Both the position numbers and the translations under genes were made by a program. This document shows positions 1 to 64,000 of a stretch of 64,000 nucleotides of DNA, piece after piece (positions within the stretch are counted from its first letter, which is position 1; every line of letters starts with the position of its first letter). The notes beneath the pieces were generated by a model. The model worked only from the letters and a program-made list of their open reading frames with translations, searched no databases and was not told where the DNA came from. Location: assembly GCF_006125015.1 (NCBI RefSeq), contig NZ_SZZN01000001.1, positions 2,666,001 through 2,730,000 of the forward strand, given 5' to 3'. This DNA comes from Roseovarius arcticus. GTDB lineage: Bacteria > Pseudomonadota > Alphaproteobacteria > Rhodobacterales > Rhodobacteraceae.

Positions 1-2
1 CG

Positions 3-788
3 GGCGTGGCCGAGATCGCAGGCGCGCTGCATGTCATCCTGCAATGGGTGCTGCTGGTCGCAATCACCCTGCACGTCGCGGGGGCGGCGAAACATCATTT
101 GATCGACCGCGACGCGACCCTGCGCCGCATGCTGCCCGGCAAGCAGACCGCCCTGCCGACGGCACAGCAGCCGGGTCATGCGCTACCGGTCGTAGCGGCG
201 CTGGCGATTTGGGGCGCGGCGCTGGGTTTGGGGGCATGGGCCGGCTGGCTGACCCCGGAGGCGCGTGCAGACACCGAGGCATTGGCCGAGGTTGTCAGCG
301 GCTGGCGCGTCGAGGACGGCGCGCTGAACATCACTATCATTCAAAACGGATCAGAGGTCACCGGCAGCTTTGACGACTGGACAGCAGACATCACCTATGA
401 CGAGACGCCGGACGCAAGCGGCGTTAATGGTGCGGTCACAGTCACAGTCTCGATCCCGTCGCTGACGCTAGGAACGGTCACCGCGCAGGCGATGGGCGCA
501 GACTATTTTGCCGCCGAGCAGTGGCCGACAGCGACTTTTCAGGCGAATCTGGTAACATCCGGCGCGGGCCTGATTGCTGACGGAACTCTTGGTATCCGTG
601 ACCAGACAGTTCCTGTGCAAATACCAGTGGAGCTGAGCATCAACGGCGACACCGCCAATGCGGCAGGGCAGCTAACGGTCAATCGGCTGGATTACGGCAT
701 CGGGACCAGCACACAGGACGAAGGATCGCTTGCCTTCGATGTGCAGATCGATTGGAGCCTCACAGCCACCCGCGCGGCTGGCGAGTAG
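3..788 (+). CDS. Cytochrome b561 - YceI fusion protein (5' truncated by window)
   Basis: The reading frame is already open at the left edge, so the true start lies outside the window; the GTG at 6 is only an internal Val codon. The first ~35 visible residues are a membrane helix carrying His residues (TLHVAGAAKHH) typical of the last part of a di-heme cytochrome b561, followed by the DRD...LRRML loop that often ends such proteins and a second helix (LPVVAALAIWGAALGLG). From about residue 95 to the end is a YceI-like beta-barrel domain (GWRVEDGALNITI near its start, FDVQIDWSL near its end). Fusions of b561 with YceI are known in alphaproteobacteria and are thought to act in membrane or periplasmic electron transfer with a bound isoprenoid; that role is inferred. 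It converges with a second, stand-alone YceI gene. Confidence 0.85.
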   Translation, partial: GVAEIAGALHVILQWVLLVAITLHVAGAAKHHLIDRDATLRRMLPGKQTALPTAQQPGHALPVVAALAIWGAALGLGAWAGWLTPEARADTEALAEVVSGWRVEDGALNITIIQNGSEVTGSFDDWTADITYDETPDASGVNGAVTVTVSIPSLTLGTVTAQAMGADYFAAEQWPTATFQANLVTSGAGLIADGTLGIRDQTVPVQIPVELSINGDTANAAGQLTVNRLDYGIGTSTQDEGSLAFDVQIDWSLTATRAAGE

Positions 789-799
789 CCTAAGAAAAT

Positions 800-827
800 G
801 CCCGCGCCCCTTTCAAAGGACGCGGGC
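800..827 (-). terminator. Putative terminator of the YceI gene
   Basis: Perfect 7-bp arms GCCCGCG (800-806) and CGCGGGC (821-827) enclose a 14-base loop. Read on the minus strand the hairpin is followed by ATTTTCTT, a fair U-tract, so it suits the YceI gene that ends at 855; on the plus strand no U-tract follows. Confidence 0.6.
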
Positions 828-854
828 TCAATAGCTCTGCTATCAGGTGCGGAG

Positions 855-1427
855 TTACTCAGCCTTGCCAGCCTCGATCGAGATCTCGACATCCAGCTCA
901 TCGCTGATGTTAGGCGCAAAGGCGCCAACGCCGAAATCGGAGCGTTTGATGGTTGTCTCGGCATCAAAGCCCAGCCAATCCTTGCCAGCCATCGGGTGTT
1001 GGCCGTGCTGATTCAGTTCTGCCTCCAACTGTACCGATTTAGTGATGCCGTTCATGGTCAGATCGCCGGTGATGATTGCCTCGTCGTCGCCCGTCACCTC
1101 AATGGCGGTCGACTTGAAATTAATCATATCGCCATCCTTGGCGTCGAAAAAATCAGGGCCCATCAGATGCTCAAACCGCTTTTCCCAGCCGGTGTAGAAT
1201 GATGCCAGCGGGATCGACACGTCCACCGATGATGCGGCGGGATCGTCGGCGTCGAACATGATCTCGCCTTCCCAGCCAGCCAACATGTTGTGGGTCGTGG
1301 AATATCCCAGATGCTCGTAAGTGAACATCACTTGGCTATGGCTTGAATCCAGCGTGTACGCCTCGGGGGCGGCTACAGCGCCTGTTGCGGCCATGGTTAC
1401 TGCGGCTGCGATAAGTGCGGTTCTCAT
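855..1427 (-). CDS. Periplasmic YceI family protein
   Basis: A 190-residue protein. The start at 1427 is chosen because it gives a clean signal peptide (MRTALIAAAVTMAATGAVAA, then PEAYTLDSSHS) and has CAGGAGACG just upstream; the longer open frame to 1625 adds a Cys- and Arg-rich stretch unlike this family. The mature part is a single YceI domain: opening YTLDSSHSQVMF motif, a GYSTTHN turn, conserved D-x-S-V-D-V-S-I-P strand and closing V-G-A-F-A-P-N-I-S-D-E-L. YceI proteins are eight-stranded barrels that bind isoprenoid chains in the periplasm; the physiological role is unsettled. It converges on the b561-YceI fusion, so the two may handle the same lipid or redox carrier (inference). Confidence 0.88.
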   Translation of the reverse strand: MRTALIAAAVTMAATGAVAAPEAYTLDSSHSQVMFTYEHLGYSTTHNMLAGWEGEIMFDADDPAASSVDVSIPLASFYTGWEKRFEHLMGPDFFDAKDGDMINFKSTAIEVTGDDEAIITGDLTMNGITKSVQLEAELNQHGQHPMAGKDWLGFDAETTIKRSDFGVGAFAPNISDELDVEISIEAGKAE

Positions 1428-1581
1428 ACATCGTCTCCTGATTGTTGCGGTTACTGCGTAACAACCTACCGCAATCAGACGACAAGGCAATTGCGCACAA
1501 CTCAACACCTCGTGTGGAAACATACAGGGTGGCGGCTTCGCGCGCACCCAAGCCGAGAGACGCGACGATCGGCGCGCGCAG

Positions 1582-2088
1582 CTAGCGTGCGCCGCGCCCC
1601 AGCATCGAACGCAGTGCGGCCTCAACGGAGGGGTCGCTGACAGGAAGTACGATCAGCGGCTGGCCCGACCCATCGCGCGCTGTCAGCAGGCCATCGCGCA
1701 GCACCAACTCGCCCAAGGTATCGACCGAATAGGCAGTCTCAGACAAAGTGTGCCCGTGCGCGTCTTTCTCGACGATTGTCAGGCAGCGCGCCACGGTGTC
1801 AATCTGCACTTCGGGACCAGCATCCGACGCCCGCGTGGGCAGCAGAAACGCGCCCCCGGCGGCCAATGCTATCGACAGCGCCAGCTTGGTCAGCTGCATC
1901 GCCCCGTCACCCGGAACCACCGGGATCAACCAAAGGCCCGCAGCCGCAATCAGCGCGGAGATACCAGCAACGCGGATCGCATTGCGGCGCACTCGGCCAG
2001 GGGCTGCGACCTCGATATAATGCTGCGGAATTAGCCGTTCGTGGCGCAGCGGGCCATCAGGCATAAATGTGTCAGGAAGTGATGTCAT
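1582..2088 (-). CDS. Small membrane protein of unknown function
   Basis: A 168-residue protein that I do not recognise. The N-terminal ~35 residues are polar, then two adjacent hydrophobic helices (about 40-60, AIRVAGISALIAAAGLWLIP; and 66-85, LTKLALSIALAAGGAFLLP), then a soluble tail of ~80 residues rich in short strands with Asp and Thr. This architecture resembles two-helix inner-membrane proteins with a cytoplasmic beta-rich tail. It reads away from the ribosomal protein operon; the ~280-bp gap between them (2089-2368) probably carries both promoters. Nothing in its neighbours points to a function. Confidence 0.7.
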   Translation of the reverse strand: MTSLPDTFMPDGPLRHERLIPQHYIEVAAPGRVRRNAIRVAGISALIAAAGLWLIPVVPGDGAMQLTKLALSIALAAGGAFLLPTRASDAGPEVQIDTVARCLTIVEKDAHGHTLSETAYSVDTLGELVLRDGLLTARDGSGQPLIVLPVSDPSVEAALRSMLGRGAR

Positions 2089-2368
2089 CTGTCTGGTCCC
2101 TTGCGTTATCTCTTGGTTAACGATTCGCAGGGAAACGCGGCATGAATGCGGCGGGGGTGCGATATCTTCGCGTCTAAATGAGGTACTGAAGAGTGGCGGT
2201 CAAGCGCCAGCGACCGGCACGGGTCTGGCCCTTGCGCGCGCGCGGCGATGGTAGTACGAGGCACCTTCGTCTCGCATACAATATGAACCGCGCAGTCTCT
2301 CGTGGTGGGGCCGCGAGCCGACATCGCCCCACCTATGAAATGCGCCCAAGACAGAAGTGGATTAACAC

Positions 2369-2722
2369 ATGCCCCTTTACGAGCATGTCCTTATCGCGCG
2401 TCAGGATTTGTCCAGCGCGCAGGCCGAGGGCCTCATCGAACATTTCGGCGCCGTGCTGACCGATAACGGCGGCAAACTCGTGGATCACGAGTATTGGGGC
2501 GTCAAGACGATGGCCTACAAGATCAACAAGAACCGCAAGGGCCACTATGCCTTCCTGCGTTCGGACGCCCCGTCCGAAGCCGTGCAGGAAATGGAGCGCC
2601 TGATGCGTCTGCACGATGATGTCATGCGCACGCTGACCATCAAAGTCGACGAGCACAAAGAGCTGCCGTCGGTCCAGATGCAAAAGCGCGACGAGCGTAC
2701 AGAGCGCCGCGAGCGCCGTTGA
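2369..2722 (+). CDS. rpsF: 30S ribosomal protein S6
   Basis: A 117-residue S6. The beginning MPLYEHVLIARQDLS, the central Y-W-G-V-K-T-M-A-Y-K-I-N-K-N-R-K-G-H-Y segment and H-D-D-V-M-R-T-L-T-I-K are characteristic of the ferredoxin-like S6 fold, followed by the charged ER-rich C-terminal tail usual for the family. S6 pairs with S18 on the platform of the small subunit. It is the first gene of the conserved rpsF-rpsR-rplI operon, with a 28-bp gap to rpsR. Confidence 0.97.
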   Translation: MPLYEHVLIARQDLSSAQAEGLIEHFGAVLTDNGGKLVDHEYWGVKTMAYKINKNRKGHYAFLRSDAPSEAVQEMERLMRLHDDVMRTLTIKVDEHKELPSVQMQKRDERTERRERR

Positions 2723-2750
2723 TCAACGCCTGAAGAAAAGGACATAAACC

Positions 2751-2978
2751 ATGGCTACAAAACCATTTTTCCGTCGCCGCAAGGTCTGCCCCTTCTCGGG
2801 CGATAACGCACCTGCGATCGACTACAAGGACACGCGCCTGCTGCAACGCTACATCAGCGAACGCGGCAAAATCGTGCCCAGCCGTATCACCGCCGTATCG
2901 GCCAAGAAGCAACGCGAACTGGCCCGTGCCATCAAGCGCGCCCGCTTCCTCGCCCTGCTGCCCTACGCCGTCAAGTAA
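2751..2978 (+). CDS. rpsR: 30S ribosomal protein S18
   Basis: A 75-residue S18, the normal length. Family features visible are [10 protein letters not shown] near the N-terminus, [19 protein letters not shown] in the middle, and the basic [18 protein letters not shown] end. It binds S6 and 16S rRNA. An AAAGGA-type ribosome binding site sits just before the ATG. It is cotranscribed with rpsF and rplI. Confidence 0.97.
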
Positions 2979-2989
2979 GGAGAATAGAC

Positions 2990-3619
2990 ATGCAAGTTAT
3001 CCTTCTGGAGCGTGTGGCCAAGCTGGGCCAGATGGGCGACGTCGTCGACGTCAAAGCCGGTTTCGCACGCAACTATCTGCTGCCCCAGCGCAAAGCGCTG
3101 TCGGCTTCGCAGAAAAACATTGCCGATTTCGAGACGCGCAAGGCGCATCTTGAGGCGCAAAACCTTGAGACTCGCAAAGAGGCAGAGGCGATGGCGGACA
3201 AGCTGAACGGTCAGCAGTTCGTCGTGATTCGCCAGGCCGCCGATTCGGGCGCACTTTACGGCTCGGTCACCACGCGTGACGCGGCCGACGCATCTACCGA
3301 AAACGGTTTCCAGGTTGATCGCAAACAAGTCAGCCTGATCAGCCCGATCAAGTACTTGGGTCTGCACGACGTTAACGTTTCGCTGCACCCAGAGGTTGAT
3401 GCCACCATCACACTGAACGTCGCTCGCTCGGCTGACGAGGCCGAATTGCAGGCATCTGGCAAGTCGATCCAGGAGATGGCAGCCGAAGAAGAAGCGGCAG
3501 CCGACTTCGAGATCGCTGAGCTGTTCGACGACATCGGCTCGGCCGCATCAGATGATGACGATCTGGCGCAATCAGTCGGCGACGCAGCAAACAATGATAG
3601 CGAGGACGACGACGCGTAA
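2990..3619 (+). CDS. rplI: 50S ribosomal protein L9 with acidic C-terminal extension
   Basis: A 209-residue L9. The N-terminal domain (residues 1-50) is standard: [19 protein letters not shown] and [10 protein letters not shown] connecting helix and the second globular domain follow up to about residue 150. Beyond that is an extra acidic, low-complexity tail of ~50 residues (many Glu, Ala and a run of Asp). L9 proteins of about 150 residues are usual in other bacteria, and such acidic tails are common in this alphaproteobacterial group. The start has AAGGAGAAT upstream. It is the last gene of the operon and is followed by a strong terminator at 3651. Confidence 0.96.
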
Positions 3620-3650
3620 GCGTCTGCCATCCGCTACCAGCCACATGAAT

Positions 3651-3678
3651 AGGCCGCGCAGATCACTCTGCGCGGCCT
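3651..3678 (+). terminator. Rho-independent terminator after rplI
   Basis: Perfect 11-bp inverted repeat AGGCCGCGCAG / CTGCGCGGCCT with a 6-base loop, followed by ATTTCTATT. It lies 31 bases past the rplI stop and ends the rpsF operon; it is symmetric enough to act also for the gene converging from the right. Confidence 0.9.
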
Positions 3679-3739
3679 ATTTCTATTCCAAGTCCCTGAT
3701 CTAATTTTCAGGGATGGGCTTTATTGTCCTCTTGCGACA

Positions 3740-4393
3740 TTAAAGGGCGTCTGTCACGCCCGGCCTCAGCCGATACGCCGCAAGGCGAAAGCAAAGATAA
3801 ACCCATGCGGCCGCGCCGACGAACTTGAACCCCTCCTCGGCGATCTGCGTATACTCGTAAGGCATTGGCAGACTCTCCTGCACAGCGTCCACCACGATGG
3901 ACATCGCCAGCAATCCTCCTGCGATCATGAACGCCGTCCCGTCAATCTGCCCAATGATGCGGCGGTAGCGCACCAAAAGAGTGATGGCGAAAATCGCGTA
4001 TAGCGGCAAAAGGATGCCCTCGGCCAAATAGTTGTCGTGAATCAAGAAGAAATCGTCGATCCCCAAGAAGAGCGAAAACGCGCCCATCAATACAAGTAAT
4101 CGTCTGTAGCGGTCATCACCGCCGCGTGGCTGAAGCGCATAGCGAAAGAAGCATAGCGTCGCCGCCGCAACCCACAGCCATGTGCCAATGCTGGATAAAA
4201 AACCCAGCAGACTGGACTGGTCGGTTTGCTGCATCACATCGCGCAAAACTTCGGTCGTAGTGAAACCGGCGAGCTTCATGAGGCTCAGCGCTCCAGCATA
4301 GAAGATAAGGGCAGGCAGGCATCCCCACAGCAGGCACGCGCGGATGTGGTCAGCTCTGGCGATCCCGCGCAGAAATGTCGGTTTGCGGCTCAC
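3740..4393 (-). CDS. Six-helix integral membrane protein, unknown function
   Basis: A 217-residue protein with six clear hydrophobic segments, starting around residues 20, 60, 95, 125, 155 and 190. I do not recognise the family. Notable polar residues sit inside or next to helices: G-I-D-D-F-F-L-I-H-D-N after the third helix, D-A-V-Q-E near the fifth, and E-E-G-F-K-F-V-G before the last. Such an Asp/His/Glu set at a membrane face would suit a metal-dependent intramembrane enzyme or a cofactor site, but this is only inference. It converges with the ribosomal operon across the terminator at 3651. Confidence 0.65.
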   Translation of the reverse strand: MSRKPTFLRGIARADHIRACLLWGCLPALIFYAGALSLMKLAGFTTTEVLRDVMQQTDQSSLLGFLSSIGTWLWVAAATLCFFRYALQPRGGDDRYRRLLVLMGAFSLFLGIDDFFLIHDNYLAEGILLPLYAIFAITLLVRYRRIIGQIDGTAFMIAGGLLAMSIVVDAVQESLPMPYEYTQIAEEGFKFVGAAAWVYLCFRLAAYRLRPGVTDAL

Positions 4394-4469
4394 GTGTTTT
4401 GATCCATCTTATTGCGCGGCGCGTGGCGGCGCCCAGTTTTAGGAACACCGGTCCGCACCGCCTGAGGCC

Positions 4470-4754
4470 TTAGGCCATGCCCAAAGCTTCTTTGTACATT
4501 TCAAGCACCGCTTCTTCTTCGGCGATGTCGTCCTTGTCACGCTTGCGCAGCGCAATAACCTTGCGCATGACCTTGGTGTCGTAGCCGCGTGCCTTGGCCT
4601 CGGCCATGACCTCTTTTTGCTGCTCGGCGAGGTCTTTCTTTTCCGCATCCAGCCGCTCGATACGCTCAATGAACTGGCGCAGCTCGTCAGCGGTCACGCG
4701 ATAAGTGGCGTCGGTGCTTTGACCGGGGGCCTGATCGGGGGTTTGATCGTCCAT
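4470..4754 (-). CDS. gapR: GapR-type nucleoid-associated protein (DUF2312)
   Basis: A 94-residue protein. The body matches the DUF2312/GapR family: V-T-A-D-E-L-R-Q-F-I-E-R-I-E-R-L-D, a coiled-coil E-K-K-D-L-A-E-Q-Q-K-E-V segment, then A-K-A-R-G-Y-D-T-K-V-M-R-K-V-I and R-K-R-D-K-D-D-I-A-E-E-E. In Caulobacter GapR forms tetramers around overtwisted DNA ahead of replication forks and transcription. The start at 4754 (MDDQTP) is preferred because GGAGAAGTT precedes it; an in-frame ATG 21 bases upstream would add an Arg-rich peptide. The N-terminal Gln/Pro-rich 15 residues are variable in the family. Confidence 0.92.
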   Translation of the reverse strand: MDDQTPDQAPGQSTDATYRVTADELRQFIERIERLDAEKKDLAEQQKEVMAEAKARGYDTKVMRKVIALRKRDKDDIAEEEAVLEMYKEALGMA

Positions 4755-4886
4755 GTAACTTCTCCGCATCCTCAAAGATGTCCGTGACTACAGCGCGCCA
4801 TGACGCCCCGCAAGCCCCAGCTGCTTGAGCTTGGGAGCGGCGTGGATTAGACGGACCATATCGGCAAAGCGCCGGGAGGGATTGAT

Positions 4887-5102
4887 ATGGAAATTCTCGT
4901 CTGGGCCGGTGCGGCCGTTTCGCTGATCGGGCTTTTCGGCCTTATCTGGTGCATCCTGCGCGTCTGGGGGGCACGTCGCGCCAAGCTAGGCGAGGACGCG
5001 ATGCGCAAAGTTTTGCAAAAGGTGCTTCCGGTCAATACAGGCGCGCTATTTTTATCGGTGATCGGGCTGATGATGGTCGTCATCGGTATCTTGCTGCAGT
5101 AA
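4887..5102 (+). CDS. Small two-helix inner-membrane protein
   Basis: A 71-residue protein with two hydrophobic helices (residues 3-27 and 48-70) joined by a basic loop (RVWGARRAKLGEDAMRKVLQK). The GGGAGGG stretch just ahead of the ATG is a good ribosome binding site. I do not know its function. It faces away from gapR, and the plus-strand region to 5218 holds nothing else I can support. Confidence 0.7.
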   Translation: MEILVWAGAAVSLIGLFGLIWCILRVWGARRAKLGEDAMRKVLQKVLPVNTGALFLSVIGLMMVVIGILLQ

Positions 5103-5218
5103 TCTTGCCGCCCTACCTCTTGTTTTCGCAGGCGAAGGTCGCAACGCCTAGGCTGGTGGTTTCGGCCTGTGCGGCACACACTAGCCCGCCTTCCGCGCCC
5201 TGAGCAAACAGGACCAGC

Positions 5219-6364
5219 CTATGTTTGTTGTGGTTCAGGAACTGGCATTGGCTTTTCACTCACAACGCCCGGATCCTGCATCTGAGCGGTGCCGGTCACG
5301 TGAGCCATATCCATCATCGGCGTCTCGGCCGCTTCTTGCACAGGAACCATACCGACGTCTGCTGGTGCGCGCTGTGGCGCCGGGCGGACGTCACCCGCGC
5401 CGTCGGGCGTGAGGCGGACGGCGCGGTTACCGTTTAGCTGGCCCAAACGCGCCAGCGCAACGACATGTTTCTGGCTAACCTCCAGCCGGATCTGCATAGG
5501 CCGGTCCATGTTAAACGGCAGCAATGCGCCCGGTCGGAATGCACTCACTTTATCCAGCGGAAGGCTAATCCGGCCCAGTACCGCCTCAAGGCTGACGGGC
5601 GCATCCATAGCGCTTTGCTCTAGCGTGCGTTGCAATGCGCCGCCGTCTGCGTCTGGCGCGGGCGCTGGTGGCACTTCGGGCACGGGAAGCAGGAAGGTTA
5701 TCGCGCCGGGATACGCATCGCCGCCGATTTCGACCATCAGGCGGAACACGTGAAAATCCGCGGCGTGAAGGGCCAGCGACATGCCGCGCGCGTCCTCCAT
5801 CATGACGCCAAAGCGATACCCGGTGGCCCAATGGGGCGCGGCGGGGCTTTCGCTGCCGTGGTCCTCGCCTGCCAGCTTGGCCTCCGCCCCCTTCAGTGCG
5901 GCGTCGATCAGCGGCGCGGCAATTGCGGCGTCGGTGCGCGTCACAGCGCGTCCGCCTGATCCGCGTCCGGTGACCCGGCCAGTCGTCTGCACCTCAATCA
6001 GCGCCGCGAGCAGCGCATCATCAAGTCGAACCGCGCCGCGCGCGCCATTCGGGCCATCAAGTAGCACCAGTAGGCCGCCGCCCTCAAATTCCGGCTTTAG
6101 CGCTGTCTGGCTCAGTTCCACCTGTTCGACCGCGGCAACGACCAGCGGCAGATCAAAAAGAGCATCTGACGACTGAGACAGCGCGAGGCGCAACGCCTTG
6201 GCTGGGGACATTGCGCGCGCCTGATACTCCTCGCGCGAGGCCCGCGCCTTGCGGTGAATAACCGTAGTGCCGTCGACAGATGCCATACGCTGCGCCACCA
6301 TCCCTTGCAGGTTTCCTATGGCGCCGACCGTAACGCCCTTTTGGTTACCAAAAGGTTTCGCCAA
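5219..6364 (-). CDS. FliM/FliN-like (SpoA domain) motor-switch-type protein
   Basis: A 381-residue protein. Residues ~60-240 resemble the middle domain of flagellar switch protein FliM (V-A-A-V-E-Q-V-E-L-S-Q, then L-L-V-L-L-D-G, then A-T-G-Y-R-F), and ~255-325 form a SpoA/FliN-type C-terminal domain (VSLEAVLGRISLPLDKVSAF, then G-A-L-L-P-F, then A-R-L-G-Q-L-N-G-N-R-A-V-R-L). The short CheY-P-binding peptide at the FliM N-terminus (LSQDEIDxL type) is absent. A Pro/Ala-rich tail ends the protein. The start is a TTG at 6364 with CAGGAC upstream. It lies only 24 bases after the sensor kinase stop and is probably cotranscribed with it, outside any flagellar operon. It could be the cell's real FliM or a specialised relative. 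Confidence 0.75.
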   Translation of the reverse strand: MAKPFGNQKGVTVGAIGNLQGMVAQRMASVDGTTVIHRKARASREEYQARAMSPAKALRLALSQSSDALFDLPLVVAAVEQVELSQTALKPEFEGGGLLVLLDGPNGARGAVRLDDALLAALIEVQTTGRVTGRGSGGRAVTRTDAAIAAPLIDAALKGAEAKLAGEDHGSESPAAPHWATGYRFGVMMEDARGMSLALHAADFHVFRLMVEIGGDAYPGAITFLLPVPEVPPAPAPDADGGALQRTLEQSAMDAPVSLEAVLGRISLPLDKVSAFRPGALLPFNMDRPMQIRLEVSQKHVVALARLGQLNGNRAVRLTPDGAGDVRPAPQRAPADVGMVPVQEAAETPMMDMAHVTGTAQMQDPGVVSEKPMPVPEPQQT

Positions 6365-6388
6365 TGCGTCCTGCGGCCTATTATTCGC

Positions 6389-9055
6389 CTAGCTTGCTCC
6401 AAGCGGCAGCGTCACGCGAAACGCCGCGCCGCCCTGCCCCGGGAGGTAGGTGATCGTGCCGCCCAGTCGGTGCATGATCTCGCGGCAAATCGCGAGGCCA
6501 AGGCCTGCACCCGGCGCGCGCGTCTGGCCTAGCCGCGAGAACTTCTCAAAAATCAGCGCTTCATCCTTCAGCGGGATGCCAGTGCCGTTATCAACGAAAT
6601 CGATCACCAACCCAGCCTCGCCGATCTCTGCGCGGACCTCCAGCATCGGCGCGGGGGCATCGCAATACTTGCGAACGTTGGCGATCAGATTGATAAACAC
6701 CTGCGCGAGGCGGTCCATATCGGTGCTTAGCTGCACGGCCTCACCGCCCGCATCGCGCATGATCCGCAGGCTGCCCGGAACACCGCCCATCGTGGCCGCG
6801 ACGGCGCGGTCCAATACCTCGGCCAGCGTTCCGGTTTGCGCATTCAACAACACTTGCCCCGATTCCAGGACCGAAAGATCCAGCAAATCATCCAGCAACC
6901 GCGTCAGACGCAGCGACTCGCCATGGATGATCGTCGCGTATTTCTGCAACTCGTCCGGCGCTAAACCGCCATCGCGCAAAATCTCAGAAAAGGCGCGGAT
7001 CGAGGTCATGGGCGTGCGCAGTTCGTGGCTGACCTGGCTCAGAAAGCCGTCCTTTTGCACGGAAATCTGGGTGAGCTTCTCGTTCACCTCGCGCAATTGC
7101 CGCGCAGTGCGCGCCTGCTCTTCCGATTTCGCCTCTAGCTGGCTGGAGTATTCCATGATCTGCGCCGTCTCGTCCGCGACGGCCAGCAGATCCTCAACCG
7201 ACACGGTGGCCCGCCCGACGATCTGGCTGATCATCGCGTGCGCCGTGGCGGCTCCGACAGAGCCGGACAGGCGCCGTTCCAGCCATTCCAGAAATTCTGG
7301 TGACGGCTCGGGTAGATAACCGCTCAGGCCTTGGCGGCGGGCGGCGCGGGCGAACATCTCTTGCGCCTCAGCGGCCCCCATGATGCGCTGCGCCATGATC
7401 AGCAGGTCTTCGGATTGGCCGAGGCCGCCCGTCCAACTGCCGGGGCTTTGTGAATGATCGAAAACGTTGACGAATTGCGCGCCTTGCAGCCGCTCAACCG
7501 GGCTGGGAAACCCAAGGATCGACACGACGCAGAACGCCGCCGTGTTCAGCCCCATCGACCACATCACCGCATGGACCAAAGGATCCATGCCGCCCGTCCA
7601 GAATAGGGCCTGCGGGCGCAGCCAAGTCAGTCCGAAAGGGCCTGCATCAAACACATGCTGCGGCAGGATCACCCCCGCACCAAAGCTGGGCAGAAAGAGG
7701 CAATAGACCCACAGTGCGAAACCAACGCCAAGCCCCGCCAACGCGCCGTTGCGCGTAGCGCCGCGCCACACTAATCCGCCCATGAGGGCGGGCAGAAACT
7801 GCGCCACCCCGGCGAACGCGACGAGGCCGATAGCCGCCAGCGCCGTGCCACCACCCGAAAGGCGAAAATAGAGGTACCCCAGCATGACGACGCCGCCGAT
7901 GGACAGGCGGCGGGCCAGCAGCGCCACCTGCCGCACATCGCCCGACATCATCGCCGCGCCCCCGGTGGCGCGCAGCCAGATCGGCATCACGATATGGTTC
8001 GACACCATTGTTGATAGTGCAATGGCCGCAACGATCACCATCGACGTCGCAGATGAAAATCCGCCAAGGAACGACAGAATCGCCAGCCCGTCCTGCCCCG
8101 CCAGCAACGGCAGGTTCAGAACATAGAGGTCCGGGTTTGATCCCTGTGGCATCAGGTCCAGCCCGACGGCGGCGATAGGCACGACAAAGAGACTGATCAA
8201 CATCAGATAGAGGGGAAAGGCCCATGCGGCGGTGCGCAGATGGCTTTCATCCTCATTTTCGACCACCATGACCTGAAACATGCGAGGCAGGCACAGGAAC
8301 GCGGCCGCCGACAGCAGCGTCAACGCGGTCCAGCGGCTGCCTGACACGTCAAAATCGCCGATAGGCGAGGCGTCGATACGCTCCAGCGTCGCGGCAAGGC
8401 CGCCCTCCAGACCCCAGACGACAAATATACCGACGGCGAGCAAGGCCAGCAGCTTCACGATCGCCTCCAGCGCGATGGCGATGACAACGCCGTGGTGCCG
8501 CTCGTTCGCGTCCAGATTACGGGTGCCAAAGAGGATGGTGAACACCGTTAGGCCCAGCGCCACATAGACGGCGATGGATTGAACAGACCTGCCCCCTTCT
8601 GGCCCTGGCGGCGAAAAGGCGGCAAAGGATAGCGTGACCGATTGCAATTGCAGCGCGATATAGGGCGTGGTGCCGAACACCGCGAGGATGGTGACGCAAA
8701 CCGCCAACAGGTTCGACTTGCCATACCGGGACGAGATCATGTCGGCGATCGAGGTGATGCGCTGGCTACGGCCCACCCGCACCATCTTGCGCAGGGTCCA
8801 CCACCAGCCAATCATCACAAGGCTGGGCCCGAGGTAGATGGTGACGTACTCCATCCCCGATCTCGCGGCAAAGCCGACGGCGCCGTAGAATGTCCACGCC
8901 GTGCAGTAAATCGACAGCGACAGCGTATAGACCAGAGGCGAGCGCAGCCATGCACCTCGCCCGCGCCTAGCTGCGCGGTCAGCGGCAAAGGCGACGGCAA
9001 AGAGAAAGATCACATAGATCACACAAACCGCGGCGAGGATGCCGGGCGTGGCCAT
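6389..9055 (-). CDS. SSS-type sensor histidine kinase (CbrA/CrbS-like)
   Basis: An 888-residue fused transporter-kinase. Residues ~1-500 form a sodium:solute symporter-like membrane domain (about 13 helices; Y-T-L-S-L-S-I-Y-C-T-A-W-T-F-Y-G near the start, SIADMISSRYGKS after helix 3). A STAC-like linker follows (E-R-R-L-S-G-S-V-G-A-A-T-A-H), then a coiled segment. The kinase core has the H-box SHELRTP with phospho-His about residue 677, an N-box near 788 (FINLIANVRKY), D-N-G-T-G-I-P near 822 and GAGLGLA near 849. No PAS domain is obvious. Relatives CbrA and CrbS control carbon use and the acetate switch. Its start overlaps the stop of the preceding membrane gene by one base, and acs lies in the divergent operon. 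Confidence 0.93.
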   Translation of the reverse strand: MATPGILAAVCVIYVIFLFAVAFAADRAARRGRGAWLRSPLVYTLSLSIYCTAWTFYGAVGFAARSGMEYVTIYLGPSLVMIGWWWTLRKMVRVGRSQRITSIADMISSRYGKSNLLAVCVTILAVFGTTPYIALQLQSVTLSFAAFSPPGPEGGRSVQSIAVYVALGLTVFTILFGTRNLDANERHHGVVIAIALEAIVKLLALLAVGIFVVWGLEGGLAATLERIDASPIGDFDVSGSRWTALTLLSAAAFLCLPRMFQVMVVENEDESHLRTAAWAFPLYLMLISLFVVPIAAVGLDLMPQGSNPDLYVLNLPLLAGQDGLAILSFLGGFSSATSMVIVAAIALSTMVSNHIVMPIWLRATGGAAMMSGDVRQVALLARRLSIGGVVMLGYLYFRLSGGGTALAAIGLVAFAGVAQFLPALMGGLVWRGATRNGALAGLGVGFALWVYCLFLPSFGAGVILPQHVFDAGPFGLTWLRPQALFWTGGMDPLVHAVMWSMGLNTAAFCVVSILGFPSPVERLQGAQFVNVFDHSQSPGSWTGGLGQSEDLLIMAQRIMGAAEAQEMFARAARRQGLSGYLPEPSPEFLEWLERRLSGSVGAATAHAMISQIVGRATVSVEDLLAVADETAQIMEYSSQLEAKSEEQARTARQLREVNEKLTQISVQKDGFLSQVSHELRTPMTSIRAFSEILRDGGLAPDELQKYATIIHGESLRLTRLLDDLLDLSVLESGQVLLNAQTGTLAEVLDRAVAATMGGVPGSLRIMRDAGGEAVQLSTDMDRLAQVFINLIANVRKYCDAPAPMLEVRAEIGEAGLVIDFVDNGTGIPLKDEALIFEKFSRLGQTRAPGAGLGLAICREIMHRLGGTITYLPGQGGAAFRVTLPLGAS

Positions 9056-9384
9056 CAGCCGCGCCGCGTGTCTGCGGCGCCCGCGTCATCGCTTGCCGAT
9101 TGGGGCGCAGCGCCAATCCCCAAAATACGCGTGATAACCGCCGAAAGCATCACTAGTCCGGCCCAGACGGCAAAGACGTAGATCATCACATGCGAGGTAC
9201 GCGCCTCGCCGCCATTCTGTCCCAGCCACAGCAGCGGCAGCGCAAAAAGAAGCGCGCCCAAAATGGGCAGAAGCGCGGCGGCGTCCCTCATGCGGCGTTG
9301 GCGGTACGTGGCGCGTGCAAGAAAGACGGGGCGCGTGACCGGCGGCGCCGCATTGGGTTTTTTGGCGGGTTCAGGCGCACTCAT
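9055..9384 (-). CDS. Two-helix membrane protein linked to the sensor kinase
   Basis: A 109-residue protein with a Pro/Lys/Arg-rich N-terminus (~35 residues) and two membrane helices (about 38-55 and 66-88). Its start overlaps the response regulator stop by 4 bases (ATGA) and its stop overlaps the kinase start by one base, which indicates translational coupling of the three products. I see no known family motif; it does not look like DUF485 (YjcH), the usual small partner of the acetate symporter ActP. By position it could be an accessory subunit of the SSS-type kinase, which is inference. Confidence 0.72.
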   Translation of the reverse strand: MSAPEPAKKPNAAPPVTRPVFLARATYRQRRMRDAAALLPILGALLFALPLLWLGQNGGEARTSHVMIYVFAVWAGLVMLSAVITRILGIGAAPQSASDDAGAADTRRG

Positions 9385-9752
9385 GCAGGGCCAGCCAACG
9401 CGCGCACTGCCTCCAGCATCTCTGCGTTGGAGAAGGGTTTGGTCATGAAACGGCTCGCGCCCGCACGCTCGGCCATCTCGCGATCCTTGCGCTGGCCGCG
9501 CGCGGTCAGCATCAGAACGGGCGTGGCTCCCAGATCCGCATCGCCGCGAATATCCGCAAGCAACTCAAAGCCAGAGCGGTGCGGCAGCATCACGTCGAGG
9601 ATGATCAAATCAGCGCGACGTTCGCGCACCGCGTTCATCGCGCCCTCGCCGCCCGAATGGGTGCGCACGTGCCAGCCATCGCGCGACAGAATAAAACTGA
9701 TCGCCTCGATGATGTTCGGCTCGTCCTCTATGATCAAAACCTGCCCCGCCAT
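9381..9752 (-). CDS. Single-domain response regulator
   Basis: A 123-residue stand-alone receiver domain. Acidic pocket E9-D10, phospho-acceptor D53 in LIILDVMLP, T83 (MLTARG) and K105 (MTKPFS) are all present, so it should be phosphorylatable. There is no output domain, unlike the LuxR-type partner CrbR of CrbS systems. The start at 9752 (MAGQVLIIED) is the only one that begins a receiver; the longer frame upstream is not receiver-like. It is cotranscribed with the membrane protein and the SSS kinase and lies 82 bases after the ScfR-type regulator gene. Confidence 0.92.
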   Translation of the reverse strand: MAGQVLIIEDEPNIIEAISFILSRDGWHVRTHSGGEGAMNAVRERRADLIILDVMLPHRSGFELLADIRGDADLGATPVLMLTARGQRKDREMAERAGASRFMTKPFSNAEMLEAVRALAGPA

Positions 9753-9834
9753 GCCGTGCGCCCCTCCCAAAGTGCAAGCCCGTATGGCGCCACTATTGGG
9801 CCAAGGGCCGGCGCATGTCAAAACCGGGTTTAGT

Positions 9835-11175
9835 CTAAGCCGCGCCCATCTGCGGCAGGATCGACGGCTCGCGCCGGGCAGCGCAGGCAGTGCGCGGGCA
9901 GATCCGGCATGATGTGCCAACCTGCATCGCGTCCTCTGCCTCCACATTTGGGTCCGCAGGCATAAGCAGCATAGTGGCGCGCAGCAGGGGGGGCATGTTC
10001 AGCTGAGGCGCGCCAACCTCCTCGGTGCAGGCCAGCGCGCGCACCGGACGCGCGCCCCTGCCCGGCTGCACCAGATAGGTGCCCAGCGCCATGCCGGGCT
10101 GCGCCATCGCGCGAAACAGCGGCCAAAGCGGGCAGGCCCCCGCGAGGCGCGTGGCAACAAAGCCGCCGACGGGTTTGAGCGTCAGGATCGCCCCCGACGC
10201 ATCGACCGAGATCAGGCCAACCGGGCCAACTGCATCCTCCGGCATCGCGGCCAACCGGCGGCAGACGCGTGCAACCGGCGCACCCAAATGCTGCGCCAAC
10301 GCGACCGGGGCAACTCCCAGCGCCTCCACCATGTCCAGCAGACGCGTCTGCGGCAGCGCGGCAGCATCACTGCGATACGCCTCCAGCGCCGCGCGGGCCA
10401 GATCGTGCGCACCCGTCCCTGCGCGCAGGCCGCCTGCCTGCAGCGCGGCGTCTATGTCACCGTCACCGCCAGCCTCAAGCTGGCTGAAATGATGCCCGGC
10501 TCCCTCAAGAAATCTGTCCAGCTCGTCCTGCGGCGACAACATCCCTGCATCCGCGCCCGGCCCGTCGTCTAAGTAGCGTACCAAACGCTCGGCGCTGCCA
10601 GCCAGACGCTGGCTGTCTTCGCCCAGATTGCGGTGAAAGCGTGCCTGCCATTCTGGCTCCAGCGCGGCGGTGTCAGTCAGGATCGACGCAGTCGAACGGA
10701 TCGCAGTCACAACCGACAGCACTTCATGCAGGGACGCGGCCAGATGCGGGTCATGCGCCAGCCGATCCGTCAGCGCGTCGGCCCGGCCCGCGTGTTCCTG
10801 TCCCCGGCGCAGTGTCGCGACCAGCAGCTGCGCCCAGCCCGGAAAGCGGCCGGCGAATTCCTCCATACGGTCAAGCTCGGGGCGGGCGGGTTCAGCGCGC
10901 GCCGCCTCCTGCGCGCCTGCCAAATCCGCCATATCACCCGCCGCCTCGCGCAAGCCTGCCATCAGCACCGCCTCCCCGCCATTGGCGAGCGCTTGCGCAT
11001 CCACCTCGAGCGCGGCAGCAATACGCAAGAGGATCGTGCCACCGATTCTGCGGCGGTTATGCTCGATCAGGTTGAGGTATGAGGGCGAAATGCCCGCCTG
11101 CCGTGCAAGCGCACCTTGCGCTAATCCGCGCGTCAGACGCCTCTCGCGGATGCGGGTGCCGGTCAATGTCCCCAT
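9835..11175 (-). CDS. ScfR/RamB-type short-chain fatty acyl regulator (HTH + DUF2083)
   Basis: A 446-residue XRE-family regulator. Residues ~5-60 form the helix-turn-helix (IRERRLTRGLAQGALARQAG, then SPSYLNLIEHNRR). The C-terminal half matches the short-chain fatty acyl regulator domain, ending in the family's Cys cluster (C-R-I-C-P-R-T-A-C-A-A-R-R). Known relatives are RamB (acetate metabolism, Corynebacterium) and PccR (propionyl-CoA carboxylase, Rhodobacter), which sense acyl-CoAs. An IrrE/ImmA-type HExxH motif is not visible. The ATG at 11175 has AGGGGGCCGTC upstream and begins as relatives do; a TTG at 11226 would add 17 residues. It diverges from the ABC importer-acs operon and is a likely regulator of it. 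Confidence 0.88.
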   Translation of the reverse strand: MGTLTGTRIRERRLTRGLAQGALARQAGISPSYLNLIEHNRRRIGGTILLRIAAALEVDAQALANGGEAVLMAGLREAAGDMADLAGAQEAARAEPARPELDRMEEFAGRFPGWAQLLVATLRRGQEHAGRADALTDRLAHDPHLAASLHEVLSVVTAIRSTASILTDTAALEPEWQARFHRNLGEDSQRLAGSAERLVRYLDDGPGADAGMLSPQDELDRFLEGAGHHFSQLEAGGDGDIDAALQAGGLRAGTGAHDLARAALEAYRSDAAALPQTRLLDMVEALGVAPVALAQHLGAPVARVCRRLAAMPEDAVGPVGLISVDASGAILTLKPVGGFVATRLAGACPLWPLFRAMAQPGMALGTYLVQPGRGARPVRALACTEEVGAPQLNMPPLLRATMLLMPADPNVEAEDAMQVGTSCRICPRTACAARREPSILPQMGAA

Positions 11176-11243
11176 GACGGCCCCCTGTCCCGCGCCGATC
11201 TGATCGCCATTATCGTTTTGTTTCAATCCGATTCCCCAAATAA

Positions 11244-11303
11244 TTTACAGATATTTACACAAAGCGACAAAGTTTTGTGCACTTATTTACAAAATAATTG
11301 TGC
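11244..11303. promoter_or_regulatory. Divergent AT-rich control region with operator-like repeats
   Basis: An AT-rich island inside GC-rich DNA, between the ScfR-type regulator and the ABC operon. TTTACA occurs three times (11244, 11254, 11286), the first two exactly one helical turn apart. CACAAA (11258-11263) and TTTGTG (11274-11279) form an inverted repeat, and ACAA/TTGT (11289-11301) lies within GCAC/GTGC (11279-11303). The AAA/TTT-with-GCA flavour recalls the TTTGCAAA-type sites known for PccR/RamB regulators, but it is not identical. Confidence 0.5.
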
Positions 11304-11423
11304 GGCGCGGGGTAGTTGTTGAGAAGTTTTCTTGCGCCGTGCCATGTTGTGTTTGCACACTGTGCGATCCGGCAAACCGCGGAGGAGGCGCTTGCCGTGA
11401 TTAGTCTTTAAGGGAGGGTATTC

Positions 11424-12797
11424 ATGTCCACATCGAATTTCACACGTCGCGGCCTGATGAAAACAAGCGCGATCGCAGGCGCTGGTCTGGCGATTCCGAC
11501 GATTTTCACTGCATCCAGCGTTTCGGCGTTTACGAACGACCCGTCTGATGCCAGCAACGTCACGCTGGGCTTTAACGTGCCGCAGTCGGGGCCGTACGCC
11601 GATGAGGGCGCCGACGAGTTGCGCGCATACGAACTGGCGGTCGAGCACCTGAATGGCGGCGGCGACGGCGGCATGATGCAGACTTTCAGCTCCAAGGCGC
11701 TGCAAGGTAACGGCATCATGGGCAAGAAGGTCGACTACGTTTCGGGCGATACCCAGACGAAATCGGACGCAGCCCGCGCATCGGCCAAGTCGATGATCGA
11801 AAAGGACGGCGCTGTCGTCATCACGGGCGGCTCAAGCTCGGGCGTGGCTGTGGCTGTGCAGGCGCTGTGCCAAGAGGCGGGCGTCATCTTTATGGCGGGC
11901 CTCACCCACTCCAACGACACGACCGGCAAGGACCGCAAGGCCAACGGTTTCCGTCACTTCTTTAACAGCTGGATGTCCGGCGCGGCGCTCGCGCCCGTTC
12001 TGGCAAATGCCTACGGCACCGACCGCAAGGCCTATCACCTGACAGCTGACTACAACTGGGGCTACACCACCGAGGAAGCGATCCGCAACTCGACCGAAGC
12101 CATGGGCTGGGAAACTGTCAATGCGGTGAAAACCCCGCTGACCCAGACCGACTTTAGCGCCTATATCACGCCTGTCCTGCAGTCAGACGCGGATGTGCTG
12201 GTTCTGAACCACTACGGCGGAAACATGGTCAACTCGCTGACCAACGCCGTCCAGTTCGGCCTGCGCGACAAGATGGTCAACGGCAAGAAGTTCGAGATCA
12301 TCGTTCCGCTTTACTCCGAGCTGATGGCACGCGGCGCCGGCAAGAGCATCGCCGGCATCTTTGGCTCGCAGAACTGGGACTGGAAGCTGGAAAAGGAAAA
12401 AGGCGACCGCTATGTCGGCACAGACGCGTTCGTGAAATCCTTTGGCGAAAAGTTCGGCTTCCCGCCCAGCCAGGCGGCGCATACCTGCTACGTGCAGACC
12501 CTGCTTTACGCGGATGCGGTCGAGCGTGCAGGCAGCTTTAATCCCTGCGCTGTTGTCGAGGCCCTCCAAGGCTTCGAGTTCGATGGTATGGGTAGCGGCC
12601 CGACCCTCTATCGCGGCGAAGATCACCAGTGCTTCAAGGACGTGGTCGTCGTGCGCGGGAAAGAGAACCCCGAGAACGAGTTCGACCTGGTCGAGATCGT
12701 CGAAGTCACGCCCGCCGAGCAAGTGACCTACGCCCCAGATGCGCCCGAGTTTGGCGGCCCTGAGGCGACACTGGGCGAATGCAACGCCGGCGCATAA
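11424..12797 (+). CDS. HAAT-type ABC transporter substrate-binding protein (Tat-exported)
   Basis: A 457-residue periplasmic binding protein of the branched-chain amino acid/amide family. The N-terminus carries a twin-arginine motif (TRRGLMKTSA) and a hydrophobic stretch ending near FTASSVSA, so it is probably exported folded by Tat. The Peripla_BP_6 fold shows as T-L-G-F-N-V-P-Q-S-G-P-Y-A-D-E-G, V-V-I-T-G-G-S-S-S-G-V-A-V and D-Y-N-W-G-Y-T. Several Cys residues lie in the second half (H-T-C-Y, N-P-C-A, H-Q-C-F, GEC). It heads a complete importer operon ending in acs, so the ligand is more likely a short carboxylate or acetyl-yielding compound than leucine; the true ligand is unknown. Confidence 0.85.
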   Translation: MSTSNFTRRGLMKTSAIAGAGLAIPTIFTASSVSAFTNDPSDASNVTLGFNVPQSGPYADEGADELRAYELAVEHLNGGGDGGMMQTFSSKALQGNGIMGKKVDYVSGDTQTKSDAARASAKSMIEKDGAVVITGGSSSGVAVAVQALCQEAGVIFMAGLTHSNDTTGKDRKANGFRHFFNSWMSGAALAPVLANAYGTDRKAYHLTADYNWGYTTEEAIRNSTEAMGWETVNAVKTPLTQTDFSAYITPVLQSDADVLVLNHYGGNMVNSLTNAVQFGLRDKMVNGKKFEIIVPLYSELMARGAGKSIAGIFGSQNWDWKLEKEKGDRYVGTDAFVKSFGEKFGFPPSQAAHTCYVQTLLYADAVERAGSFNPCAVVEALQGFEFDGMGSGPTLYRGEDHQCFKDVVVVRGKENPENEFDLVEIVEVTPAEQVTYAPDAPEFGGPEATLGECNAGA

Positions 12798-12807
12798 GCG
12801 CATAGCC

Positions 12808-12883
12808 GGGCCGTCCCTATCGGGGGCGGCCCACCCAATGCGCGCGGCCCCCGAGGGGGGCCATTCCGGCGATCATACGCCGG
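12808..12883 (+). promoter_or_regulatory. Three tandem intercistronic stem-loops
   Basis: Between the binding protein gene and the permease gene are three hairpins in 76 bases: GGGCCGTCCC with GGGGGCGGCCC (12808-12832), GGCCCCC with GGGGGGCC (12846-12862), and a perfect CCGGCG/CGCCGG (12866-12883). No U-tract follows. Such structures commonly protect the upstream mRNA from 3' decay and allow more binding protein than membrane subunits to be made. Confidence 0.65.
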
Positions 12884-12910
12884 ACTGAACTCTGACATGC
12901 GAGGCAAACA

Positions 12911-13942
12911 ATGGATGCGATAATCCTGCAAATCCTCAATGGTCTGGACAAGGGATCGGCCTATGCGCTGATCGCCCTTGGACTGACATTGATCTTCGGC
13001 ACGCTGGGGGTGGTCAACTTTGCCCACGGCGCTCTGTTCATGATCGGCGCGTTTTGTGCCGTCACGCTCAGCCGCATCCTGACGTTCAGTCACGAGGTGG
13101 TGGACCCGACGCGCACCGACTTCCTTGGTAATCCGATGACGGTCGACGTGCCCTACATTTACAGTTTTGTGGGGGAAAACGCCGGACGCACCATTATCGA
13201 CTGGGCCGTGCCGCTATCCATTCTCTTTGCCATTCCCGTTATGATCGCCATTGGCGTCATCATGGAGCGGGGCCTGATCAAGCATTTCTACAAGCGCCCC
13301 CATGCCGACCAGATCCTGGTGACCTTCGGCCTCGCGATCGTGCTTCAGGAAGTGATCAAGTATTTCTACGGCGCAAACCCGATCCCGACGCCCGCGCCGT
13401 CCGCCTTTCGCGGGTCCTTCGATTTTGGCGCGTTCCTTGGGATGCAGGCCAATTCGATCATCTATCCCTATTGGCGCCTCGTCTATTTCGCATTTTCGTT
13501 GGTCATTATCGGCGGGGTCTTTGCCTTCCTGCGCTATACCACCTTCGGGATGGTCGTGCGCGCAGGGATGGCAGACCGCGAGACTGTGGGCCTGCTGGGC
13601 ATCAACATCGACAAGCGGTTTACGATTATGTTCGGCATCGCCGCCGCCGTCGCGGGCCTTGCCGGGGTGATGTACACCCCCATCAACAGCCCGAACTACC
13701 ACATGGGCATGGACTTTCTGGTCCTCAGCTTTGTCGTGGTCGTCGTGGGCGGCATGGGCAGCCTGCCGGGCGCTGTGCTGGCCGGGTTCCTCTTGGGCAT
13801 ACTCGAAAGTTTCGCCTCCATGTCCGCCGTGCTTGAGGCGCTGCCGGGCATCAATCAGATCGTCATCTACCTGGTGGCTATTATCATTTTGCTGACCCGC
13901 CCGCGCGGCCTGATGGGCCGCAAAGGCGTGATGGAGGAATAA
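12911..13942 (+). CDS. HAAT ABC transporter permease (LivH-like)
   Basis: A 343-residue inner-membrane permease. Family marks: [17 protein letters not shown] near the N-terminus, [24 protein letters not shown], and the conserved [20 protein letters not shown] late in the protein. About eight to nine helices. A loop of ~35 residues after the second helix is longer than in typical LivH. It is four bases from the second permease gene and pairs with it to form the pore. Confidence 0.88.
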
Positions 13943-13946
13943 GCCA

Positions 13947-15137
13947 ATGCTAGGACTGACACGCAAAGACACCATGTTGCTGGTGCTGGTTACAGCGCTC
14001 TCGCTGCTGGCCCCTTTCCTCCTGAACCCCTTCCCGGTGAATTCCGGTATGGCGCAGTTTAATGCTGGGTATCCCGACCTGATGCAGCGCTTTGTGATCT
14101 TTGGGATATTCGCCATCGGTTTCAACATCCTGTTTGGCCTGACCGGCTATCTCAGCTTTGGCCACGCGGCCTTCCTTGGCGTCGGCAGTTATGCCGCGAT
14201 ATGGATGATGAAGCTGCTGACAGCCAACATCATTCCCGGCATTGTTATGTCGGTGATCGTTGCCGGCCTTTTTGCCCTCATTGTCGGCTTTATTTCGCTG
14301 CGGCGGTCAGGCATCTACTTTGCCATCCTCACGCTGGCCTTTGCCCAAATGTCATACGCGCTGGCCTATTCGGTGCTGACCCCGATTACGGGCGGCGAGA
14401 CCGGCTTGCAGTTGAAACTGAACGATGCGCGTGTCCTTGATGGTGCGCTGCAGCAGGGCGAGCGGGCGCGGGCAAACCTCTTTGGCCTCGATATGACGTC
14501 CAGCTTCGATCTGCACTTCGGTGGTTGGCACTTCACGTTCAACGCTGGCTACTACATTGCGGCCGTCGTGCTGATCCTAGCCTTCTATCTGTCGATCCGC
14601 ATCTTTCGCTCGCCCTTCGGCATGATGCTGCGAGCGATCAAGAGCAACAACACCCGCATGACATATACTGGCCTTAATGCGCGTCCCTATGCGCTGGCGG
14701 CCTTTGTCATATCGGGCATGTATGCGGGCCTCGCCGGGGGCCTCATGGTCGCGATGGATACCCAAGTGGGCCCCGAGCGGATGTTTTGGACTGCGTCAGG
14801 CGAGGTGGTGCTGATGACCATCCTTGGCGGCGCGGGGACGCTGATCGGTCCAGTTTTGGGCGCGGGCCTGATCAAATACATGGAAAACATCATTTCCAAG
14901 ATCAACAGCGGCGTCCTGCACGACTGGTTTTATTGGATGCCCGACGGGCTGGAGGATCTGGTAATCACGCTGATTTACCCGTTCGTCGGTAAGGGCTGGC
15001 ACCTGACGCTTGGCATCGTATTCATGCTGGTTGTCATCTTTCTGCCCGGCGGTCTTGTCGAGGGGGGGCAGCGTATCTCGCGCCTCGTTCGCGGCAAACG
15101 CGCCAAACCGTCCGATCAAACCACTCCGGCTGAATAA
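13947..15137 (+). CDS. HAAT ABC transporter permease (LivM-like)
   Basis: A 396-residue permease with about ten helices. LivM-type segments are [52 protein letters not shown] and [16 protein letters not shown] polar insertion around residues 150-195 separates two helices and probably faces the periplasm. It lies 13 bases before the first ATPase gene. Confidence 0.88.
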
Positions 15138-15149
15138 GGAAACGCGACT

Positions 15150-15908
15150 ATGGGCATTCTCGAAGTCAAGAACGTGAACAAGCGTTTCGGCGGCCTTCAA
15201 GCGCTGGGGGACGTAAACCTAAGCGTTGCGGAAAATACCGTCCACGCCATTATTGGCCCCAACGGTGCAGGCAAATCCACCCTGCTGAACGTGCTGGTGG
15301 GCAAACTCATCCCAGACACCGGATCGGTCATGTTCGACGGCCAATCGGTGCTGGGGCGCAAGCCCTATGAGATCAACCAAATGGGCATTTCCCGCGTGTT
15401 CCAGACGCCCGAAATCTTTGGCGATCTGACTGTGCTGGAAAACATGATGATCCCGATTTTTGCCAAACGCGATGGATCGTTCCGCATGCATGCGATCGAG
15501 GCCGTCGGCAGCGAGCGCGCGGTGATCGAGCAGGCCGAACATATGCTGGAGAGTCTGAACATGGCCAACCAGCGCCACAATCATTCGGCTTCGATGAGCC
15601 GTGGCAACAAGCGGCGGCTGGAAATCGGCATGTGCCTTGCACAAGAGCCGCGCCTCTTGTTGCTGGACGAGCCGACGGCAGGCATGGCGCGCGCCGACAC
15701 CAACAACACCATCGACCTGTTGAAACAGATCAAAGAAGAGCGCGACATCACCATCGCCATCATCGAGCACGACATGCATGTGGTGTTCAGCCTTGCCGAG
15801 CGGATCACCGTGCTGGCGCAGGGATCACCGCTGGTCGAGGATACACCGGACAAGATCAAGGGCCACCCCAAGGTGCGCGAAGCCTATCTGGGCGAGTCTG
15901 CCGACTGA
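15150..15908 (+). CDS. HAAT ABC transporter ATPase 1 (LivG-like)
   Basis: A 252-residue nucleotide-binding subunit. Walker A is GPNGAGKST, Walker B LLLLDEPTAG, and the switch His lies in I-I-E-H-D-M-H-V-V. The ABC signature, normally LSxGxxR or LAYGxQR, reads MSRGNKRRLEIG: the central Gly is kept, but an Arg sits where a Gly, Tyr or His is usual. The C-terminal end K-V-R-E-A-Y-L-G-E is typical of LivG. AAGGAAACG is the ribosome binding site. It pairs with the next ATPase as a heterodimer. Confidence 0.88.
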   Translation: MGILEVKNVNKRFGGLQALGDVNLSVAENTVHAIIGPNGAGKSTLLNVLVGKLIPDTGSVMFDGQSVLGRKPYEINQMGISRVFQTPEIFGDLTVLENMMIPIFAKRDGSFRMHAIEAVGSERAVIEQAEHMLESLNMANQRHNHSASMSRGNKRRLEIGMCLAQEPRLLLLDEPTAGMARADTNNTIDLLKQIKEERDITIAIIEHDMHVVFSLAERITVLAQGSPLVEDTPDKIKGHPKVREAYLGESAD

Positions 15909-15958
15909 CGCCCAGCGCGCCGGATACGCCCCAGACGCCCCACACGAGGACCTAAATA

Positions 15959-16714
15959 ATGACCGACAAACCTGATTTTTCTAACAACGCCAATATGGCC
16001 GCCACGGCCCCCGCCTTCCTTTCGGTCTGGGGCATGCAGGCCTATTACGGCGAAAGCTACATCGTCCAGGACATTAGCTTTAACGTCCACGAAGGCGAAA
16101 TTCTGGCCCTGCTGGGCCGCAACGGCGCGGGCAAGACGACGACACTGCGCGCCATTGCCCGCATGGACAATCCGCAACTGAACCACGGCGAGATTTGGCT
16201 GGATCACAAGCCACTGCACAAAATGAAGAGCTATGAGGCAGCCGTCGCCGGTATCGGCCTCGTGCCAGAGGATCGCTGCATCATTCCCGGCCTCACGGTC
16301 GAGGAAAACCTCCAACTGGCGCAGATCGCACCGCCTATTGGCTGGTCGCTTGAGCGCTTGTACGATTTATTCCCCCGCCTTGCCGAGCGCCGCAAGCAGG
16401 ACGGCGTCACACTGTCGGGCGGCGAGCAGCAGATGCTGGCCTTGGCGCGTGCGCTAGCCCGCGATATCAAGGTGCTGCTGCTGGACGAGCCCTACGAGGG
16501 GCTGGCACCTGTTATTGTCGACGAAATCGAGAAAACTCTGCGCATTATCAAGGCACAAGGCATCACAACCGTGATCGTTGAGCAGAACGCAGTGCGCGCG
16601 CTGGAGCTGTCTGACCGCGCCGTGATCCTTGACACTGGCGGCATCGTCTTTGACGGTAGTGCTGCCGAGGTTCTGAACGACGAGAAGCTGCGCGCAGAAT
16701 ATCTGGCGATTTAG
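15959..16714 (+). CDS. HAAT ABC transporter ATPase 2 (LivF-like)
   Basis: A 251-residue nucleotide-binding subunit. An extra ~20-residue polar N-terminus precedes the usual [14 protein letters not shown] beginning. Walker A is GRNGAGKTT, the signature [15 protein letters not shown] is canonical, Walker B is [12 protein letters not shown] and the switch motif reads V-I-V-E-Q-N. It ends with E-Y-L-A-I as LivF proteins do. It lies 62 bases before acs in the same direction. Confidence 0.9.
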
Positions 16715-16776
16715 CCCAATGCGGCCTTTGGACCGCGTCTCATTCGCCAGCACTCAAAGTTACAAAGGTCATTTCT

Positions 16777-18726
16777 ATGCCTGATACAACATATCCGCCG
16801 TCAAAAGAGTTCGCCAAGTCCGCGCATGTCAATGCAGACAAGTACGAGAAGATGTACGCCGCTTCGATCAAGGATCCCGAAGGTTTTTGGAAGGAGCACG
16901 CGCAGAAACTTGACTGGATAGAGCCGTTCACCAAGGTCAAGAAAACGTCCTTCGAATTGGGCGGTGTCGATATTCGCTGGTTCGAGGACGGCGTGATGAA
17001 CGTCGCGGCCAACTGCATTGACCGCCATTTGGCCACGCGCGGCGACCAGACCGCGATCATATTCGAGCCGGACGAGCCTACCGACCCAGCCCAGCACATC
17101 ACCTATAACCAACTGCACGAAAAGGTGAATCGCTTTGCCAACGTGCTGCTAAGCCAAGGCATAATGCGCGGCGACCGTGTGGTAATCTATCTGCCGATGA
17201 TCCCCGAGGCGGCCTATGCCATGCTGGCCTGCGCACGCATCGGCGCCGTCCACTCCATCGTCTTTGCGGGCTTCTCGCCCGACGCGCTGGCCAACCGCAT
17301 CAACAATTCGGGCGCCAAGGTTGTCATCACCGCCGACGAGGCCCCCCGCGGTGGCCGCCGTACAGCGCTTAAATCCAACACCGATGCGGCGTTGCTACAT
17401 TGTGACGACAAGGTGCGCTGCCTCGTGGTAAAGCATACCGGCGGCCAAACGACATGGATCCAAGGCCGCGATATCGACGTCAAGGCGCAGATGGAGCAAG
17501 CCAGCCCTGACTGTCCCGCCCGGCCTATGAATGCCGAGGACCCACTGTTTATTCTTTATACTTCCGGCTCCACCGGACAGCCCAAGGGCGTTGTCCACAG
17601 CTCAGCCGGCTATCTGCTTTATGCGGGCCTCACGCATAAATATGTATTCGATTATCACGATGGCGACGTGTTCTGGTGCACCGCCGATGTCGGCTGGGTC
17701 ACGGGCCACAGCTATATCATCTATGGCCCGCTGGTGAATGGCGCGACCACCGTCATGTTTGAGGGCGTGCCGACCTACCCCGATGCCAGCCGCTTCTGGC
17801 AGGTCTGCGAAAAACATAAGGTCAATCAGTTCTACACCGCCCCGACCGCGATCCGCGCATTGATGGCGCAGGGCAAAGAGTTCGTCGAAAAATGCGATCT
17901 ATCGGACCTCAAGGTGCTGGGCACTGTGGGCGAGCCGATTAATCCCGAGGCTTGGAATTGGTACAATGACGTCGTCGGCAAAGGCACGCGCCCAATCGTC
18001 GATACGTGGTGGCAGACCGAAACGGGCGGGCACCTGATGACCCCCCTTCCCGGTGCCACGGCGACCAAACCGGGCAGCTGCACCAAGCCATTCTTTGGGA
18101 TCGAGCCTGTCATTCTAGATGCGACATCTGGTGAGGAAATCAGCAGCGTCGAGGCCGAAGGTGTCTTGTGCATCAAAGACAGCTGGCCCGGCCAGATGCG
18201 TACCGTCTACGGCGATCACGAGCGTTTCGAGAAGACGTATTTCAGCGACTACAAAGGCTACTACTTCACTGGTGACGGCTGTCGCCGCGATACGGATGGC
18301 TACTACTGGATTACTGGCCGGGTCGATGACGTTATCAACGTATCGGGCCACCGCATGGGCACGGCAGAGGTCGAATCGGCCCTCGTCGCGCATCCGGACG
18401 TAGCCGAGGCCGCAGTCGTCGGCTATCCGCACGAGATTAAGGGTCAAGGCATCTATGCCTACGTGACCGTAATGAACGGGGTCGAGCAGACGGAAGAGCT
18501 ACGCAAAGAGCTTGAGAAATGGGTGCGGACCGAAATCGGCCCAATCGCCAAGCCGGACTTGATTCAGTGGGCGCCCGGCCTGCCCAAGACCCGCTCAGGC
18601 AAGATCATGCGCCGCATCCTGCGCAAGATAGCGGAAAACGACTTTGACACGCTGGGCGATACTTCAACGTTGGCCGATCCGGCGGTCGTCGACGATCTGA
18701 TCGGAGGCCGGAAAAGCCTTGGCTAA
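16777..18726 (+). CDS. acs: Acetyl-CoA synthetase
   Basis: A 649-residue AMP-forming ligase, the usual length, making acetyl-CoA from acetate, ATP and CoA through acetyl-AMP. Motifs seen: [15 protein letters not shown] (P-loop, ~265), [10 protein letters not shown] (acyl pocket), [28 protein letters not shown], and near the C-terminus [11 protein letters not shown], whose Lys is the known acetylation site that switches Acs off. W-W-Q-T-E-T is the acetate-type pocket rather than the propionyl-CoA synthetase form. It is the last gene of the importer operon, which supports use of the imported compound as acetate or a close relative. Confidence 0.97.
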
Positions 18727-18732
18727 CCGGTA

Positions 18733-18763
18733 GCGCCCCGTTGGCTATCTGGCTACGGGGCGC
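18733..18763. other. Stem-loop between convergent acs and queF
   Basis: Perfect 9-bp arms GCGCCCCGT (18733-18741) and ACGGGGCGC (18755-18763) with a 13-base loop, lying 7 bases after the acs stop and just before the queF stop. Neither strand has a U-tract after it, so it may be an mRNA 3'-end stabiliser or a weak bidirectional terminator. Confidence 0.5.
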
Positions 18764-18770
18764 AAAGGTT

Positions 18771-19235
18771 TCATCCGCGTCCGCGATAGGGCGGCACGCC
18801 CTGATCGGGAATCCAGACGCCGTCCGGCGCGACGCCCGTCTGATAGAATACGTCGATCGGAATGCCCCCGCGCGGATACCAATAGCCGCCGATGCGCAGC
18901 CATTTCGCCTCAGTGAATTCCGCGATGCGGCGCCCGATACTGACGGTGCAATCCTCGTGAAACGCGCCATGATTGCGGAAACTCCCCAGATACAGCTTCA
19001 GCGATTTACTCTCGACCAGCCAATTGCCTGGCACATAGTCGATCACCAGATGGGCAAAATCGGGCTGGCCAGTCATCGGGCACAGCGACGTAAATTCGGG
19101 CGCGACAAAACGCACATTATAGAGCGCATCAGCCTGCGGATTCTGCACCCTCTCCAATTCGGCCTTGGCCGGATCATCGGGAAGCGCGGTATTCGCGCCG
19201 AGCTGTTTCAGGTCGCTGTAAATATTTTCGCTCAT
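18771..19235 (-). CDS. queF: NADPH-dependent 7-cyano-7-deazaguanine (preQ0) reductase
   Basis: A 154-residue unimodular QueF, which reduces the nitrile of preQ0 to the amine preQ1. The catalytic Cys and Asp are in [11 protein letters not shown], and the QueF motif [16 protein letters not shown] follows. The fold is T-fold like GTP cyclohydrolase I. It is the last gene of queC-queD-queE-queF and converges on acs. Confidence 0.96.
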
Positions 19236-19253
19236 CTCGTCTCCTATCGCGGC

Positions 19254-19976
19254 CTAAACGCCGCGTTTGTTTCCCCATAGCATGACATGCAGCTGGGGTA
19301 GCACGCGCGCCGCGTGCCAACGATCCGCGATCACCAGATCAACCAGCCACCGCATCCGCGCGTCGATACCGGGCAGGTCGACGGCGGCGCTGTCATCGCC
19401 GGGTGGGGGCGGTGTGTGATTGCCGGGCTGCAAGTAAACTGGCAAATCAGGATGGCGCGCGGCCACATCGCGCGCATAAGCGTAGTCGGCATCATCGAAC
19501 ACCACGATCTTTAGCACGGTGGCGGCACCCTGCGCGGCATCCACGCACTCTTGCAGCATCGCCCAGTCAGTCTGCATTTCCGATGATGGCGGCTTGGGGC
19601 TAAGGACCAGCATATCCAGCTGCGAAAACCAGTCCCTGGATACCGATCCTTGTGTTTCCAGAGCAAACCCATAGCCGCCCTCGCGCCCCATCTCGATCAA
19701 ATCTCCAAATGGCTGGATCGCTGGATTGCCGCCTGACAGCGTCACAGTCAGCGGCTGGCCACCCGACAGGCGGCGCACCTCATCCATGACCGCAGACGCG
19801 CTCATCGGGGTCCAATCATGGCGGTATTCGCTATCGACAGCATGCAGGCTATCGCACCAGACGCAGCGATAATCGCAGCCGCCCGTCCGCACGAAAACCG
19901 TTGGCACACCGATCAGCGCACCTTCGCCTTGTATCGTGGGGCCGAAAATCTCAGATATGCGGATTGCATCGCTCAT
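19254..19976 (-). CDS. queE: 7-carboxy-7-deazaguanine synthase (radical SAM)
   Basis: A 240-residue radical SAM enzyme converting 6-carboxytetrahydropterin to 7-carboxy-7-deazaguanine. The cluster motif C-D-Y-R-C-V-W-C (CxxxCxxC) is at about residues 33-40, preceded by I-Q-G-E-G and [15 protein letters not shown] binds SAM. The last third, with a run of Pro and Gly, is variable. Its start overlaps the queD stop by 4 bases (ATGA). Confidence 0.94.
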
Positions 19977-20329
19977 GGCCGGTATTCAGCCCATGTTTTC
20001 GGCGTCTCGCTAACCTTAATGGCTGCCGTTTCCGGCCAGCGGGCGGCGCACCAATCATATAGGTGCTTGGCCAGTTGCTCGGCGGTGACGCAATCATCGC
20101 CCAGCACATCGTTCAAATGGCGATGATCCAGAGTGTCGTCAATGTACCGCTTCAGCGGCGCCAGTTCGAGGTAGTCCCGGACAAATCCATGTTGGTTCAG
20201 CGTGTCCGACGCCAGTTCGACCACCGCGACATAATTGTGCCCATGCAACCTGGCGCATTGGTGATCTTCGGGCAGACCAAAGAGCTGGTGAGACGCCGAG
20301 AAGTGGAATTCCTTAGTGATGCGATACAT
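19973..20329 (-). CDS. queD: 6-carboxy-5,6,7,8-tetrahydropterin synthase
   Basis: A 118-residue QueD. Zinc-binding His residues appear in H-F-S-A-S-H-Q-L and L-H-G-H-N-Y; the catalytic Cys is in [10 protein letters not shown], and D-H-R-H-L-N-D carries the third conserved His cluster. It converts dihydroneopterin triphosphate to the tetrahydropterin used by QueE. It starts 3 bases after the queC stop and overlaps queE. Confidence 0.95.
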
Positions 20330-20332
20330 ATC

Positions 20333-21028
20333 CTACCCTTCCGTTCCGGTGGCCACGCGCCAAAAATCGGCGTCGGCATAGATCGTGGGGTCAACAATGC
20401 CCGCCAGATGAAACGCCTCGCGCCGTTCAACGCAGGTGCCGCAGCGCCCGCAATGCAGATCGCCGCCCTTATAGCACGACCATGTCTGGTCAAACGGCGT
20501 TCCATGCTTGGCGCCGTCAATGGCGATATCGGCCTTTGAGCCATGAACATAGGGCGTCAGCAGTTGCACCTCTGCGTAGCCGTCCATGGCCCGGTCCTCC
20601 ATTGCCTGAAAGGCCGCAATGAAATCGGGTCGGCAGTCGGGATAGATAAAGTGATCGCCGCCGTGCACGGCAGTTGCCACCGCATCCACTTTCTGCGCCG
20701 CTGCCATGCCAAAGGCGATGGCCAGCATTATCGCGTTGCGGTTTGGCACCACGGTAACCTTCATCGTATCTTCGGCGTAATGGCCGTCTGGCACCTCGAT
20801 ATCGTCGGTCAGGGCGCTACCACCGAGGGCGGCCCCGACGCTCGCAATATCGATAATATGGTGGGGAACGTCCAATCGCTGCGCACATTGGGCGGCAAAA
20901 GCCACCTCTTTGGAATGGCGTTGGCCGTAGTCAAGAGACAGCAACGCGTGCAGATTGCCCTCTGCCGCAATGCGATGGGCAAGCGCTACAGAATCCATCC
21001 CGCCGGAGCAGATGACTATCACTTTCAT
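20333..21028 (-). CDS. queC: 7-cyano-7-deazaguanine (preQ0) synthase
   Basis: A 231-residue QueC. The PP-loop ATPase motif C-S-G-G-M-D-S-V is at the N-terminus, and the zinc-binding Cys set C-Y-K-G-G-D-L-H-C-G-R-C-G-T-C is near residue 195. It makes preQ0 from 7-carboxy-7-deazaguanine and ammonium. It is the first gene of the operon; AAGGACACGAC precedes the ATG. I see no preQ1 riboswitch in the leader upstream (21029-21118). Confidence 0.96.
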   Translation of the reverse strand: MKVIVICSGGMDSVALAHRIAAEGNLHALLSLDYGQRHSKEVAFAAQCAQRLDVPHHIIDIASVGAALGGSALTDDIEVPDGHYAEDTMKVTVVPNRNAIMLAIAFGMAAAQKVDAVATAVHGGDHFIYPDCRPDFIAAFQAMEDRAMDGYAEVQLLTPYVHGSKADIAIDGAKHGTPFDQTWSCYKGGDLHCGRCGTCVERREAFHLAGIVDPTIYADADFWRVATGTEG

Positions 21029-21118
21029 GTCGTGTCCTTGTTTTGAGCGGGTAGGCTGCGACCGCGTATACCCTGCATTTAAGGGTGCGCCGCGCCCAAG
21101 GCAACCCGCCCGGCCGCG

Positions 21119-21355
21119 TTATCGGGTGATCAAGTCGCCGTCGATAGGCATGGCGGTGCCGATTACGTCATGGGACAGCGGACTACCTCGCCAGAGGCCT
21201 TTTCCCCGATCTCAGCAGCGTTGATGACGCCGCCCATGGGCTGCTTTTCGCCCAAGAGGTCGGCGATTGCAGCCTCGCGCCCTGTGCAATATCCCAGCCC
21301 GGATTTCTCGGATCGAGCCAGTGACAAGCGCTATCTTTCCTACCAGATCCGTCAT
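21119..21355 (-). pseudogene. Remnant of an SDR-family gene, probably 3-hydroxybutyrate dehydrogenase
   Basis: Pieces of a short-chain dehydrogenase lie in three frames within 237 bases. From an ATG at 21355: M-T-D-L-V-G-K-I-A-L-V-T-G-S, the standard SDR beginning with the nucleotide-binding TG. A second frame gives E-A-A-I-A-D-L-L-G-E-K-Q-P followed by a degraded V-E-E-I-G segment, which in the family comes ~200 residues later. A third frame ends D-V-I-G-T-A-M-P-I-D-G-D-L-I-T-R-stop, the SDR C-terminus (usually ITGxxLPVDGGW). The catalytic Ser-Tyr-Lys region is gone. The L-L-x-x-x-Q-P then V-E-E-I arrangement suggests 3-hydroxybutyrate dehydrogenase, which is inference. This fills most of the 465-base gap 21029-21493. 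Confidence 0.65.
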
Positions 21356-21493
21356 TTCAGGCCCCTTTCGCCGTCGCGCAGCGCTGCGCAGGCCATCCCA
21401 TGCACAAACCCGGTTTTCTATGGCGGCGGCATGACATATAAGCGGTCGAAATCATAGCGCGCCAAAAGGCGCGCAAGCCGTTCGAGGATACCA

Positions 21494-21979
21494 ATGCCAA
21501 AGAAAACGCATGACGACGACGTCGCCTTCATCAAAGCGCTGGCCGAGCTGCTCAATGAAAACGAGCTGACTGAACTTCAGGTCAAGCGCGCATATGGCGA
21601 GGACGACAGCCTGAACGTGCGCGTCAGTCGCAAGGTCGAGGCGGCGCCGCAATACTTGGCGCAGGCACCTGTGCCGCAGCTTGCCGCGCCGGTCGCAGGC
21701 TCTGTCCCCGCACCTGCCACCCAAGGCGAAGATCCCGCCAGCCATCCCGGCGCGGTTACTTCGCCCATGGTCGGCACCGTCTATACGCAGGCCGAGCCGG
21801 GCGCGCCGTCCTTTGTATCCGTTGGTGATAAAGTGTCCGAGGGCGACACCCTGCTGATCATCGAGGCGATGAAAACGATGAACCATATTCCCGCCCCACA
21901 CGGCGGCACGGTCAAGCGTATCCTCGTCGAGGATGGCGCCGCGGTCGAGTATGGCGCACCCCTGATGATTATCGAATAA
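21494..21979 (+). CDS. accB: Biotin carboxyl carrier protein of acetyl-CoA carboxylase
   Basis: A 161-residue BCCP. The C-terminal biotinyl domain (residues ~85-161) holds E-A-M-K-T-M-N-H-I, whose Lys is biotinylated, plus S-P-M-V-G-T-V at its start and G-A-P-L-M-I-I-E at its end. The N-terminal ~50 residues form the assembly domain, and an Ala/Pro/Gln linker joins them. It carries carboxyl-biotin from AccC to the transferase in fatty acid synthesis. It is 10 bases from accC. Confidence 0.96.
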   Translation: MPKKTHDDDVAFIKALAELLNENELTELQVKRAYGEDDSLNVRVSRKVEAAPQYLAQAPVPQLAAPVAGSVPAPATQGEDPASHPGAVTSPMVGTVYTQAEPGAPSFVSVGDKVSEGDTLLIIEAMKTMNHIPAPHGGTVKRILVEDGAAVEYGAPLMIIE

Positions 21980-21989
21980 GGCACCAGCA

Positions 21990-23339
21990 ATGTTCGACAA
22001 AATCTTGATCGCCAACCGGGGCGAAATCGCCCTCAGGGTCATCCGCGCCGCGCGCGAAATGGGCATCCATAGCGTCGCCGTGCATTCCACTGCCGACACA
22101 GACGCGATGCATGTACGCATGGCGGACGAGAGCGTCTGCATCGGCCCGCCCCCCGGCATCGACAGCTATCTGTCGATCCCCGCGATCATCGCGGCTTGCG
22201 AGGTGACGGGCGCGCAGGCGATCCATCCCGGTTATGGCTTTCTGTCCGAAAACGCAGCTTTCGTGCAGATTGTCGAAGATCATGGCCTGACATTCATCGG
22301 CCCTACGGCCGAGCACATCCGCGTCATGGGTGACAAGATCACGGCCAAGGAAACAATGCGCCAGTTGGGCGTGCCGTGCGTGCCGGGCAGCGAGGGCGGC
22401 GTTCCGAACTTGGCCGAGGCCAAGCGTATTGGCGACGAAGTCGGCTATCCGGTCATTATCAAGGCAACTGCCGGCGGCGGCGGCAAGGGCATGAAGGTCG
22501 CTCAGAACGCTGGCGAAATGGAGCGCGCATTTCAGACCGCGCGCGCCGAGGGCAAATCAAACTTTGGCAATGACGAAGTCTATATTGAGAAATATCTGAC
22601 CACGCCGCGCCACATCGAGATTCAGGTTTTCGGTGATGGCAAAGGCCGCGCGGTTCATTTGGGCGAGCGGGACTGCTCACTTCAGCGGCGCCACCAAAAG
22701 GTATTCGAGGAGGCCCCCGGCCCCTCAATCACCGAAGAGGAGCGCGCGCGTATTGGCGCAATCTGTGCTGATGCCGTGGCTCGTATTAACTATACTGGCG
22801 CTGGGACGGTAGAATTCCTTTATGAAAATGGCGAATTCTACTTCATTGAGATGAACACACGCCTTCAGGTCGAGCATCCGGTGACCGAAGCGATCTTTGG
22901 TGTCGATCTCGTACGCGAACAGATTCGCGTCGCCGCGGGACTGGAAATGGATTTCCATCAGGACCAGCTGAAAATCAACGGCCACGCTATTGAGGTCCGC
23001 ATCAATGCCGAGAAGCTGCCGGAATTCGCGCCACGCCCCGGCAAGATTACGCAATTTCACGCGCCCGGAGGTCTTGGCGTGCGTATGGATAGCGCGCTTT
23101 ATGACGGCTACACCATCCCGCCCTACTACGATTCGCTGATCGGTAAGCTGATCGTCCACGCCCCCGACCGCCCCGCAGCGCTGGCGCGGTTGAATCGGGC
23201 CTTGGGCGAGCTTATCGTCGACGGCGTCGATACCACAGTGCCCCTCTTCCACGCGCTTTTGCAGGAAAAGGATATCTTGACCGGAGAATACAACATTCAC
23301 TGGTTAGAGCACTGGTTGGAGACGAACCTGCGGGGATAA
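21990..23339 (+). CDS. accC: Biotin carboxylase of acetyl-CoA carboxylase
   Basis: A 449-residue biotin carboxylase of normal length. MFDKILIANRGEIALRVIRA begins the protein; H-P-G-Y-G-F-L-S-E-N, the Gly-rich ATP loop K-A-T-A-G-G-G-G-K-G-M, E-R-D-C-S-L-Q-R-R-H-Q-K, and E-M-N-T-R-L-Q-V-E-H-P-V-T-E are all intact. The length and the lone accB partner fit the acetyl-CoA carboxylase rather than a propionyl-CoA carboxylase alpha subunit. Confidence 0.97.
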   Translation: MFDKILIANRGEIALRVIRAAREMGIHSVAVHSTADTDAMHVRMADESVCIGPPPGIDSYLSIPAIIAACEVTGAQAIHPGYGFLSENAAFVQIVEDHGLTFIGPTAEHIRVMGDKITAKETMRQLGVPCVPGSEGGVPNLAEAKRIGDEVGYPVIIKATAGGGGKGMKVAQNAGEMERAFQTARAEGKSNFGNDEVYIEKYLTTPRHIEIQVFGDGKGRAVHLGERDCSLQRRHQKVFEEAPGPSITEEERARIGAICADAVARINYTGAGTVEFLYENGEFYFIEMNTRLQVEHPVTEAIFGVDLVREQIRVAAGLEMDFHQDQLKINGHAIEVRINAEKLPEFAPRPGKITQFHAPGGLGVRMDSALYDGYTIPPYYDSLIGKLIVHAPDRPAALARLNRALGELIVDGVDTTVPLFHALLQEKDILTGEYNIHWLEHWLETNLRG

Positions 23340-23352
23340 GGCCACGGGCGAA

Positions 23353-24006
23353 ATGATGAAGGATGACGACTTCTCCCTGACGCCTGAACTCTTGCTACAT
23401 GCCTATGCTGCCGGCGTTTTCCCCATGTCCGAAGGGCGCGACGACCCCGAAATTTTCTGGGTCGATCCCCATAAGCGGGGGGTATTGCCACTGGACGGCT
23501 TGCACATCTCGCGCAGCTTGGCCAAGAGGATGCGGCGCGGCGGATATCATGCGACCCTCAACATCGATTTCGCGGGTGTCGTCGATGCCTGCGCAGACAG
23601 GCCCGAGACGTGGATTAACGCAGAAATTCGAGCGCAATACATCGCGCTGCATATGCTGGGCCATGCCCACTCTTTGGAAATCTGGCAGGATGACGCGCTG
23701 GCCGGTGGCGTCTATGGCGTAAGCTTGGGGGCCGCATTCTTTGGCGAGAGCATGTTTTCGCGGCGAACGGACGGATCAAAACTGGCACTGGTTCATCTCG
23801 CCGATCACCTCAGGCGCTGTGGCTTTGCCCTGTTTGATACACAGTTTCTGACCGATCATCTGGCCAGCCTCGGCGCAGTAGAAATCACCCGCGCGTCCTA
23901 CCGGTCGCAACTGGCCGCCGCACTGGACAGACCTGCGGCGGTGACGCGGTACGCGCTGGATACGTCGCCTTACTCAATTTTGCAGCGCAGCACCCAGATG
24001 TCATAG
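23353..24006 (+). CDS. aat: Leucyl/phenylalanyl-tRNA--protein transferase
   Basis: A 217-residue transferase that adds Leu or Phe to proteins with N-terminal Lys or Arg, marking them for ClpAP by the N-end rule. Motifs: A-A-G-V-F-P-M-S-E, F-W-V-D-P-H-K-R-G, T-W-I-N, G-H-A-H-S-L-E-I-W, G-G-V-Y-G-V-S-L-G-A-A-F-F-G-E-S-M-F-S and F-D-T-Q-F-L-T-D-H-L-A-S-L-G. It is 13 bases after accC. Its 3' end overlaps the convergent DUF2155 gene by 37 bases. Confidence 0.96.
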   Translation: MMKDDDFSLTPELLLHAYAAGVFPMSEGRDDPEIFWVDPHKRGVLPLDGLHISRSLAKRMRRGGYHATLNIDFAGVVDACADRPETWINAEIRAQYIALHMLGHAHSLEIWQDDALAGGVYGVSLGAAFFGESMFSRRTDGSKLALVHLADHLRRCGFALFDTQFLTDHLASLGAVEITRASYRSQLAAALDRPAAVTRYALDTSPYSILQRSTQMS

Positions 24007-24329
24007 CGTGGATGGTCGAGCGCATTCAGCGCTGGCGACGATGCGATCATCCAACCTGAGAATATCGGCGCATCCTGCCCCTCTTCGCGGATCGTCAGGA
24101 AAGCAAAAGCGTCTGCCGCCGGATCACCCTGCGGATAGCGGCACTGTGCCATCTCGACGGTCAGCGGCCCAAATTGAGCCTGCTCGCCCGGTCCAAGCGG
24201 TATGTCGATCACATCGCCCGACAGCTTTTCCAGGCCGCGCAGGATGGCGCCCGTGCCAACAGCCGCATTCTCTTGCGCAGTTGACGCCAGCGGCAAAAGC
24301 GCGGCAAAGCAGATCGCGATTAGTCTCAT
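23970..24329 (-). CDS. DUF2155 family exported protein
   Basis: A 119-residue protein with a signal peptide (MRLIAICFAALLPLASTAQ). The mature part fits DUF2155, an alphaproteobacterial envelope family: L-R-G-L-E-K-L-S-G, C-R-Y-P-Q-G-D-P-A-A-D-A-F-A-F-L, F-S-G-W-M-I-A-S-S-P-A-L-N-A-L-D-H-P-R-Y-D-I-W-V-L-R-C. The family function is unknown. Its ATG overlaps the mlaD stop by 4 bases. The last 37 bases overlap the 3' end of aat on the opposite strand. Confidence 0.9.
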   Translation of the reverse strand: MRLIAICFAALLPLASTAQENAAVGTGAILRGLEKLSGDVIDIPLGPGEQAQFGPLTVEMAQCRYPQGDPAADAFAFLTIREEGQDAPIFSGWMIASSPALNALDHPRYDIWVLRCKIE

Positions 24330-24784
24330 TCAACTGGCGCCTTGTCATCACCGCCGACGAATTTCATCAGCAGCGATACGAGGCTGATCGACCCTTGGGT
24401 AAATTCGATCTGATCGCCGGGCGCGAAATAAAGCGGCGAGCCGCCGGGCAAAATCTCAACGTAGTTGCCACCCAAAAGGCCTTCGGACGAGATCGCCAAC
24501 GCACTATCATCGGGCACGTCTATGCCCTCGGCTACGCTGATCGTGGTATCCGCGCGGTAGGTGCTGGGGTCCAGCGCCATCGACGTGACGCGCCCCACCT
24601 TGACGCCCGCAAGGCGCACATCCGTCCCTACAGTGATACCGTCAGCAGACCGGAAGCTGGCCGCGAGCTCATAGCTGTTGCCGCCTGCCTGCGCGCCAGT
24701 CAGTTTGCCCGCATAGACGACAAATCCTAGTGCGACGGCCAAAACAACGCCGCCTGCGATTATTTCGCTTTTGTTCTCAGCCAT
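24326..24784 (-). CDS. mlaD: Outer membrane lipid asymmetry protein MlaD
   Basis: A 152-residue MCE-domain protein. A single N-terminal membrane anchor (I-I-A-G-G-V-V-L-A-V-A-L-G-F-V-V-Y-A-G) is followed by the MCE domain at ~38-115 (A-S-F-R-S-A-D-G-I-T-V-G-T-D-V-R-L-A-G-V-K-V-G-R-V; S-E-G-L-L-G-G-N-Y-V-E-I). MlaD forms a periplasmic hexamer on the MlaFEB ABC transporter and carries phospholipids between membranes. No mlaE or mlaF is nearby. Confidence 0.93.
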   Translation of the reverse strand: MAENKSEIIAGGVVLAVALGFVVYAGKLTGAQAGGNSYELAASFRSADGITVGTDVRLAGVKVGRVTSMALDPSTYRADTTISVAEGIDVPDDSALAISSEGLLGGNYVEILPGGSPLYFAPGDQIEFTQGSISLVSLLMKFVGGDDKAPVE

Positions 24785-24808
24785 TTGCGTCCTCCGCCTG
24801 CACGCACA

Positions 24809-25192
24809 TTACTCGGGGCGCCACGCCTCATAATCGCTACGCGGCTTTGGCTCGCTGCGGCGAATAGATCCGGCGGGCGCATAAGCCAGCGCGGTGCCGG
24901 TCAAATTTTCCAGATGCGGCTTTTCCCAAGTCTGGTGCGGAAGCGGAGCCTCTGTCGGCGGCTCTTGATAAGTGTGATGTAGCCAGCCGTGCCATTCGGG
25001 GCTCACGCGGGTTGCTTCGGCCTCGCCATTATAGATTACCCAACGCCGTACGCCGTCCTTGGAGCGATAGAAAATGTTGCCCTGCGCGTCCTCGCCTACT
25101 TTGGTGCCCTTGCGCCAAGTGTAGAACTGCGTGTTGAGGGTCTGCCCGTGCCACCAGGTCACGGAGCGTAGCAGCGAATTGAGAATACCCAT
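24809..25192 (-). CDS. NDUFA12 (B17.2)-like complex I accessory subunit
   Basis: A 127-residue protein of the NDUFA12 family, an accessory complex I subunit shared by alphaproteobacteria and mitochondria. Seen are [46 protein letters not shown] and P-H-L-E-N-L-T-G-T. The start at 25192 follows GGAGGACGAC; five upstream codons are not needed. The nuo operon itself is not in this window. Confidence 0.93.
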
Positions 25193-25296
25193 GTCGTCCT
25201 CCGGCAATCATTGCCTCTGATATGGCGTATCGCCGGGCAAAGGTCCAGTGTTCAGGATACTTTGAGCGGGCAAGTGCGCGCGGCCAACAATGCAAA

Positions 25297-25322
25297 AAAG
25301 GCGGACCAATCGGCCCGCCTTT
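25297..25322 (-). terminator. Rho-independent terminator of clpX
   Basis: Arms AAAGGCGG and CCGCCTTT with a 10-base loop; on the minus strand the hairpin runs into TTTTTTGCA. It lies 24 bases past the clpX stop. Confidence 0.88.
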
Positions 25323-25345
25323 GAAACTGACTGAGCGCCCGCTAA

Positions 25346-26614
25346 TTACCCCGCGCTGGCGCCTTCCTTCTTGGCGCTTTCGGCATAGATCATCAGCGGT
25401 GCGGCGGCTGACGTCGCGGCCTCCTCGTTGACGACGACCTCTATGACGTTCTCCATGCTGGGCAACTCGAACATCGTGTCCAGCAAAATATCCTCAAGAA
25501 TCGACCGCAGGCCTCGTGCGCCCGTCTTACGTTCAATCGCACGCTTGGCGATGGCAGTCAGCGCGTCGTCAGTAAAGCTGAGCTGCGCGTTCTCAAGTTC
25601 GAAGAGGCGCTGATATTGTTTGACCAATGCGTTTTTCGGCTGTGTCAAAATGGTGATCAACGCATCCTCGTCCAGATCCTCGAGCGTCGCAATCACTGGC
25701 AGGCGGCCAACAAATTCGGGGATAAGGCCAAACTTCAGCAGATCCTCTGGCTCCAGATCCTTAAAGACCTCGCCGATACCGCGATCATCCTTGTCGCGCA
25801 CGTCGGCTCCAAAACCCATGGCACTACCCTTGCCGCGCGCGGCAATGATCTTGTCCAGACCGGCAAACGCACCGCCGACGATAAAGAGGATATTGGTCGT
25901 ATCGACCTGCAAAAACTCCTGCTGCGGGTGTTTGCGCCCGCCCTGCGGCGGCACAGCGGCGACCGTGCCTTCCATCAGTTTCAGCAGCGCCTGCTGCACG
26001 CCCTCGCCCGACACATCACGGGTGATCGAAGGGTTTTCGGACTTGCGCGTAATCTTGTCGACCTCATCGATATAGACGATGCCGCGCTGCGCGCGCTCAA
26101 CGTTATATTCGGACGATTGCAGCAGCTTGAGAATGATGTTCTCAACATCCTCGCCGACATATCCGGCCTCGGTCAGCGTTGTCGCGTCGGCCATAGTGAA
26201 CGGCACATCGAGAATTCTCGCCAAGGTCTGCGCCAGAAGTGTCTTACCGCAACCAGTGGGACCAATCAGCATGATGTTGGATTTTTGCAGCTCAACATCG
26301 CCGCTTTTGCCGGAATTGTTCAGCCGTTTGTAGTGATTATGAACAGCGACCGACAGCACCTTTTTAGCGGTTGCTTGCCCGATTACATAATCGTCCAATA
26401 CATCACAAATCTCGCGCGGAGCAGGAACGCCGTCGGACGATTTCAGCCCGGCAGTGCGCGTTTCCTCGCGAATGATATCCATACATAGCTCGACACATTC
26501 GTCGCATATAAACACGGTCGGACCCGCGATTAGCTTGCGCACCTCATGCTGGCTCTTGCCGCAGAAGCTGCAATAAAGGGTGTTCTTGCTGTCGCTGCCT
26601 GAACTATTCGACAT
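25346..26614 (-). CDS. clpX: ATP-dependent Clp protease ATP-binding subunit ClpX
   Basis: A 422-residue AAA+ unfoldase. The N-terminal zinc-binding domain has C-S-F-C-G-K-S-Q then C-D-E-C-V-E-L-C; Walker A is GPTGCGKT, Walker B V-Y-I-D-E-V-D-K, pore-loop region A-G-Y-V-G-E-D, R-G-D-type loop and the IGF-like ClpP-docking region ([11 protein letters not shown]) are present. It feeds substrates to ClpP, encoded 127 bases upstream in the same direction. AAGGTAGATC precedes the ATG. Confidence 0.98.
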
Positions 26615-26646
26615 GATCTACCTTTCGGGCGGTGCGTTGCATGGGG

Positions 26647-26668
26647 GGCCCGGCGCGGGTGCCGGGCC
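26647..26668 (-). promoter_or_regulatory. Intercistronic stem-loop between clpP and clpX
   Basis: Perfect 8-bp arms GGCCCGGC and GCCGGGCC with a 6-base loop lie in the 127-base clpP-clpX spacer. No U-tract follows on the minus strand, so it looks like an mRNA stabiliser or a partial attenuator that sets the ClpP:ClpX ratio rather than a full terminator. Confidence 0.55.
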
Positions 26669-26741
26669 GCCGTCATCTTTAGCTTATGGCAGGCGCCGGG
26701 CGGCGACAATCGCAAAATGCCGCGCCCTCTGCCTGACGTAT

Positions 26742-27389
26742 CTACCCTTTGGGCTTGGGCTTTTCGTCGTCTTCGGGCTTAATCCGATTCTCGACGATCT
26801 CGTCGATCAGGCCCCATTTCTTGGCGTCCTCAGGCGACATGAAGTTATCGCGCTCCAGCCCCTCTTCTACCTTTTTAAGGGTCTGGCCGGTATGCTTGAC
26901 GTAAATCTCATTCAGCCGCTTTTTCAGCTTCTGCGTCTCTTCGGCGTGAATCATGATATCCGTTGCCTGGCCCTGATACCCGCCTGACGGCTGGTGGACC
27001 ATGATGCGCGAATTTGGCAGCGAGAAGCGCATGCCCGGCGCGCCAGCAGTCAGCAGCAATGAGCCCATCGAGGCCGCCTGTCCGATGACCAGCGTCGACA
27101 CCTTGGGGCGAATGTACTGCATCGTATCGTAGATCGACAGGCCCGAGGTGACAACACCGCCAGGGCTGTTGATATACATGCTGATTTCCTTTGACGGGTT
27201 CTCCGCCTCCAGGTGCAGCAACTGCGCGACAATCAGGCTGGACATACCGTCATGGACGGGTCCGCTGAGGAAAATAATACGCTCCTTCAGGAGGCGCGAG
27301 AAGATGTCGTAGGCACGCTCGCCGCGGCTGGTCTGTTCGACCACCATCGGGACGAGTGTGTTCATGTAGGTGTCCATCGGGTCTGTCAT
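26742..27389 (-). CDS. clpP: ATP-dependent Clp protease proteolytic subunit
   Basis: A 215-residue serine protease. Catalytic Ser lies in [12 protein letters not shown] and catalytic His in M-V-H-Q-P-S-G-G; the Asp is in the C-terminal part ([10 protein letters not shown]). [13 protein letters not shown] is the oxyanion-forming segment. The N-terminus ([17 protein letters not shown]) fits the processed form of the family. AGGCGGATT precedes the ATG. It is followed by clpX. Confidence 0.98.
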
Positions 27390-27454
27390 AATCCGCCTTG
27401 CCTGCTGGTTTGTGTCTGATCCATACCTGACCAGGTCCTAAAAGAGTCTTAGTA

Positions 27455-27482
27455 GCGCGCCCAAGGGGCTGCAAGGGCGCGC
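27455..27482 (-). terminator. Putative terminator after the iron-type permease
   Basis: Perfect 8-bp arms GCGCGCCC (27455-27462) and GGGCGCGC (27475-27482) with a 12-base loop, 19 bases after the permease stop on the minus strand and ahead of clpP. The following minus-strand sequence, TACTAAGACTCTTTTAGG, has only a short U-run. Confidence 0.5.
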
Positions 27483-27500
27483 CGGGAATTTGTATCTTAG

Positions 27501-29180
27501 CTAGGCCGCTGTGCTTTCGCGTCCAATGGTGCGGCACAGTAGCAGTACCGGGATCAGACCGAACGCCACCAGTGCCAATGACGGCACGGCAGCTTCGTGC
27601 AACCGCTCATCCGCAGCAAGGCGGTAGGCCTGTACTGCCAACGTCTCAAAGTTGAATGGGTGCAGAATCAACGTTGCGGGCAATTCCTTCATCACGTCGA
27701 CAAAGACGATCAGCAGCGCGGTCATAACAGACGTGCGCGCCACCGGAAGGTGAACGCGCCACAAAAGGCGCGCAGGCCCCTGCCCCAGACTACGCGCGAT
27801 CGCGTCAAAATGCCCCGGAACCGTCGCCATACCGCTGTCATACGCATTCAGGGCTGCGGCCATGAAACGCGCCATGTAGGCCAGCACCATCAGCCAGATC
27901 GATCCGGTGATCAGCAGCCCAGTATCGATGCCAAACCGCGCCTCCATCACGCGGTCGATGGCATTGTCGAGACCGGCCATTGGCACCATTAGCCCCACGG
28001 CGATTACCCCGCCCGGCACCGCATAGCCGAGGCCGGCGCCCACCACGAGGCCGCGTGACACGCGTCCCGGCCGGGTGCGCGCCCTGAAGCCAATTAAAAT
28101 CGCTCCTATCACAGTCAGCACGGATGCAACGCCGGCCAGCGTCACCGAATTAGTCATCAGATGCAGGTAGCGAGGCTGAAGCAGGCTCTGCCCCGATCCC
28201 CACGCCATAGTGCCCAGCATAATAACAGGGATCAGAAATCCCAGCAGAACGGGCGTCAAGCAGACCGCCGTCGCGCCCCAGCCGCGCCAACCGGCCAGGC
28301 GCGGCTTGGTCAGCACCTCGAAACGCGCGCCACCACGGCTGGCCCGCCGCGCCTTGCCGCGCTGCGCCCGCTCTAGCCCGGCCAGCAGCAACGCAAAGCT
28401 AAGTAGGCATAGCGATAGCTGCGCCGCCGCCGCCCGGTCGCCCAGCGAAAACCAGGCCTGATAAATGCCCGTGGCAAATGTCTGAACGTTAAAGAACGCC
28501 ACCGTGCCAAAATCGGCAATCGTCTCCATGATCGCCAGCAACGTGCCGCCCACGATAGCAGGCCGCGCCATGGGCAGCGCAACGGACCAGAATGCGGCCA
28601 CCGGCGAACGACCCAGCGTACGCGCGACCAGAAACGCATTCGAGCTTTGCTGGCGGAAGGATGCGCGCGCCAGCAGATAAACATATGGATAAAGCACGAT
28701 GGTCAGCATCAACGCCGCACCGCCAAGGCTGCGGATTTCGGGAAACCAGTAGTCGCGCGGGCCCCATCCGGTGACGTTTCGCAGCAGCGTCTGCACTGGA
28801 CCGGGATGATCCAATAGCGATGTATAGGCATAGGCCAGCACATACGCCGGAAAGGCCAGCGGCAGCGCCAGCGCAATCTCCAGCCAGCGCGCACCGGGAA
28901 AGCGGTAGACAGTGACCAGCCACGCGGCACTCGTGCCGATGATCGCGGTACAAGTGCCAACGATGGCCACAAGCGCCAATGTGGTTGCCGTGTAACGCGG
29001 CAGGACCGACCACAGCACGTCGCGCCAGGTCGCCAGATCGCCGCTCAGCGCAGCCAGCGCTGCCGCAATGATGGGTGCGACGCACAGCGCGGCAACTGCC
29101 CAAGCCAAGCGATACATCAGCCGTTCGATCAAGAAAGCGCCCCTCGCTGCCCGGCGCCTATGCCTGAGCGTTTCGATCAA
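27501..29180 (-). CDS. Two-domain iron-type (FbpB-like) ABC transporter permease, orphan
   Basis: A 559-residue fused permease with about 12 helices in two halves, each with a transporter loop (first: A-R-T-L-G-R-S-P-V-A-A-F-W-S-V-A-L-P; second: A-R-S-L-G-Q-G-P-A-R-L-L-W-R-V-H-L-P). This doubled layout and T-I-A-D-F-G-T-V-A-F-F-N plus G-D-R-A-A-A-A-Q-L fit the ferric iron FbpB/SfuB family. No binding protein or matching ATPase is adjacent, so partners must be elsewhere or lost. The start is uncertain: a TTG at 29180 without a clear ribosome binding site, with an ATG 21 codons inside. Confidence 0.85.
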   Translation of the reverse strand: MIETLRHRRRAARGAFLIERLMYRLAWAVAALCVAPIIAAALAALSGDLATWRDVLWSVLPRYTATTLALVAIVGTCTAIIGTSAAWLVTVYRFPGARWLEIALALPLAFPAYVLAYAYTSLLDHPGPVQTLLRNVTGWGPRDYWFPEIRSLGGAALMLTIVLYPYVYLLARASFRQQSSNAFLVARTLGRSPVAAFWSVALPMARPAIVGGTLLAIMETIADFGTVAFFNVQTFATGIYQAWFSLGDRAAAAQLSLCLLSFALLLAGLERAQRGKARRASRGGARFEVLTKPRLAGWRGWGATAVCLTPVLLGFLIPVIMLGTMAWGSGQSLLQPRYLHLMTNSVTLAGVASVLTVIGAILIGFRARTRPGRVSRGLVVGAGLGYAVPGGVIAVGLMVPMAGLDNAIDRVMEARFGIDTGLLITGSIWLMVLAYMARFMAAALNAYDSGMATVPGHFDAIARSLGQGPARLLWRVHLPVARTSVMTALLIVFVDVMKELPATLILHPFNFETLAVQAYRLAADERLHEAAVPSLALVAFGLIPVLLLCRTIGRESTAA

Positions 29181-29250
29181 TAATCAGCGGTGAGTCAAGG
29201 GTCAAGGCCGACACGGCAGAGCGCGCGGCGGCACATCACCGCAGCAAAGG

Positions 29251-29573
29251 CATTGCAAGTCGTTGGGCCGCGCGATCATGGGGCTGCTAACGCCGTCCTC
29301 GGGCGAAATCTACTTTCGCGGGGCGCGCATTGATACGATGGACGAGGCCGAGCTTGAGCCCATCCGCGCCGACATGCAGATGGTGTTTCAGACCCCCGAC
29401 GCCTCGCTCAACTCGCGTCGAAACGTGTTCCAGACATTGGCCGAACCTATCCGCCACCTGATGCCGGAAAGACCCCCAAACATTCATATACGCAACTGCT
29501 GCTCGCCGCGATTCCGCGCCTGCGCGAGTTCGGAACCAGCGGAACGACGGCTGCCTGCCATTTCGCTGAATGA
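29251..29573 (+). pseudogene. Remnant of a peptide/nickel-type ABC ATPase gene
   Basis: From 29251 the frame reads H-C-K-S-L-G-R-A-I-M-G-L-L, a ruined Walker A (normally GSGKSTLGRAIMGLL: G replaced, T lost), then T-P-S-S-G-E-I-Y-F-R-G and M-Q-M-V-F-Q-T-P-D-A-S-L-N-S-R, clearly the Q-loop region of DppD/DppF/OppF-type ATPases (normally MVFQDPxxSLNPR). The frame breaks after E-P-I-R-H-L. From 29481 another frame gives H-S-Y-T-Q-L-L-L-A-A-I-P-R-L, which in intact genes (HPYTQxLLxAIP) comes ~100 residues later. So the signature, Walker B and switch His are deleted and a frameshift is present. No ATG-led gene with a ribosome binding site remains. It occupies the 465-base gap 29181-29645; the rest holds nothing I can name. 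Confidence 0.8.
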
Positions 29574-29645
29574 GCCAATTGTTCTATTTAGGCGACTTAC
29601 GCTCCAATGTTCGCGTATAAGTTGCAGACGATTGCATTAAAAAGA

Positions 29646-30740
29646 CTAGGCGCCCATTGCCCCGATATCTGCCCGTGCCACTGCTGTCGCCTTCAATATC
29701 GCGTAGCAAGAGGCACCCGGCGCAAGGCCTAGCTCATCCATCGCGTCTGCAGTGATCCGCGCCAGCAAGCGGTCCTCGCCCAGCCTTAGTGACAGGGCTA
29801 CGCCCGGACCGTCGCCGCGATGAACTGCCTCGACTACGGCAGGCAGGATGTTGCGCGAGGACAAGCCCGTAGGCCTCTCTTGCGACACCAGAACATCCTG
29901 CGCCAATATCCTGATGCGCAACAATTTCCCCACCTCCGCCTCGATACCCGGAAGCCGCAGTTCACCGCCGTCGATGGAAAGGCGGCTAAGGCCCAGCGGT
30001 CTACATTCCATCACCCGCGCAATCAGGACAGATCCCGCCTCGCGCACGCCGATCAGCGGCACCATGGCCGGATCGCTTAGTACGTCCGTCACATCGCCGG
30101 CGCGCAGCACACGGCCCGCACGCAGTACAATGATGCGATCCGCCAGTCGGGCGATTTCGGCCATGGAGTGCGTGATATAGACGATAGGTACAGCCCCACT
30201 GTCGCGAAGGCGCTCTAGATAGGGCAGGATCTCATCCTTGCGCGGGCCGTCCAGCGCAGCCAATGGCTCATCCATTAATAGCAGACGGGGCCGCATGGTC
30301 AGAGCGCGGGCAATAGCCACCCGTTGCCTTTCACCGCCAGACAGGTTTGTCGGGCGGCGACGCATTATTGCGCCGATACCCAGCATGTCTTCAATCTCGC
30401 CGCCATCTAGGCCCGGCGCATCGCGCGGTGCATACCGTGCACCGAACGCGATGTTCTGCGCGGCTGTCAGGTGCGGAAATAACCGCCCCTCCTGAAAGAC
30501 GACTCCGATCCTGCGGCGCGCCGCAGGCAGGAAAACCCTATGCGCCCGATCCAGTAGCACGTCACCGGCCAGCACGATCCGACCAGCATCAGGCCTCAGC
30601 AACCCTGCAATAGCATTCGCGATACTGGTCTTGCCTGATCCAGATGGGCCGAACAGTGCAGTAACGCCCGGTCCAGCCTCAAACGCCGCGTCCAACGTAA
30701 AATCGCCAAAGCGATGCGATATGTCGACGTTCAGGGTCAT
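29646..30740 (-). CDS. modC: Molybdate ABC transporter ATP-binding protein
   Basis: A 364-residue ATPase. Walker A GPSGSGKTS, signature L-S-G-G-E-R-Q-R-V-A-I-A-R-A-L, Walker B L-L-L-M-D-E-P-L-A-A-L-D, and H-S-M-A-E-I switch are intact. Residues ~290-360 form a Mop/TOBE molybdate-binding domain (R-I-L-A-Q-D-V-L-V-S, then S-S-R-N-I-L-P). The start at 30740 overlaps the modB stop by 4 bases (ATGA). It is the last gene of modABC. Confidence 0.95.
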   Translation of the reverse strand: MTLNVDISHRFGDFTLDAAFEAGPGVTALFGPSGSGKTSIANAIAGLLRPDAGRIVLAGDVLLDRAHRVFLPAARRRIGVVFQEGRLFPHLTAAQNIAFGARYAPRDAPGLDGGEIEDMLGIGAIMRRRPTNLSGGERQRVAIARALTMRPRLLLMDEPLAALDGPRKDEILPYLERLRDSGAVPIVYITHSMAEIARLADRIIVLRAGRVLRAGDVTDVLSDPAMVPLIGVREAGSVLIARVMECRPLGLSRLSIDGGELRLPGIEAEVGKLLRIRILAQDVLVSQERPTGLSSRNILPAVVEAVHRGDGPGVALSLRLGEDRLLARITADAMDELGLAPGASCYAILKATAVARADIGAMGA

Positions 30741-31420
30741 GCTCGCACCCGCGCTGCCATACGCCGCGCCAGCCATTCGGATATGAGCACGGCGGCAATG
30801 GCGACGCTGGCCGACAGGACCACCAGCCGCATCGCAGACCCCTCGCCGCCCGGCACCGACAGGAACGCATAGATTGCCGAGGGCAGCGTCTGCGTCTGGC
30901 CCGGAATGTTGGCGACAAAAGTGATCGTCGCGCCAAATTCGCCCATCGCCTTGGCAAAGCCCAGCACCGTGCCCGCCAGTATCCCTGGCCCGATCAACGG
31001 CAGTGTCACGCGCGCGAACGCCTCCCAGCGTCCAGCCCCCAGCGTCGCAGCGGCCTCCTCCAGCTTGGGATCGACCGCCTCAATCGACAAGCGAATGGCG
31101 CGCACCATCAGCGGGAATCCCATGATACCGGCGGCAAGCGCTGCGCCCGTCCAGCGAAAGGCAAAGACGATGCCGACCTCAGCCAGTGCGCCGCCGATCC
31201 AGCCGTTTCGCCCAAACGCAAGCAGCAACAGATAGCCCGTCACAACCGGCGGCAAAACCAGCGGCAGATGCACCAGCGCGCTCAGCACCGCATGGCCCGG
31301 AAACTGGCGCCGCGCCAGCAGCCACGCCACCGCAATCGCGAACGGCAGGCTGAAAATGACCGCCGTCAGCGAAACCTGCAGCGACAGCAACAGCGCGTCC
31401 CAGGCAGCCGCATCCAGCAT
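30737..31420 (-). CDS. modB: Molybdate ABC transporter permease
   Basis: A 227-residue permease with five to six helices. The family loop E-E-A-A-A-T-L-G-A-G-R-W-E-A-F-A-R-V-T-L-P is present, as are L-P-L-V-L-P-P-V-V-T-G-Y and F-A-K-A-M-G-E-F-G-A-T. Its start shares one base with the modA stop (TGATG), and it overlaps modC by 4 bases. Confidence 0.95.
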   Translation of the reverse strand: MLDAAAWDALLLSLQVSLTAVIFSLPFAIAVAWLLARRQFPGHAVLSALVHLPLVLPPVVTGYLLLLAFGRNGWIGGALAEVGIVFAFRWTGAALAAGIMGFPLMVRAIRLSIEAVDPKLEEAAATLGAGRWEAFARVTLPLIGPGILAGTVLGFAKAMGEFGATITFVANIPGQTQTLPSAIYAFLSVPGGEGSAMRLVVLSASVAIAAVLISEWLARRMAARVRA

Positions 31421-32199
31421 CAGGGCGTTCCCCCAGGCAGCACGAAGCCATGCGCGGCGAAAATTTTACGCGCAGCGTCAGCTTGTAGAAACTCAACGAA
31501 CGGCTTGCCTGCCTCGGTGAGTGCAGCGGCGGGATAGACTATTGGCGCATGAAGTGCATCCGGCACGCCATAGAGGATGCGCACGCCAGCCTCCGCCGCC
31601 GCGTCGGTGACATAAACGATGCCCAGCGGCGCCTCGCCCCGCGCGACAAGCGCTAACGCTGCGCGGACGCTGTCCGTTTCAGCCAGGTGCGGCTCCATTG
31701 CGGCCCACAATCCGGCCGCCTCCAGCCATTCCCGGCCATAAATCCCCGCTGGCACGCCGCGTGTCTGGCCCATCGCGATGCGCCCGCCATCCAGCCGTTC
31801 CAGCAGTGCATCCGCCGTGACATCAGGCAGTTCAGACGCGCCGGATGGCCCGATTAGCACCAGCCTATTGCCCACTAAATCGACGCGCCGGCCATGATCG
31901 ACGCTGCCCTGCTCTTCGAGCCAGTCCATCCAAGCGGCGCTCGCTAAAATTACGACATCGGCGGGCGCGCCCTGTGCGATTTGCCGCGCGATCTGGCCGC
32001 TGCCGCCGACCGATACGGCGACATCGCCCGTGTAATGCGAAGCGATCTCGGCCAGTACGCCATGCAAAGACGCGGCGGCGAAAACAACAGTACGGTCATC
32101 TGCCATTGTGCGAGCAGGCATCACGGACAGCACCACCACCGCGCACAACGCACGAAAAGTTGCTACATACAGGCCTTTGCTTGTTGGCTGATGGCTCAA
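31420..32199 (-). CDS. modA: Molybdate ABC transporter substrate-binding protein
   Basis: A 259-residue periplasmic protein with a signal peptide ending near PARTMADD. ModA marks: V-F-A-A-A-S-L, G-G-S-G-Q-I-A-R-Q-I-A-Q-G-A-P-A-D-V, L-V-L-I-G-P, A-L-A-L-V-A-R-G-E-A-P-L-G-I-V-Y. The start is a TTG at 32199 supported by CAGGAGG eight bases upstream. It is the first gene of the operon; a palindrome at 32300 in the promoter region could be a molybdate-responsive operator. Confidence 0.94.
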   Translation of the reverse strand: MSHQPTSKGLYVATFRALCAVVVLSVMPARTMADDRTVVFAAASLHGVLAEIASHYTGDVAVSVGGSGQIARQIAQGAPADVVILASAAWMDWLEEQGSVDHGRRVDLVGNRLVLIGPSGASELPDVTADALLERLDGGRIAMGQTRGVPAGIYGREWLEAAGLWAAMEPHLAETDSVRAALALVARGEAPLGIVYVTDAAAEAGVRILYGVPDALHAPIVYPAAALTEAGKPFVEFLQADAARKIFAAHGFVLPGGTP

Positions 32200-32299
32200 T
32201 TCTTAGCCTCCTGCGCGGCATCCGGGCCGGTCGCGAGGCGCCTGCGCAGACGGCCCTCCGGCACCCGCAATGTTCGGATGGTTGTTTTTCGCGACGTTT

Positions 32300-32313
32300 C
32301 GCAATATATTGTG
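32300..32313. promoter_or_regulatory. Palindromic operator candidate upstream of modA
   Basis: CAATATATTG (32302-32311) is a perfect 10-bp palindrome, and the flanking C (32300) and G (32313) also pair. It lies ~100 bases ahead of modA and ~95 ahead of the divergent Nudix gene. ModE sites also contain TATAT-type half-sites, but the match here is only partial. Confidence 0.35.
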
Positions 32314-32407
32314 TAAAAGCAAGAACAAAAGCGCAAGATCGCAGATACGGCGACCACTCGTGCAGATATTGAGACAAAGCAGACAGATCGTGAGCACCAC
32401 CTTGAAC

Positions 32408-32869
32408 ATGGCCCAGGCCCCCATTGACCTGACCGATGCGCACAAAAGCGATGTGCGCACACAATTCGGTGCGCTCTGTTTTCGGATGGTGCGTGGCAAG
32501 CCCGAGGTGCTACTGGTCACCAGCCGCCGCACCAAACGGTGGATCGTGCCAAAGGGCTGGCCGATGGATGGCAAAACCCCATCCGAAAGCGCCGAAATCG
32601 AGGCATGGGAGGAGGCAGGCGTGCGCGGCAAAGTGTACGACCGGTGCCTGGGCGTCTATTCCTATCGCAAAGCAATGGAAGATGACGAGGATCTCCCTTG
32701 CGTCACAATGGTCTATGCGATGAAGGTCCGCGAATGTGCCGCAAAATACCCCGAAGCGCAGGAGCGCAAGCGCAAGTGGCTGCGCCCCAAGAAGGCCGCC
32801 GCATTGGTTGATGAGCCCGATCTGGCGCATATGATCCGTAATTTTGACCCCCAGCAGGTCAAAAGCTGA
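32408..32869 (+). CDS. NUDIX hydrolase
   Basis: A 153-residue Nudix protein, cleaving nucleoside diphosphate-linked substrates. The box is I-V-P-K-G-W-P-M-D-G-K-T-P-S-E followed by S-A-E-I-E-A-W-E-E-A-G-V. The metal-binding E-A-W-E-E core is intact, but the consensus Arg before it is Ile and the first Glu position of GX5E is Lys, as in the diphosphoinositol-polyphosphate-hydrolase-like W-P-M subgroup. The ATG at 32408 is preferred: the open frame upstream lacks family similarity and runs into the mod promoter region. Substrate unknown. Confidence 0.87.
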   Translation: MAQAPIDLTDAHKSDVRTQFGALCFRMVRGKPEVLLVTSRRTKRWIVPKGWPMDGKTPSESAEIEAWEEAGVRGKVYDRCLGVYSYRKAMEDDEDLPCVTMVYAMKVRECAAKYPEAQERKRKWLRPKKAAALVDEPDLAHMIRNFDPQQVKS

Positions 32870-32883
32870 TCCAACGCGGCGAC

Positions 32884-32910
32884 GCGCAGCGCAAGTGCGC
32901 GCTTGTTTTT
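32884..32910 (+). terminator. Possible terminator after the Nudix gene
   Basis: A short hairpin (AGCGC 32888-32892 with GCGCT 32899-32903, with alternative longer GCGC pairings) is followed by TGTTTTT. It is 14 bases past the Nudix stop. Confidence 0.45.
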
Positions 32911-32957
32911 CGCCTCATCGCCGTTATCTACGTCTTAATGTCACCGGGCAAAGAACG

Positions 32958-33410
32958 ATGATCAAATTTTCCCTAAAGTGCGGGCAGGACCACCGCTTTG
33001 ACAGTTGGTTTCAATCGTCGGATGCCTTCGACAAGTTGGCAGCGCGCGGATTGATCAACTGCGCCGTATGCGGGGGCGGCGATGTGGAGAAATCCATCAT
33101 GGCGCCTAACATACAGGCAGGACGTTCCGTGCCCGTGGTTGTACCCGCAAGCGTGCCGGGGCGCGGATCGCTGTCTACCCCTGCCTCGCCTGCTGAACAG
33201 GCGTTGGCTGAAATGCGCCGCAAGATTGAGAAAAATTCTGAATATGTCGGCAAGAATTTCGCTGCCGAAGCGCGCAAGATGCATGAGGGCGGCGTTGGCG
33301 GCGAGCGGTCGATCCACGGCGAGGCCCGCCCCGAGGAGGCACGAAAGCTGATTGAAGATGGTGTGCCGATCATCCCACTACCATTCAAAACGGCGCGCAA
33401 GGTGAATTAA
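32958..33410 (+). CDS. DUF1178 family protein
   Basis: A 150-residue protein of the DUF1178 family, widespread in proteobacteria and of unknown function. The N-terminus is typical: M-I-K-F-S-L-K-C-G-Q-D-H-R-F-D-S-W-F-Q-S-S, then C-A-V-C-G-G-G, giving a likely zinc site from Cys8 and the CxxC. A Pro/Ala linker follows, then E-Y-V-G-K-N-F-A-A-E-A-R-K-M-H and G-E-A-R-P-E-E-A-R-K-L-I-E-D-G-V. The ATG at 32958 is the family start. Confidence 0.9.
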   Translation: MIKFSLKCGQDHRFDSWFQSSDAFDKLAARGLINCAVCGGGDVEKSIMAPNIQAGRSVPVVVPASVPGRGSLSTPASPAEQALAEMRRKIEKNSEYVGKNFAAEARKMHEGGVGGERSIHGEARPEEARKLIEDGVPIIPLPFKTARKVN

Positions 33411-33422
33411 CGGAGAATATTG

Positions 33423-33827
33423 ATGGCTGGCGAACAGGATCTGGAACGATTGCTTGCCGAAATGTCGCCGGTACTGGACACGCAGATTTATGTGTACGTC
33501 ACGCTACCGAGCCGCGATGTCCCGCCGCTCATAGCCCCCCGCATGATCATGCAGGAGGCCGAAGGCACAACGATCATCGTTACCAGAGCCGCCGCAGATG
33601 AAGCGGGCCTCGCCCATGTATTTGCTTGCCGGATGATCACCCTGAATGTGCATTCGGCGCTTGATGCCGTCGGTTTTCTCGCTCGCATTACCGCACGTCT
33701 GGCCGAATTGGGCATGGGCGTTAATCCAGTGGCGGGCTATTTTCACGACCACCTCTTTGTGCCCGAGGCGCGCGCCGATGATGCGATGACCGCCCTGCAC
33801 CAGATGGTGCTTGAGGCGCGCAGCTAA
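33423..33827 (+). CDS. ACT domain-containing protein
   Basis: A 134-residue protein with an ACT-like regulatory fold (residues ~65-130: I-T-L-N-V-H-S-A-L-D-A-V-G-F-L-A-R-I-T-A-R-L-A, then G-V-N-P-V-A-G-Y-F-H-D-H). This matches a stand-alone ACT family in which the ligand is unknown. The ATG at 33423 follows GGAGAAT. It precedes lysC, another ACT protein, but 183 bases with repeats separate them, so cotranscription is uncertain. Confidence 0.82.
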   Translation: MAGEQDLERLLAEMSPVLDTQIYVYVTLPSRDVPPLIAPRMIMQEAEGTTIIVTRAAADEAGLAHVFACRMITLNVHSALDAVGFLARITARLAELGMGVNPVAGYFHDHLFVPEARADDAMTALHQMVLEARS

Positions 33828-33880
33828 CGGCCTGCGCCCTTGCCCTTGCCCGCGCCCCCGCGTAAACCGCCCCCGAACTA

Positions 33881-33991
33881 AAAGCGTTTTGCATTTTTGC
33901 TGAATCAGCGAACATGCGAAGCGCCCACCGTCCGTCGAAGTCGTCGGCGTTTTGCATCCAGTCTGTGCAAGAGATAAATGCAAAACGCTTT
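33881..33991. promoter_or_regulatory. Inverted/direct repeat array upstream of lysC
   Basis: AAAGCGTTTTGCATTT (33881-33896) and its exact complement AAATGCAAAACGCTTT (33976-33991) form a 16-bp perfect inverted repeat. The core GCGTTTTGCAT occurs a third time as a direct copy at 33947-33957. Spacings between copies are 63 and 31 bases, close to six and three helical turns. GCTGA-A-TCAGC (33899-33909) is a further small palindrome. The array ends 19 bases before the lysC start. Confidence 0.7.
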
Positions 33992-34010
33992 AGCCCAGTG
34001 GATACCGGCC

Positions 34011-35249
34011 ATGCCCGTTCTCGTGATGAAATTTGGCGGAACTTCCGTCGCCAATCTGGACCGGATCCGCCGCGCGGCCAAGCGTGTGGGCGTCGAGGTG
34101 GCCAAGGGATATGACGTGATCGTCATCGTGTCCGCCATGTCCGGCAAGACGAATGAACTGGTCGGCTGGGTCGGCGAGACGTCGCCGTTATATGATGCAC
34201 GCGAATATGATGCCGTTGTGTCATCGGGTGAGAATGTCACCGCCGGCCTCATGGCGCTGACCTTGCAGCAGATGGATGTCCCGGCGCGCAGTTGGCAGGG
34301 CTGGCAGGTGCCGGTACGCACCACCAGCGCCCACTCCACTGCTCGCATTCTCGATATTTCGCCCGATAACCTCATGGCGAAATTTGGCGAGGGAATGCGC
34401 GTCGCGGTCGTCGCCGGCTTTCAGGGCGTCAGCCCTGAGGGGCGCATCACCACGCTGGGCCGGGGCGGATCAGACACCACCGCCGTCGCCTTTGCCGCCG
34501 CACTGAATGCCGAGCGCTGCGATATCTACACCGATGTCGATGGCGTCTACACCACCGATCCGCGCATCTCGTCCAAGGCGCGCAAGCTGGACCGCATTGC
34601 CTATGAAGAGATGTTGGAACTGGCCAGCCTTGGCGCGAAGGTGCTGCAAACCCGCTCGGTCGAGCTGGCGATGCGCTATAACGTCAAGCTGCGCGTTCTC
34701 AGCAGCTTTGAGGAACAATCAGATGACGCCGGCACCCTTGTCTGCGCCGAGGAGGAAATCATGGAATCCAATGTTGTGACCGGCATCGCCTACTCCCGCG
34801 ACGAGGCCAAAATGACCCTTCTATCGGTCGCCGACCAGCCGGGGATCGCCGCCGCCATCTTTGGCCCGCTGTCCGAGGCGGGCGTTAATGTCGACATGAT
34901 TATCCAGAACATATCCGAGGACGGACGCACCGACATGACCTTTTCCTGCCCAACCGATCAGGTGGCGCGCGCTGAAAAGGCGCTGAAGGATGCGGTCGCG
35001 GCGGGCAATATCGACTACGGTGATCTGATTATCGACGGGGCGGTGGCCAAGGTATCGGCAGTCGGCATCGGGATGCGCAGCCAGTCTGGCGTAGCGGCTC
35101 AGATGTTCCGCACGCTCCGCGACGAGGGCATCAACATCAAGGTGATCGCGACCTCCGAAATCAAGATTTCCGTGCTGATTGACCGGAAATACATGGAACT
35201 CGCCGTGCAGGCACTCCATGATACGTTTGAGCTGGACAAGGTGGGCTGA
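34011..35249 (+). CDS. lysC: Aspartate kinase
   Basis: A 412-residue aspartokinase, first step to Lys, Met, Thr and Ile. V-M-K-F-G-G-T-S-V at the N-terminus, S-A-M-S-G-K-T-N-E-L, G-R-G-G-S-D-T-T-A-V-A, and Y-T-D-V-D-G-V-Y-T-T-D-P-R mark the kinase domain. Two ACT domains (about 260-412) suggest Lys/Thr feedback. The ATG at 34011 (MPVLVMKFGG) is the family start; the frame upstream crosses the repeat array. Followed 49 bases later by ptsP. Confidence 0.97.
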   Translation: MPVLVMKFGGTSVANLDRIRRAAKRVGVEVAKGYDVIVIVSAMSGKTNELVGWVGETSPLYDAREYDAVVSSGENVTAGLMALTLQQMDVPARSWQGWQVPVRTTSAHSTARILDISPDNLMAKFGEGMRVAVVAGFQGVSPEGRITTLGRGGSDTTAVAFAAALNAERCDIYTDVDGVYTTDPRISSKARKLDRIAYEEMLELASLGAKVLQTRSVELAMRYNVKLRVLSSFEEQSDDAGTLVCAEEEIMESNVVTGIAYSRDEAKMTLLSVADQPGIAAAIFGPLSEAGVNVDMIIQNISEDGRTDMTFSCPTDQVARAEKALKDAVAAGNIDYGDLIIDGAVAKVSAVGIGMRSQSGVAAQMFRTLRDEGINIKVIATSEIKISVLIDRKYMELAVQALHDTFELDKVG

Positions 35250-35298
35250 GACGTATCCGCCCCCTTTTGCGACAGACAGACGGATAGGCGATACGCCA

Positions 35299-37542
35299 AT
35301 GAGCGACGAGTTTCAGACCGATAGCCGCCAGATGCTGGGGCGCCTGCGTGCCATCATGGCCGAGGATGCCGCAGGTCAGGCGCGTCTGGACCAGATCACT
35401 CGGCTGATCGCCGAAGAGATGCGCATAGAAGTTTGTTCAATCTACCTGTTTCGCGATGAGGAAACGCTGGAACTGTGCGCGACCGAAGGGCTGAACGCCT
35501 CTGCCGTGCACGAAACACGGATGAAAATGGGCGAGGGTCTGGTGGGACGCGTTGCGCGCACGGGCGAGGTTATCAACACCGACGATGCGCCCAATACACG
35601 CGGTTTTCGCTATATGCCCGAGACCGGAGAGGAAGGATATTCGTCCTTCATGGGCGTTCCCATCCAGCGGCTGGGCGAAAAACTGGGCGTGCTTGTGGTG
35701 CAGTCCAAGTATGCGCGCAAATTCTCGGACGAGGAGATTTACGCCGTTGAGGTCGTGGCCATGGTCCTTGCCGAAATGGCCGAGCTGGGCCAATTCGTTG
35801 GCGAAGGCGCGGCAATGTCCGCGCGCCACCAGCAGGCTGTCCTCTTTCGCGGCGCGACTGCCCAAGAGGGCGCGGCACGCGGCCATGTGTGGCTGCACGA
35901 GCCGCGCGTCGTCGTCACGAACCTCATCGCTGAGGACCCCGCACGCGAGCTGGAGCGCCTGAATGAGGCCGTCGAGGAGTTGCGCGTCGGCGTTGACCGG
36001 ATGCTAAGCAGCGCCCGCTTTGGTGACAAAGAACAGCTGGAGGTGCTAGAGGCCTACCGCATGTTCGCCAACTCCAAAGGCTGGATGCGCCGGATGGAGC
36101 AGGACATTAATCGCGGTCTGTCAGCCGAGGCAGCTGTCGAAAAAGAGCAATCGACTGCTCGCGCCCGGCTGGGACAAGTGGCCGACGCCTACCTGCGCGA
36201 CCGACTGCACGATCTGGACGATCTCAGCAATCGCATGCTGCGAATCCTGACCGGCCAAGGCGCCGAGACGGGGGCCGAAATGCCGCCCGATCCCATCCTG
36301 ATCGCCCGAAATATTGGCCCTGCGGAGCTACTGGACTATGGCCGTAGCCTGAAGGGCATCGTGCTAGAGGAAGGCGCCGTCGGCAGCCATGCCACCATCG
36401 TCGCACGCGCGTTGGCGATCCCGCTGGTGATAAACGCCAAAAATATCACAACCGAGGCGCTGAACGGCGATCCGATTCTCGTAGATGGCGATCAGGGCAT
36501 CGCCCATCTGCGCCCCGATGACACCGTCTATGCCGCGTTTCGCGACAAGATGGCGATGCAAGCAAAAGCGCAGGAACGCTACGCCTCGATCCGAGACAAG
36601 CCGGCGACGACGCTCTGCGGTCAAACGCTGTCTTTGTCGATGAACGCTGGCCTGATGGCTGATCTGCCCAGCCTTGAGGGGTCAGGCGCCGATGGAGTGG
36701 GGCTTTTCCGGACCGAATTGCAATTCCTTGTTCGCTCGAAAATGCCCCAACGGGCCGAGCTAAGCGAGCTGTATTCCCGCGTCATGGATGCCGCAAAGGG
36801 CCGTCCTGTTGTGTTTCGCACGCTCGACATCGGCTCGGACAAAGTGCTGCCCTACATGAAGGCCACGGACGAGCCGAACCCGGCCCTTGGCTGGCGCGCG
36901 ATTCGCGTCGGTCTGGACAAGCCCGGCGTCATGCGGATGCAGCTTCAGGCGCTTATTCGCGGCGCCAAGGGGCGGCCTCTGTCGATCATGTTTCCATTCG
37001 TTGCCCAGCGCGAGGAATTTGATGCTGGCCGCGCCGAGATGGACAAGGCCATGGCGCGCGAACGCATTCTGGGGCATCCCCTGCCCGAAACGCTGAAACT
37101 GGGTGCGATGTTGGAGACGCCCAGCCTTGCCTTCGCGCCCGATCAATTCTATCGCGATGTCGATTTTCTGTCGATCGGTGGCAATGACCTAAAGCAGTTC
37201 TTTTTCGCCGCTGACCGCGAGAATGAGCGCGTCAGGCGCCGCTATGACACGCTGAACGTCAGCTTCCTCACCTTCCTGCAGAGTATAACAGAGCGGTGCA
37301 TCGCTACCTGCACCCCGCTCAGCTTTTGCGGCGAGGATGCCGGCCGTCCCGTTGAGGCCGCATGCCTTGCGGCGATTGGGCTGCGCTCGCTATCGATGCG
37401 CCCGGCGTCCGTCGGGCCGGTCAAATCGATCCTACGCCGGACCGATCTAAACGAACTGCGCGCCGTTATTGACGCCGCTGGCGTGCGCGGCGACCAATCC
37501 GTGCGCCCATCGGTGATGGAGTATCTGCGCGAGAAGCTGTGA
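35299..37542 (+). CDS. ptsP: Phosphoenolpyruvate-protein phosphotransferase of PTS-Ntr (EI-Ntr)
   Basis: A 747-residue GAF-containing enzyme I. Residues ~18-160 form the GAF domain (I-C-S-I-Y-L-F-R-D, then G-E-G-L-V-G-R-V-A-R-T-G). The phospho-His lies in V-G-S-H-A-T-I-V-A-R-A-L-A-I-P, and the PEP-binding barrel has F-R-T-L-D-I-G-S-D-K, G-W-R-A-I-R-V-G-L, F-P-F-V, G-A-M-L-E-T-P and S-I-G-G-N-D-L-K-Q-F. It phosphorylates NPr, then EIIA-Ntr, and regulates nitrogen, potassium and stress responses; GAF in relatives senses glutamine. The start at 35299 follows the lysC stop; a longer frame overlaps lysC and is rejected. Confidence 0.95.
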   Translation: MSDEFQTDSRQMLGRLRAIMAEDAAGQARLDQITRLIAEEMRIEVCSIYLFRDEETLELCATEGLNASAVHETRMKMGEGLVGRVARTGEVINTDDAPNTRGFRYMPETGEEGYSSFMGVPIQRLGEKLGVLVVQSKYARKFSDEEIYAVEVVAMVLAEMAELGQFVGEGAAMSARHQQAVLFRGATAQEGAARGHVWLHEPRVVVTNLIAEDPARELERLNEAVEELRVGVDRMLSSARFGDKEQLEVLEAYRMFANSKGWMRRMEQDINRGLSAEAAVEKEQSTARARLGQVADAYLRDRLHDLDDLSNRMLRILTGQGAETGAEMPPDPILIARNIGPAELLDYGRSLKGIVLEEGAVGSHATIVARALAIPLVINAKNITTEALNGDPILVDGDQGIAHLRPDDTVYAAFRDKMAMQAKAQERYASIRDKPATTLCGQTLSLSMNAGLMADLPSLEGSGADGVGLFRTELQFLVRSKMPQRAELSELYSRVMDAAKGRPVVFRTLDIGSDKVLPYMKATDEPNPALGWRAIRVGLDKPGVMRMQLQALIRGAKGRPLSIMFPFVAQREEFDAGRAEMDKAMARERILGHPLPETLKLGAMLETPSLAFAPDQFYRDVDFLSIGGNDLKQFFFAADRENERVRRRYDTLNVSFLTFLQSITERCIATCTPLSFCGEDAGRPVEAACLAAIGLRSLSMRPASVGPVKSILRRTDLNELRAVIDAAGVRGDQSVRPSVMEYLREKL

Positions 37543-37554
37543 TAAGGCTGGCGC

Positions 37555-38325
37555 TTAGCCCCGTTTTACCGGCGCCGCGACCCGCACGCGAAACGCCTCC
37601 AGCACATCGGCGTGGCTCAGATCTGCCTCGATTGCGAGGCGGCGCAGACCGAAATGCACATGCGCCATCTGCTGGTAGTAGCTGGTAAAGGCGTAATTCG
37701 TCGCCGCCCCCGCCGCCGCGCCCAGGACCGGCACCGTCTGAGCGGCCAGTTTTTGACCCAGGACCACGCTCAGCCGCGGCGCTACCTTGGAAATGAGCGC
37801 CTGCATCGCCTTTCCTGTCACCGCGACCCGCGTGGTAAGAAAGGCCAGATCAGCCCCGTCGTCATGATCCAGGGGTCCAGCTGCGGCAAAGACCTGCACA
37901 CAGTCAAAGCGCACGCCCTCCTCCGCCGGATCAAAGCCGTACTCGCTTGCCACGTCCTGAATGGCGCGCAACAGGATCGTCGTGGTGATGGGCAATTCGG
38001 CCAGCGCGCTGGGTAATCCACCAAAGCCGCCAGCGGCGCCCATCGCTGTGGTCACGGCACGGTTCAGCCATCCCGGCTGCGTACCAACCACCCCGCGCGA
38101 GCGGTGCGCGGCGCTCATCGCCGTCTCTAGTGCTTGCTGCGTTCCGGCCTCAAGGCGACCCCGGACACCCTCGGGCAACCTGTCCAGCAGCGCCTCGGCA
38201 CGTCCACCGATCACGTTCAGCACCTGAATGCCCAGATTGCCTGCGCGGGCGTGCCGCCGTGCCAGCGCGTCCAGCCTTGCTGCGACAGCGGCCTTGTCTA
38301 TCGGGGGGTCTAGAAGATCCATCAT
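37555..38325 (-). CDS. EcsC family protein
   Basis: A 256-residue protein matching the EcsC family: a helical N-terminus, a Gly/Ala-rich middle (A-A-G-G-F-G-G-L-P), T-T-I-L-L-R-A-I-Q-D-V-A, and a second Gly/Ala-rich segment (V-P-V-L-G-A-A-A-G-A-A-T-N) before Y-Y-Q-Q-M-A-H-V-H-F-G-L-R-R. EcsC members associate with membranes and are of unclear function. It converges on ptsP. Confidence 0.85.
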   Translation of the reverse strand: MMDLLDPPIDKAAVAARLDALARRHARAGNLGIQVLNVIGGRAEALLDRLPEGVRGRLEAGTQQALETAMSAAHRSRGVVGTQPGWLNRAVTTAMGAAGGFGGLPSALAELPITTTILLRAIQDVASEYGFDPAEEGVRFDCVQVFAAAGPLDHDDGADLAFLTTRVAVTGKAMQALISKVAPRLSVVLGQKLAAQTVPVLGAAAGAATNYAFTSYYQQMAHVHFGLRRLAIEADLSHADVLEAFRVRVAAPVKRG

Positions 38326-38356
38326 CGGTTATAGATCAGCCTATCCGCCCGCGGTT

Positions 38357-38842
38357 TCAAGGCGCGCGCGTCACTTTTCCAGCAATATTCGCCCATGCGC
38401 CGGGCGTCAGCTCATGGCCTAGCACCCTGTCCGGGTTCGTCGGCGGTGGCATTTGGACATGATCCAGCCGCTCAAAGCCAAAGCGCGCATAGTAGGGCGC
38501 ATCGCCCACCAGCATCACCCGATCCCATCCGTCCGCGCGCGCCACGGCCAGCGAGTTATGCATCAGATAGGCGCCCAATCCCTCGCCCTGATGGGTTGGA
38601 TGCACCGCGATCGGGCCCAAAAGCAGTGCAGGCGCGCCTGCCACACAGACCGGCCAATACCGGATGGCACCCGCCAAGATACCGCTTTCGTCGCGCGCAA
38701 CGGCGCTGAGGCCGGGGATAGGCGGGATGCCATCGCGCAACCGATAGGACGACAGCGCCTCGCGTCCCGGCGCAAAGCAAAGATCAAGCAGCGCTTCGAC
38801 CTCCCACCAGTCGTCTGTCGTCTCAGGCCTCAGTTCCAGCAC
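38357..38842 (-). CDS. GNAT family N-acetyltransferase
   Basis: A 161-residue acetyltransferase. The acetyl-CoA binding segment L-G-P-I-A-V-H-P-T-H-Q-G-E-G-L-G-A-Y-L-M (motif A, with the Q-x-x-G-x-G/A loop) and V-M-L-V-G-D-A-P-Y-Y-A-R-F-G-F (motif B) are clear, and the latter matches the YhbS-like subgroup. The start is a GTG at 38842. Its substrate cannot be read from the sequence. It sits between EcsC and MscS genes in the same direction. Confidence 0.9.
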   Translation of the reverse strand: MLELRPETTDDWWEVEALLDLCFAPGREALSSYRLRDGIPPIPGLSAVARDESGILAGAIRYWPVCVAGAPALLLGPIAVHPTHQGEGLGAYLMHNSLAVARADGWDRVMLVGDAPYYARFGFERLDHVQMPPPTNPDRVLGHELTPGAWANIAGKVTRAP

Positions 38843-38912
38843 CGCGCCGCCTCATGCAATTTACGGGATGACGCTTGGCTAGCACGGCATTCGGCAGGGC
38901 ACAATTGCGCGG

Positions 38913-39803
38913 TCAGTCCGCGTCCGTGCTGCCTGATAACGTGACAGGGACGGGCCCGGCAAAAGTTATCACACGGTAGGGATAGGGGATTTCGATACCG
39001 GCGTCGTCCAGCGACCGCTTGACCGCCGCGACCACCTGATCGCGCGACTGGCGAATCTCGAGCGGGCTGGAGCCTGTCCACCATGTCACTTCGAAATCGA
39101 TGGACGCGTCCCCAAAGGACTGCGCAAATATCTGCACATCCTTGATGTCCGAGCGAACTGTATCCAGCGCCTCAACCGCCGTTCGGATCACGTCGCGAGC
39201 GTTGTCCACATCTTCGCTGCGCGCAACTCCGCAAATGATTGTGGTGCGCCTCAGATCCTTGTCCGTGCGTACGGTGACGGGGTTCTGAAACAGCGCGTGA
39301 TTGGGCATGACGACCAGTTGCCCGTCGGTTCGGCGAATGCGGCTGTCGCGAATTGTGATCGCTTCAATTCGCCCCTCGACGCTTTCGCATTCCACATAGT
39401 CGCCGATGGCGAAGGGCTCGCGCAGCAAGATCAGGATCCCGGCAAGGAAATTTTCAAACGTATCCTTGAAGGCAAAACCGATGGCGACCGAGCCAAGGCC
39501 CAGTGTCGTCAGCGCCTTGCCCGGCGTGATGGACGGAAAAAGAACCGTGAGCGCGATCAGAATGCCTGCCGTCCAGATCAGCACCCGCGTCAGCATCAGC
39601 AGCACGTCTGTCAAGTTCTGGCGCAGGTGCATCCGGCGCGCGAGGCGTCCTTCCAGCGATCCAGCCAACCGCGAGATCGCCCACGTCAGAAGGATTATAA
39701 CGAGTGCAATTACGATCTTGGGCGCTGAGGCGGCCAGTGCGCTTAGATAGCCATCAAGCCGCGTTACAACGACTTGGGCAGCAGCGTTCAGATCAAATTC
39801 CAT
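38913..39803 (-). CDS. Small-conductance mechanosensitive channel (MscS family)
   Basis: A 296-residue channel of the MscS class. Three N-terminal helices end in the pore-lining helix (T-P-G-K-A-L-T-T-L-G-L-G-S-V-A-I-G-F-A-F-K-D-T-F-E-N), then the beta domain (F-A-I-G-D-Y-V-E; R-D-S-R-I-R-R-T-D-G-Q-L-V-V-M-P-N) and a C-terminal alpha/beta domain. It releases solutes at hypo-osmotic shock. The start at 39803 (MEFDLNAAAQ) is preferred over a frame nine codons longer. Confidence 0.93.
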   Translation of the reverse strand: MEFDLNAAAQVVVTRLDGYLSALAASAPKIVIALVIILLTWAISRLAGSLEGRLARRMHLRQNLTDVLLMLTRVLIWTAGILIALTVLFPSITPGKALTTLGLGSVAIGFAFKDTFENFLAGILILLREPFAIGDYVECESVEGRIEAITIRDSRIRRTDGQLVVMPNHALFQNPVTVRTDKDLRRTTIICGVARSEDVDNARDVIRTAVEALDTVRSDIKDVQIFAQSFGDASIDFEVTWWTGSSPLEIRQSRDQVVAAVKRSLDDAGIEIPYPYRVITFAGPVPVTLSGSTDAD

Positions 39804-39868
39804 ACCGGCTTCGCCCCTTTCGCTGAACAATCATCGCGCGCGGGCGCAAGTTTGGGTGCCGGGTGCGG

Positions 39869-41530
39869 TTAGTGACCCGCGCCCAGAACGCCTGTGCGTA
39901 CGTCATAATCGACAGCCACCTGATATTCCGGATCATCGTCGCTGTCGATTACGAGGTGCCCTGCGCGGGTCAGCAACTTGTGACAATCGCGGGTCAGGTG
40001 GCGCAGTTGCAGCGTCTTACCCGCGGCCTGATACTTGCCCGCCATCGTCTCAATCGCCTGAAGCGCGGATTGGTCTACAACACGGCTCTGGTCAAAATCG
40101 ACTATCACCGTATCAGGGTCGCCCTCAACGTCGAAGAGTTCCGCAAAGCCTTCGGCAGAGCCGAAGAAGAGGGGGCCTTCGATGCCGTAGACGCGCGCGC
40201 CGTTCTCGTCCAATTTTGTCGTCGCGTGGATACGCTTGGCGTTATTCCACGAATAGGCCAGCGCCGAGACGATAACACCGACGACCACCGCGATGGCCAG
40301 ATCATATTTAACCGTGACAGCCGTCACCAAGATAATCACCATCGCGTCGGTCAACGGCACCTTTCGCAAGATGGCAAAGCTGTTCCACGCAAATGTGCCG
40401 ATCACGACCATGAACATCACGCCGACCAGCGCAGCCAGCGGTATCTGCTCGATCAGGGGGGCTGCGAACAAGATAAATATCAACAAGGACAGGGCCGCCG
40501 TAATGCCGGCAATGCGTGTTCGCCCCCCTGATTTCACGTTAATCATCGACTGACCGATCATCGCGCAGCCGCCCATGCCACCGAAAAATCCGGTCAGGGT
40601 ATTGGCAAGTCCCTGCGCGATGCATTCCTGCGACGCGCCGCCCCTGCGGCCAACCATTTCGCCAACAAGGTTCAGCGTCAGCAGGCTCTCGATCAGGCCA
40701 ATTGCCGCGAGGATGATCGCATAAGGTAGGATAATTTCCAGCGTTTGCAGGTTGAATGGCGCCAAGGGCGTGCCGTAGAGGCCAAGGCCCTCTCCGAATG
40801 GGTTATGAAAGCTAGGAAAGCTGCCCTTGATCGACGACAGGTCACCAACGCGCGGCACATCAAGGCCAAAGACGATAACCAGCGCCGCAACCACACCGAT
40901 CCCGGCCAGCGGCGCAGGAATGATGCGCGTGATGCGCGGCATGATCCAGATAATGCCCATCGTCAGGGCAACCAATCCTAGCATCAGCAATAGCGGCTGA
41001 CCGCTAAGCCATACCCCGCCGCCCATACCGTGGCCGGTATCAACCATCGTGCCCGGCACCTTGAACTGGCCCATTTGCGCCAAGAAAATTACGATTGCGA
41101 GGCCATTTACGAAGCCCAGCATCACCGGATGCGGAACGAGGCGAATGAACTTGCCCCATTTCAGCACGCCGGCCGTCACCTGCAAAATACCCATCAGCAC
41201 TACAGTGGCGAAGAGGTACTCGACGCCGTGCTGCGCAACCAGCGCCACCATGACCACCGCCAGCGCGCCCGTCGCACCCGAAATCATACCCGGCCGCCCG
41301 CCGATAAGCGCCGTAACCAACCCGACGAGGAACGCAGCATAAAGCCCGACAAGCGGATGTACCCCGGCGACAAAGGCAAAGGCCACAGCCTCGGGCACCA
41401 GCGCCAGCGCAACGGTAAGGCCGGCCAGAAGCTCAATCCGGACGCGCGACACGCTAAGTTTCTCGTCCTGCATGACACGCAGATCGGGCATTGTGATGGT
41501 CTTGGCGAAAGCAGCCAGCGAAGTTTTCAA
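39869..41530 (-). CDS. SulP family anion transporter with STAS domain
   Basis: A 553-residue SLC26/SulP permease. The membrane part (about 12-14 helices) opens with E-L-L-A-G-L-T-V-A-L-A-L-V-P-E-A-V-A-F and contains G-A-L-A-V-V-M-V-A-L-V and Q-G-L-A-N-T-L-T-G-F-F-G-G-M-G-G-C-A-M-I. A C-terminal STAS domain (about 425-540) includes V-D-F-D-Q-S-R-V-V-D-Q-S-A. Substrate could be sulfate or bicarbonate; no neighbour decides this. The start is a TTG at 41530 with AGGAC upstream; ATG codons 13 and 19 residues inside have no good ribosome binding site. Confidence 0.9.
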   Translation of the reverse strand: MKTSLAAFAKTITMPDLRVMQDEKLSVSRVRIELLAGLTVALALVPEAVAFAFVAGVHPLVGLYAAFLVGLVTALIGGRPGMISGATGALAVVMVALVAQHGVEYLFATVVLMGILQVTAGVLKWGKFIRLVPHPVMLGFVNGLAIVIFLAQMGQFKVPGTMVDTGHGMGGGVWLSGQPLLLMLGLVALTMGIIWIMPRITRIIPAPLAGIGVVAALVIVFGLDVPRVGDLSSIKGSFPSFHNPFGEGLGLYGTPLAPFNLQTLEIILPYAIILAAIGLIESLLTLNLVGEMVGRRGGASQECIAQGLANTLTGFFGGMGGCAMIGQSMINVKSGGRTRIAGITAALSLLIFILFAAPLIEQIPLAALVGVMFMVVIGTFAWNSFAILRKVPLTDAMVIILVTAVTVKYDLAIAVVVGVIVSALAYSWNNAKRIHATTKLDENGARVYGIEGPLFFGSAEGFAELFDVEGDPDTVIVDFDQSRVVDQSALQAIETMAGKYQAAGKTLQLRHLTRDCHKLLTRAGHLVIDSDDDPEYQVAVDYDVRTGVLGAGH

Positions 41531-41654
41531 AATGTGCGTCCTGTGATCATGCGTACTTGCGAAAGTGGCCCTTTACTCCTCTGGCGCCGCATTTACCACC
41601 TTGATCTGGTCAGAGCGAGATAGAGAAAAGCCTAACACCCACCCACCAGCCAAC

Positions 41655-41671
41655 AAAATTTATCGAATTTT
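41655..41671. promoter_or_regulatory. Inverted repeat between divergent sulP and mtnP
   Basis: AAAATT (41655-41660) and AATTTT (41666-41671) form a perfect 6-bp inverted repeat around TATCG in the 225-base divergent spacer. It may be an operator or simply an AT-rich promoter element. Confidence 0.3.
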
Positions 41672-41755
41672 CCGCCTAAGTATGCGTCCGGCGATGCTTT
41701 TCATCCCCAGCGGCGCCACCTAAACTTGCGCCCGCACCAGAGGCAGGAGAGCTAA

Positions 41756-42643
41756 GTGACACTCAACATGATCGCCGTAATCGGCGGCTCGGGCGTTTAT
41801 GACATCGACGGGCTGGAAGGTGCGGAATGGCGTACGGTCGACAGCCCCTTTGGCGCGCCGTCGGACCAAATCCTAACTGGGACGCTTGACGGCGTTCCCA
41901 TGGCATTCCTGCCGCGTCACGGGCGCGGGCATGTCCACACCCCATCGTCGGTGCCCTATCGCGCCAATATCGACGCGCTCAAGCGGCTCGGCGTGACGGA
42001 CGTCATCAGCCTGTCGGCCTGCGGGTCATTCCGCGAAGAGATGGCGCCGGGCGACTTTGTGATCCTCGACCAGTATATCGACCGCACCTATTTGCGTGAG
42101 AAATCGTTTTTCGGCCCCGGCTGCGTGGCACATGTCAGCGTCGCGCAGCCCACCTGCCCGCGTCTTGGCGACGCGTGCGCCGATGCGGCGGAGGCCGCGG
42201 GCGTGCGCGTTCATAAGGGCGGCGCATATCTGGCGATGGAGGGGCCGCAATTCTCGACGCTTGCTGAATCGCGTCTGTATCGCGAAGTGTGGGGCTGCGA
42301 CGTCATTGGCATGACCGGGATGCCCGAGGCAAAGCTGGCCCGCGAGGCGGAGCTTTGCTATGCATCCGTCGCGATGATCACTGACTATGACAGTTGGCAT
42401 CCCGATCATGGCGAGGTCGACGTGACCGCAATCATTGCCACGCTGACGGGCAACGCAGCACGCGCCAAGGATATGGTGCGCGCCCTTCCCGCCCTACGGG
42501 GCGAGGATCGCACAGCCTGCCCACATGGATGCGACCGGGCGCTGGAATATGCGATCTTGACGGGACCGGACGCGCGAGACCCAGAGGTCACACAAAGGCT
42601 GGACGCGGTCGCCGGGCGCGTGCTGAATAGGACAGCGGGCTGA
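41756..42643 (+). CDS. mtnP: S-methyl-5'-thioadenosine phosphorylase
   Basis: A 295-residue phosphorylase splitting methylthioadenosine into adenine and methylthioribose-1-phosphate. Seen: I-A-V-I-G-G-S-G-V-Y, P-R-H-G-R-G-H (phosphate site), S-A-C-G-S-F-R-E-E-M, E-G-P-Q-F-S-T-L-A-E-S, V-I-G-M-T-G-M-P-E-A and D-Y-D-S-W-H. The GTG at 41756 is preferred since AGGAGA lies five bases upstream. The product adenine is the substrate of apt, encoded two genes downstream, so the set looks like a salvage unit. Confidence 0.95.
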   Translation: MTLNMIAVIGGSGVYDIDGLEGAEWRTVDSPFGAPSDQILTGTLDGVPMAFLPRHGRGHVHTPSSVPYRANIDALKRLGVTDVISLSACGSFREEMAPGDFVILDQYIDRTYLREKSFFGPGCVAHVSVAQPTCPRLGDACADAAEAAGVRVHKGGAYLAMEGPQFSTLAESRLYREVWGCDVIGMTGMPEAKLAREAELCYASVAMITDYDSWHPDHGEVDVTAIIATLTGNAARAKDMVRALPALRGEDRTACPHGCDRALEYAILTGPDARDPEVTQRLDAVAGRVLNRTAG

Positions 42644-42672
42644 TCCGCGATGGCCCCCGTAGGAGCATGCAA

Positions 42673-43302
42673 ATGTCATTCGATCTCTGGCTCGCGTTCG
42701 TCGCGGCGTCCACTGCCCTTCTGATAGTTCCCGGCCCCACTGTTCTGTTGGTTCTCAGCTATGCCCTCAGCAAAGGACGCAGCGTCGCGCTGGCATCGGC
42801 GGCTGGCGTGGCGTTGGGCGACCTGGTGGCAATGACAGCCTCGTTGATGGGCCTCGGCGCGCTGGTGCTGGCCTCTGCCGCGCTTTTCACCGCGCTGAAA
42901 TGGATTGGTGCGGTCTATCTCATCTGGCTGGGGGTCAAGCTGATCCGAAGCGCGTCAGGTGCCGTTTTAACTTTGCCGCAAGGCGCGCAAGTGACGGGGG
43001 GCGGGGTGTTTTGGCACGCCGCCGCAGTCACCGCGCTCAATCCCAAGTCCATTGCGTTTTTCATCGCCTTCGTGCCGCAGTTCGTGGTGGTCGACGCGCC
43101 GCTCGTGACGCAATTCGTCATCTTGATCGGCACGTTTGTCGGCCTCGCCGCGCTGAATGCGTTGATCTATGCGCTTCTGGCGGACCGGATGCGCGCGCGC
43201 ATCGCTCGGCCCGGCGTAGTTGGATGGCTGACCCGCGCAGGCGGCGGCGCGCTGATCGCGATGGGGCTGGCGACGGCGCTGATCCGGCGCGGTTCCGCAT
43301 AA
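42673..43302 (+). CDS. LysE/RhtB family exporter
   Basis: A 209-residue membrane protein with six helices. The N-terminal [18 protein letters not shown] motif and [15 protein letters not shown] identify the LysE/RhtB amino acid export family. The ATG at 42673 is preferred, with AGGAG eight bases upstream; an ATG at 42667 sits too near that site. It overlaps apt (TAATG). Placement between mtnP and apt hints at export of a methionine-cycle or purine-related compound, which is speculative. Confidence 0.9.
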
Positions 43303-43856
43303 TGCAGTCACCTGAATCGACGGACCGCGCGCCCCTACGCGATCTGATCCGCACAATCCCTGATTTTCCCAAACCGGGGATCATGTTTCGCGACATCACC
43401 ACCCTATTGGCCGATCCTACCGGACTGCGCCGCGCCGTCGAGGACATGGCCAGCCCTTGGGCGGACAGCGGCATCGACAAAGTCATCGGGCTAGAGGCGC
43501 GCGGCTTCATCCTTGGCGGCGCGGTGGCATGCCGCCTCGGCGCGGGGTTCGTTGCGGTGCGCAAAGCGGGCAAGCTGCCGGGTACCGTTATTTCGCAGGA
43601 CTATGCGTTAGAATACGGCAGCGCGACGTTTGAATTGCACGAAGACGCCATCGAGGCCGGCGCGCATGTCCTGATCGTCGATGATCTGCTTGCTACCGGC
43701 GGAACTGCTCTCGCCGCGGTGGCCTTGTTGGAGAGGCTGGGCGCGCGCATCGCCGCCTGCACCTTCGTCGTGGATCTGCCTGACCTGGGCGGGCGCGCTC
43801 GGCTGGAGGCGATGGGCATGGACGTGCGCACGCTTTGCGCATTTGAGGGCGACTGA
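43302..43856 (+). CDS. apt: Adenine phosphoribosyltransferase
   Basis: A 184-residue PRTase forming AMP from adenine and [40 protein letters not shown] and the PRPP loop [13 protein letters not shown] are intact. The ATG overlaps the LysE stop (TAATG), so translation is coupled and the longer open frame running back inside lysE is not the gene start. It completes methylthioadenosine salvage with mtnP. Confidence 0.96.
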
Positions 43857-43859
43857 GGG

Positions 43860-43899
43860 CGCGCGCCGCCTCTCCGCTTGACCCACGCGGCGGCGCGCG
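43860..43899. other. Stem-loop after apt
   Basis: An 11-bp perfect stem (CGCGCGCCGCC 43860-43870 with GGCGGCGCGCG 43889-43899) around an 18-base loop in the 56-base gap between apt and DUF952. No U-tract follows, so it is an mRNA end-stabiliser or weak terminator. Confidence 0.55.
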
Positions 43900-43912
43900 G
43901 CATCAGGGGCGC

Positions 43913-44251
43913 ATGATGCTATACAAGATATTTCGCCGTGATGAGTGGGCCGCGTTGCGCGCCGCCAAAACCAGCCCAGGCGCGCCTGTGGACATCGCCG
44001 ATGGCTATGTTCACCTGTCGACGCCCGATCAGGCGCCCGAGACGGCGGCGCGGCATTTCGCGGGCGAGGATGGCTTGATGCTACTTGGGATTGAGGCAGA
44101 TCGTTTAGGCGATGAACTGAAGTGGGAGCCGTCGCGCGGCGGCGCCCTCTTTCCGCATCTTTACCGCGACTTGCGGCTCAGCGATGTGGCTTGGGCGCAG
44201 CCTCTGCCACTACTTGATGGTCTTCACCAGTTTCCGTCGGGCGCGGCATGA
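43913..44251 (+). CDS. DUF952 family protein
   Basis: A 112-residue protein. [33 protein letters not shown] and F-P-H-L-Y-R-D-L match DUF952, a small family with a fold related to glutathione-S-transferase-like/ADP-ribosyl enzymes but without an assigned reaction. It overlaps pyrD by 4 bases (ATGA), a common pairing in this group. Confidence 0.88.
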
Positions 44252-45306
44252 GCGTGCTGGACCGCGCCGGATTGGCCGTGCTGCACAGGCTGGACCCTGA
44301 GCGCGCGCACGGGCTCGCGCTGCGGGCTCTGCGCACCGGGCTGGTGCCTCTGCCGGGGCGGGTCACATCGCCGCGGATTGCTTGTAACGTGGCCGGGCTG
44401 GCGCTGGATAATCCCGTCGGGCTGGCTGCCGGATTTGACAAGAACGCGCAGGCACTGGCGCCTCTCGCGCGCGCCGGTTTCGGCATGATCGAGGTGGGCG
44501 CCGTGACGCCCCGCCCGCAGATCGGTAACGCACGCCCGCGCCTTTTTCGCCTGCCGGAGGACCGCGCGGTCATAAACCGTTTCGGATTCAACAACCTCGG
44601 AATGGAGGCGGCGGCGCATCGGCTGGCGCAGCGGCCCAAGGATGCGGTGATCGGTCTCAATCTGGGCGCGAACAAGGACAGTGACGACCGGGCCGAGGAT
44701 TTTGCCCGCGTGCTGGCCCATTGCGGCCGTCACCTGGATTTTGCGACAGTGAACGTATCGAGCCCGAATACCGAAAAGCTGCGCGATTTGCAGGGGCCCG
44801 CCGCACTGGGTGCGCTACTGGCCGGGGTGATGGAGGCGCGCGACTGGCTAGAGCGGCCTATCCCGATATTCCTGAAGATCGCACCAGATTTGGATGACAG
44901 CGCCTTGGAGGGCGTTGCCGAAGTGGCGCGCCAATCCGGGCTGGCGGGCATCATTGCCACTAACACCACGCTGGACCGGACCGGCCTGACCAGCGCCGCG
45001 CGCGGCGAGGCGGGCGGGCTGTCGGGCGCGCCGCTGTTCCAGCGATCGACGCGCGTTCTGGCGCGGCTGTCGCAACTTACGGAGGGCGAGTTGCCCCTGA
45101 TCGGCGTTGGCGGTATCGCCACGGCCGAGGATGCCTACGCCAAGATCCGCGCAGGCGCGAGCGCGGTACAGCTATACTCGGCGCTGGTTTACGAGGGACT
45201 GGCGCTGGTGCCGCGCATCGCGCGCGGCCTGGATCGATTGCTGGAGGATGGCGGCTACGCAAATGTCGCTGATGCGGTAGGTACCGGGCGGGAGGAGTGG
45301 CTGTAG
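44248..45306 (+). CDS. pyrD: Quinone-dependent dihydroorotate dehydrogenase
   Basis: A 352-residue class 2 enzyme oxidising dihydroorotate to orotate at the inner membrane. The N-terminal amphipathic extension (~40 residues) anchors it. Motifs: [36 protein letters not shown] (catalytic Ser), L-K-I-A-P-D-L, A-T-N-T-T and G-V-G-G-I (FMN phosphate). Its start overlaps DUF952, and its stop is 6 bases from that of the convergent MATE gene. Confidence 0.96.
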
Positions 45307-45312
45307 ACGCAG

Positions 45313-46653
45313 CTATTCTGCCGACCGCTCCAGCGCTGGATACCGCATCCCCAGCGTGATACCCCGCACGGCGAAGGCGATCAGCAGCGCCGCCCATAAC
45401 CCGTGATTGCCAAAGAGCGGCATCAGTACCGCCACCGCCGCGCCATAAACGGCGAGGGACACGATCATCATGTTGCGCATGTCGCGCGTGCGTGTGGCGC
45501 CGATAAAGATACCGTCCAGCATCCACGCAGCCGCACCAAAGATCGGCGCCGCCACTAGCCACGGAAGGTAGGAGCGGCCCGCCTCGCGCACGGCATCCGA
45601 CGCGGCAAGCGTATCGATTGCCGCCCCGCCAAAGAGGCCAAAGCACAGCGCCAGAACAATCCCGGCGCCCACGCCCCATTGGCTGGTCAGGATCGACGCG
45701 CGCCGCACTGCGCCTGCCGCCCGTGCGCCGACCGCCTGTCCCACAAGCGCCTCGGCGGCGAAGGCAAAGCCGTCCATGATATACGAGCTGACGTGCAGGA
45801 ACTGCACCAGCACCTGATTGGCCGCCAACGTTACGTCACCCAAGTCGCTCGCGAGAAAGATGAACGATAGCATCACCACCTCCAGCAGCGCCGAGCGGAT
45901 CAGGATATCGGTGTTGACCGACGCCATCCGCCGCAGGCGCGCAAGATCGAACACAAGCGCCCAGTTGCACCAGTCCGGCACGCGAAATGCATCCCGGCAC
46001 ATGAAAAACGCACAGATTACTCCGGCCCATTCAGCGGTAAAAGTGGCCCATGCGACGCCGCTTACGCCCCACTCCAGCCCCAGCACAAACCACAGGTTCA
46101 GCACGATGTTCAGCCCGTTCATCACCAACTGGATTATCAGCACCGCACCTGTCCGCTCCATCGCGATCAGCCAGCCAGTCATACCAAACATGGCGATCAT
46201 GGCAGGCGCGCTCCAGACGCGGACGCTCATGTACTGCAGCGCGAGCATTTCAACCTCAGCGCTCGCGGGGGCAAGCGCGAGCGCGCCCGCGAAGAGCGGC
46301 ACATGAACCAGTACGACCAGCACACCGCCCATGGCCCCGATCAACAGGGCGCGTGTCAGCATCGCCGCCACTTCGCCGGTGTCGCCCGCGCCGCGCGCCT
46401 GCGCTGTCAGGCCGCTGGTGCCCATCCGCAGAAAGCCAAAGATCCAATAGATCGCCGTCAGGACCACAGCGCCCACGCCTACGGCGCCGATTGGTGCTGC
46501 CTGTCCCAATTGGCCGATCACGCCCGTATCGACGATACCCAGCAGTGGCACGGTCGCGTTTGACAGCACGATGGGCCACGCGATGCGCAGCACGCGGCGA
46601 TGCGTTAGGCGGATATGTGCAGCCGCGCCGGGCTGGTGTTTTTCACGTATCAC
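45313..46653 (-). CDS. MATE family efflux transporter (DinF-like)
   Basis: A 446-residue, twelve-helix transporter. R-I-A-W-P-I-V-L-S-N-A-T-V-P-L-L-G-I-V-D-T-G-V-I-G and the repeated second-half version (N-Q-V-L-V-Q-F, A-A-E-A-L-V-G-Q-A-V-G) fit the DinF/MATE class, which exports organic cations with sodium or proton influx. A GTG at 46653 is chosen because GGAGG lies six bases upstream; a TTG at 46668 overlaps that site. Substrate unknown. Confidence 0.92.
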   Translation of the reverse strand: MIREKHQPGAAAHIRLTHRRVLRIAWPIVLSNATVPLLGIVDTGVIGQLGQAAPIGAVGVGAVVLTAIYWIFGFLRMGTSGLTAQARGAGDTGEVAAMLTRALLIGAMGGVLVVLVHVPLFAGALALAPASAEVEMLALQYMSVRVWSAPAMIAMFGMTGWLIAMERTGAVLIIQLVMNGLNIVLNLWFVLGLEWGVSGVAWATFTAEWAGVICAFFMCRDAFRVPDWCNWALVFDLARLRRMASVNTDILIRSALLEVVMLSFIFLASDLGDVTLAANQVLVQFLHVSSYIMDGFAFAAEALVGQAVGARAAGAVRRASILTSQWGVGAGIVLALCFGLFGGAAIDTLAASDAVREAGRSYLPWLVAAPIFGAAAWMLDGIFIGATRTRDMRNMMIVSLAVYGAAVAVLMPLFGNHGLWAALLIAFAVRGITLGMRYPALERSAE

Positions 46654-46860
46654 GTGGCGCCTCCGCAAAAGTAATGCACCGACGGCGCATGCCGCCTTGC
46701 CTTATTGGCGCGCTCCGGTTAGGGCGCAAGCCCCGATGCGCGGCTGCGCACACGCAATCGTGACGCTTCGTCCGCCCGCTAGTCTTCAGCCAGACATTGC
46801 AACTGCGTCATAGCGCATTATTTGGCGATCTATCAGATGAACAAGCAAATCAGGATTTTG

Positions 46861-47262
46861 ATGACCAACACGACCATGACTATCCGCGAGATGTGCGACA
46901 CTTTCGAAGTGACTCCCCGCACGCTACGGTTTTACGAGGCCAAAGAGCTGCTTGCGCCTATTCGGCAAGGGCAAAAGCGGCTTTTTACGCACCGTGACCG
47001 GGCGAGGCTGACGCTAATCCTGCGCGGCAAGCGCTTTGGCTTTTCGCTTGAGCAGATACGCCAGTTGCTGGACCTGTATGGCGCGGATGACCAACAACAT
47101 AGCCAGATGGTGCGCACTCATGAGATGGCAGCCGAGCGGTTGGCGGAAATGATCCGCGAGCGCGATGAGTTGGACGCCGCGATCAGCGATCTTCGGACCC
47201 AGATGGACGGGATTGCGCGCGCGCTGGATACGCAGCAAGCATCGAATCACGCGGCAGAATAA
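46861..47262 (+). CDS. MerR family transcriptional regulator
   Basis: A 133-residue regulator. The winged helix-turn-helix (T-I-R-E-M-C-D-T-F-E-V-T-P-R-T-L-R-F-Y-E-A-K-E-L-L) and F-S-L-E-Q-I-R-Q-L-L-D-L-Y are standard MerR; the rest is a dimerisation coiled coil without metal-binding Cys residues. Among MerR types it resembles those beside acyl-CoA dehydrogenase genes, but no such gene is here. The ATG at 46861 has AGGA five bases upstream. It diverges from the MATE gene across 207 bases with no clear operator found by eye. Confidence 0.9.
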   Translation: MTNTTMTIREMCDTFEVTPRTLRFYEAKELLAPIRQGQKRLFTHRDRARLTLILRGKRFGFSLEQIRQLLDLYGADDQQHSQMVRTHEMAAERLAEMIRERDELDAAISDLRTQMDGIARALDTQQASNHAAE

Positions 47263-47373
47263 TCACGCGGTGATAGCCGCCCTCTCCGTCATGGCGAGGG
47301 GGGTGACGCGGTCGCGCGCGCCGCGGTAGAGTACCTCAGACGACAGGCCAATCCCACGCCCGAGGTAAAGAAG

Positions 47374-47586
47374 ATGCCCAAACGATTTCGAATGACCAGA
47401 CGCTTTAACGTCGCAATGACAGAAGACGGGTATCGCCGCCTGCGTCGCCTCGCCCAAGAGGCCGGGCTGGACGAAGGTGAGGCGCTATCGTTCCTTTTCG
47501 AAAATTTCGATAGCGTGATTAACGAAGACACCTTCTCGCATAGGTTGCGGCTATTCAATTCCGAACTTGAAGCGCGAAAGCGCTAG
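47374..47586 (+). CDS. Small ribbon-helix-helix-like protein, unknown
   Basis: A 70-residue protein that reads K-R-F-R-M-T-R-R-F-N-V-A-M-T-E-D-G-Y-R-R-L-R-R-L-A followed by a Gly turn (G-L-D-E-G-E-A) and a second helix. A basic strand then two helices is the layout of ribbon-helix-helix DNA-binding proteins; the family call is tentative. AGGTAAAGAAG precedes the ATG. It stands alone between the MerR gene and the phosphorelay cluster. Confidence 0.65.
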   Translation: MPKRFRMTRRFNVAMTEDGYRRLRRLAQEAGLDEGEALSFLFENFDSVINEDTFSHRLRLFNSELEARKR

Positions 47587-47755
47587 TTTTACTGAATTTT
47601 TAAGCCATTTGTGGCCTGCCGTGCAGACCACGTTAAATCTAATGTAACATCAAAGCGCTATTTCGGGGCCATAATTAGAACACCTTTTTTCGCGATTTTG
47701 GCCTTTGGCACGATGCAGGTTCGCCCGACATTGGTGCAGTAAGGCGGGGGACACC

Positions 47756-48745
47756 ATGAAGATATTGGCGGTGGACGATGATCCGATCATTCTTGAGCTT
47801 CTCGCGCATTTCATCGCCGCGTCAGGCGATCATAAGTTGGTGACAGCCGGATCAGGCGCCGAGGCGCTTAACATCATTGCGCAAGTCGGCCTGCGCCCCT
47901 TTGATTGCTTTTTGTTCGACATAAACATGCCTGAAATGACCGGCATTGACCTGACCCGCGTGGTGCGCGAAATTTCGCGCCATGCGCATACGCCCACCCT
48001 CATGCTGACGGCCATGTCCGACAAACGCCATGTCGATGCCGCCTTTACGGCCGGGGCGACAGATTATCTCACCAAACCCTTTGAGATGGGCGATTTCACA
48101 TCGCGCCTTGGGGTGGTCAACCAGATGGTATCCGCCCGCCGCCCGCGGACGAAAAAGATATTCAGCGCCCCCGCCTCAAAACGCGATTCTGGCGGCCCTT
48201 TAATACCGGAACATTTGCAGTTGCACGCGCCGATCGCGATCCATGACGTCGAGAACGTGATCGAATACCTCGCCATGGAAAACTACGTTGCGCAACTGTC
48301 ACGCAGTGCGTTGTTCGGATCGACAACATTTGCATTTTCCATACGCCAAATCGACGTGTTCCACAGTCAGATGACCAGCTTCGAGTTCTACAGCCTCGTA
48401 TCCGATGTCGCTGAAGTCATCTCTGACACGATGATCGCACATCAATTCTTGATGTCCTACGCTGGTAACGGCACATTTGTCTGCGTAACCGAAGGCGGCT
48501 GGCGACCTCAAGCCGCACAAATGATGGATGCAGTCAATCTGGCCCTGTCGCAAACCGATTTGTTTGACAATGCAGGCCTGCGCTTGCAACCGCGCGTCAG
48601 CACGGGCCAGACTATTCGCCTAATCTGGCAGACTGGCGCGTCCGCTATGGGCGCGATCGCACAGGCCCACACCAGCGCCGAGGCGGCAGGCCTCGCACAC
48701 GAGGCTGCCCGTAACACACTTTGGACAGTGGAGAACTCAGCATGA
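47756..48745 (+). CDS. Response regulator with a degenerate GGDEF-like output domain
   Basis: A 329-residue protein. The receiver domain (1-120) has D-D-D at the pocket, D63 approximately in F-L-F-D-I-N-M-P, and K in Y-L-T-K-P-F. Residues ~175-325 follow the layout of a GGDEF domain (helix E-F-Y-S-L-V-S-D-V-A-E-V-I, then M-S-Y-A-G-N-G-T-F-V-C-V-T-E-G where G-G-D-E-F would be, then the V-S-T-G-Q-T-I-R strand). GGDEF is replaced by G-N-G-T-F, so cyclase activity is unlikely; the assignment is inference. The ATG at 47756 lies after GGGGGACACC. It overlaps the Hpt gene by 4 bases. Confidence 0.8.
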   Translation: MKILAVDDDPIILELLAHFIAASGDHKLVTAGSGAEALNIIAQVGLRPFDCFLFDINMPEMTGIDLTRVVREISRHAHTPTLMLTAMSDKRHVDAAFTAGATDYLTKPFEMGDFTSRLGVVNQMVSARRPRTKKIFSAPASKRDSGGPLIPEHLQLHAPIAIHDVENVIEYLAMENYVAQLSRSALFGSTTFAFSIRQIDVFHSQMTSFEFYSLVSDVAEVISDTMIAHQFLMSYAGNGTFVCVTEGGWRPQAAQMMDAVNLALSQTDLFDNAGLRLQPRVSTGQTIRLIWQTGASAMGAIAQAHTSAEAAGLAHEAARNTLWTVENSA

Positions 48746-49101
48746 CCTCAAATGCTCATGAAGCCCTGCCCGGTTTTGCCGCGCTCAGGACCAAATTTAT
48801 GTTGATCCTGGACGAACGACAGGCCGCGGTTGCCACCCATGCAATGGACGCTTGGAACGCCGAGACAGCAGAGGCCAAGAGGACCAGCCTCGCATCGGCG
48901 CGCGCCATCCTGCACAAGATCGCAGGCACCGCCGGAACATTCGGCCTGCCGGACGTGGGCGCTGCCGCCTTTGCTTGCGAGGGGTTGATCGACGCGCACC
49001 TGGACGATCCAGAAAGCGTTGAACTGTCCTGCCCGCCTGAAATCCTAATCGAGATCGATGATTTTGTCTCGCTCTGCGAGCCTTATCTAGCTGCCGCCTG
49101 A
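48742..49101 (+). CDS. Histidine phosphotransfer (Hpt) domain protein
   Basis: A 119-residue stand-alone Hpt protein. The phospho-His is H58 in A-I-L-H-K-I-A-G-T-A-G-T-F-G-L, the family H-x-L/I-x-G-x-x-x-x-F/G pattern, within a four-helix bundle. Its ATG overlaps the stop of the receiver-GGDEF-like gene (ATGA), so the two are made together and are probable partners in a phosphorelay. It converges on the receiver gene at 49225. Confidence 0.88.
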   Translation: MTSNAHEALPGFAALRTKFMLILDERQAAVATHAMDAWNAETAEAKRTSLASARAILHKIAGTAGTFGLPDVGAAAFACEGLIDAHLDDPESVELSCPPEILIEIDDFVSLCEPYLAAA

Positions 49102-49224
49102 CCAAGCACAATTGCAGTCTGTACCTGCCAAATGTGACACCGAAATGTAACGCACTTGGCCGCGAATTTGAGCGCTCATAGACAACAAAATCTGGCTGCC
49201 GCCCTTTTTCGTCATGCCCCAACG

Positions 49225-49614
49225 TCAGGTGCTAGCGTGGCCAGTTGTGCGGTGAAGGATTTTCTTGAGTTGGTCGCCCAGCGTCATCGGATCAAACGGC
49301 TTGGGGATAACGTCCGCAGCCCCAGCAGCGCATAGGTTCGCAATTTCGACATGCTCTGCGCGCGCGGTCATAAAGACAGCGGGCACACGCGTCAGGTGCG
49401 GCATCTTGCGCAGTTCTATCAACGTTTCGCAGCCCGTCATACCGGGCATCATCATATCTAGCAGCAAGATATCAGGGTGCTGATCTGGTGCAACGCTCAG
49501 CGCGGCCTCGCCGCATTCGCATTGCGTAACCTCAAAATCGCCCGACATAGACAGGGCCATTTCGGTAATCTCGCGAATATCGCTGTCGTCTTCGACGTGC
49601 AGTATGCTGATCAT
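49225..49614 (-). CDS. Single-domain response regulator
   Basis: A 129-residue receiver. H-V-E-D-D, phospho-acceptor D53 in L-L-L-D-M-M-M-P-G-M-T-G, T in F-M-T-A-R-A and K in I-P-K-P-F-D-P are all present. There is no output domain. Its ATG overlaps the stop of the preceding kinase gene by 4 bases, so it is probably the first acceptor of that kinase and could pass phosphate to the convergent Hpt protein. Confidence 0.93.
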   Translation of the reverse strand: MISILHVEDDSDIREITEMALSMSGDFEVTQCECGEAALSVAPDQHPDILLLDMMMPGMTGCETLIELRKMPHLTRVPAVFMTARAEHVEIANLCAAGAADVIPKPFDPMTLGDQLKKILHRTTGHAST

Positions 49615-50981
49615 GGCGCGGTGGTCCCCGGTCTTGTGTCATCGGCGGCTGTAAGGTGCGCCATGTGACTATTTAGCGCAGCTTTTGGCAACGTAAAGTA
49701 GAAATCAGTGCCTGCGCCCTCGCGCGACTGAAATCCGATGGTGCCGCCCATCCCCTCGACGATGGCTTTGCAAATGCTTAGGCCTAAACCCGTTCCGCCC
49801 TTGGCAGCGCGGTCAGAGTTAGGCATGTCGGCAAACCGCTGGAATATCTTGTATTGATCGGACGCAGGAATCCCGCCGCCCTCATCCCGGACGGATACAC
49901 GCAAATGGTCCGCGCTATCGCGGATTTCCACAGTCACGCGCCCGCCCTGCGGAGAAAACTTGCAAGCGTTCGACAAGAGGTTCGTCAGGACCTGAATAAA
50001 TCGGTTTGGGTCGGTCACGAAGGGCAGCGGCGTATCCGCGCCAATAGTTTCGACCGTCACGTCGAACCGATCCTGTAGGATCTGCGTCGCGCTATATGTC
50101 TCGTGCACCAATTCGGCCACGTCGGTTTCGCGCATATCGGCCACCATTTCGCCGCTCGCGACTTTGTCGAGGTCCAGAATGTCGTTGATGATAAGGATCA
50201 ACCGGTCCGAGCTGCGATGCGCGATCTCAAGCAGGGCCAGCGCCTTGTCCGGCAGGTTCAGATCGCTACTGCACAGCAGCAAGCGCAGCGCGCCTTTGAT
50301 TGACGTCAGGGGCGAGCGTAGCTCATGACTGACGGTCGAGATGAATTCGGACTTGCGCTGATCTTGGGCGACCTGGTCTGAAATATCGCACATCAAGATC
50401 AGAAAACGCGTGCTGCCGGTCGTATCGCGCAATTGCTTGATGCTGACATGCAATGGAATGTCTCTGTGCATCACCTCGAAATGGGTGCCGTTGTTGCCGT
50501 TGTCTTTTAGCGATCGGCAGGCACGCGCGATGTCGCGCAGCTCGGCACTGTCGGCGAATTCGTCCAGCGGCTCCTGTGGCAGGTCGCCACTCGCCCGGCC
50601 CAAACGCTGCTCTGCGGCGCGATTCATATAGCTGACGCGCCAGCCATTCGCGTCTATAATCCAGATATCGTCGCGCAGTTCGCTAAGGGCCTCGAGCTGG
50701 CCAGCGGCGTCGATTGCGTCGGCGACGGGGCGCGCCCCTTGCGCCTTCGACTTCTGCTGCTTCTGCATCCGCGCCAGTTTGCGGTCGTAGCGCCGTTTTA
50801 ACAAAAAACAGGGCGCAGCGGTAGCCAAAGCGATGGCTCCAGCACCGGCCACCAGTGGCGCCGCCGGGCCGGTGAGAGCCAGGATCGTGCCGCCGTACCA
50901 AGTGGCACCCAGCGCGACGCCGCTTAATGCGGGAACGAGATAGACACGATTGAAATCGGGGGAGGTTTTGTCGGCAATCAT
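49611..50981 (-). CDS. PAS-domain membrane sensor histidine kinase
   Basis: A 456-residue kinase. Two N-terminal helices (about 15-35, 42-62) are joined by only a few residues, so there is no periplasmic sensor. A PAS domain (~95-205: D-D-I-W-I-I-D-A-N-G-W-R-V-S-Y-M-N) follows, then the H-box T-V-S-H-E-L-R-S-P-L-T-S-I, N-box L-T-N-L-L-S-N-A-C-K-F-S, D-E-G-G-G-I-P and K-G-G-T-G-L-G-L-S-I. The start at 50981 is preferred over a GTG 16 codons upstream, as neither has a strong ribosome binding site but this one starts nearer the first helix. It is coupled to the receiver gene downstream. Confidence 0.92.
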   Translation of the reverse strand: MIADKTSPDFNRVYLVPALSGVALGATWYGGTILALTGPAAPLVAGAGAIALATAAPCFLLKRRYDRKLARMQKQQKSKAQGARPVADAIDAAGQLEALSELRDDIWIIDANGWRVSYMNRAAEQRLGRASGDLPQEPLDEFADSAELRDIARACRSLKDNGNNGTHFEVMHRDIPLHVSIKQLRDTTGSTRFLILMCDISDQVAQDQRKSEFISTVSHELRSPLTSIKGALRLLLCSSDLNLPDKALALLEIAHRSSDRLILIINDILDLDKVASGEMVADMRETDVAELVHETYSATQILQDRFDVTVETIGADTPLPFVTDPNRFIQVLTNLLSNACKFSPQGGRVTVEIRDSADHLRVSVRDEGGGIPASDQYKIFQRFADMPNSDRAAKGGTGLGLSICKAIVEGMGGTIGFQSREGAGTDFYFTLPKAALNSHMAHLTAADDTRPGTTAP

Positions 50982-51272
50982 CGGTTGTTCCAAATCGGGA
51001 TCGTGACCTGATTGGCGAACGCGCCGCACGAAACAGATTACTCTTGAACATCACCTTCGCTTCACAAATCGGCAGAATTATGACGCCGCAGCAATTTGCT
51101 GGCCGCCGTGGTGCGCAACCGCCGGGCGATGCACGAAAGCGTCGCGGCGCGGATTGGGCGTATTGTAATCATCTAGGAACTTGACACGTGCGCCATGCAC
51201 CGACAGCGTCGAGGCACGCCGCAGTTATTAGCGCGCTTCTCTCGCAGAAAGGTCGACCACGGTGCCTATCCG

Positions 51273-52484
51273 ATGAATTCATACCCCATCCCGTTTAACG
51301 AAGAGGCCCGGCTAAAGGCAGCACGCGCCGCCCCTGGCCTGACCCGCGAAAACGAGCCTCTATTCGAGGCGCTGACTGACACGGCGCGCATGGTGCTGGA
51401 CTGCCCAATCGCACATATCAGCGTCGTCGAAGAAGACAGCCAATGGTATAAATGCGTCGTCGGGGTTGAACTGGATGAGATGCCGAAAGAGAACTCCTTT
51501 TGCACCCATACCATCATGTCAGATGCCCCCATGATCGTGCCCGATCTGTCGCTGGACCCGCGGTTTCATGACCACCCGATGGTGCGTGAGGGCGGGCCAA
51601 AGGCGCGGTTTTATGCCGGGGTGCCGCTGATACTGTCGTCGGGTTACCGCTTTGGCAGCCTTTGTGCGCTGGACTTTGTGCCGCACGCAGCCCCGACAGA
51701 CAAGCAGATGGACATGCTGGCAAGCCTCGCGCGCGCAGTCATCGCCGCGCTGGAGAAGGCCCCCGCCAAGGACGCGGCACCCGATGACGGCACAGGCTAC
51801 GAAAATTTCGTCGCCCTTGTTGGGCACGAGCTACGCACGCCCCTCACCGTCTCGCTGGGCGCGCTTGCGATGCTGCGCACACGGCTGGTGGACGGCATTG
51901 AGGCGCGGCTAGCGAGCAGCTCGCATGCATCGACGCAGCATCTGGGAAAGCTGATCGAATCCATATTGCATTTCAGCAATGCCGAAACGGGCGAGCTACG
52001 CCTGAACGAACAAGAGACAGACCTCGCAGCGCTGCTGGCCGAGATCAGCGAAACTCACCAGCCCATCGCGCAGATTTCTTCTAAGACCGTGACAGGCACA
52101 AGCGGTGTTACTCCACTGATGATGCGCGTTGACCCTGAGCAGTTGCGCATTGCGATCACCTCGATCATGCTGAATGCCGTGCAGCACGGCGGCGCATCCA
52201 TCACCACCGCGCTGCGCCTTGATGCAGACGGCAACGCCGAAATCCTGATTACCGATGATGGATCGCTGGGTGATCATGTGGAGTTGGACGCGCTTTACCG
52301 CCCATTCGTTGTGGGCGGCGATCTGGATCATCGCGGCACGGACACGTCCGGCTTAGGGCTTGGTTTGCCGCTGACGCGCAAGCTAGTCGGAATGCATGGC
52401 GGCGCCTTCGAAATACATGCGGATGCGCACTCCACTACCGCCTGCATTCGCCTGCCGGCGTGGCGCGCCGCGGCTGCTGTGTGA
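51273..52484 (+). CDS. GAF-domain sensor histidine kinase
   Basis: A 403-residue soluble kinase. Residues ~20-165 form a GAF domain (L-T-D-T-A-R-M-V-L-D-C-P-I-A-H-I-S, V-E-E-D-S-Q-W-Y-K, F-C-T-H-T-I, F-Y-A-G-V-P-L, F-G-S-L-C-A-L-D), then the H-box L-V-G-H-E-L-R-T-P-L-T-V, N-box I-M-L-N-A-V-Q-H-G, and the ATPase ends with S-G-L-G-L-G-L-P-L-T-R-K-L. The G1 box (D-D-G-S-L-G-D) is weak. The ATG at 51273 is the first that precedes GAF-like sequence. It diverges from the PAS kinase across 291 bases that hold no other gene. Confidence 0.9.
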   Translation: MNSYPIPFNEEARLKAARAAPGLTRENEPLFEALTDTARMVLDCPIAHISVVEEDSQWYKCVVGVELDEMPKENSFCTHTIMSDAPMIVPDLSLDPRFHDHPMVREGGPKARFYAGVPLILSSGYRFGSLCALDFVPHAAPTDKQMDMLASLARAVIAALEKAPAKDAAPDDGTGYENFVALVGHELRTPLTVSLGALAMLRTRLVDGIEARLASSSHASTQHLGKLIESILHFSNAETGELRLNEQETDLAALLAEISETHQPIAQISSKTVTGTSGVTPLMMRVDPEQLRIAITSIMLNAVQHGGASITTALRLDADGNAEILITDDGSLGDHVELDALYRPFVVGGDLDHRGTDTSGLGLGLPLTRKLVGMHGGAFEIHADAHSTTACIRLPAWRAAAAV

Positions 52485-52563
52485 TGGCGTTCCTGAATTT
52501 TATCGTGGACAGAACACTTAAGTGCTGGACAGGCAGCTCGCGCATGCCGACGAAAGGATCACA

Positions 52564-53199
52564 ATGATGATGAAACTCTATTGCATGGGCGAAAGCGGCA
52601 ATGCCTATAAGGCCGCCCTGCCCCTCGCTCTCAGCGGGCTTGAGTGGGAGGCCGTCTATGTCGACTTCTTTGGCGGCGAGACGCGCACTGCCGAGTTTCG
52701 CAAGCTCAACATCATGGGCGAGGTGCCTGTGCTGGTGGATGACGGCGAGATCGTGACGCAATCGGGCCTGATTCAGATGCACATCTCGGACAAATGCGGC
52801 AAGTTTGGCGGCGCCGATGCCGCCGAGGCACGCGATATCCTGCGCTGGGTCCTTTGGGACAATCACAAGCTCAGCAGTCAGGCCGGGGCCACCCGCTATG
52901 TGATGAATTTCCTGCCCGAGGCCAAGCGTGACGCTGGCGTTATCGCCTTTGCCCAAGGTCGACTTGCCGCGGCCTACGCCACGCTGGACGCGCATCTGGC
53001 GGCGCGCGACTGGATCGTCGGGGACGGGCCGACCAACGCCGATTTCAGCTGTTGTGGCTATCTGTTCTACCCCGAGCCATTCGGGTTCGCGCGGGCAGAT
53101 TGGCCCGCCATCGACCGCTGGCTATCACGGATCGAAGCGCTGCCGGGCTGGGCGCATCCTTATGATCTGATGCCGGGAAGCCCGGCCGACCGGGCCTGA
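52564..53199 (+). CDS. Glutathione S-transferase family protein
   Basis: A 211-residue GST. The thioredoxin-like N-terminal domain (M-K-L-Y-C-M-G-E-S-G-N-A-Y-K, then G-E-V-P-V-L-V-D-D-G and the Q-S-G-L-I-Q glutathione site) is followed by an all-helical domain (G-D-G-P-T-N-A-D-F-S, the usual D-x-x-x-x-D-x-x-x-A helix start). Three ATG codons lie in a row at 52564-52572; AAGGA is five bases before the first. The last 40 bases overlap the convergent Hint-domain gene. Confidence 0.9.
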   Translation: MMMKLYCMGESGNAYKAALPLALSGLEWEAVYVDFFGGETRTAEFRKLNIMGEVPVLVDDGEIVTQSGLIQMHISDKCGKFGGADAAEARDILRWVLWDNHKLSSQAGATRYVMNFLPEAKRDAGVIAFAQGRLAAAYATLDAHLAARDWIVGDGPTNADFSCCGYLFYPEPFGFARADWPAIDRWLSRIEALPGWAHPYDLMPGSPADRA

Positions 53200-53846
53200 T
53201 CCATATCGTCGCTCAGCGCCTGCGCAATACGCAACGCGTCCTCCATATCAAGGACGGGATAGCGAGCGCTGGACGCGGCACAATCCATCAAGTCAGGCGC
53301 CGCTGCAGGGCAGTGCATCATCGCGCCGCCGGCGACAAAAACGATTTGCTCCATCGCAAAGGTTAGCGTGATCAGCATCTCGTCCGGCGCCGGCGGTACC
53401 CGGCAAATACCGCGCACACCGTCCAGCGCACGCGCGCGTATCAACGCAAAGGGATCGTCGCCTTGCGCCTCTGCCGCGTCGCTTTCAATTTGAATTGGTT
53501 GGTCCGCGGCAAGTTGCATGACCTCGCGATTGCCCAATGCCCCTTGGGGCACCTCGACGGGCCACAGGTTGCGCGGACACGGCCCGGGTCCGGCCCATGC
53601 AGGGACGGCCCTTGCGGACAGTACGCGTTGCAGCCCGCCATCAAAGGTCAGCACCCCCTGCCCGACATTGATGTCGCCTAGTTTCTGCCAACCCACAGAG
53701 GTGGCAACAACGATGCCGCTGCCCATGCCGCGTCGTCCGACGCCTTTGGTCTGAATATGTGCTGCTTGCCGCCCCTCAGTGGCCACGCCCTGCCATCCCA
53801 ACATCCCGTTCGTCCCCGTTATTTCAACTGGCGTGCCCTTGCGCAC
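53160..53846 (-). CDS. Hint-domain protein
   Basis: A 228-residue protein with a Hint (Hedgehog/intein) fold seen in many Rhodobacteraceae: G-S-G-I-V-V-A-T-S-V-G-W-Q-K-L-G-D-I-N-V-G-Q-G-V-L-T-F-D-G-G, then the conserved L-A-A-D-Q-P-I-Q-I-E segment and a C-terminal part. The Cys or Ser usually at Hint position 1 and a T-x-x-H block are not obvious, so self-processing is doubtful. The start is a GTG at 53846 without a good ribosome binding site; an upstream TAA rules out a longer frame. A CtrA-like site sits just upstream, and the 3' end overlaps the GST gene by 40 bases. Confidence 0.75.
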   Translation of the reverse strand: MRKGTPVEITGTNGMLGWQGVATEGRQAAHIQTKGVGRRGMGSGIVVATSVGWQKLGDINVGQGVLTFDGGLQRVLSARAVPAWAGPGPCPRNLWPVEVPQGALGNREVMQLAADQPIQIESDAAEAQGDDPFALIRARALDGVRGICRVPPAPDEMLITLTFAMEQIVFVAGGAMMHCPAAAPDLMDCAASSARYPVLDMEDALRIAQALSDDMDQARSAGLPGIRS

Positions 53847-53858
53847 GACAAAAGCCCA

Positions 53859-53873
53859 TTAAGAATGGTTAAC
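53859..53873 (-). promoter_or_regulatory. CtrA-like box upstream of the Hint gene
   Basis: Read on the minus strand this is GTTAACCATTCTTAA: the TTAACCAT half-site and a second TTAA six bases on. The CtrA consensus has TTAA-N7-TTAA, so the spacing is one base short. It ends 13 bases ahead of the Hint-domain start codon. Confidence 0.4.
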
Positions 53874-53987
53874 GCGAAGTTATAGGCATTATATTGCCCG
53901 GATCGTGTCCCCATCGTGTCATTGATCAGGTTTTGGCATCAATCAGCCCTAAATTGCTTGATTGAACGCTGGCATCACGCGGGTTGA

Positions 53988-54632
53988 TTAGAAATTGTAT
54001 CCAAACCGTGCAATATCCTCGCCGCATAGTCCCTCGACCAGCTCAGCTGTCTGGGCTGTATAGTATTCAGAGTAGCCGGGCGCGCGGTCGGACGGATTCA
54101 AAACCGGCAGTTCCAGCCTAAAACCCAAGTGATCCCAAAACGGCTGCGCATCCACTTCAAATGCCTCCAAACGCATAAAAAGGCGGGCACGCTCGCACCC
54201 GGTCCTATCGCGCATGTAGTGGCTGTACGGGTGCGCGCGAATTGCTGCCTGCATCTGGGGATCGCGCAAAAACGCCTCAAAATCGCTCTGTCGCGCCAGT
54301 GCGACGGCGAAGTTGTCAAAGTCCTGCTTCCGCAGCCAGCGATAAAGGCTAACCATCCGATCCCACGGATTGCGGACAAGCGTTACTGTAAAGGCTTGAG
54401 CGATCCAATCGTGGCCAACCAGTCCGTCTATATCTGCCAGCGTCGAATGTTTCCACAATCGGCCGGCCGCCTGCGCCCCCTTCAGGCGGCCTCGCCTGCG
54501 CCGCGCTTTGGGCGTATCAGCAATGAGGATATCATCCTTCATTGCCCGCCCCTCTAGTGCAGATGTCAGCGACGTGCCGCCGGTTTTCGGAATGTGAACA
54601 AAGATGTAATTGCGGCCTGGCGAGATGATCAT
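53988..54632 (-). CDS. Sulfotransferase family 2 protein
   Basis: A 214-residue sulfotransferase-like protein. The PAPS 5'-phosphosulfate loop is F-V-H-I-P-K-T-G-G-T-S-L at residues ~10-22 and the 3'-phosphate motif T-L-V-R-N-P-W-D-R-M-V-S-L-Y-R-W at ~85-100, both intact. Members sulfate carbohydrates or, in roseobacters, unknown acceptors. There is no signal peptide. It stands alone and no polysaccharide genes are nearby. Confidence 0.88.
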   Translation of the reverse strand: MIISPGRNYIFVHIPKTGGTSLTSALEGRAMKDDILIADTPKARRRRGRLKGAQAAGRLWKHSTLADIDGLVGHDWIAQAFTVTLVRNPWDRMVSLYRWLRKQDFDNFAVALARQSDFEAFLRDPQMQAAIRAHPYSHYMRDRTGCERARLFMRLEAFEVDAQPFWDHLGFRLELPVLNPSDRAPGYSEYYTAQTAELVEGLCGEDIARFGYNF

Positions 54633-54729
54633 GCCCAGAGGTTAATATGCGTAGCTTAGCCCTGAAAGGCCTACGTGGGGGCTTGACGCTATAATTTGAG
54701 AATCCTCTAGAAAAGCGCTATCCATTAAA

Positions 54730-54758
54730 AAAGGCGGCCCCGATTTGGGACCACCTTT
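54730..54758 (-). terminator. Rho-independent terminator of csbD
   Basis: Arms AAAGGCGGCCCC and GGGACCACCTTT pair over 12 positions with two G-U pairs on the minus strand, with a 5-base loop; the minus strand continues TTTTAATGG. It lies 40 bases past the CsbD stop. Confidence 0.85.
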
Positions 54759-54797
54759 TTCGATCATGACACTGATCTGCGGGGGGGACTTGCACGC

Positions 54798-55001
54798 CTA
54801 GCGTTTATGCTTGGCTGCGAATTCGTCCACCTGACGCTCTGCTTCGTCCTTGGCTACGCCGTAGCGCTCTTGGATTTTTCCGACCAGCTTATCGCGCTCG
54901 CCTGCGGCTTCTGTGACGTCATTGTCAGTCAGTTGGCCCCAGTGCGACTTCGCCTCGCCGGTCAACTGCTTCCAGTTACCTTTGATTGTATCCCAGTTCA
55001 T
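54798..55001 (-). CDS. CsbD family stress-response protein
   Basis: A 67-residue protein. M-N-W-D-T-I-K-G-N-W-K-Q-L-T-G-E-A-K-S-H-W-G-Q-L-T-D-N-D is the CsbD beginning, followed by G-E-R-D-K-L-V-G-K-I-Q-E-R-Y-G and a Lys-rich end. CsbD-like proteins accumulate under general stress; the molecular role is unknown. GGAGCGAAAG precedes the ATG, and a terminator follows at 54730. Confidence 0.95.
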   Translation of the reverse strand: MNWDTIKGNWKQLTGEAKSHWGQLTDNDVTEAAGERDKLVGKIQERYGVAKDEAERQVDEFAAKHKR

Positions 55002-55105
55002 CTTTCGCTCCTTAAACCTAGAAACTTGGCGGCTCGATCACGTCCAAGCCGTCACTGATGGCACAACGGATCATCGCCCAGATAGTTCCGTTAGGGGCTA
55101 GAATT

Positions 55106-55867
55106 TCAGACGAATTGTTCGCGCAGCAGCCGCTCTTCCAGCCCATGCCCCGGATCGAACAGGATGCGGTGCGCAATACTTGGCTCAGACCGGATCTCGA
55201 CCCACAGCACGTCGGCGACGGGCGTGCTATCTGCGACGGCCATTACTGGGCGCTTGGCGGGCTCTCCTATATCAAAGCGCACCACAGCGGCCTTGGGCAG
55301 CAGCGCCCCGCGCCAGCGGCGGGGGCGAAAGGCGGCGACTGCCGTCAAGGCCAGCACATCTGCACCGATGGGCAGGATCGGGCCATGCGCGCTGTAGTTG
55401 TACGCCGTCGATCCGGCGGGCGTGGAAACCAGCGCGCCGTCGCAGACCAACTCGTCCAGCCGCTCAAGACCGTCGACTGAAATGCGCAGTTGCGCCGCTT
55501 GCGGGCCGCCGCGTAGTAGCGAAACTTCATTGATCGCCAGAGCGTGGTGCTGCGTGCCATCGGCAGATTCGGCGCGCATCGATAGTGGGTTCAGCACCTC
55601 CTCGCCGGCCTCGGCCAACCGCTCCATCAGCCCGGTTTCACTGTATTCATTCATTAAGAAGCCGACGGTGCCGCGGTTCATGCCATACACCGGCACGTTC
55701 AGCCCTTGGGTTCGGTGCAGCGTGTGCAGCATGAAACCATCCCCGCCCAGCGCCACGATAACGTCGGCGGCATCCTCAGGCGTGTCGCCGTATCGCGCGA
55801 TCAGCGCCGCGCGAGCGGTCTCAGCCGTTGGTACGTCGCTGGCCAGAAAGGCGATGCGTTGCGTCAT
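55106..55867 (-). CDS. nadK: NAD kinase
   Basis: A 253-residue kinase converting NAD to [19 protein letters not shown] has the GGDG motif, [12 protein letters not shown] is the second conserved block, and [23 protein letters not shown] is the substrate site. The length matches alphaproteobacterial NAD kinases. It diverges from glyA across 178 bases where both promoters must lie. Confidence 0.95.
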
Positions 55868-56045
55868 AATGGGCTGGTCCGCTTCGTTAGAAAATCATGT
55901 GGCGCTGATGACAACACAGTTTGCCCCCCTCCGCCAGCACTGCCGCATGGAGGTCGGATATTGTCGCATTCCATGCTTACAATGACGCGGGCTATCGTTT
56001 ACGCCAACCAGCAACAGATTTTAATTTCTCCAAGGAGCCTCCCCA

Positions 56046-57329
56046 ATGTCCGATACCGGTTTCTTTACTCAGTCCCTCGCAGACCGTGACCCCGAGCTAT
56101 ATGCCTCCATCACCAGTGAACTGGGCCGCCAGCGCAGCGAGATTGAGCTGATCGCCTCTGAAAACATCGTTTCGGCGGCCGTCATGGAGGCCCAAGGGTC
56201 GGTCATGACCAACAAATACGCCGAAGGGTATCCAGGCCGGCGCTATTATGGCGGCTGCCAGTATGTCGACGTGGCCGAAAACCTGGCGATTGAGCGGGCA
56301 TGCAAGCTGTTCGGTTGCGGCTTTGCCAATGTGCAGCCCAATTCGGGTAGCCAGGCCAACCAAGGCGTGATGCAGGCGCTGCTGACGCCCGGCGACACTA
56401 TCTTGGGGATGAGCCTTGATGCGGGCGGGCACCTGACCCACGGCGCCAAACCTAACCAATCGGGCAAATGGTTTAACGCCGTCCAGTATGGCGTGCGGCG
56501 CGATACACTGGACGTCGACTACGATCAGATGGAGGCGCTCGCAAAGGAGCATAAGCCCAAGATGATCATTGCTGGCGGCAGCGCCATCCCTCGCCAACTG
56601 GATTTTGCCCGCATCCGCGAGATCGCCGATATGGTCGGTGCCTACGTGCTGGCAGATGTCGCGCATTTCGCCGGCCTGATTGCAGCAGGCCAATACCCCT
56701 CGCCGTTCCCGCATGCGCATGTCGCAACGACCACCACGCACAAGACGCTGCGCGGCCCGCGCGGTGGCATGATCCTGACCGATGACGAGGCGCTGGCCAA
56801 GAAGTTCAATTCTGCCATTTTCCCCGGTATTCAGGGCGGCCCCCTGATGCACGTGATCGCGGGCAAGGCTGTCGCCTTTGGCGAAGCGCTGCGGCCAGAG
56901 TTCAAGGGCTACATCACTCAGGTCATCACGAACGCGCAGGCTCTGGCAGATCAGCTGATGAAGGGCGGCCTCGACATCGTCACTGGCGGCACTGATACGC
57001 ATTTAATGCTGGTTGATTTGCGCCCCAAAAAAGTGACCGGAAATATCGCCGACGCCGCATTGGGCCGCGCGCATATTACTTGCAACAAAAACGGCGTGCC
57101 GTTCGATCCCGAAAAGCCGACCGTCACCAGCGGCCTGCGTTTGGGCAGCCCGGCAGGCACGACACGCGGCTTCAAGGAGGCCGAGTTCCGCCAGATCGCC
57201 GACTGGATCGTCGAAGTAGTCGATGGGCTGGCTGCAAATGGCGCCGACGGCAACGAGGCGGTCGAGGCTAAGGTGCGCGGCGAAGTTGCAAAAATGTGCG
57301 AGCGCTTCCCGCTTTATCCCAACCTATAA
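56046..57329 (+). CDS. glyA: Serine hydroxymethyltransferase
   Basis: A 427-residue PLP enzyme interconverting serine and glycine with tetrahydrofolate. The PLP lysine lies in [51 protein letters not shown] and [12 protein letters not shown] are all intact. An AAGGAGCC site precedes the ATG. A terminator follows at 57349. Confidence 0.98.
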
Positions 57330-57348
57330 GCGCTTCACTTGACCTAAT

Positions 57349-57376
57349 ACGGCGTCTCTGGAAACAGAGGCGCCGT
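57349..57376 (+). terminator. Rho-independent terminator of glyA
   Basis: Arms ACGGCGTCTCT and AGAGGCGCCGT pair over 11 positions with one G-U pair around a 6-base loop, and TTTTG follows. It is 19 bases past the glyA stop. Confidence 0.88.
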
Positions 57377-57384
57377 TTTGCGTT

Positions 57385-57759
57385 TCAGACCAAACCGCGC
57401 CAGCGCAAGACGGCTATCACTAGCAGCGCCAGTAGCAGGATGTTGGCCACCACGCTCCCGGCGAGGCCTAGCAGACGGTCCTTGCGCCGCTCGCCCGCGT
57501 TCACTTTGTCCAGATGCAAGTTCAACTCGGCGAGCGCGGCATTTACATCGGGCGCACGTACCAGACGGCGCATACGGGGATGCGCGACCATCGCTTGCAA
57601 CTCCACCAGTCGCCAGCCTGCCTGCCGCGCCGAACCCGGCAGGGCGCGCCCCGCCCGCCTCAACCGCTGTGCAAAACTACGACCCCGCACACCGATGCGC
57701 GTGCGCAGCTTGTCCGACGCCGCGTCAATATCTGTCTGGAATGCCTTTTGGTCGATCAT
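57385..57759 (-). CDS. Small protein with C-terminal membrane anchor, unknown
   Basis: A 124-residue protein. It is basic and helical (S-F-A-Q-R-L-R-R-A-G-R-A-L-P) for ~95 residues with V-R-A-P-D-V-N-A-A-L-A-E-L-N-L-H-L-D, and ends in one hydrophobic helix (V-V-A-N-I-L-L-L-A-L-L-V-I-A-V-L) close to the C-terminus. This suits a tail-anchored cytoplasmic protein. I do not recognise the family. It converges on glyA and its terminator. Confidence 0.7.
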   Translation of the reverse strand: MIDQKAFQTDIDAASDKLRTRIGVRGRSFAQRLRRAGRALPGSARQAGWRLVELQAMVAHPRMRRLVRAPDVNAALAELNLHLDKVNAGERRKDRLLGLAGSVVANILLLALLVIAVLRWRGLV

Positions 57760-57852
57760 ATCGCGCCCCTATTTGCGCGCGACATTACCCGCACGGAACG
57801 CCAGCCTCAATGGGGCTGGAACGGCGGCGGCGGGCAGGTTATCACCAGCCCC

Positions 57853-58614
57853 ATGTTGAACATGATTGACCATGGCACCCGTACGGATGCGCCCACATTG
57901 CTGATCGCGCACGGTCTCTACGGCTCCGCGCGGAACTGGGGCGTCATCGCCAAACGGCTGTCGGGAACCCGCCGCGTCGTGGCCGTGGACATGCGCAATC
58001 ATGGGGAAAGCGCGTGGCAGCCCACCCACAGCTATGCCGATCTGGCCGGCGACCTGGCAGAGGTGTGCGAGGCGCTGGACGGTCCCGTCGACGTGCTGGG
58101 CCACTCAATGGGCGGCAAGGCGGCGATGATGCTGACGCTGACGCAGGGCAATCTGGTGAACCGTCTGATTGTCGCCGACATCGCGCCGGTCACGTATTCT
58201 CATAGCCAGATCAAATACATAGACGCCATGCGCGCCGCCGACCTCAGCAGGATCGAGCGCCGCAGTGACGCCGCGCCCCAGCTAGAGGCAGCAGTGGACG
58301 ACCCGGCGCTGGTCCCGTTCTTCCTGCAATCGCTGGACGTGTCCGGGCGGCGCTGGCGTTTGAACTTAGATGTTCTGGCAAAGGAGATGCCGCAGATTAT
58401 CGGATTTCCCAAAGTACGCGGGCAGTATGACGGCCCCACCCTGTTTCTATCGGGCGAGAAGTCAGACTACGTGCTGCCCGAGCACCGCGAGGTGATCAAG
58501 CCGCTGTTCCCCAAAGCGCGGTTTATGGCGCTGAAGGGGGCCGGGCATTGGCTTCATGCGCAGGAGCCGCGGGCATTTGTGGATGTGGTGGGCGGGTGGT
58601 TGGAGCGCGCATAA
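57853..58614 (+). CDS. Alpha/beta hydrolase (YbfF-like esterase)
   Basis: A 253-residue hydrolase. I-A-H-G-L-Y-G-S-A-R-N-W (oxyanion region), M-R-N-H-G-E-S, the nucleophile elbow G-H-S-M-G-G, and K-G-A-G-H-W-L-H with the catalytic His match the YbfF esterase group. The substrate is unknown. The ATG at 57853 begins the conserved fold; the longer open frame back to 57514 runs through the antisense of the preceding gene and lacks family similarity. Confidence 0.88.
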   Translation: MLNMIDHGTRTDAPTLLIAHGLYGSARNWGVIAKRLSGTRRVVAVDMRNHGESAWQPTHSYADLAGDLAEVCEALDGPVDVLGHSMGGKAAMMLTLTQGNLVNRLIVADIAPVTYSHSQIKYIDAMRAADLSRIERRSDAAPQLEAAVDDPALVPFFLQSLDVSGRRWRLNLDVLAKEMPQIIGFPKVRGQYDGPTLFLSGEKSDYVLPEHREVIKPLFPKARFMALKGAGHWLHAQEPRAFVDVVGGWLERA

Positions 58615-58647
58615 AGCTGTTCATTATCGCCAAATTTGCGCCCTATT

Positions 58648-58663
58648 TTTGGCATATGCCAAA
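58648..58663. promoter_or_regulatory. 16-bp perfect palindrome at the nuclease start
   Basis: TTTGGCATATGCCAAA reads the same on both strands. It lies 3 bases before the nuclease ATG at 58667 and covers its ribosome binding region, so it could be a repressor operator or, as RNA, a hairpin that masks translation. Confidence 0.5.
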
Positions 58664-58666
58664 GGC

Positions 58667-59254
58667 ATGTCTATTATCCTGAAATTCAGAGCGCGCAATC
58701 GGGTGGTGCGCCATGATCCGCCTCAACGGCGTTGCCCCATACCGAACCCGCGCAGTCGCCAACGTGAACCGAAGCAGGATCGGAAGCCGCATCTTCTCAG
58801 TGTGTTGATGATCAGTTTAGTCGCGACTGGCTTAGGCGTATTGGAACTGGAGGACAATTATCACCGCTCAGGCGCTAATACCGGCACCGCGCGATACCAC
58901 GCCCCCATGCCTCGCAGCTTGAATGGTGGTAATGCATGGAACCGTATCGGCGGGGGATTTGCCGGAGTGGCAAGCCAGACCATCACAGGACAGGTCACCC
59001 ATGTGCGTGACGGCGATACGTTCGTAATCGGCTCGACACCTATCCGCATCGCCAACCTGAATTGCGCTGAAAGTGGTACATTGGCAGGCGATCAAGCAAC
59101 GCAGCGCGCCCGTCTGGTCGTGGCGGGGCAGATAGTGACGTGCCGATTGAACACTCAGAAGTCCTATGACCGACTAATTGGGAAATGCAGCTTAGTCGGC
59201 GGACGCGATTTCGGTCAGATCATGATTGCTGAAAGCAGTTGCCGCCCGAACTAA
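58667..59254 (+). CDS. Thermonuclease (SNase)-like protein with N-terminal anchor
   Basis: A 195-residue protein. A basic N-terminus (~45 residues) precedes one hydrophobic segment (H-L-L-S-V-L-M-I-S-L-V-A-T-G-L-G-V), then a Ser/Gly-rich stretch, and an SNase domain at ~110-190: V-T-H-V-R-D-G-D-T-F-V-I, I-R-I-A-N-L-N-C-A-E-S, G-D-Q-A-T-Q-R-A-R, S-Y-D-R-L-I-G-K-C. The positions of the catalytic Arg, Glu and Arg of SNase are plausible at R (IRIA), E (CAES) and R (YDR). The start is uncertain; the ATG at 58667 sits just past a 16-bp palindrome. It converges on thyX. Confidence 0.75.
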   Translation: MSIILKFRARNRVVRHDPPQRRCPIPNPRSRQREPKQDRKPHLLSVLMISLVATGLGVLELEDNYHRSGANTGTARYHAPMPRSLNGGNAWNRIGGGFAGVASQTITGQVTHVRDGDTFVIGSTPIRIANLNCAESGTLAGDQATQRARLVVAGQIVTCRLNTQKSYDRLIGKCSLVGGRDFGQIMIAESSCRPN

Positions 59255-59272
59255 GCTGAGGCGATACCAACC

Positions 59273-60187
59273 TCAGCTGGGATCACTCAAGACCCCCTCA
59301 AACTCCCGCCATTCCCCCTTGCTCATCCCTGAATTCTCTTGCGTTACCTCTTCACCCTTTAACATCCGGCGCACGCATTCCAGCGCGGTTGACGACATCT
59401 GCGCGCCGCCCATGCGGTAATCCTCAAAGGCGCGGTAGGCGAACGGCACCCAGTCGGCGACAATCTTGCACATCTCCTCGGCGTAGACGCGGATCTCGTA
59501 TTGGGCGTGGGCATCGCTGCGCAGGCGCAAGAAGTGCAGCAGATTGTGCAGATCCACCTTCCAATACCACTGCGTATAGATGTTGGCAGGCAAGTTCATG
59601 CGCGCCAGTTCCCGCGCCAGACCCTGCTGGCCCTCGTCCGAGATCATCTCTTCGTAGTGGTCATAGGCGCGCATCGCGTCATCGGTCAGGTATTTCAGGA
59701 CGCGCTGCGCCTCCTCGCCCTCCAGCACCTCGCCGCGGCCCTGATTGTTAATCACCGACTGCGCGTTCAGATTGTCCGGCGCGGGGATATAAAATTCACG
59801 GTCTAGGATCGAATAGCGGGCCGAGTATTCGTTGACGTTGGCCGTCCGGTGGCGAATCCACTGGCGGGCAACAAACACGGGCAGTTTGACGTGCAGCTTG
59901 ATCTCGCACATCTCGAACGGGGTCGAATGCCAGTGACGCATCAGATAGCGGATCAGCCCCTCGTCGTTTTGGACCGATTTCGTGCCCTTGCCATAGCTGA
60001 CGCGCGCCGCCTGCGTGATGGCGGCATCGTCGCCCATATAGTCGATAACGCGGATAAAACCGTGATCCAGCACCGGATAGGCGGTGTATAGATGCGCCTC
60101 CATCCCCGTTGCCGTGGCGCGCAGCGTTGTCTGCGGTTGGGCGCGCTGCGCCTCAATTTCGGCGGTCTGCTGGGGAGTGAGGGGCAT
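59273..60187 (-). CDS. thyX: FAD-dependent thymidylate synthase
   Basis: A 304-residue ThyX, making dTMP with NADPH and FAD. The signature [15 protein letters not shown] (RHRX7S) is present. [28 protein letters not shown] is the dUMP/FAD-binding block near residue 200, and A-R-V-S-Y-G-K-G lies near the N-terminus. No thyA is seen in the window. Confidence 0.96.
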
Positions 60188-60322
60188 AAACTTGGTCCTA
60201 GCTGCGGTGAATCGGTGTTGCGGTATATCTAGCCGATGCCCGCCGCAAAAGGCCAGCCGGACTGGACGGGCGCACGTTTCCCCCTAAGGTAGATGAAACA
60301 CGAAATTCTACAGGAGGCGACA

Positions 60323-60751
60323 ATGACGATACGCTATCTGCACACTATGGTCCGGGTAAAGGATCTGGACAAGACCATGGCCTTTTTCCGACTGCTGGGC
60401 CTGCGCGAGACGCGCCGGATGGAGAATGAAGGCGGGCGCTTTACTCTCGTTTTCATGGCCGCCGAGGGGCAGGACGAATGCCCTGTCGAGCTGACGTATA
60501 ACTGGGACGGCGACGACAAACTGCCTGATGACAGCCGCCATTTCGGGCATCTGGCCTATAGCGTCGATAACATTTACGAAACGTGCCAGCATCTGCAAGA
60601 CAACGGCGTGACCATCAACCGTCCGCCGCGCGATGGGCATATGGCGTTCGTACGAAGCCCCGACAACATCTCGATCGAGTTGCTTCAAACCGGCGACGCG
60701 CTGGATAAGGCAGAGCCGTGGGCAAGCATGGAAAACACCGGCCATTGGTAA
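60323..60751 (+). CDS. gloA: Lactoylglutathione lyase (glyoxalase I)
   Basis: A 142-residue glyoxalase I. L-H-T-M-V-R-V-K-D-L-D-K-T-M-A-F-F (metal His and first repeat), V-E-L-T-Y-N-W-D (metal Glu), F-G-H-L-A-Y-S-V-D-N-I (metal His) and I-S-I-E-L-L-Q (metal Glu) give the complete metal site. It detoxifies methylglyoxal with glutathione. The ATG at 60323 follows CAGGAGGCGAC. Its 3' end overlaps the start of the first DUF1194 gene. Confidence 0.95.
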   Translation: MTIRYLHTMVRVKDLDKTMAFFRLLGLRETRRMENEGGRFTLVFMAAEGQDECPVELTYNWDGDDKLPDDSRHFGHLAYSVDNIYETCQHLQDNGVTINRPPRDGHMAFVRSPDNISIELLQTGDALDKAEPWASMENTGHW

Positions 60752-61467
60752 AACTTCGGGCGTTAATAAGGCTCGCTGCCGTTCTGGCGCTGGCGTGGGG
60801 GGCGCCTGCGGCGGCTCAGGATGAGTGCAGGCTTGCGCTGGTTCTGGCACTGGATGTGTCCGCGTCCGTCGATGCGGAAGAGTATGATTTGCAACGTTTA
60901 GGCCTTGCAGCGGCGCTGGATGCGCCCGATGTGCGCGATGCGATTCTGCGCGGGCAGGACGGGCATGTCGCGCTTGCGGTGTTCGAATGGTCCGGGCGGT
61001 TTCAGCAGTCGATGCATGTGGACTGGACCGCCCTGCGCAGTCAAAGCGACATTGACCGCGCCGTGCTGGCCCTTGGCAATATCACGCGCAGCTACGAGGG
61101 GTTCCCCACCTCGGTCGGTGAGGCGCTGGGATATGGCGCATCATTGATGCGGCGCGGGCCTCTTTGCGACAGGCGGGTTATCGACATCTCTGGCGATGGC
61201 ATTAACAACTACGGATTTGCGCCGGAATATGCCTATCGCCATTTCCCACTGCGCGATGTGGTGGTCAACGGCCTCGTCATCCTCGGCGACGATCCGGAGG
61301 TCGAGGCGTTCTATCGCAGCGAGGTGGTGCATGGCCCAGGCGCCTTTGTCGAGCTCTCCGCCGGATTTTCCGGATTCCGAGCGGCCATGACCCGGAAGCT
61401 GTTTCGCGAGATTAACGATCTGGTGCTAGGCGGGTATGGATTGCCGCGATCGTCCCCGCATGGCTAG
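60745..61467 (+). CDS. DUF1194 (von Willebrand A-like) exported protein, copy 1
   Basis: About 240 residues. A signal peptide (A-L-I-R-L-A-A-V-L-A-L-A-W-G-A-P-A-A-A-Q) precedes D-E-C-R-L-A-L-V-L-A-L-D-V-S-A-S-V-D-A-E-E-Y, a D-x-S-x-S MIDAS-type metal site at the top of a VWA fold, and later R-V-I-D-I-S-G-D-G-I-N-N-Y-G. DUF1194 has no assigned function. The start could be the TTG at 60745, which gives the usual signal peptide, or a GTG at 60718 inside gloA. It is tandem with and overlaps copy 2 by 8 bases. Confidence 0.85.
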   Translation: MVKLRALIRLAAVLALAWGAPAAAQDECRLALVLALDVSASVDAEEYDLQRLGLAAALDAPDVRDAILRGQDGHVALAVFEWSGRFQQSMHVDWTALRSQSDIDRAVLALGNITRSYEGFPTSVGEALGYGASLMRRGPLCDRRVIDISGDGINNYGFAPEYAYRHFPLRDVVVNGLVILGDDPEVEAFYRSEVVHGPGAFVELSAGFSGFRAAMTRKLFREINDLVLGGYGLPRSSPHG

Positions 61468-62182
61468 GTGGGCTGCCTTTTTCGCGGCAATCGCCATGCT
61501 AGGCGCGGCCCCGGCGCAGAGCGCGTGCCGTCTTGCACTGGCACTGGGCCTCGACGTCTCAGGCTCGGTCGATGCGCTGGAGTACCGCTTGCAGCTAGAC
61601 GGCGTGGCAGCGGCGCTGGAGCATCCTGAAACGCAAGCCGCGCTGTTCGATATGCCCGGCGCCACGGTCGCGCTGGCGGTCTATCAATGGGGCGCGCCTG
61701 ACCAGCAATATGTGCTGGTGGGCTGGACTGATCTGACCGGCCCGGTCCAATTGCAGCAAGTGATCCGCCAGCTACGCGGTGCAAATCTGCGCTTCGACGA
61801 TCCTTACACGGGGCTGGGCGCGGCAATGCAATTTGGGGCCAGCTTGTTGGCTCAAAGGAACGATTGTTGGAGCCATACCCTTGATATTTCAGGCGACGGG
61901 CCGTCGAATTCAGGCCCGCACCCCGGCACGATCAACTTGGGGATGTCGCCCGAGATTACCATAAACGCACTCGTGATAAATCCCGGCGGCCGCGACAATG
62001 TAACCAAAGACCTGACCCATACGCGAACGCTGCTGGATCATTACCGCGTCCACGTCTTGCGCGGTCCCGGCGCATTTTCCGAGACCGCGCAAGACTTCGA
62101 GGATTTTCGAGCCGCGATGACACGCAAGCTGCTGCGCGAACTGCGCCCGCCCACGTTATCGCAGCTGGACGCAGACGGCTGA
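61460..62182 (+). CDS. DUF1194 (von Willebrand A-like) exported protein, copy 2
   Basis: A 240-residue paralogue of the preceding gene. Signal peptide (A-A-F-F-A-A-I-A-M-L-G-A-A-P-A-Q-S-A), then C-R-L-A-L-A-L-G-L-D-V-S-G-S-V-D-A-L-E-Y with the D-x-S-x-S MIDAS, and H-T-L-D-I-S-G-D-G-P-S-N-S-G-P. Both copies share V-L-R-G-P-G-A-F or V-V-H-G-P-G-A-F followed by F-x-D/G-F-R-A-A-M-T-R-K-L, so they arose by duplication. Copy 2 reads in another frame across the 8-base overlap. Confidence 0.85.
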   Translation: MARWAAFFAAIAMLGAAPAQSACRLALALGLDVSGSVDALEYRLQLDGVAAALEHPETQAALFDMPGATVALAVYQWGAPDQQYVLVGWTDLTGPVQLQQVIRQLRGANLRFDDPYTGLGAAMQFGASLLAQRNDCWSHTLDISGDGPSNSGPHPGTINLGMSPEITINALVINPGGRDNVTKDLTHTRTLLDHYRVHVLRGPGAFSETAQDFEDFRAAMTRKLLRELRPPTLSQLDADG

Positions 62183-62204
62183 GCGCTGCATCCGGCTGGC
62201 GCGC

Positions 62205-62705
62205 TTAATAGATATAGCGAATCTGATCGGTCCAGTATCGCTCCACCCGGCGCAGCGACCCGGCGATCTGGTCGATCCCGTCTGTCCCCAGAACGCCATG
62301 CGCCTGCATCCCTTCGGCATGCCGTCCAAAGAGGTCGGTTACAACGTCGCGGATCTCGCGTCCTTTGGGCGTCAGGCGCACGCGCACGGACCTGCGGTCG
62401 ATTTCGCACTTTTGGTGGTGCATATATTCCATTTCGACCAGTTTCTTGAGGTTGTAGCTGACGTTGCTGCCTTGGTAATAGCCGCGCGATTTCAATTCGC
62501 CGGCCGTCACCTCATTATCGCCGATGTTGAACAAAAGCAGCGCCTGCACTGCGTTTATATCTAACACGCCGACGCGCTCGAATTCGTCCTTGATGACGTC
62601 CAGCAGCAAGCGGTGCAACCGCTCGACTAGTGACAAGGCGTCCAAATATCCGGCCATGAAGCCCTGTTCGGCGGCTGGGGGCGCCATGGATTTGTGCAAA
62701 CTCAT
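62205..62705 (-). CDS. ldtR: LdtR-type MarR family regulator
   Basis: A 166-residue winged-helix regulator. D-I-N-A-V-Q-A-L-L-L-F-N-I-G, L-K-S-R-G-Y-Y-Q-G-S-N-V-S-Y-N-L-K-K-L-V (recognition helix) and D-R-R-S-V-R-V-R-L-T-P-K-G (wing) match the LdtR subgroup known from Liberibacter and Sinorhizobium, where it controls L,D-transpeptidase and stress genes. No ldtP is nearby. The AT-rich 125 bases upstream contain AAAACGCTTTT (62781-62791), akin to the lysC repeat. Confidence 0.88.
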   Translation of the reverse strand: MSLHKSMAPPAAEQGFMAGYLDALSLVERLHRLLLDVIKDEFERVGVLDINAVQALLLFNIGDNEVTAGELKSRGYYQGSNVSYNLKKLVEMEYMHHQKCEIDRRSVRVRLTPKGREIRDVVTDLFGRHAEGMQAHGVLGTDGIDQIAGSLRRVERYWTDQIRYIY

Positions 62706-62830
62706 TTCTATCTCCGTGCTTGACTGCTCAAGAACAGAAACTGAACTAAATTGCCGAATAATCGGTTAAACTACGATCAGAAAACGCTTTTACCGATAAA
62801 ATGCGATCTATTTCGCCGAAATTGCGGGCA

Positions 62831-63091
62831 TTACGCTGTATCAGGCACCGCAGAGATATCTTCTATAATTGCGCGATACTGCCCGGGGGCGGCGACTTGG
62901 CCGCTGACCCACTGATAGATATCCTGATCGTTTTCATCCAGCAGCGCATCGTAGATATCAAGTTGCGCATCAGTCAGCCCGTCAAGGCGCGCGCGGGAGT
63001 AGCGCATCAAAATGATGTCCATCTCGCGAATACCCCGCCGCATTGAGCGCATGGTCAGCCTGCGAAGGCGGATATCGCGAGACTCACTCAT
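62831..63091 (-). CDS. sdhE: FAD assembly factor SdhE
   Basis: An 86-residue SdhE, which promotes flavinylation of succinate dehydrogenase. R-L-R-R-L-T-M-R-S-M-R-R-G-I-R-E-M-D holds the RGxxE motif needed for binding SdhA. Its start overlaps the end of the XRE gene by 8 bases, so the two are cotranscribed. The sdh operon is not in this window. Confidence 0.95.
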   Translation of the reverse strand: MSESRDIRLRRLTMRSMRRGIREMDIILMRYSRARLDGLTDAQLDIYDALLDENDQDIYQWVSGQVAAPGQYRAIIEDISAVPDTA

Positions 63092-63485
63092 CTTCGTCTT
63101 TCAAAAGTGCGTGAAGTTCCTGCTCGACGCGCAGCAGACGCTCGGCGTTTAGGGACATTTGCGCCGAAATGTTGCGGATTTCGTCCAGCAATTGGTGGCT
63201 GCCGCGCACATAGCTTGTCGCAGTCCCCAGATCGCCGGGCCCATCGCCCTCGCCGGTCAGCAGCCACAGCAGCGAAACATTCAGCAAGCCCGCCAGCATC
63301 GACAGTCGCATCGCGCGTGGATCGCGAATGTCGTCTTCCCAATCTTCCAGCGTCTTTTTCTTAACGCCTATGCGTTTGGCCAGTTGGGCTTGCGTCATCC
63401 CCGCAATCTCGCGTGCACCGGCCAGACGGTCGCCGAAGGTTGTTGCCTCTGGGTCGAACCATTCCTCATTCGTCTCATCGTTCAT
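63084..63485 (-). CDS. XRE family helix-turn-helix regulator
   Basis: A 133-residue regulator. The helix-turn-helix at residues ~18-70 reads L-A-G-A-R-E-I-A-G-M-T-Q-A-Q-L-A-K-R-I-G-V-K-K-K-T-L-E-D-W-E, then L-N-V-S-L-L-W-L-L-T-G-E-G-D, and a short coiled coil ends the protein. The start at 63485 is favoured since AGGAC is eight bases upstream; an ATG at 63491 is too close. It is cotranscribed with sdhE, a common arrangement in Rhodobacteraceae; target unknown. Confidence 0.87.
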   Translation of the reverse strand: MNDETNEEWFDPEATTFGDRLAGAREIAGMTQAQLAKRIGVKKKTLEDWEDDIRDPRAMRLSMLAGLLNVSLLWLLTGEGDGPGDLGTATSYVRGSHQLLDEIRNISAQMSLNAERLLRVEQELHALLKDEDE

Positions 63486-63526
63486 ATTCATGTCCTCTCA
63501 CGGGCATATCTCTTTATCCTGCTTGA

Positions 63527-64000
<474 letters not shown>

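Follow-up and report, generated by a model that had tools for sequence, protein, structure and literature searches.

A locus of the marine bacterium Roseovarius arcticus that probably sets genes for sensing, import and activation of acetate or a close relative side by side

Introduction

Acetate is one of the main compounds exchanged between phytoplankton and marine bacteria, and the dedicated acetate importers known to us (SSS, AceTr/SatP and MCT types) are secondary transporters. A 64-kb stretch of the Roseovarius arcticus genome, hereafter the window, contains an ABC importer of the HAAT type followed by acs and divergent from a sensor unit, and it raises the question of which substrate such an importer serves. 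Automatic annotation does name it a branched-chain amino acid transporter, as a sequence-only reading of the window had anticipated; that reading assigned it to acetate, another short carboxylate or a compound that yields acetate, sensed by the divergent unit. A comparison of about 150 related genera suggests that the importer can take the place of the customary acetate transporter, and the locus probably holds genes of sensing, import and activation side by side, for acetate or a close relative.

Results

All the genes named for the two units proved to be intact frames. The plus-strand importer is complete, as had been claimed, and consists of a binding protein of the Peripla_BP_6 family (11424..12797; PF13458, 228 bits), two permeases (12911..13942 and 13947..15137; both PF02653) and two ATP-binding proteins (15150..15908, PF00005 and PF12399; 15959..16714, PF00005). 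The acs gene (16777..18726, plus strand) lies 62 bases past the importer; its product, with 61% identity to E. coli Acs along 639 residues and the catalytic motifs kept, is a true acetyl-CoA synthetase. On the minus strand, the overlap of genes reported earlier is retained between the kinase and the two-helix protein (1 base) and between the latter and the receiver (4 bases). The receiver had been started at 9947; its start is at about 9752, so that it leaves a gap of 82 bases to the ScfR gene and does not overlap it.

The importer is present in 104 of 149 genera, about 70% of the genera of Rhodobacteraceae. In 100 loci, one per genus, the ScfR gene adjoins it in 96 of 98, the receiver gene in 88 of 97 and the kinase gene in 87 of 94 cases; the neighbour test proposed earlier thus did not refute the reading, and an arrangement that recurs in about 100 genera is not due to chance. 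In 8 of the 100 loci the binding-protein sequence is identical to that of a named locus, apparently from the same genomes, and counts over both locus sets are therefore not independent. One 36% match (G085) was removed from the importer set, and G017, G044 and G050 have the importer with loci outside the neighbourhood counts. The acs gene is directly downstream of the importer in 54 loci, elsewhere in 37 and, owing to contig ends, undecidable in 9, leaving 91 evaluable loci. A metallo-beta-lactamase-like protein also recurs near the importer (67 of 181 loci), in an apparent sulfur cluster.

A kinase ortholog is found in 133 of the 149 genera, 29 of them without the importer, and given this greater frequency, the sensor unit must do something else as well. 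All 20 importer-less loci that were fetched keep ScfR, receiver and kinase, and in 17 of the 20 the FliM-like gene adjoins the kinase. This persistence favours the view that acs moves to the importer site through chromosome structure and that the kinase unit regulates something else, for instance motility via FliM. That view is nevertheless scarcely probable, as the promoter repeat described below connects acs promoters far away with that of the importer, a link for which position by itself is insufficient.

The binding protein has a leader that appears by eye to be of the twin-arginine type. Glu226 of LivJ is the acidic residue that holds the alpha-ammonium group. At an alignment identity of about 20%, Asn267 occupies this position with the serine motif kept, and at least 90% of 45 orthologs carry asparagine there. 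Structural matches of the binding-protein model comprise AmiC with acetamide or butyramide, urea binders, carboxylate binders and leucine binders; the Z values of the leucine binders nearly equal those of the carboxylate, urea and acetamide binders, and the structure consequently does not discriminate among ligands. An ordinary branched-chain amino acid importer with acs as a casual neighbour would agree with the automatic names, with the families PF13458 and PF02653 and with the leucine binders among the matches. It is very improbable in view of the asparagine at the place of the ammonium-binding glutamate, the placement of acs, the repeat pattern, and the scores of the importer proteins below the NCBIfam equivalog cut-offs for LivH, LivM and UrtA (for UrtA, 65 and 58 bits against 495 and 493). 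The AmiC and urea-binder kinship could also be explained if the importer carries an amide, an N-acetyl or another acetylated compound from which acetate is released within the cell. This appears improbable, since no amidase or deacetylase was seen by eye among the recurring neighbours (clusters in at least 8 of 181 loci), and the metallo-beta-lactamase-like protein belongs to the apparent sulfur cluster.

The relation between acs and the SSS symporter that otherwise stands beside it speaks for a short carboxylate. Of 55 genomes with an importer-side acs, 44 lack the symporter, and of 37 with acs away from the importer, 24 have it (Fisher p 2.2e-5, kinship ignored); likewise, it occurs in 32 of 45 importer-less genomes against 41 of 104 with the importer (p 6e-4). 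It is also missing in 13 of the 37 genomes with acs elsewhere and in 13 of the 45 importer-less genera. Matches of 33-44% (G014, G023 and G059) were removed from the symporter set. Among the 11 genomes having both the symporter and acs at the importer, 10 have an acs copy at each of the two sites, and in the eleventh the symporter lies just downstream of acs, inside the importer locus. Four of the eight copy pairs compared are 98.0, 95.9, 99.6 and 99.7% identical in DNA, a near-identity restricted to the acs gene, and the other four are 77-84% identical. The R. arcticus genome contains a single acs, that of the importer locus (the only match at E <= 1e-180), and gave no PF00474 match for an SSF-family symporter.

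The regulator encoded at 9835..11226 (minus strand) has an N-terminal HTH (HTH_3, 43 bits) and a C-terminal ScfRs domain (PF09856, 46 bits), both over the Pfam cut-offs; it does not reach the NCBIfam equivalog cut-off for RamB (110 against 700 bits). The ScfR family responds to short-chain acyl-CoA, and RamB and PccR, which have the HTH and ScfRs domain in common with the present protein, belong to this family, regulate acetate and propionyl-CoA metabolism and have TTTGCAAA-like operators. The candidate operator here differs from these, being a direct repeat, TTTACA-N26-TTTACA, with a 32-base period (11254..11291, plus strand). It occurs once in the 64 kb of the window, and a third TTTACA lies close by, at 11244-11249.

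A usable ScfR-importer promoter was obtained from 136 of 181 loci, the window included, and 91 of the 136 contain the pair, where base shuffles lead one to expect 0.01. The pair is also found in 13 of 20 promoters of acs genes at a site other than the importer. In 4.0 Mb of sequence, which are the loci fetched around the importer, ScfR and acs genes themselves and not whole genomes, there are 140 occurrences (doubled loci and overlapping matches among them), of which 139 lie upstream of the three: 123 at the importer, 3 at ScfR and 13 at acs, with 1 elsewhere. A scan of 20 stretches (0.40 Mb) of the R. arcticus genome gave no second exact pair and one with a mismatch, which may mean a small or diverged regulon.

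The RamB-like word TTTGCAAA was rejected as the shared element: it is present in 4 of 136 importer promoters, as many as in shuffles, and in a single one of the 20 acs promoters. Six control words occur in 0 to 4 of the 136 and 0 to 2 of the 20; two of them, TTAATCAA (p 0.049) and ATTACAAA (p 0.021), reach p 0.05 against random windows because the promoters are richer in A+T, which makes shuffles the fairer control. The ACTU inverted repeat of CrbR was likewise discarded, as the TTTACA repeat differs from it in sequence and symmetry, and a scan for sigma-70 promoters remained at chance level.

The kinase (6389..9055, minus strand) is, judged by its alignment, an SLC5/STAC-type "transceptor" like CbrA. 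The earlier description of an SSS-type sensor kinase found no match to the Pfam SSF model, even at E 10, but a profile of 26 orthologs aligned 611 positions (3-613) to the SLC5-STAC part of CbrA (PDB 10ED) at E 8.5e-93. The alignment covers a transporter-like SLC5 domain of about 13 helices and extends to residue 590 of 606 of 10ED, into STAC; a single-sequence search with the corresponding stretch of the kinase gave no STAC match. HisKA and HATPase_c are present (Pfam); the frame stops after HATPase_c, at residue 888, with no fused receiver, and the receiver is a separate single-domain gene (9381..9752, minus strand; PF00072, 92 bits). The two-helix membrane protein (9055..9384, minus strand) has no Pfam family over cut-off. 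It resembles CbrX in position and in its overlap with the kinase start, with 109 residues against about 58 for CbrX, which is a hairpin bound to the SLC5 domain. A relationship to YjcH (DUF485) was considered, and no similarity was found. The sensor unit contains no gene for a LuxR-type response regulator; ScfR and the receiver-only protein are found instead.

The last gene of the sensor unit (5219..6364, minus strand; PF01052, 43 bits) was earlier described as FliM/FliN-like; the FliN-type tail is borne out, and the protein is more than that tail, its architecture being that of a whole FliM, a middle domain followed by a FliN-type C-terminal domain. Its profile matches Salmonella FliM (8umd_C), and the best Foldseek matches of its AlphaFold model are to full-length FliM (that of Salmonella, E 9e-13), with FliM middle domains also matched. 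The N-terminus of FliM bears a CheY-binding motif of the EIDALL type, which is absent from the consensus of 42 orthologs, whose N-terminus aligns poorly. A purely flagellar role was rejected: at E <= 1e-8 the protein has matches in 116 of the 121 FlhA-bearing genera and also in 16 of the 28 that lack FlhA, R. arcticus among the latter genomes. At E <= 1e-30, the corresponding figures are 101 of 121 and 15 of 28 (p 0.0017).

Discussion

Gene content, neighbourhood, the acs and symporter pattern and the shared repeat are the observations from which the function of this locus is to be judged. It is rather likely that the locus is an uptake-and-activation unit with ScfR-controlled ABC import, the substrate being acetate or some other short monocarboxylate on which Acs acts. 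The kinase and its CbrX-like partner would read the carboxylate through the transporter-like domain, and the kinase would phosphorylate the separate receiver. The TTTACA pair of the shared promoter may be bound by ScfR, which would control its own expression together with that of the importer and of acs, whether acs lies here or at another site in the genome. Even at low external concentrations the substrate would be taken up by the HAAT importer and then trapped by Acs as the CoA ester; genomes that lack the SSS symporter, such as that of R. arcticus, would have the importer as their principal dedicated route. Predicted from the sequences are the ligand, the repeat-binding protein, the way in which control runs and whatever the receiver or the FliM-like protein may contribute.

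The acetate or short-carboxylate assignment of the sequence-only reading thus gains from the placement of acs relative to the symporter, the duplicated acs, the shared repeat, the lack of an SSF match in R. arcticus and the missing LivJ glutamate. It is weakened by the fact that acs adjoins the importer in no more than 54 of the 91 loci that could be evaluated, by the 29 of 149 genera with the kinase and no importer, and by a published lactic acid label on a Ruegeria pomeroyi operon of like gene order. The importer might take up lactate, or short monocarboxylates generally (lactate, pyruvate, propionate), with acs as one of several downstream genes, which seems unlikely. A Phaeobacter inhibens ABC operon reportedly has a lactate fitness label, in line with such a substrate. 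Two papers label R. pomeroyi SPO1017-1021, in which two ATP-binding proteins are followed by two permeases and the binding protein, as a transporter of lactic acid of the ABC type (PMC9870897, PMC9723723), and the SLC5/STAC kinase RpuS controls the pyruvate symporter MctP (PMC9100948). SPO1017-1021, with its HAAT-type gene order, is a candidate ortholog of the importer. Lactate, however, is not activated by Acs, so that the sharing and duplication of acs and the shared repeat would be left unexplained.

Returning to uptake of acetate or a similar Acs substrate, an ABC importer would, if real, reach lower concentrations. In 104 of 149 genera it is hidden under the name of branched-chain amino acid transport, and transcriptome studies would misread it accordingly. 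The shared repeat points to a regulon that is directly testable. A wider reading, put forward tentatively and doubtful as a whole, holds that the Rhodobacteraceae ABC acetate importer replaces or complements the SSS symporter, that the SLC5/STAC kinase and ScfR act through TTTACA pairs and also govern acs, and that two acs copies, often near-identical, are kept where both uptake systems occur. Under the same reading the sensor operon would also encode the FliM of the flagellar motor, together with a CheY-like receiver, and carboxylate sensing could act on the motor directly; if it exists, such a link would close a gap in what is described of the fla1-type flagellum.

Among known systems, E. 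coli acs-yjcH-actP likewise places acs beside an acetate transporter, there an SSS symporter with a DUF485 partner and here an ABC importer. CbrX is a small two-helix protein encoded just upstream of CbrA, the Pseudomonas histidine transceptor, and overlapping it (PMC13022988); this arrangement and the alignment to the SLC5-STAC part of CbrA connect it with the present locus. CbrA senses histidine and pairs with the AAA+ regulator CbrB, whereas a receiver only and ScfR are found here. CrbS/R of Vibrio, Pseudomonas and Sinorhizobium fredii (PMC5436829, PMC5715377, PMC9100948) controls acs and actP through an SLC5/STAC kinase and a LuxR-type regulator and shares the kinase type, acs and the acetate theme. 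Its kinase is a hybrid with a fused receiver, its partner is of the LuxR type and its transporter is an SSS protein; the present kinase is non-hybrid, with a separate single-domain receiver, ScfR as the putative DNA-binding partner and an ABC transporter. RpuS/R of S. fredii likewise has an alphaproteobacterial SLC5/STAC kinase beside a monocarboxylate transporter and a direct repeat in the promoter, but its hybrid kinase, LuxR regulator and SSS symporter (MctP) are all unlike those of this locus. The sensor unit would extend SLC5/STAC signalling to a non-hybrid, ScfR-linked form.

Gene content and conservation of the locus

The window (C1:2666001-2730000 of a 4.22 Mb genome in two contigs) bears out the observation made in the sequence-only reading, that a minus-strand sensor unit diverges from a complete HAAT-type importer with acs. 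The minus unit starts with ScfR (11226-9835), followed by the receiver (9752-9381), the two-helix membrane protein (9384-9055), the SLC5/STAC-type kinase (9055-6389) and, as its last gene, the FliM-like protein (6364-5219). The plus unit (11424-18726) comprises the binding protein, two permeases, two ATPases and acs, with intergenic gaps of 113, 4, 12, 50 and 62 bases, in this order. Among the organism-named matches listed, Roseovarius nanhaiticus has the closest binding protein (95%).

Conservation was examined in 149 Rhodobacteraceae genomes, one per genus. The binding protein was found in 105 genera, one of which, at just 36% identity, was dropped to leave 104, and the kinase in 133; in a larger draw of 394 genomes, 271 had the importer. 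The importer never occurs without the kinase in the 149 genera, while the kinase occurs without the importer in 29. When the gene order was compared across the window locus and those of 100 of the other 103 importer genera, the two units, which had been read as one locus, were found to stay neighbours: ScfR adjoins the importer in 96/98, the receiver in 88/97 and the kinase in 87/94 of the one-per-genus loci with enough sequence. Organism-named loci (n = 80, best matches only) gave 75/78, 72/78 and 70/76, respectively. Of the 100 loci, 54 have acs directly 3' of the importer and 37 do not, and 9 are undecidable. Loci were also fetched for 20 of the 29 kinase-positive, importer-less genera; ScfR, receiver and kinase are together in all 20, with the FliM-like gene alongside in 17, and acs is directly divergent from ScfR in three, two of which show only its first part before the contig end. 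By these counts the sensor unit is the stable core, to which most genera add the importer and about half add acs.

In the window, que genes (queF, queE, queD-like and queC, named by eye; 18771-23339) lie between acs and accB/accC; acs is likewise followed by queF, queE and queC in L009 and L041, and accB/accC are nearer behind the importer in L025, L046 and L001. After the importer, or after ScfR, genera that have no acs at this place carry a LuxR-type regulator with, by eye, a PAS-like region (L025:15303-15941, L046:17005-17541, L192). In L001-L180, a small protein recurs (117/181 loci) some 6.2-8.5 kb to the left of the binding protein, with a metallo-beta-lactamase-like protein (67/181) and membrane proteins in the same stretch; judged by eye, they resemble a sulfur-compound cluster next to the FliM-like gene.

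Placement of acs and the SSS symporter

At E <= 1e-180, one acs copy is present in 121 of the 149 genera, two in 15 and none in 13. In all 12 hand-picked loci with acs away from the importer, or with the importer missing, a TRAP transporter, an SSS symporter at a distance of 2-3 kb, or the two together flank acs. Such a TRAP and/or SSS locus around acs recurs in L202-L221, the loci of acs at this other site. The symporter shares 26% identity with E. coli ActP, whose gene likewise adjoins acs. Its ortholog occurs in 73/149 genera, after three weak matches were dropped. Where acs is at the importer it is missing in 44/55 genera, the window's among them, and where acs is elsewhere it is present in 24/37 (Fisher p 2.2e-5, kinship ignored); it is also present in 32/45 importer-less as against 41/104 importer genera (p 6e-4, kinship ignored). 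Counter to this pattern, it is absent in 13/37 acs-elsewhere and 13/45 importer-less genera. Of the 11 genera that combine an importer-linked acs with the symporter, ten carry two copies of acs, one per site, and in the eleventh (G025) the symporter is just 3' of acs inside the importer locus. The window genome has one acs at E <= 1e-180, and a search of it for the SSF family gave no match. In G034, G040, G046, G080, G104, G118, G124, G135 and others, the symporter match is split in two within a single longer frame, as would result from an insertion near residue 368.

The importer copy of acs was compared with the copy at the SSS/TRAP site in eight pairs. Four (L081/L204, L100/L208, L109/L202 and L129/L203) are near-identical in DNA (98.0, 95.9, 99.6 and 99.7% among them), the identity being confined to the gene; the other four are 77-84% identical. 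Several draft assemblies end within acs. The symporter is in the genome for all four one-per-genus loci with a contig end inside acs, which would be expected if assembly collapsed two equal copies.

A TTTACA repeat upstream of the importer and acs

TTTACA stands at 11244, 11254 and 11286 in the 197 bases that separate ScfR from the binding protein. A pair in the same orientation, 32 bases apart (one at 33), occurs in 91 of 136 importer promoters, against 0.01 expected from base shuffles; these promoters represent 131 distinct sequences, 88 of them with the pair. At a spacing of 30-33 bases, the pair also precedes acs at the other site, in 13/20 promoters (L202-L221). TTTACAA occurs in 16 of these 20 as compared to 8% of dinucleotide shuffles and 81/2000 random windows of the same loci, and six control words in 0 to 2 of the 20. 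Within 4.0 Mb of loci fetched around these very genes, 140 pairs were located, of which 123 are upstream of the importer, 13 in acs loci (by coordinates, all just upstream of acs), three in importer-less loci (all just upstream of ScfR) and one elsewhere. The pair occurs once in the window; it is absent in exact form from 0.40 Mb sampled elsewhere in the window genome, where one with a mismatch was found.

ScfR keeps one or more divergently oriented TTTACA upstream in 16/20 importer-less loci. This retention without the importer makes ScfR the predicted binder. The operator of RamB/PccR is TTTGCAAA-like. The TTTACA repeat differs from the ACTU inverted repeat described for CrbR in the available part of PMC5715377.

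Ligand of the binding protein

Glu226 of LivJ, which holds the amino group of the ligand, corresponds to Asn267 in the binding protein, kept in at least 90% of 45 orthologs; this change speaks against an amino acid ligand. The serine motif GGSSSG is invariant in the same orthologs. The structures closest to the predicted model (mean pLDDT 79) are 4maa, 3i09, 3n0w and 3i45, followed by binders of hydroxybenzoate, vanillate, urea, acetamide or butyramide, with leucine at nearly the same Z; this structural ranking does not decide for any one ligand. SPO1017-1021 of R. pomeroyi, which the accessible passages of PMC9870897 and PMC9723723 label a lactic acid transporter, is a candidate for the same operon as the importer, and SPO1848-1850, labelled branched-chain in the excerpt available, is another candidate counterpart. 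Searches of open-licence papers for an acetate ABC transporter listed one with that phrase, PMC6915089, which presents a metabolic model of Acetobacter pasteurianus. The proposal that the locus senses, imports and activates acetate or another short carboxylate is well supported as a functional association, with such a carboxylate as the putative ligand.

FliM-like protein

The last gene of the sensor unit encodes a divergent FliM with full FliM architecture, its best Foldseek matches being full-length Salmonella FliM and then CheC, FliM middle domains and FliY. Its profile matches 132/149 genera at E <= 1e-8, namely 116/121 with FlhA vs 16/28 without (p 6.7e-7); at E <= 1e-30, the values are 101/121 and 15/28 (p 0.0017). 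The weak matches may partly be ordinary FliM of other flagella. Exactly two proteins with a FliN-type domain are present in 101/121 FlhA genera, with a strong FliM-like match in 83 of these, so that the FliM-like protein is probably the sole FliM in 83/121 FlhA genera. In the portions available of the P. inhibens fla1 flagellum paper (PMC12363192), the table passage is without fliM, FliM appears once, in the references, and the FliM-like gene is not among the screen's eight named genes outside the cluster by name. A search of the window genome for FlhA gave no match, and the FliM-like protein is its sole protein with a FliN-type domain, so that it is either a relic there or put to another use. 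The presence of receiver and FliM genes in one operon suggests a possible CheY-like output.

Sensor kinase and comparison with known systems

The window kinase alone matched PDB 10ED over residues 10-459 in a single-sequence search, and a profile of 26 orthologs (54-71% identity to it) aligned to residues 6-590 of its chain. According to the part of PMC13022988 available, 10ED shows CbrX in complex with the SLC5-STAC portion of CbrA; CbrX is a small two-helix peptide whose gene is directly upstream of cbrA and overlaps it. The window two-helix protein resembles CbrX in holding the equal position, with an overlap of 1 base with the kinase; among 122 loci with both frames read, 47 show a 1-base and 36 a 4-base overlap (83 together). 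CrbS and RpuS of S. fredii, as described in the text available, are hybrid kinases with LuxR-type partners (PMC9100948; CrbS also PMC5436829), whereas the window kinase is without a fused receiver and has a receiver-only protein and ScfR as neighbours. The system is of a known kind, and what is new is the joining of SLC5/STAC and ScfR sensing to an ABC importer and acs.
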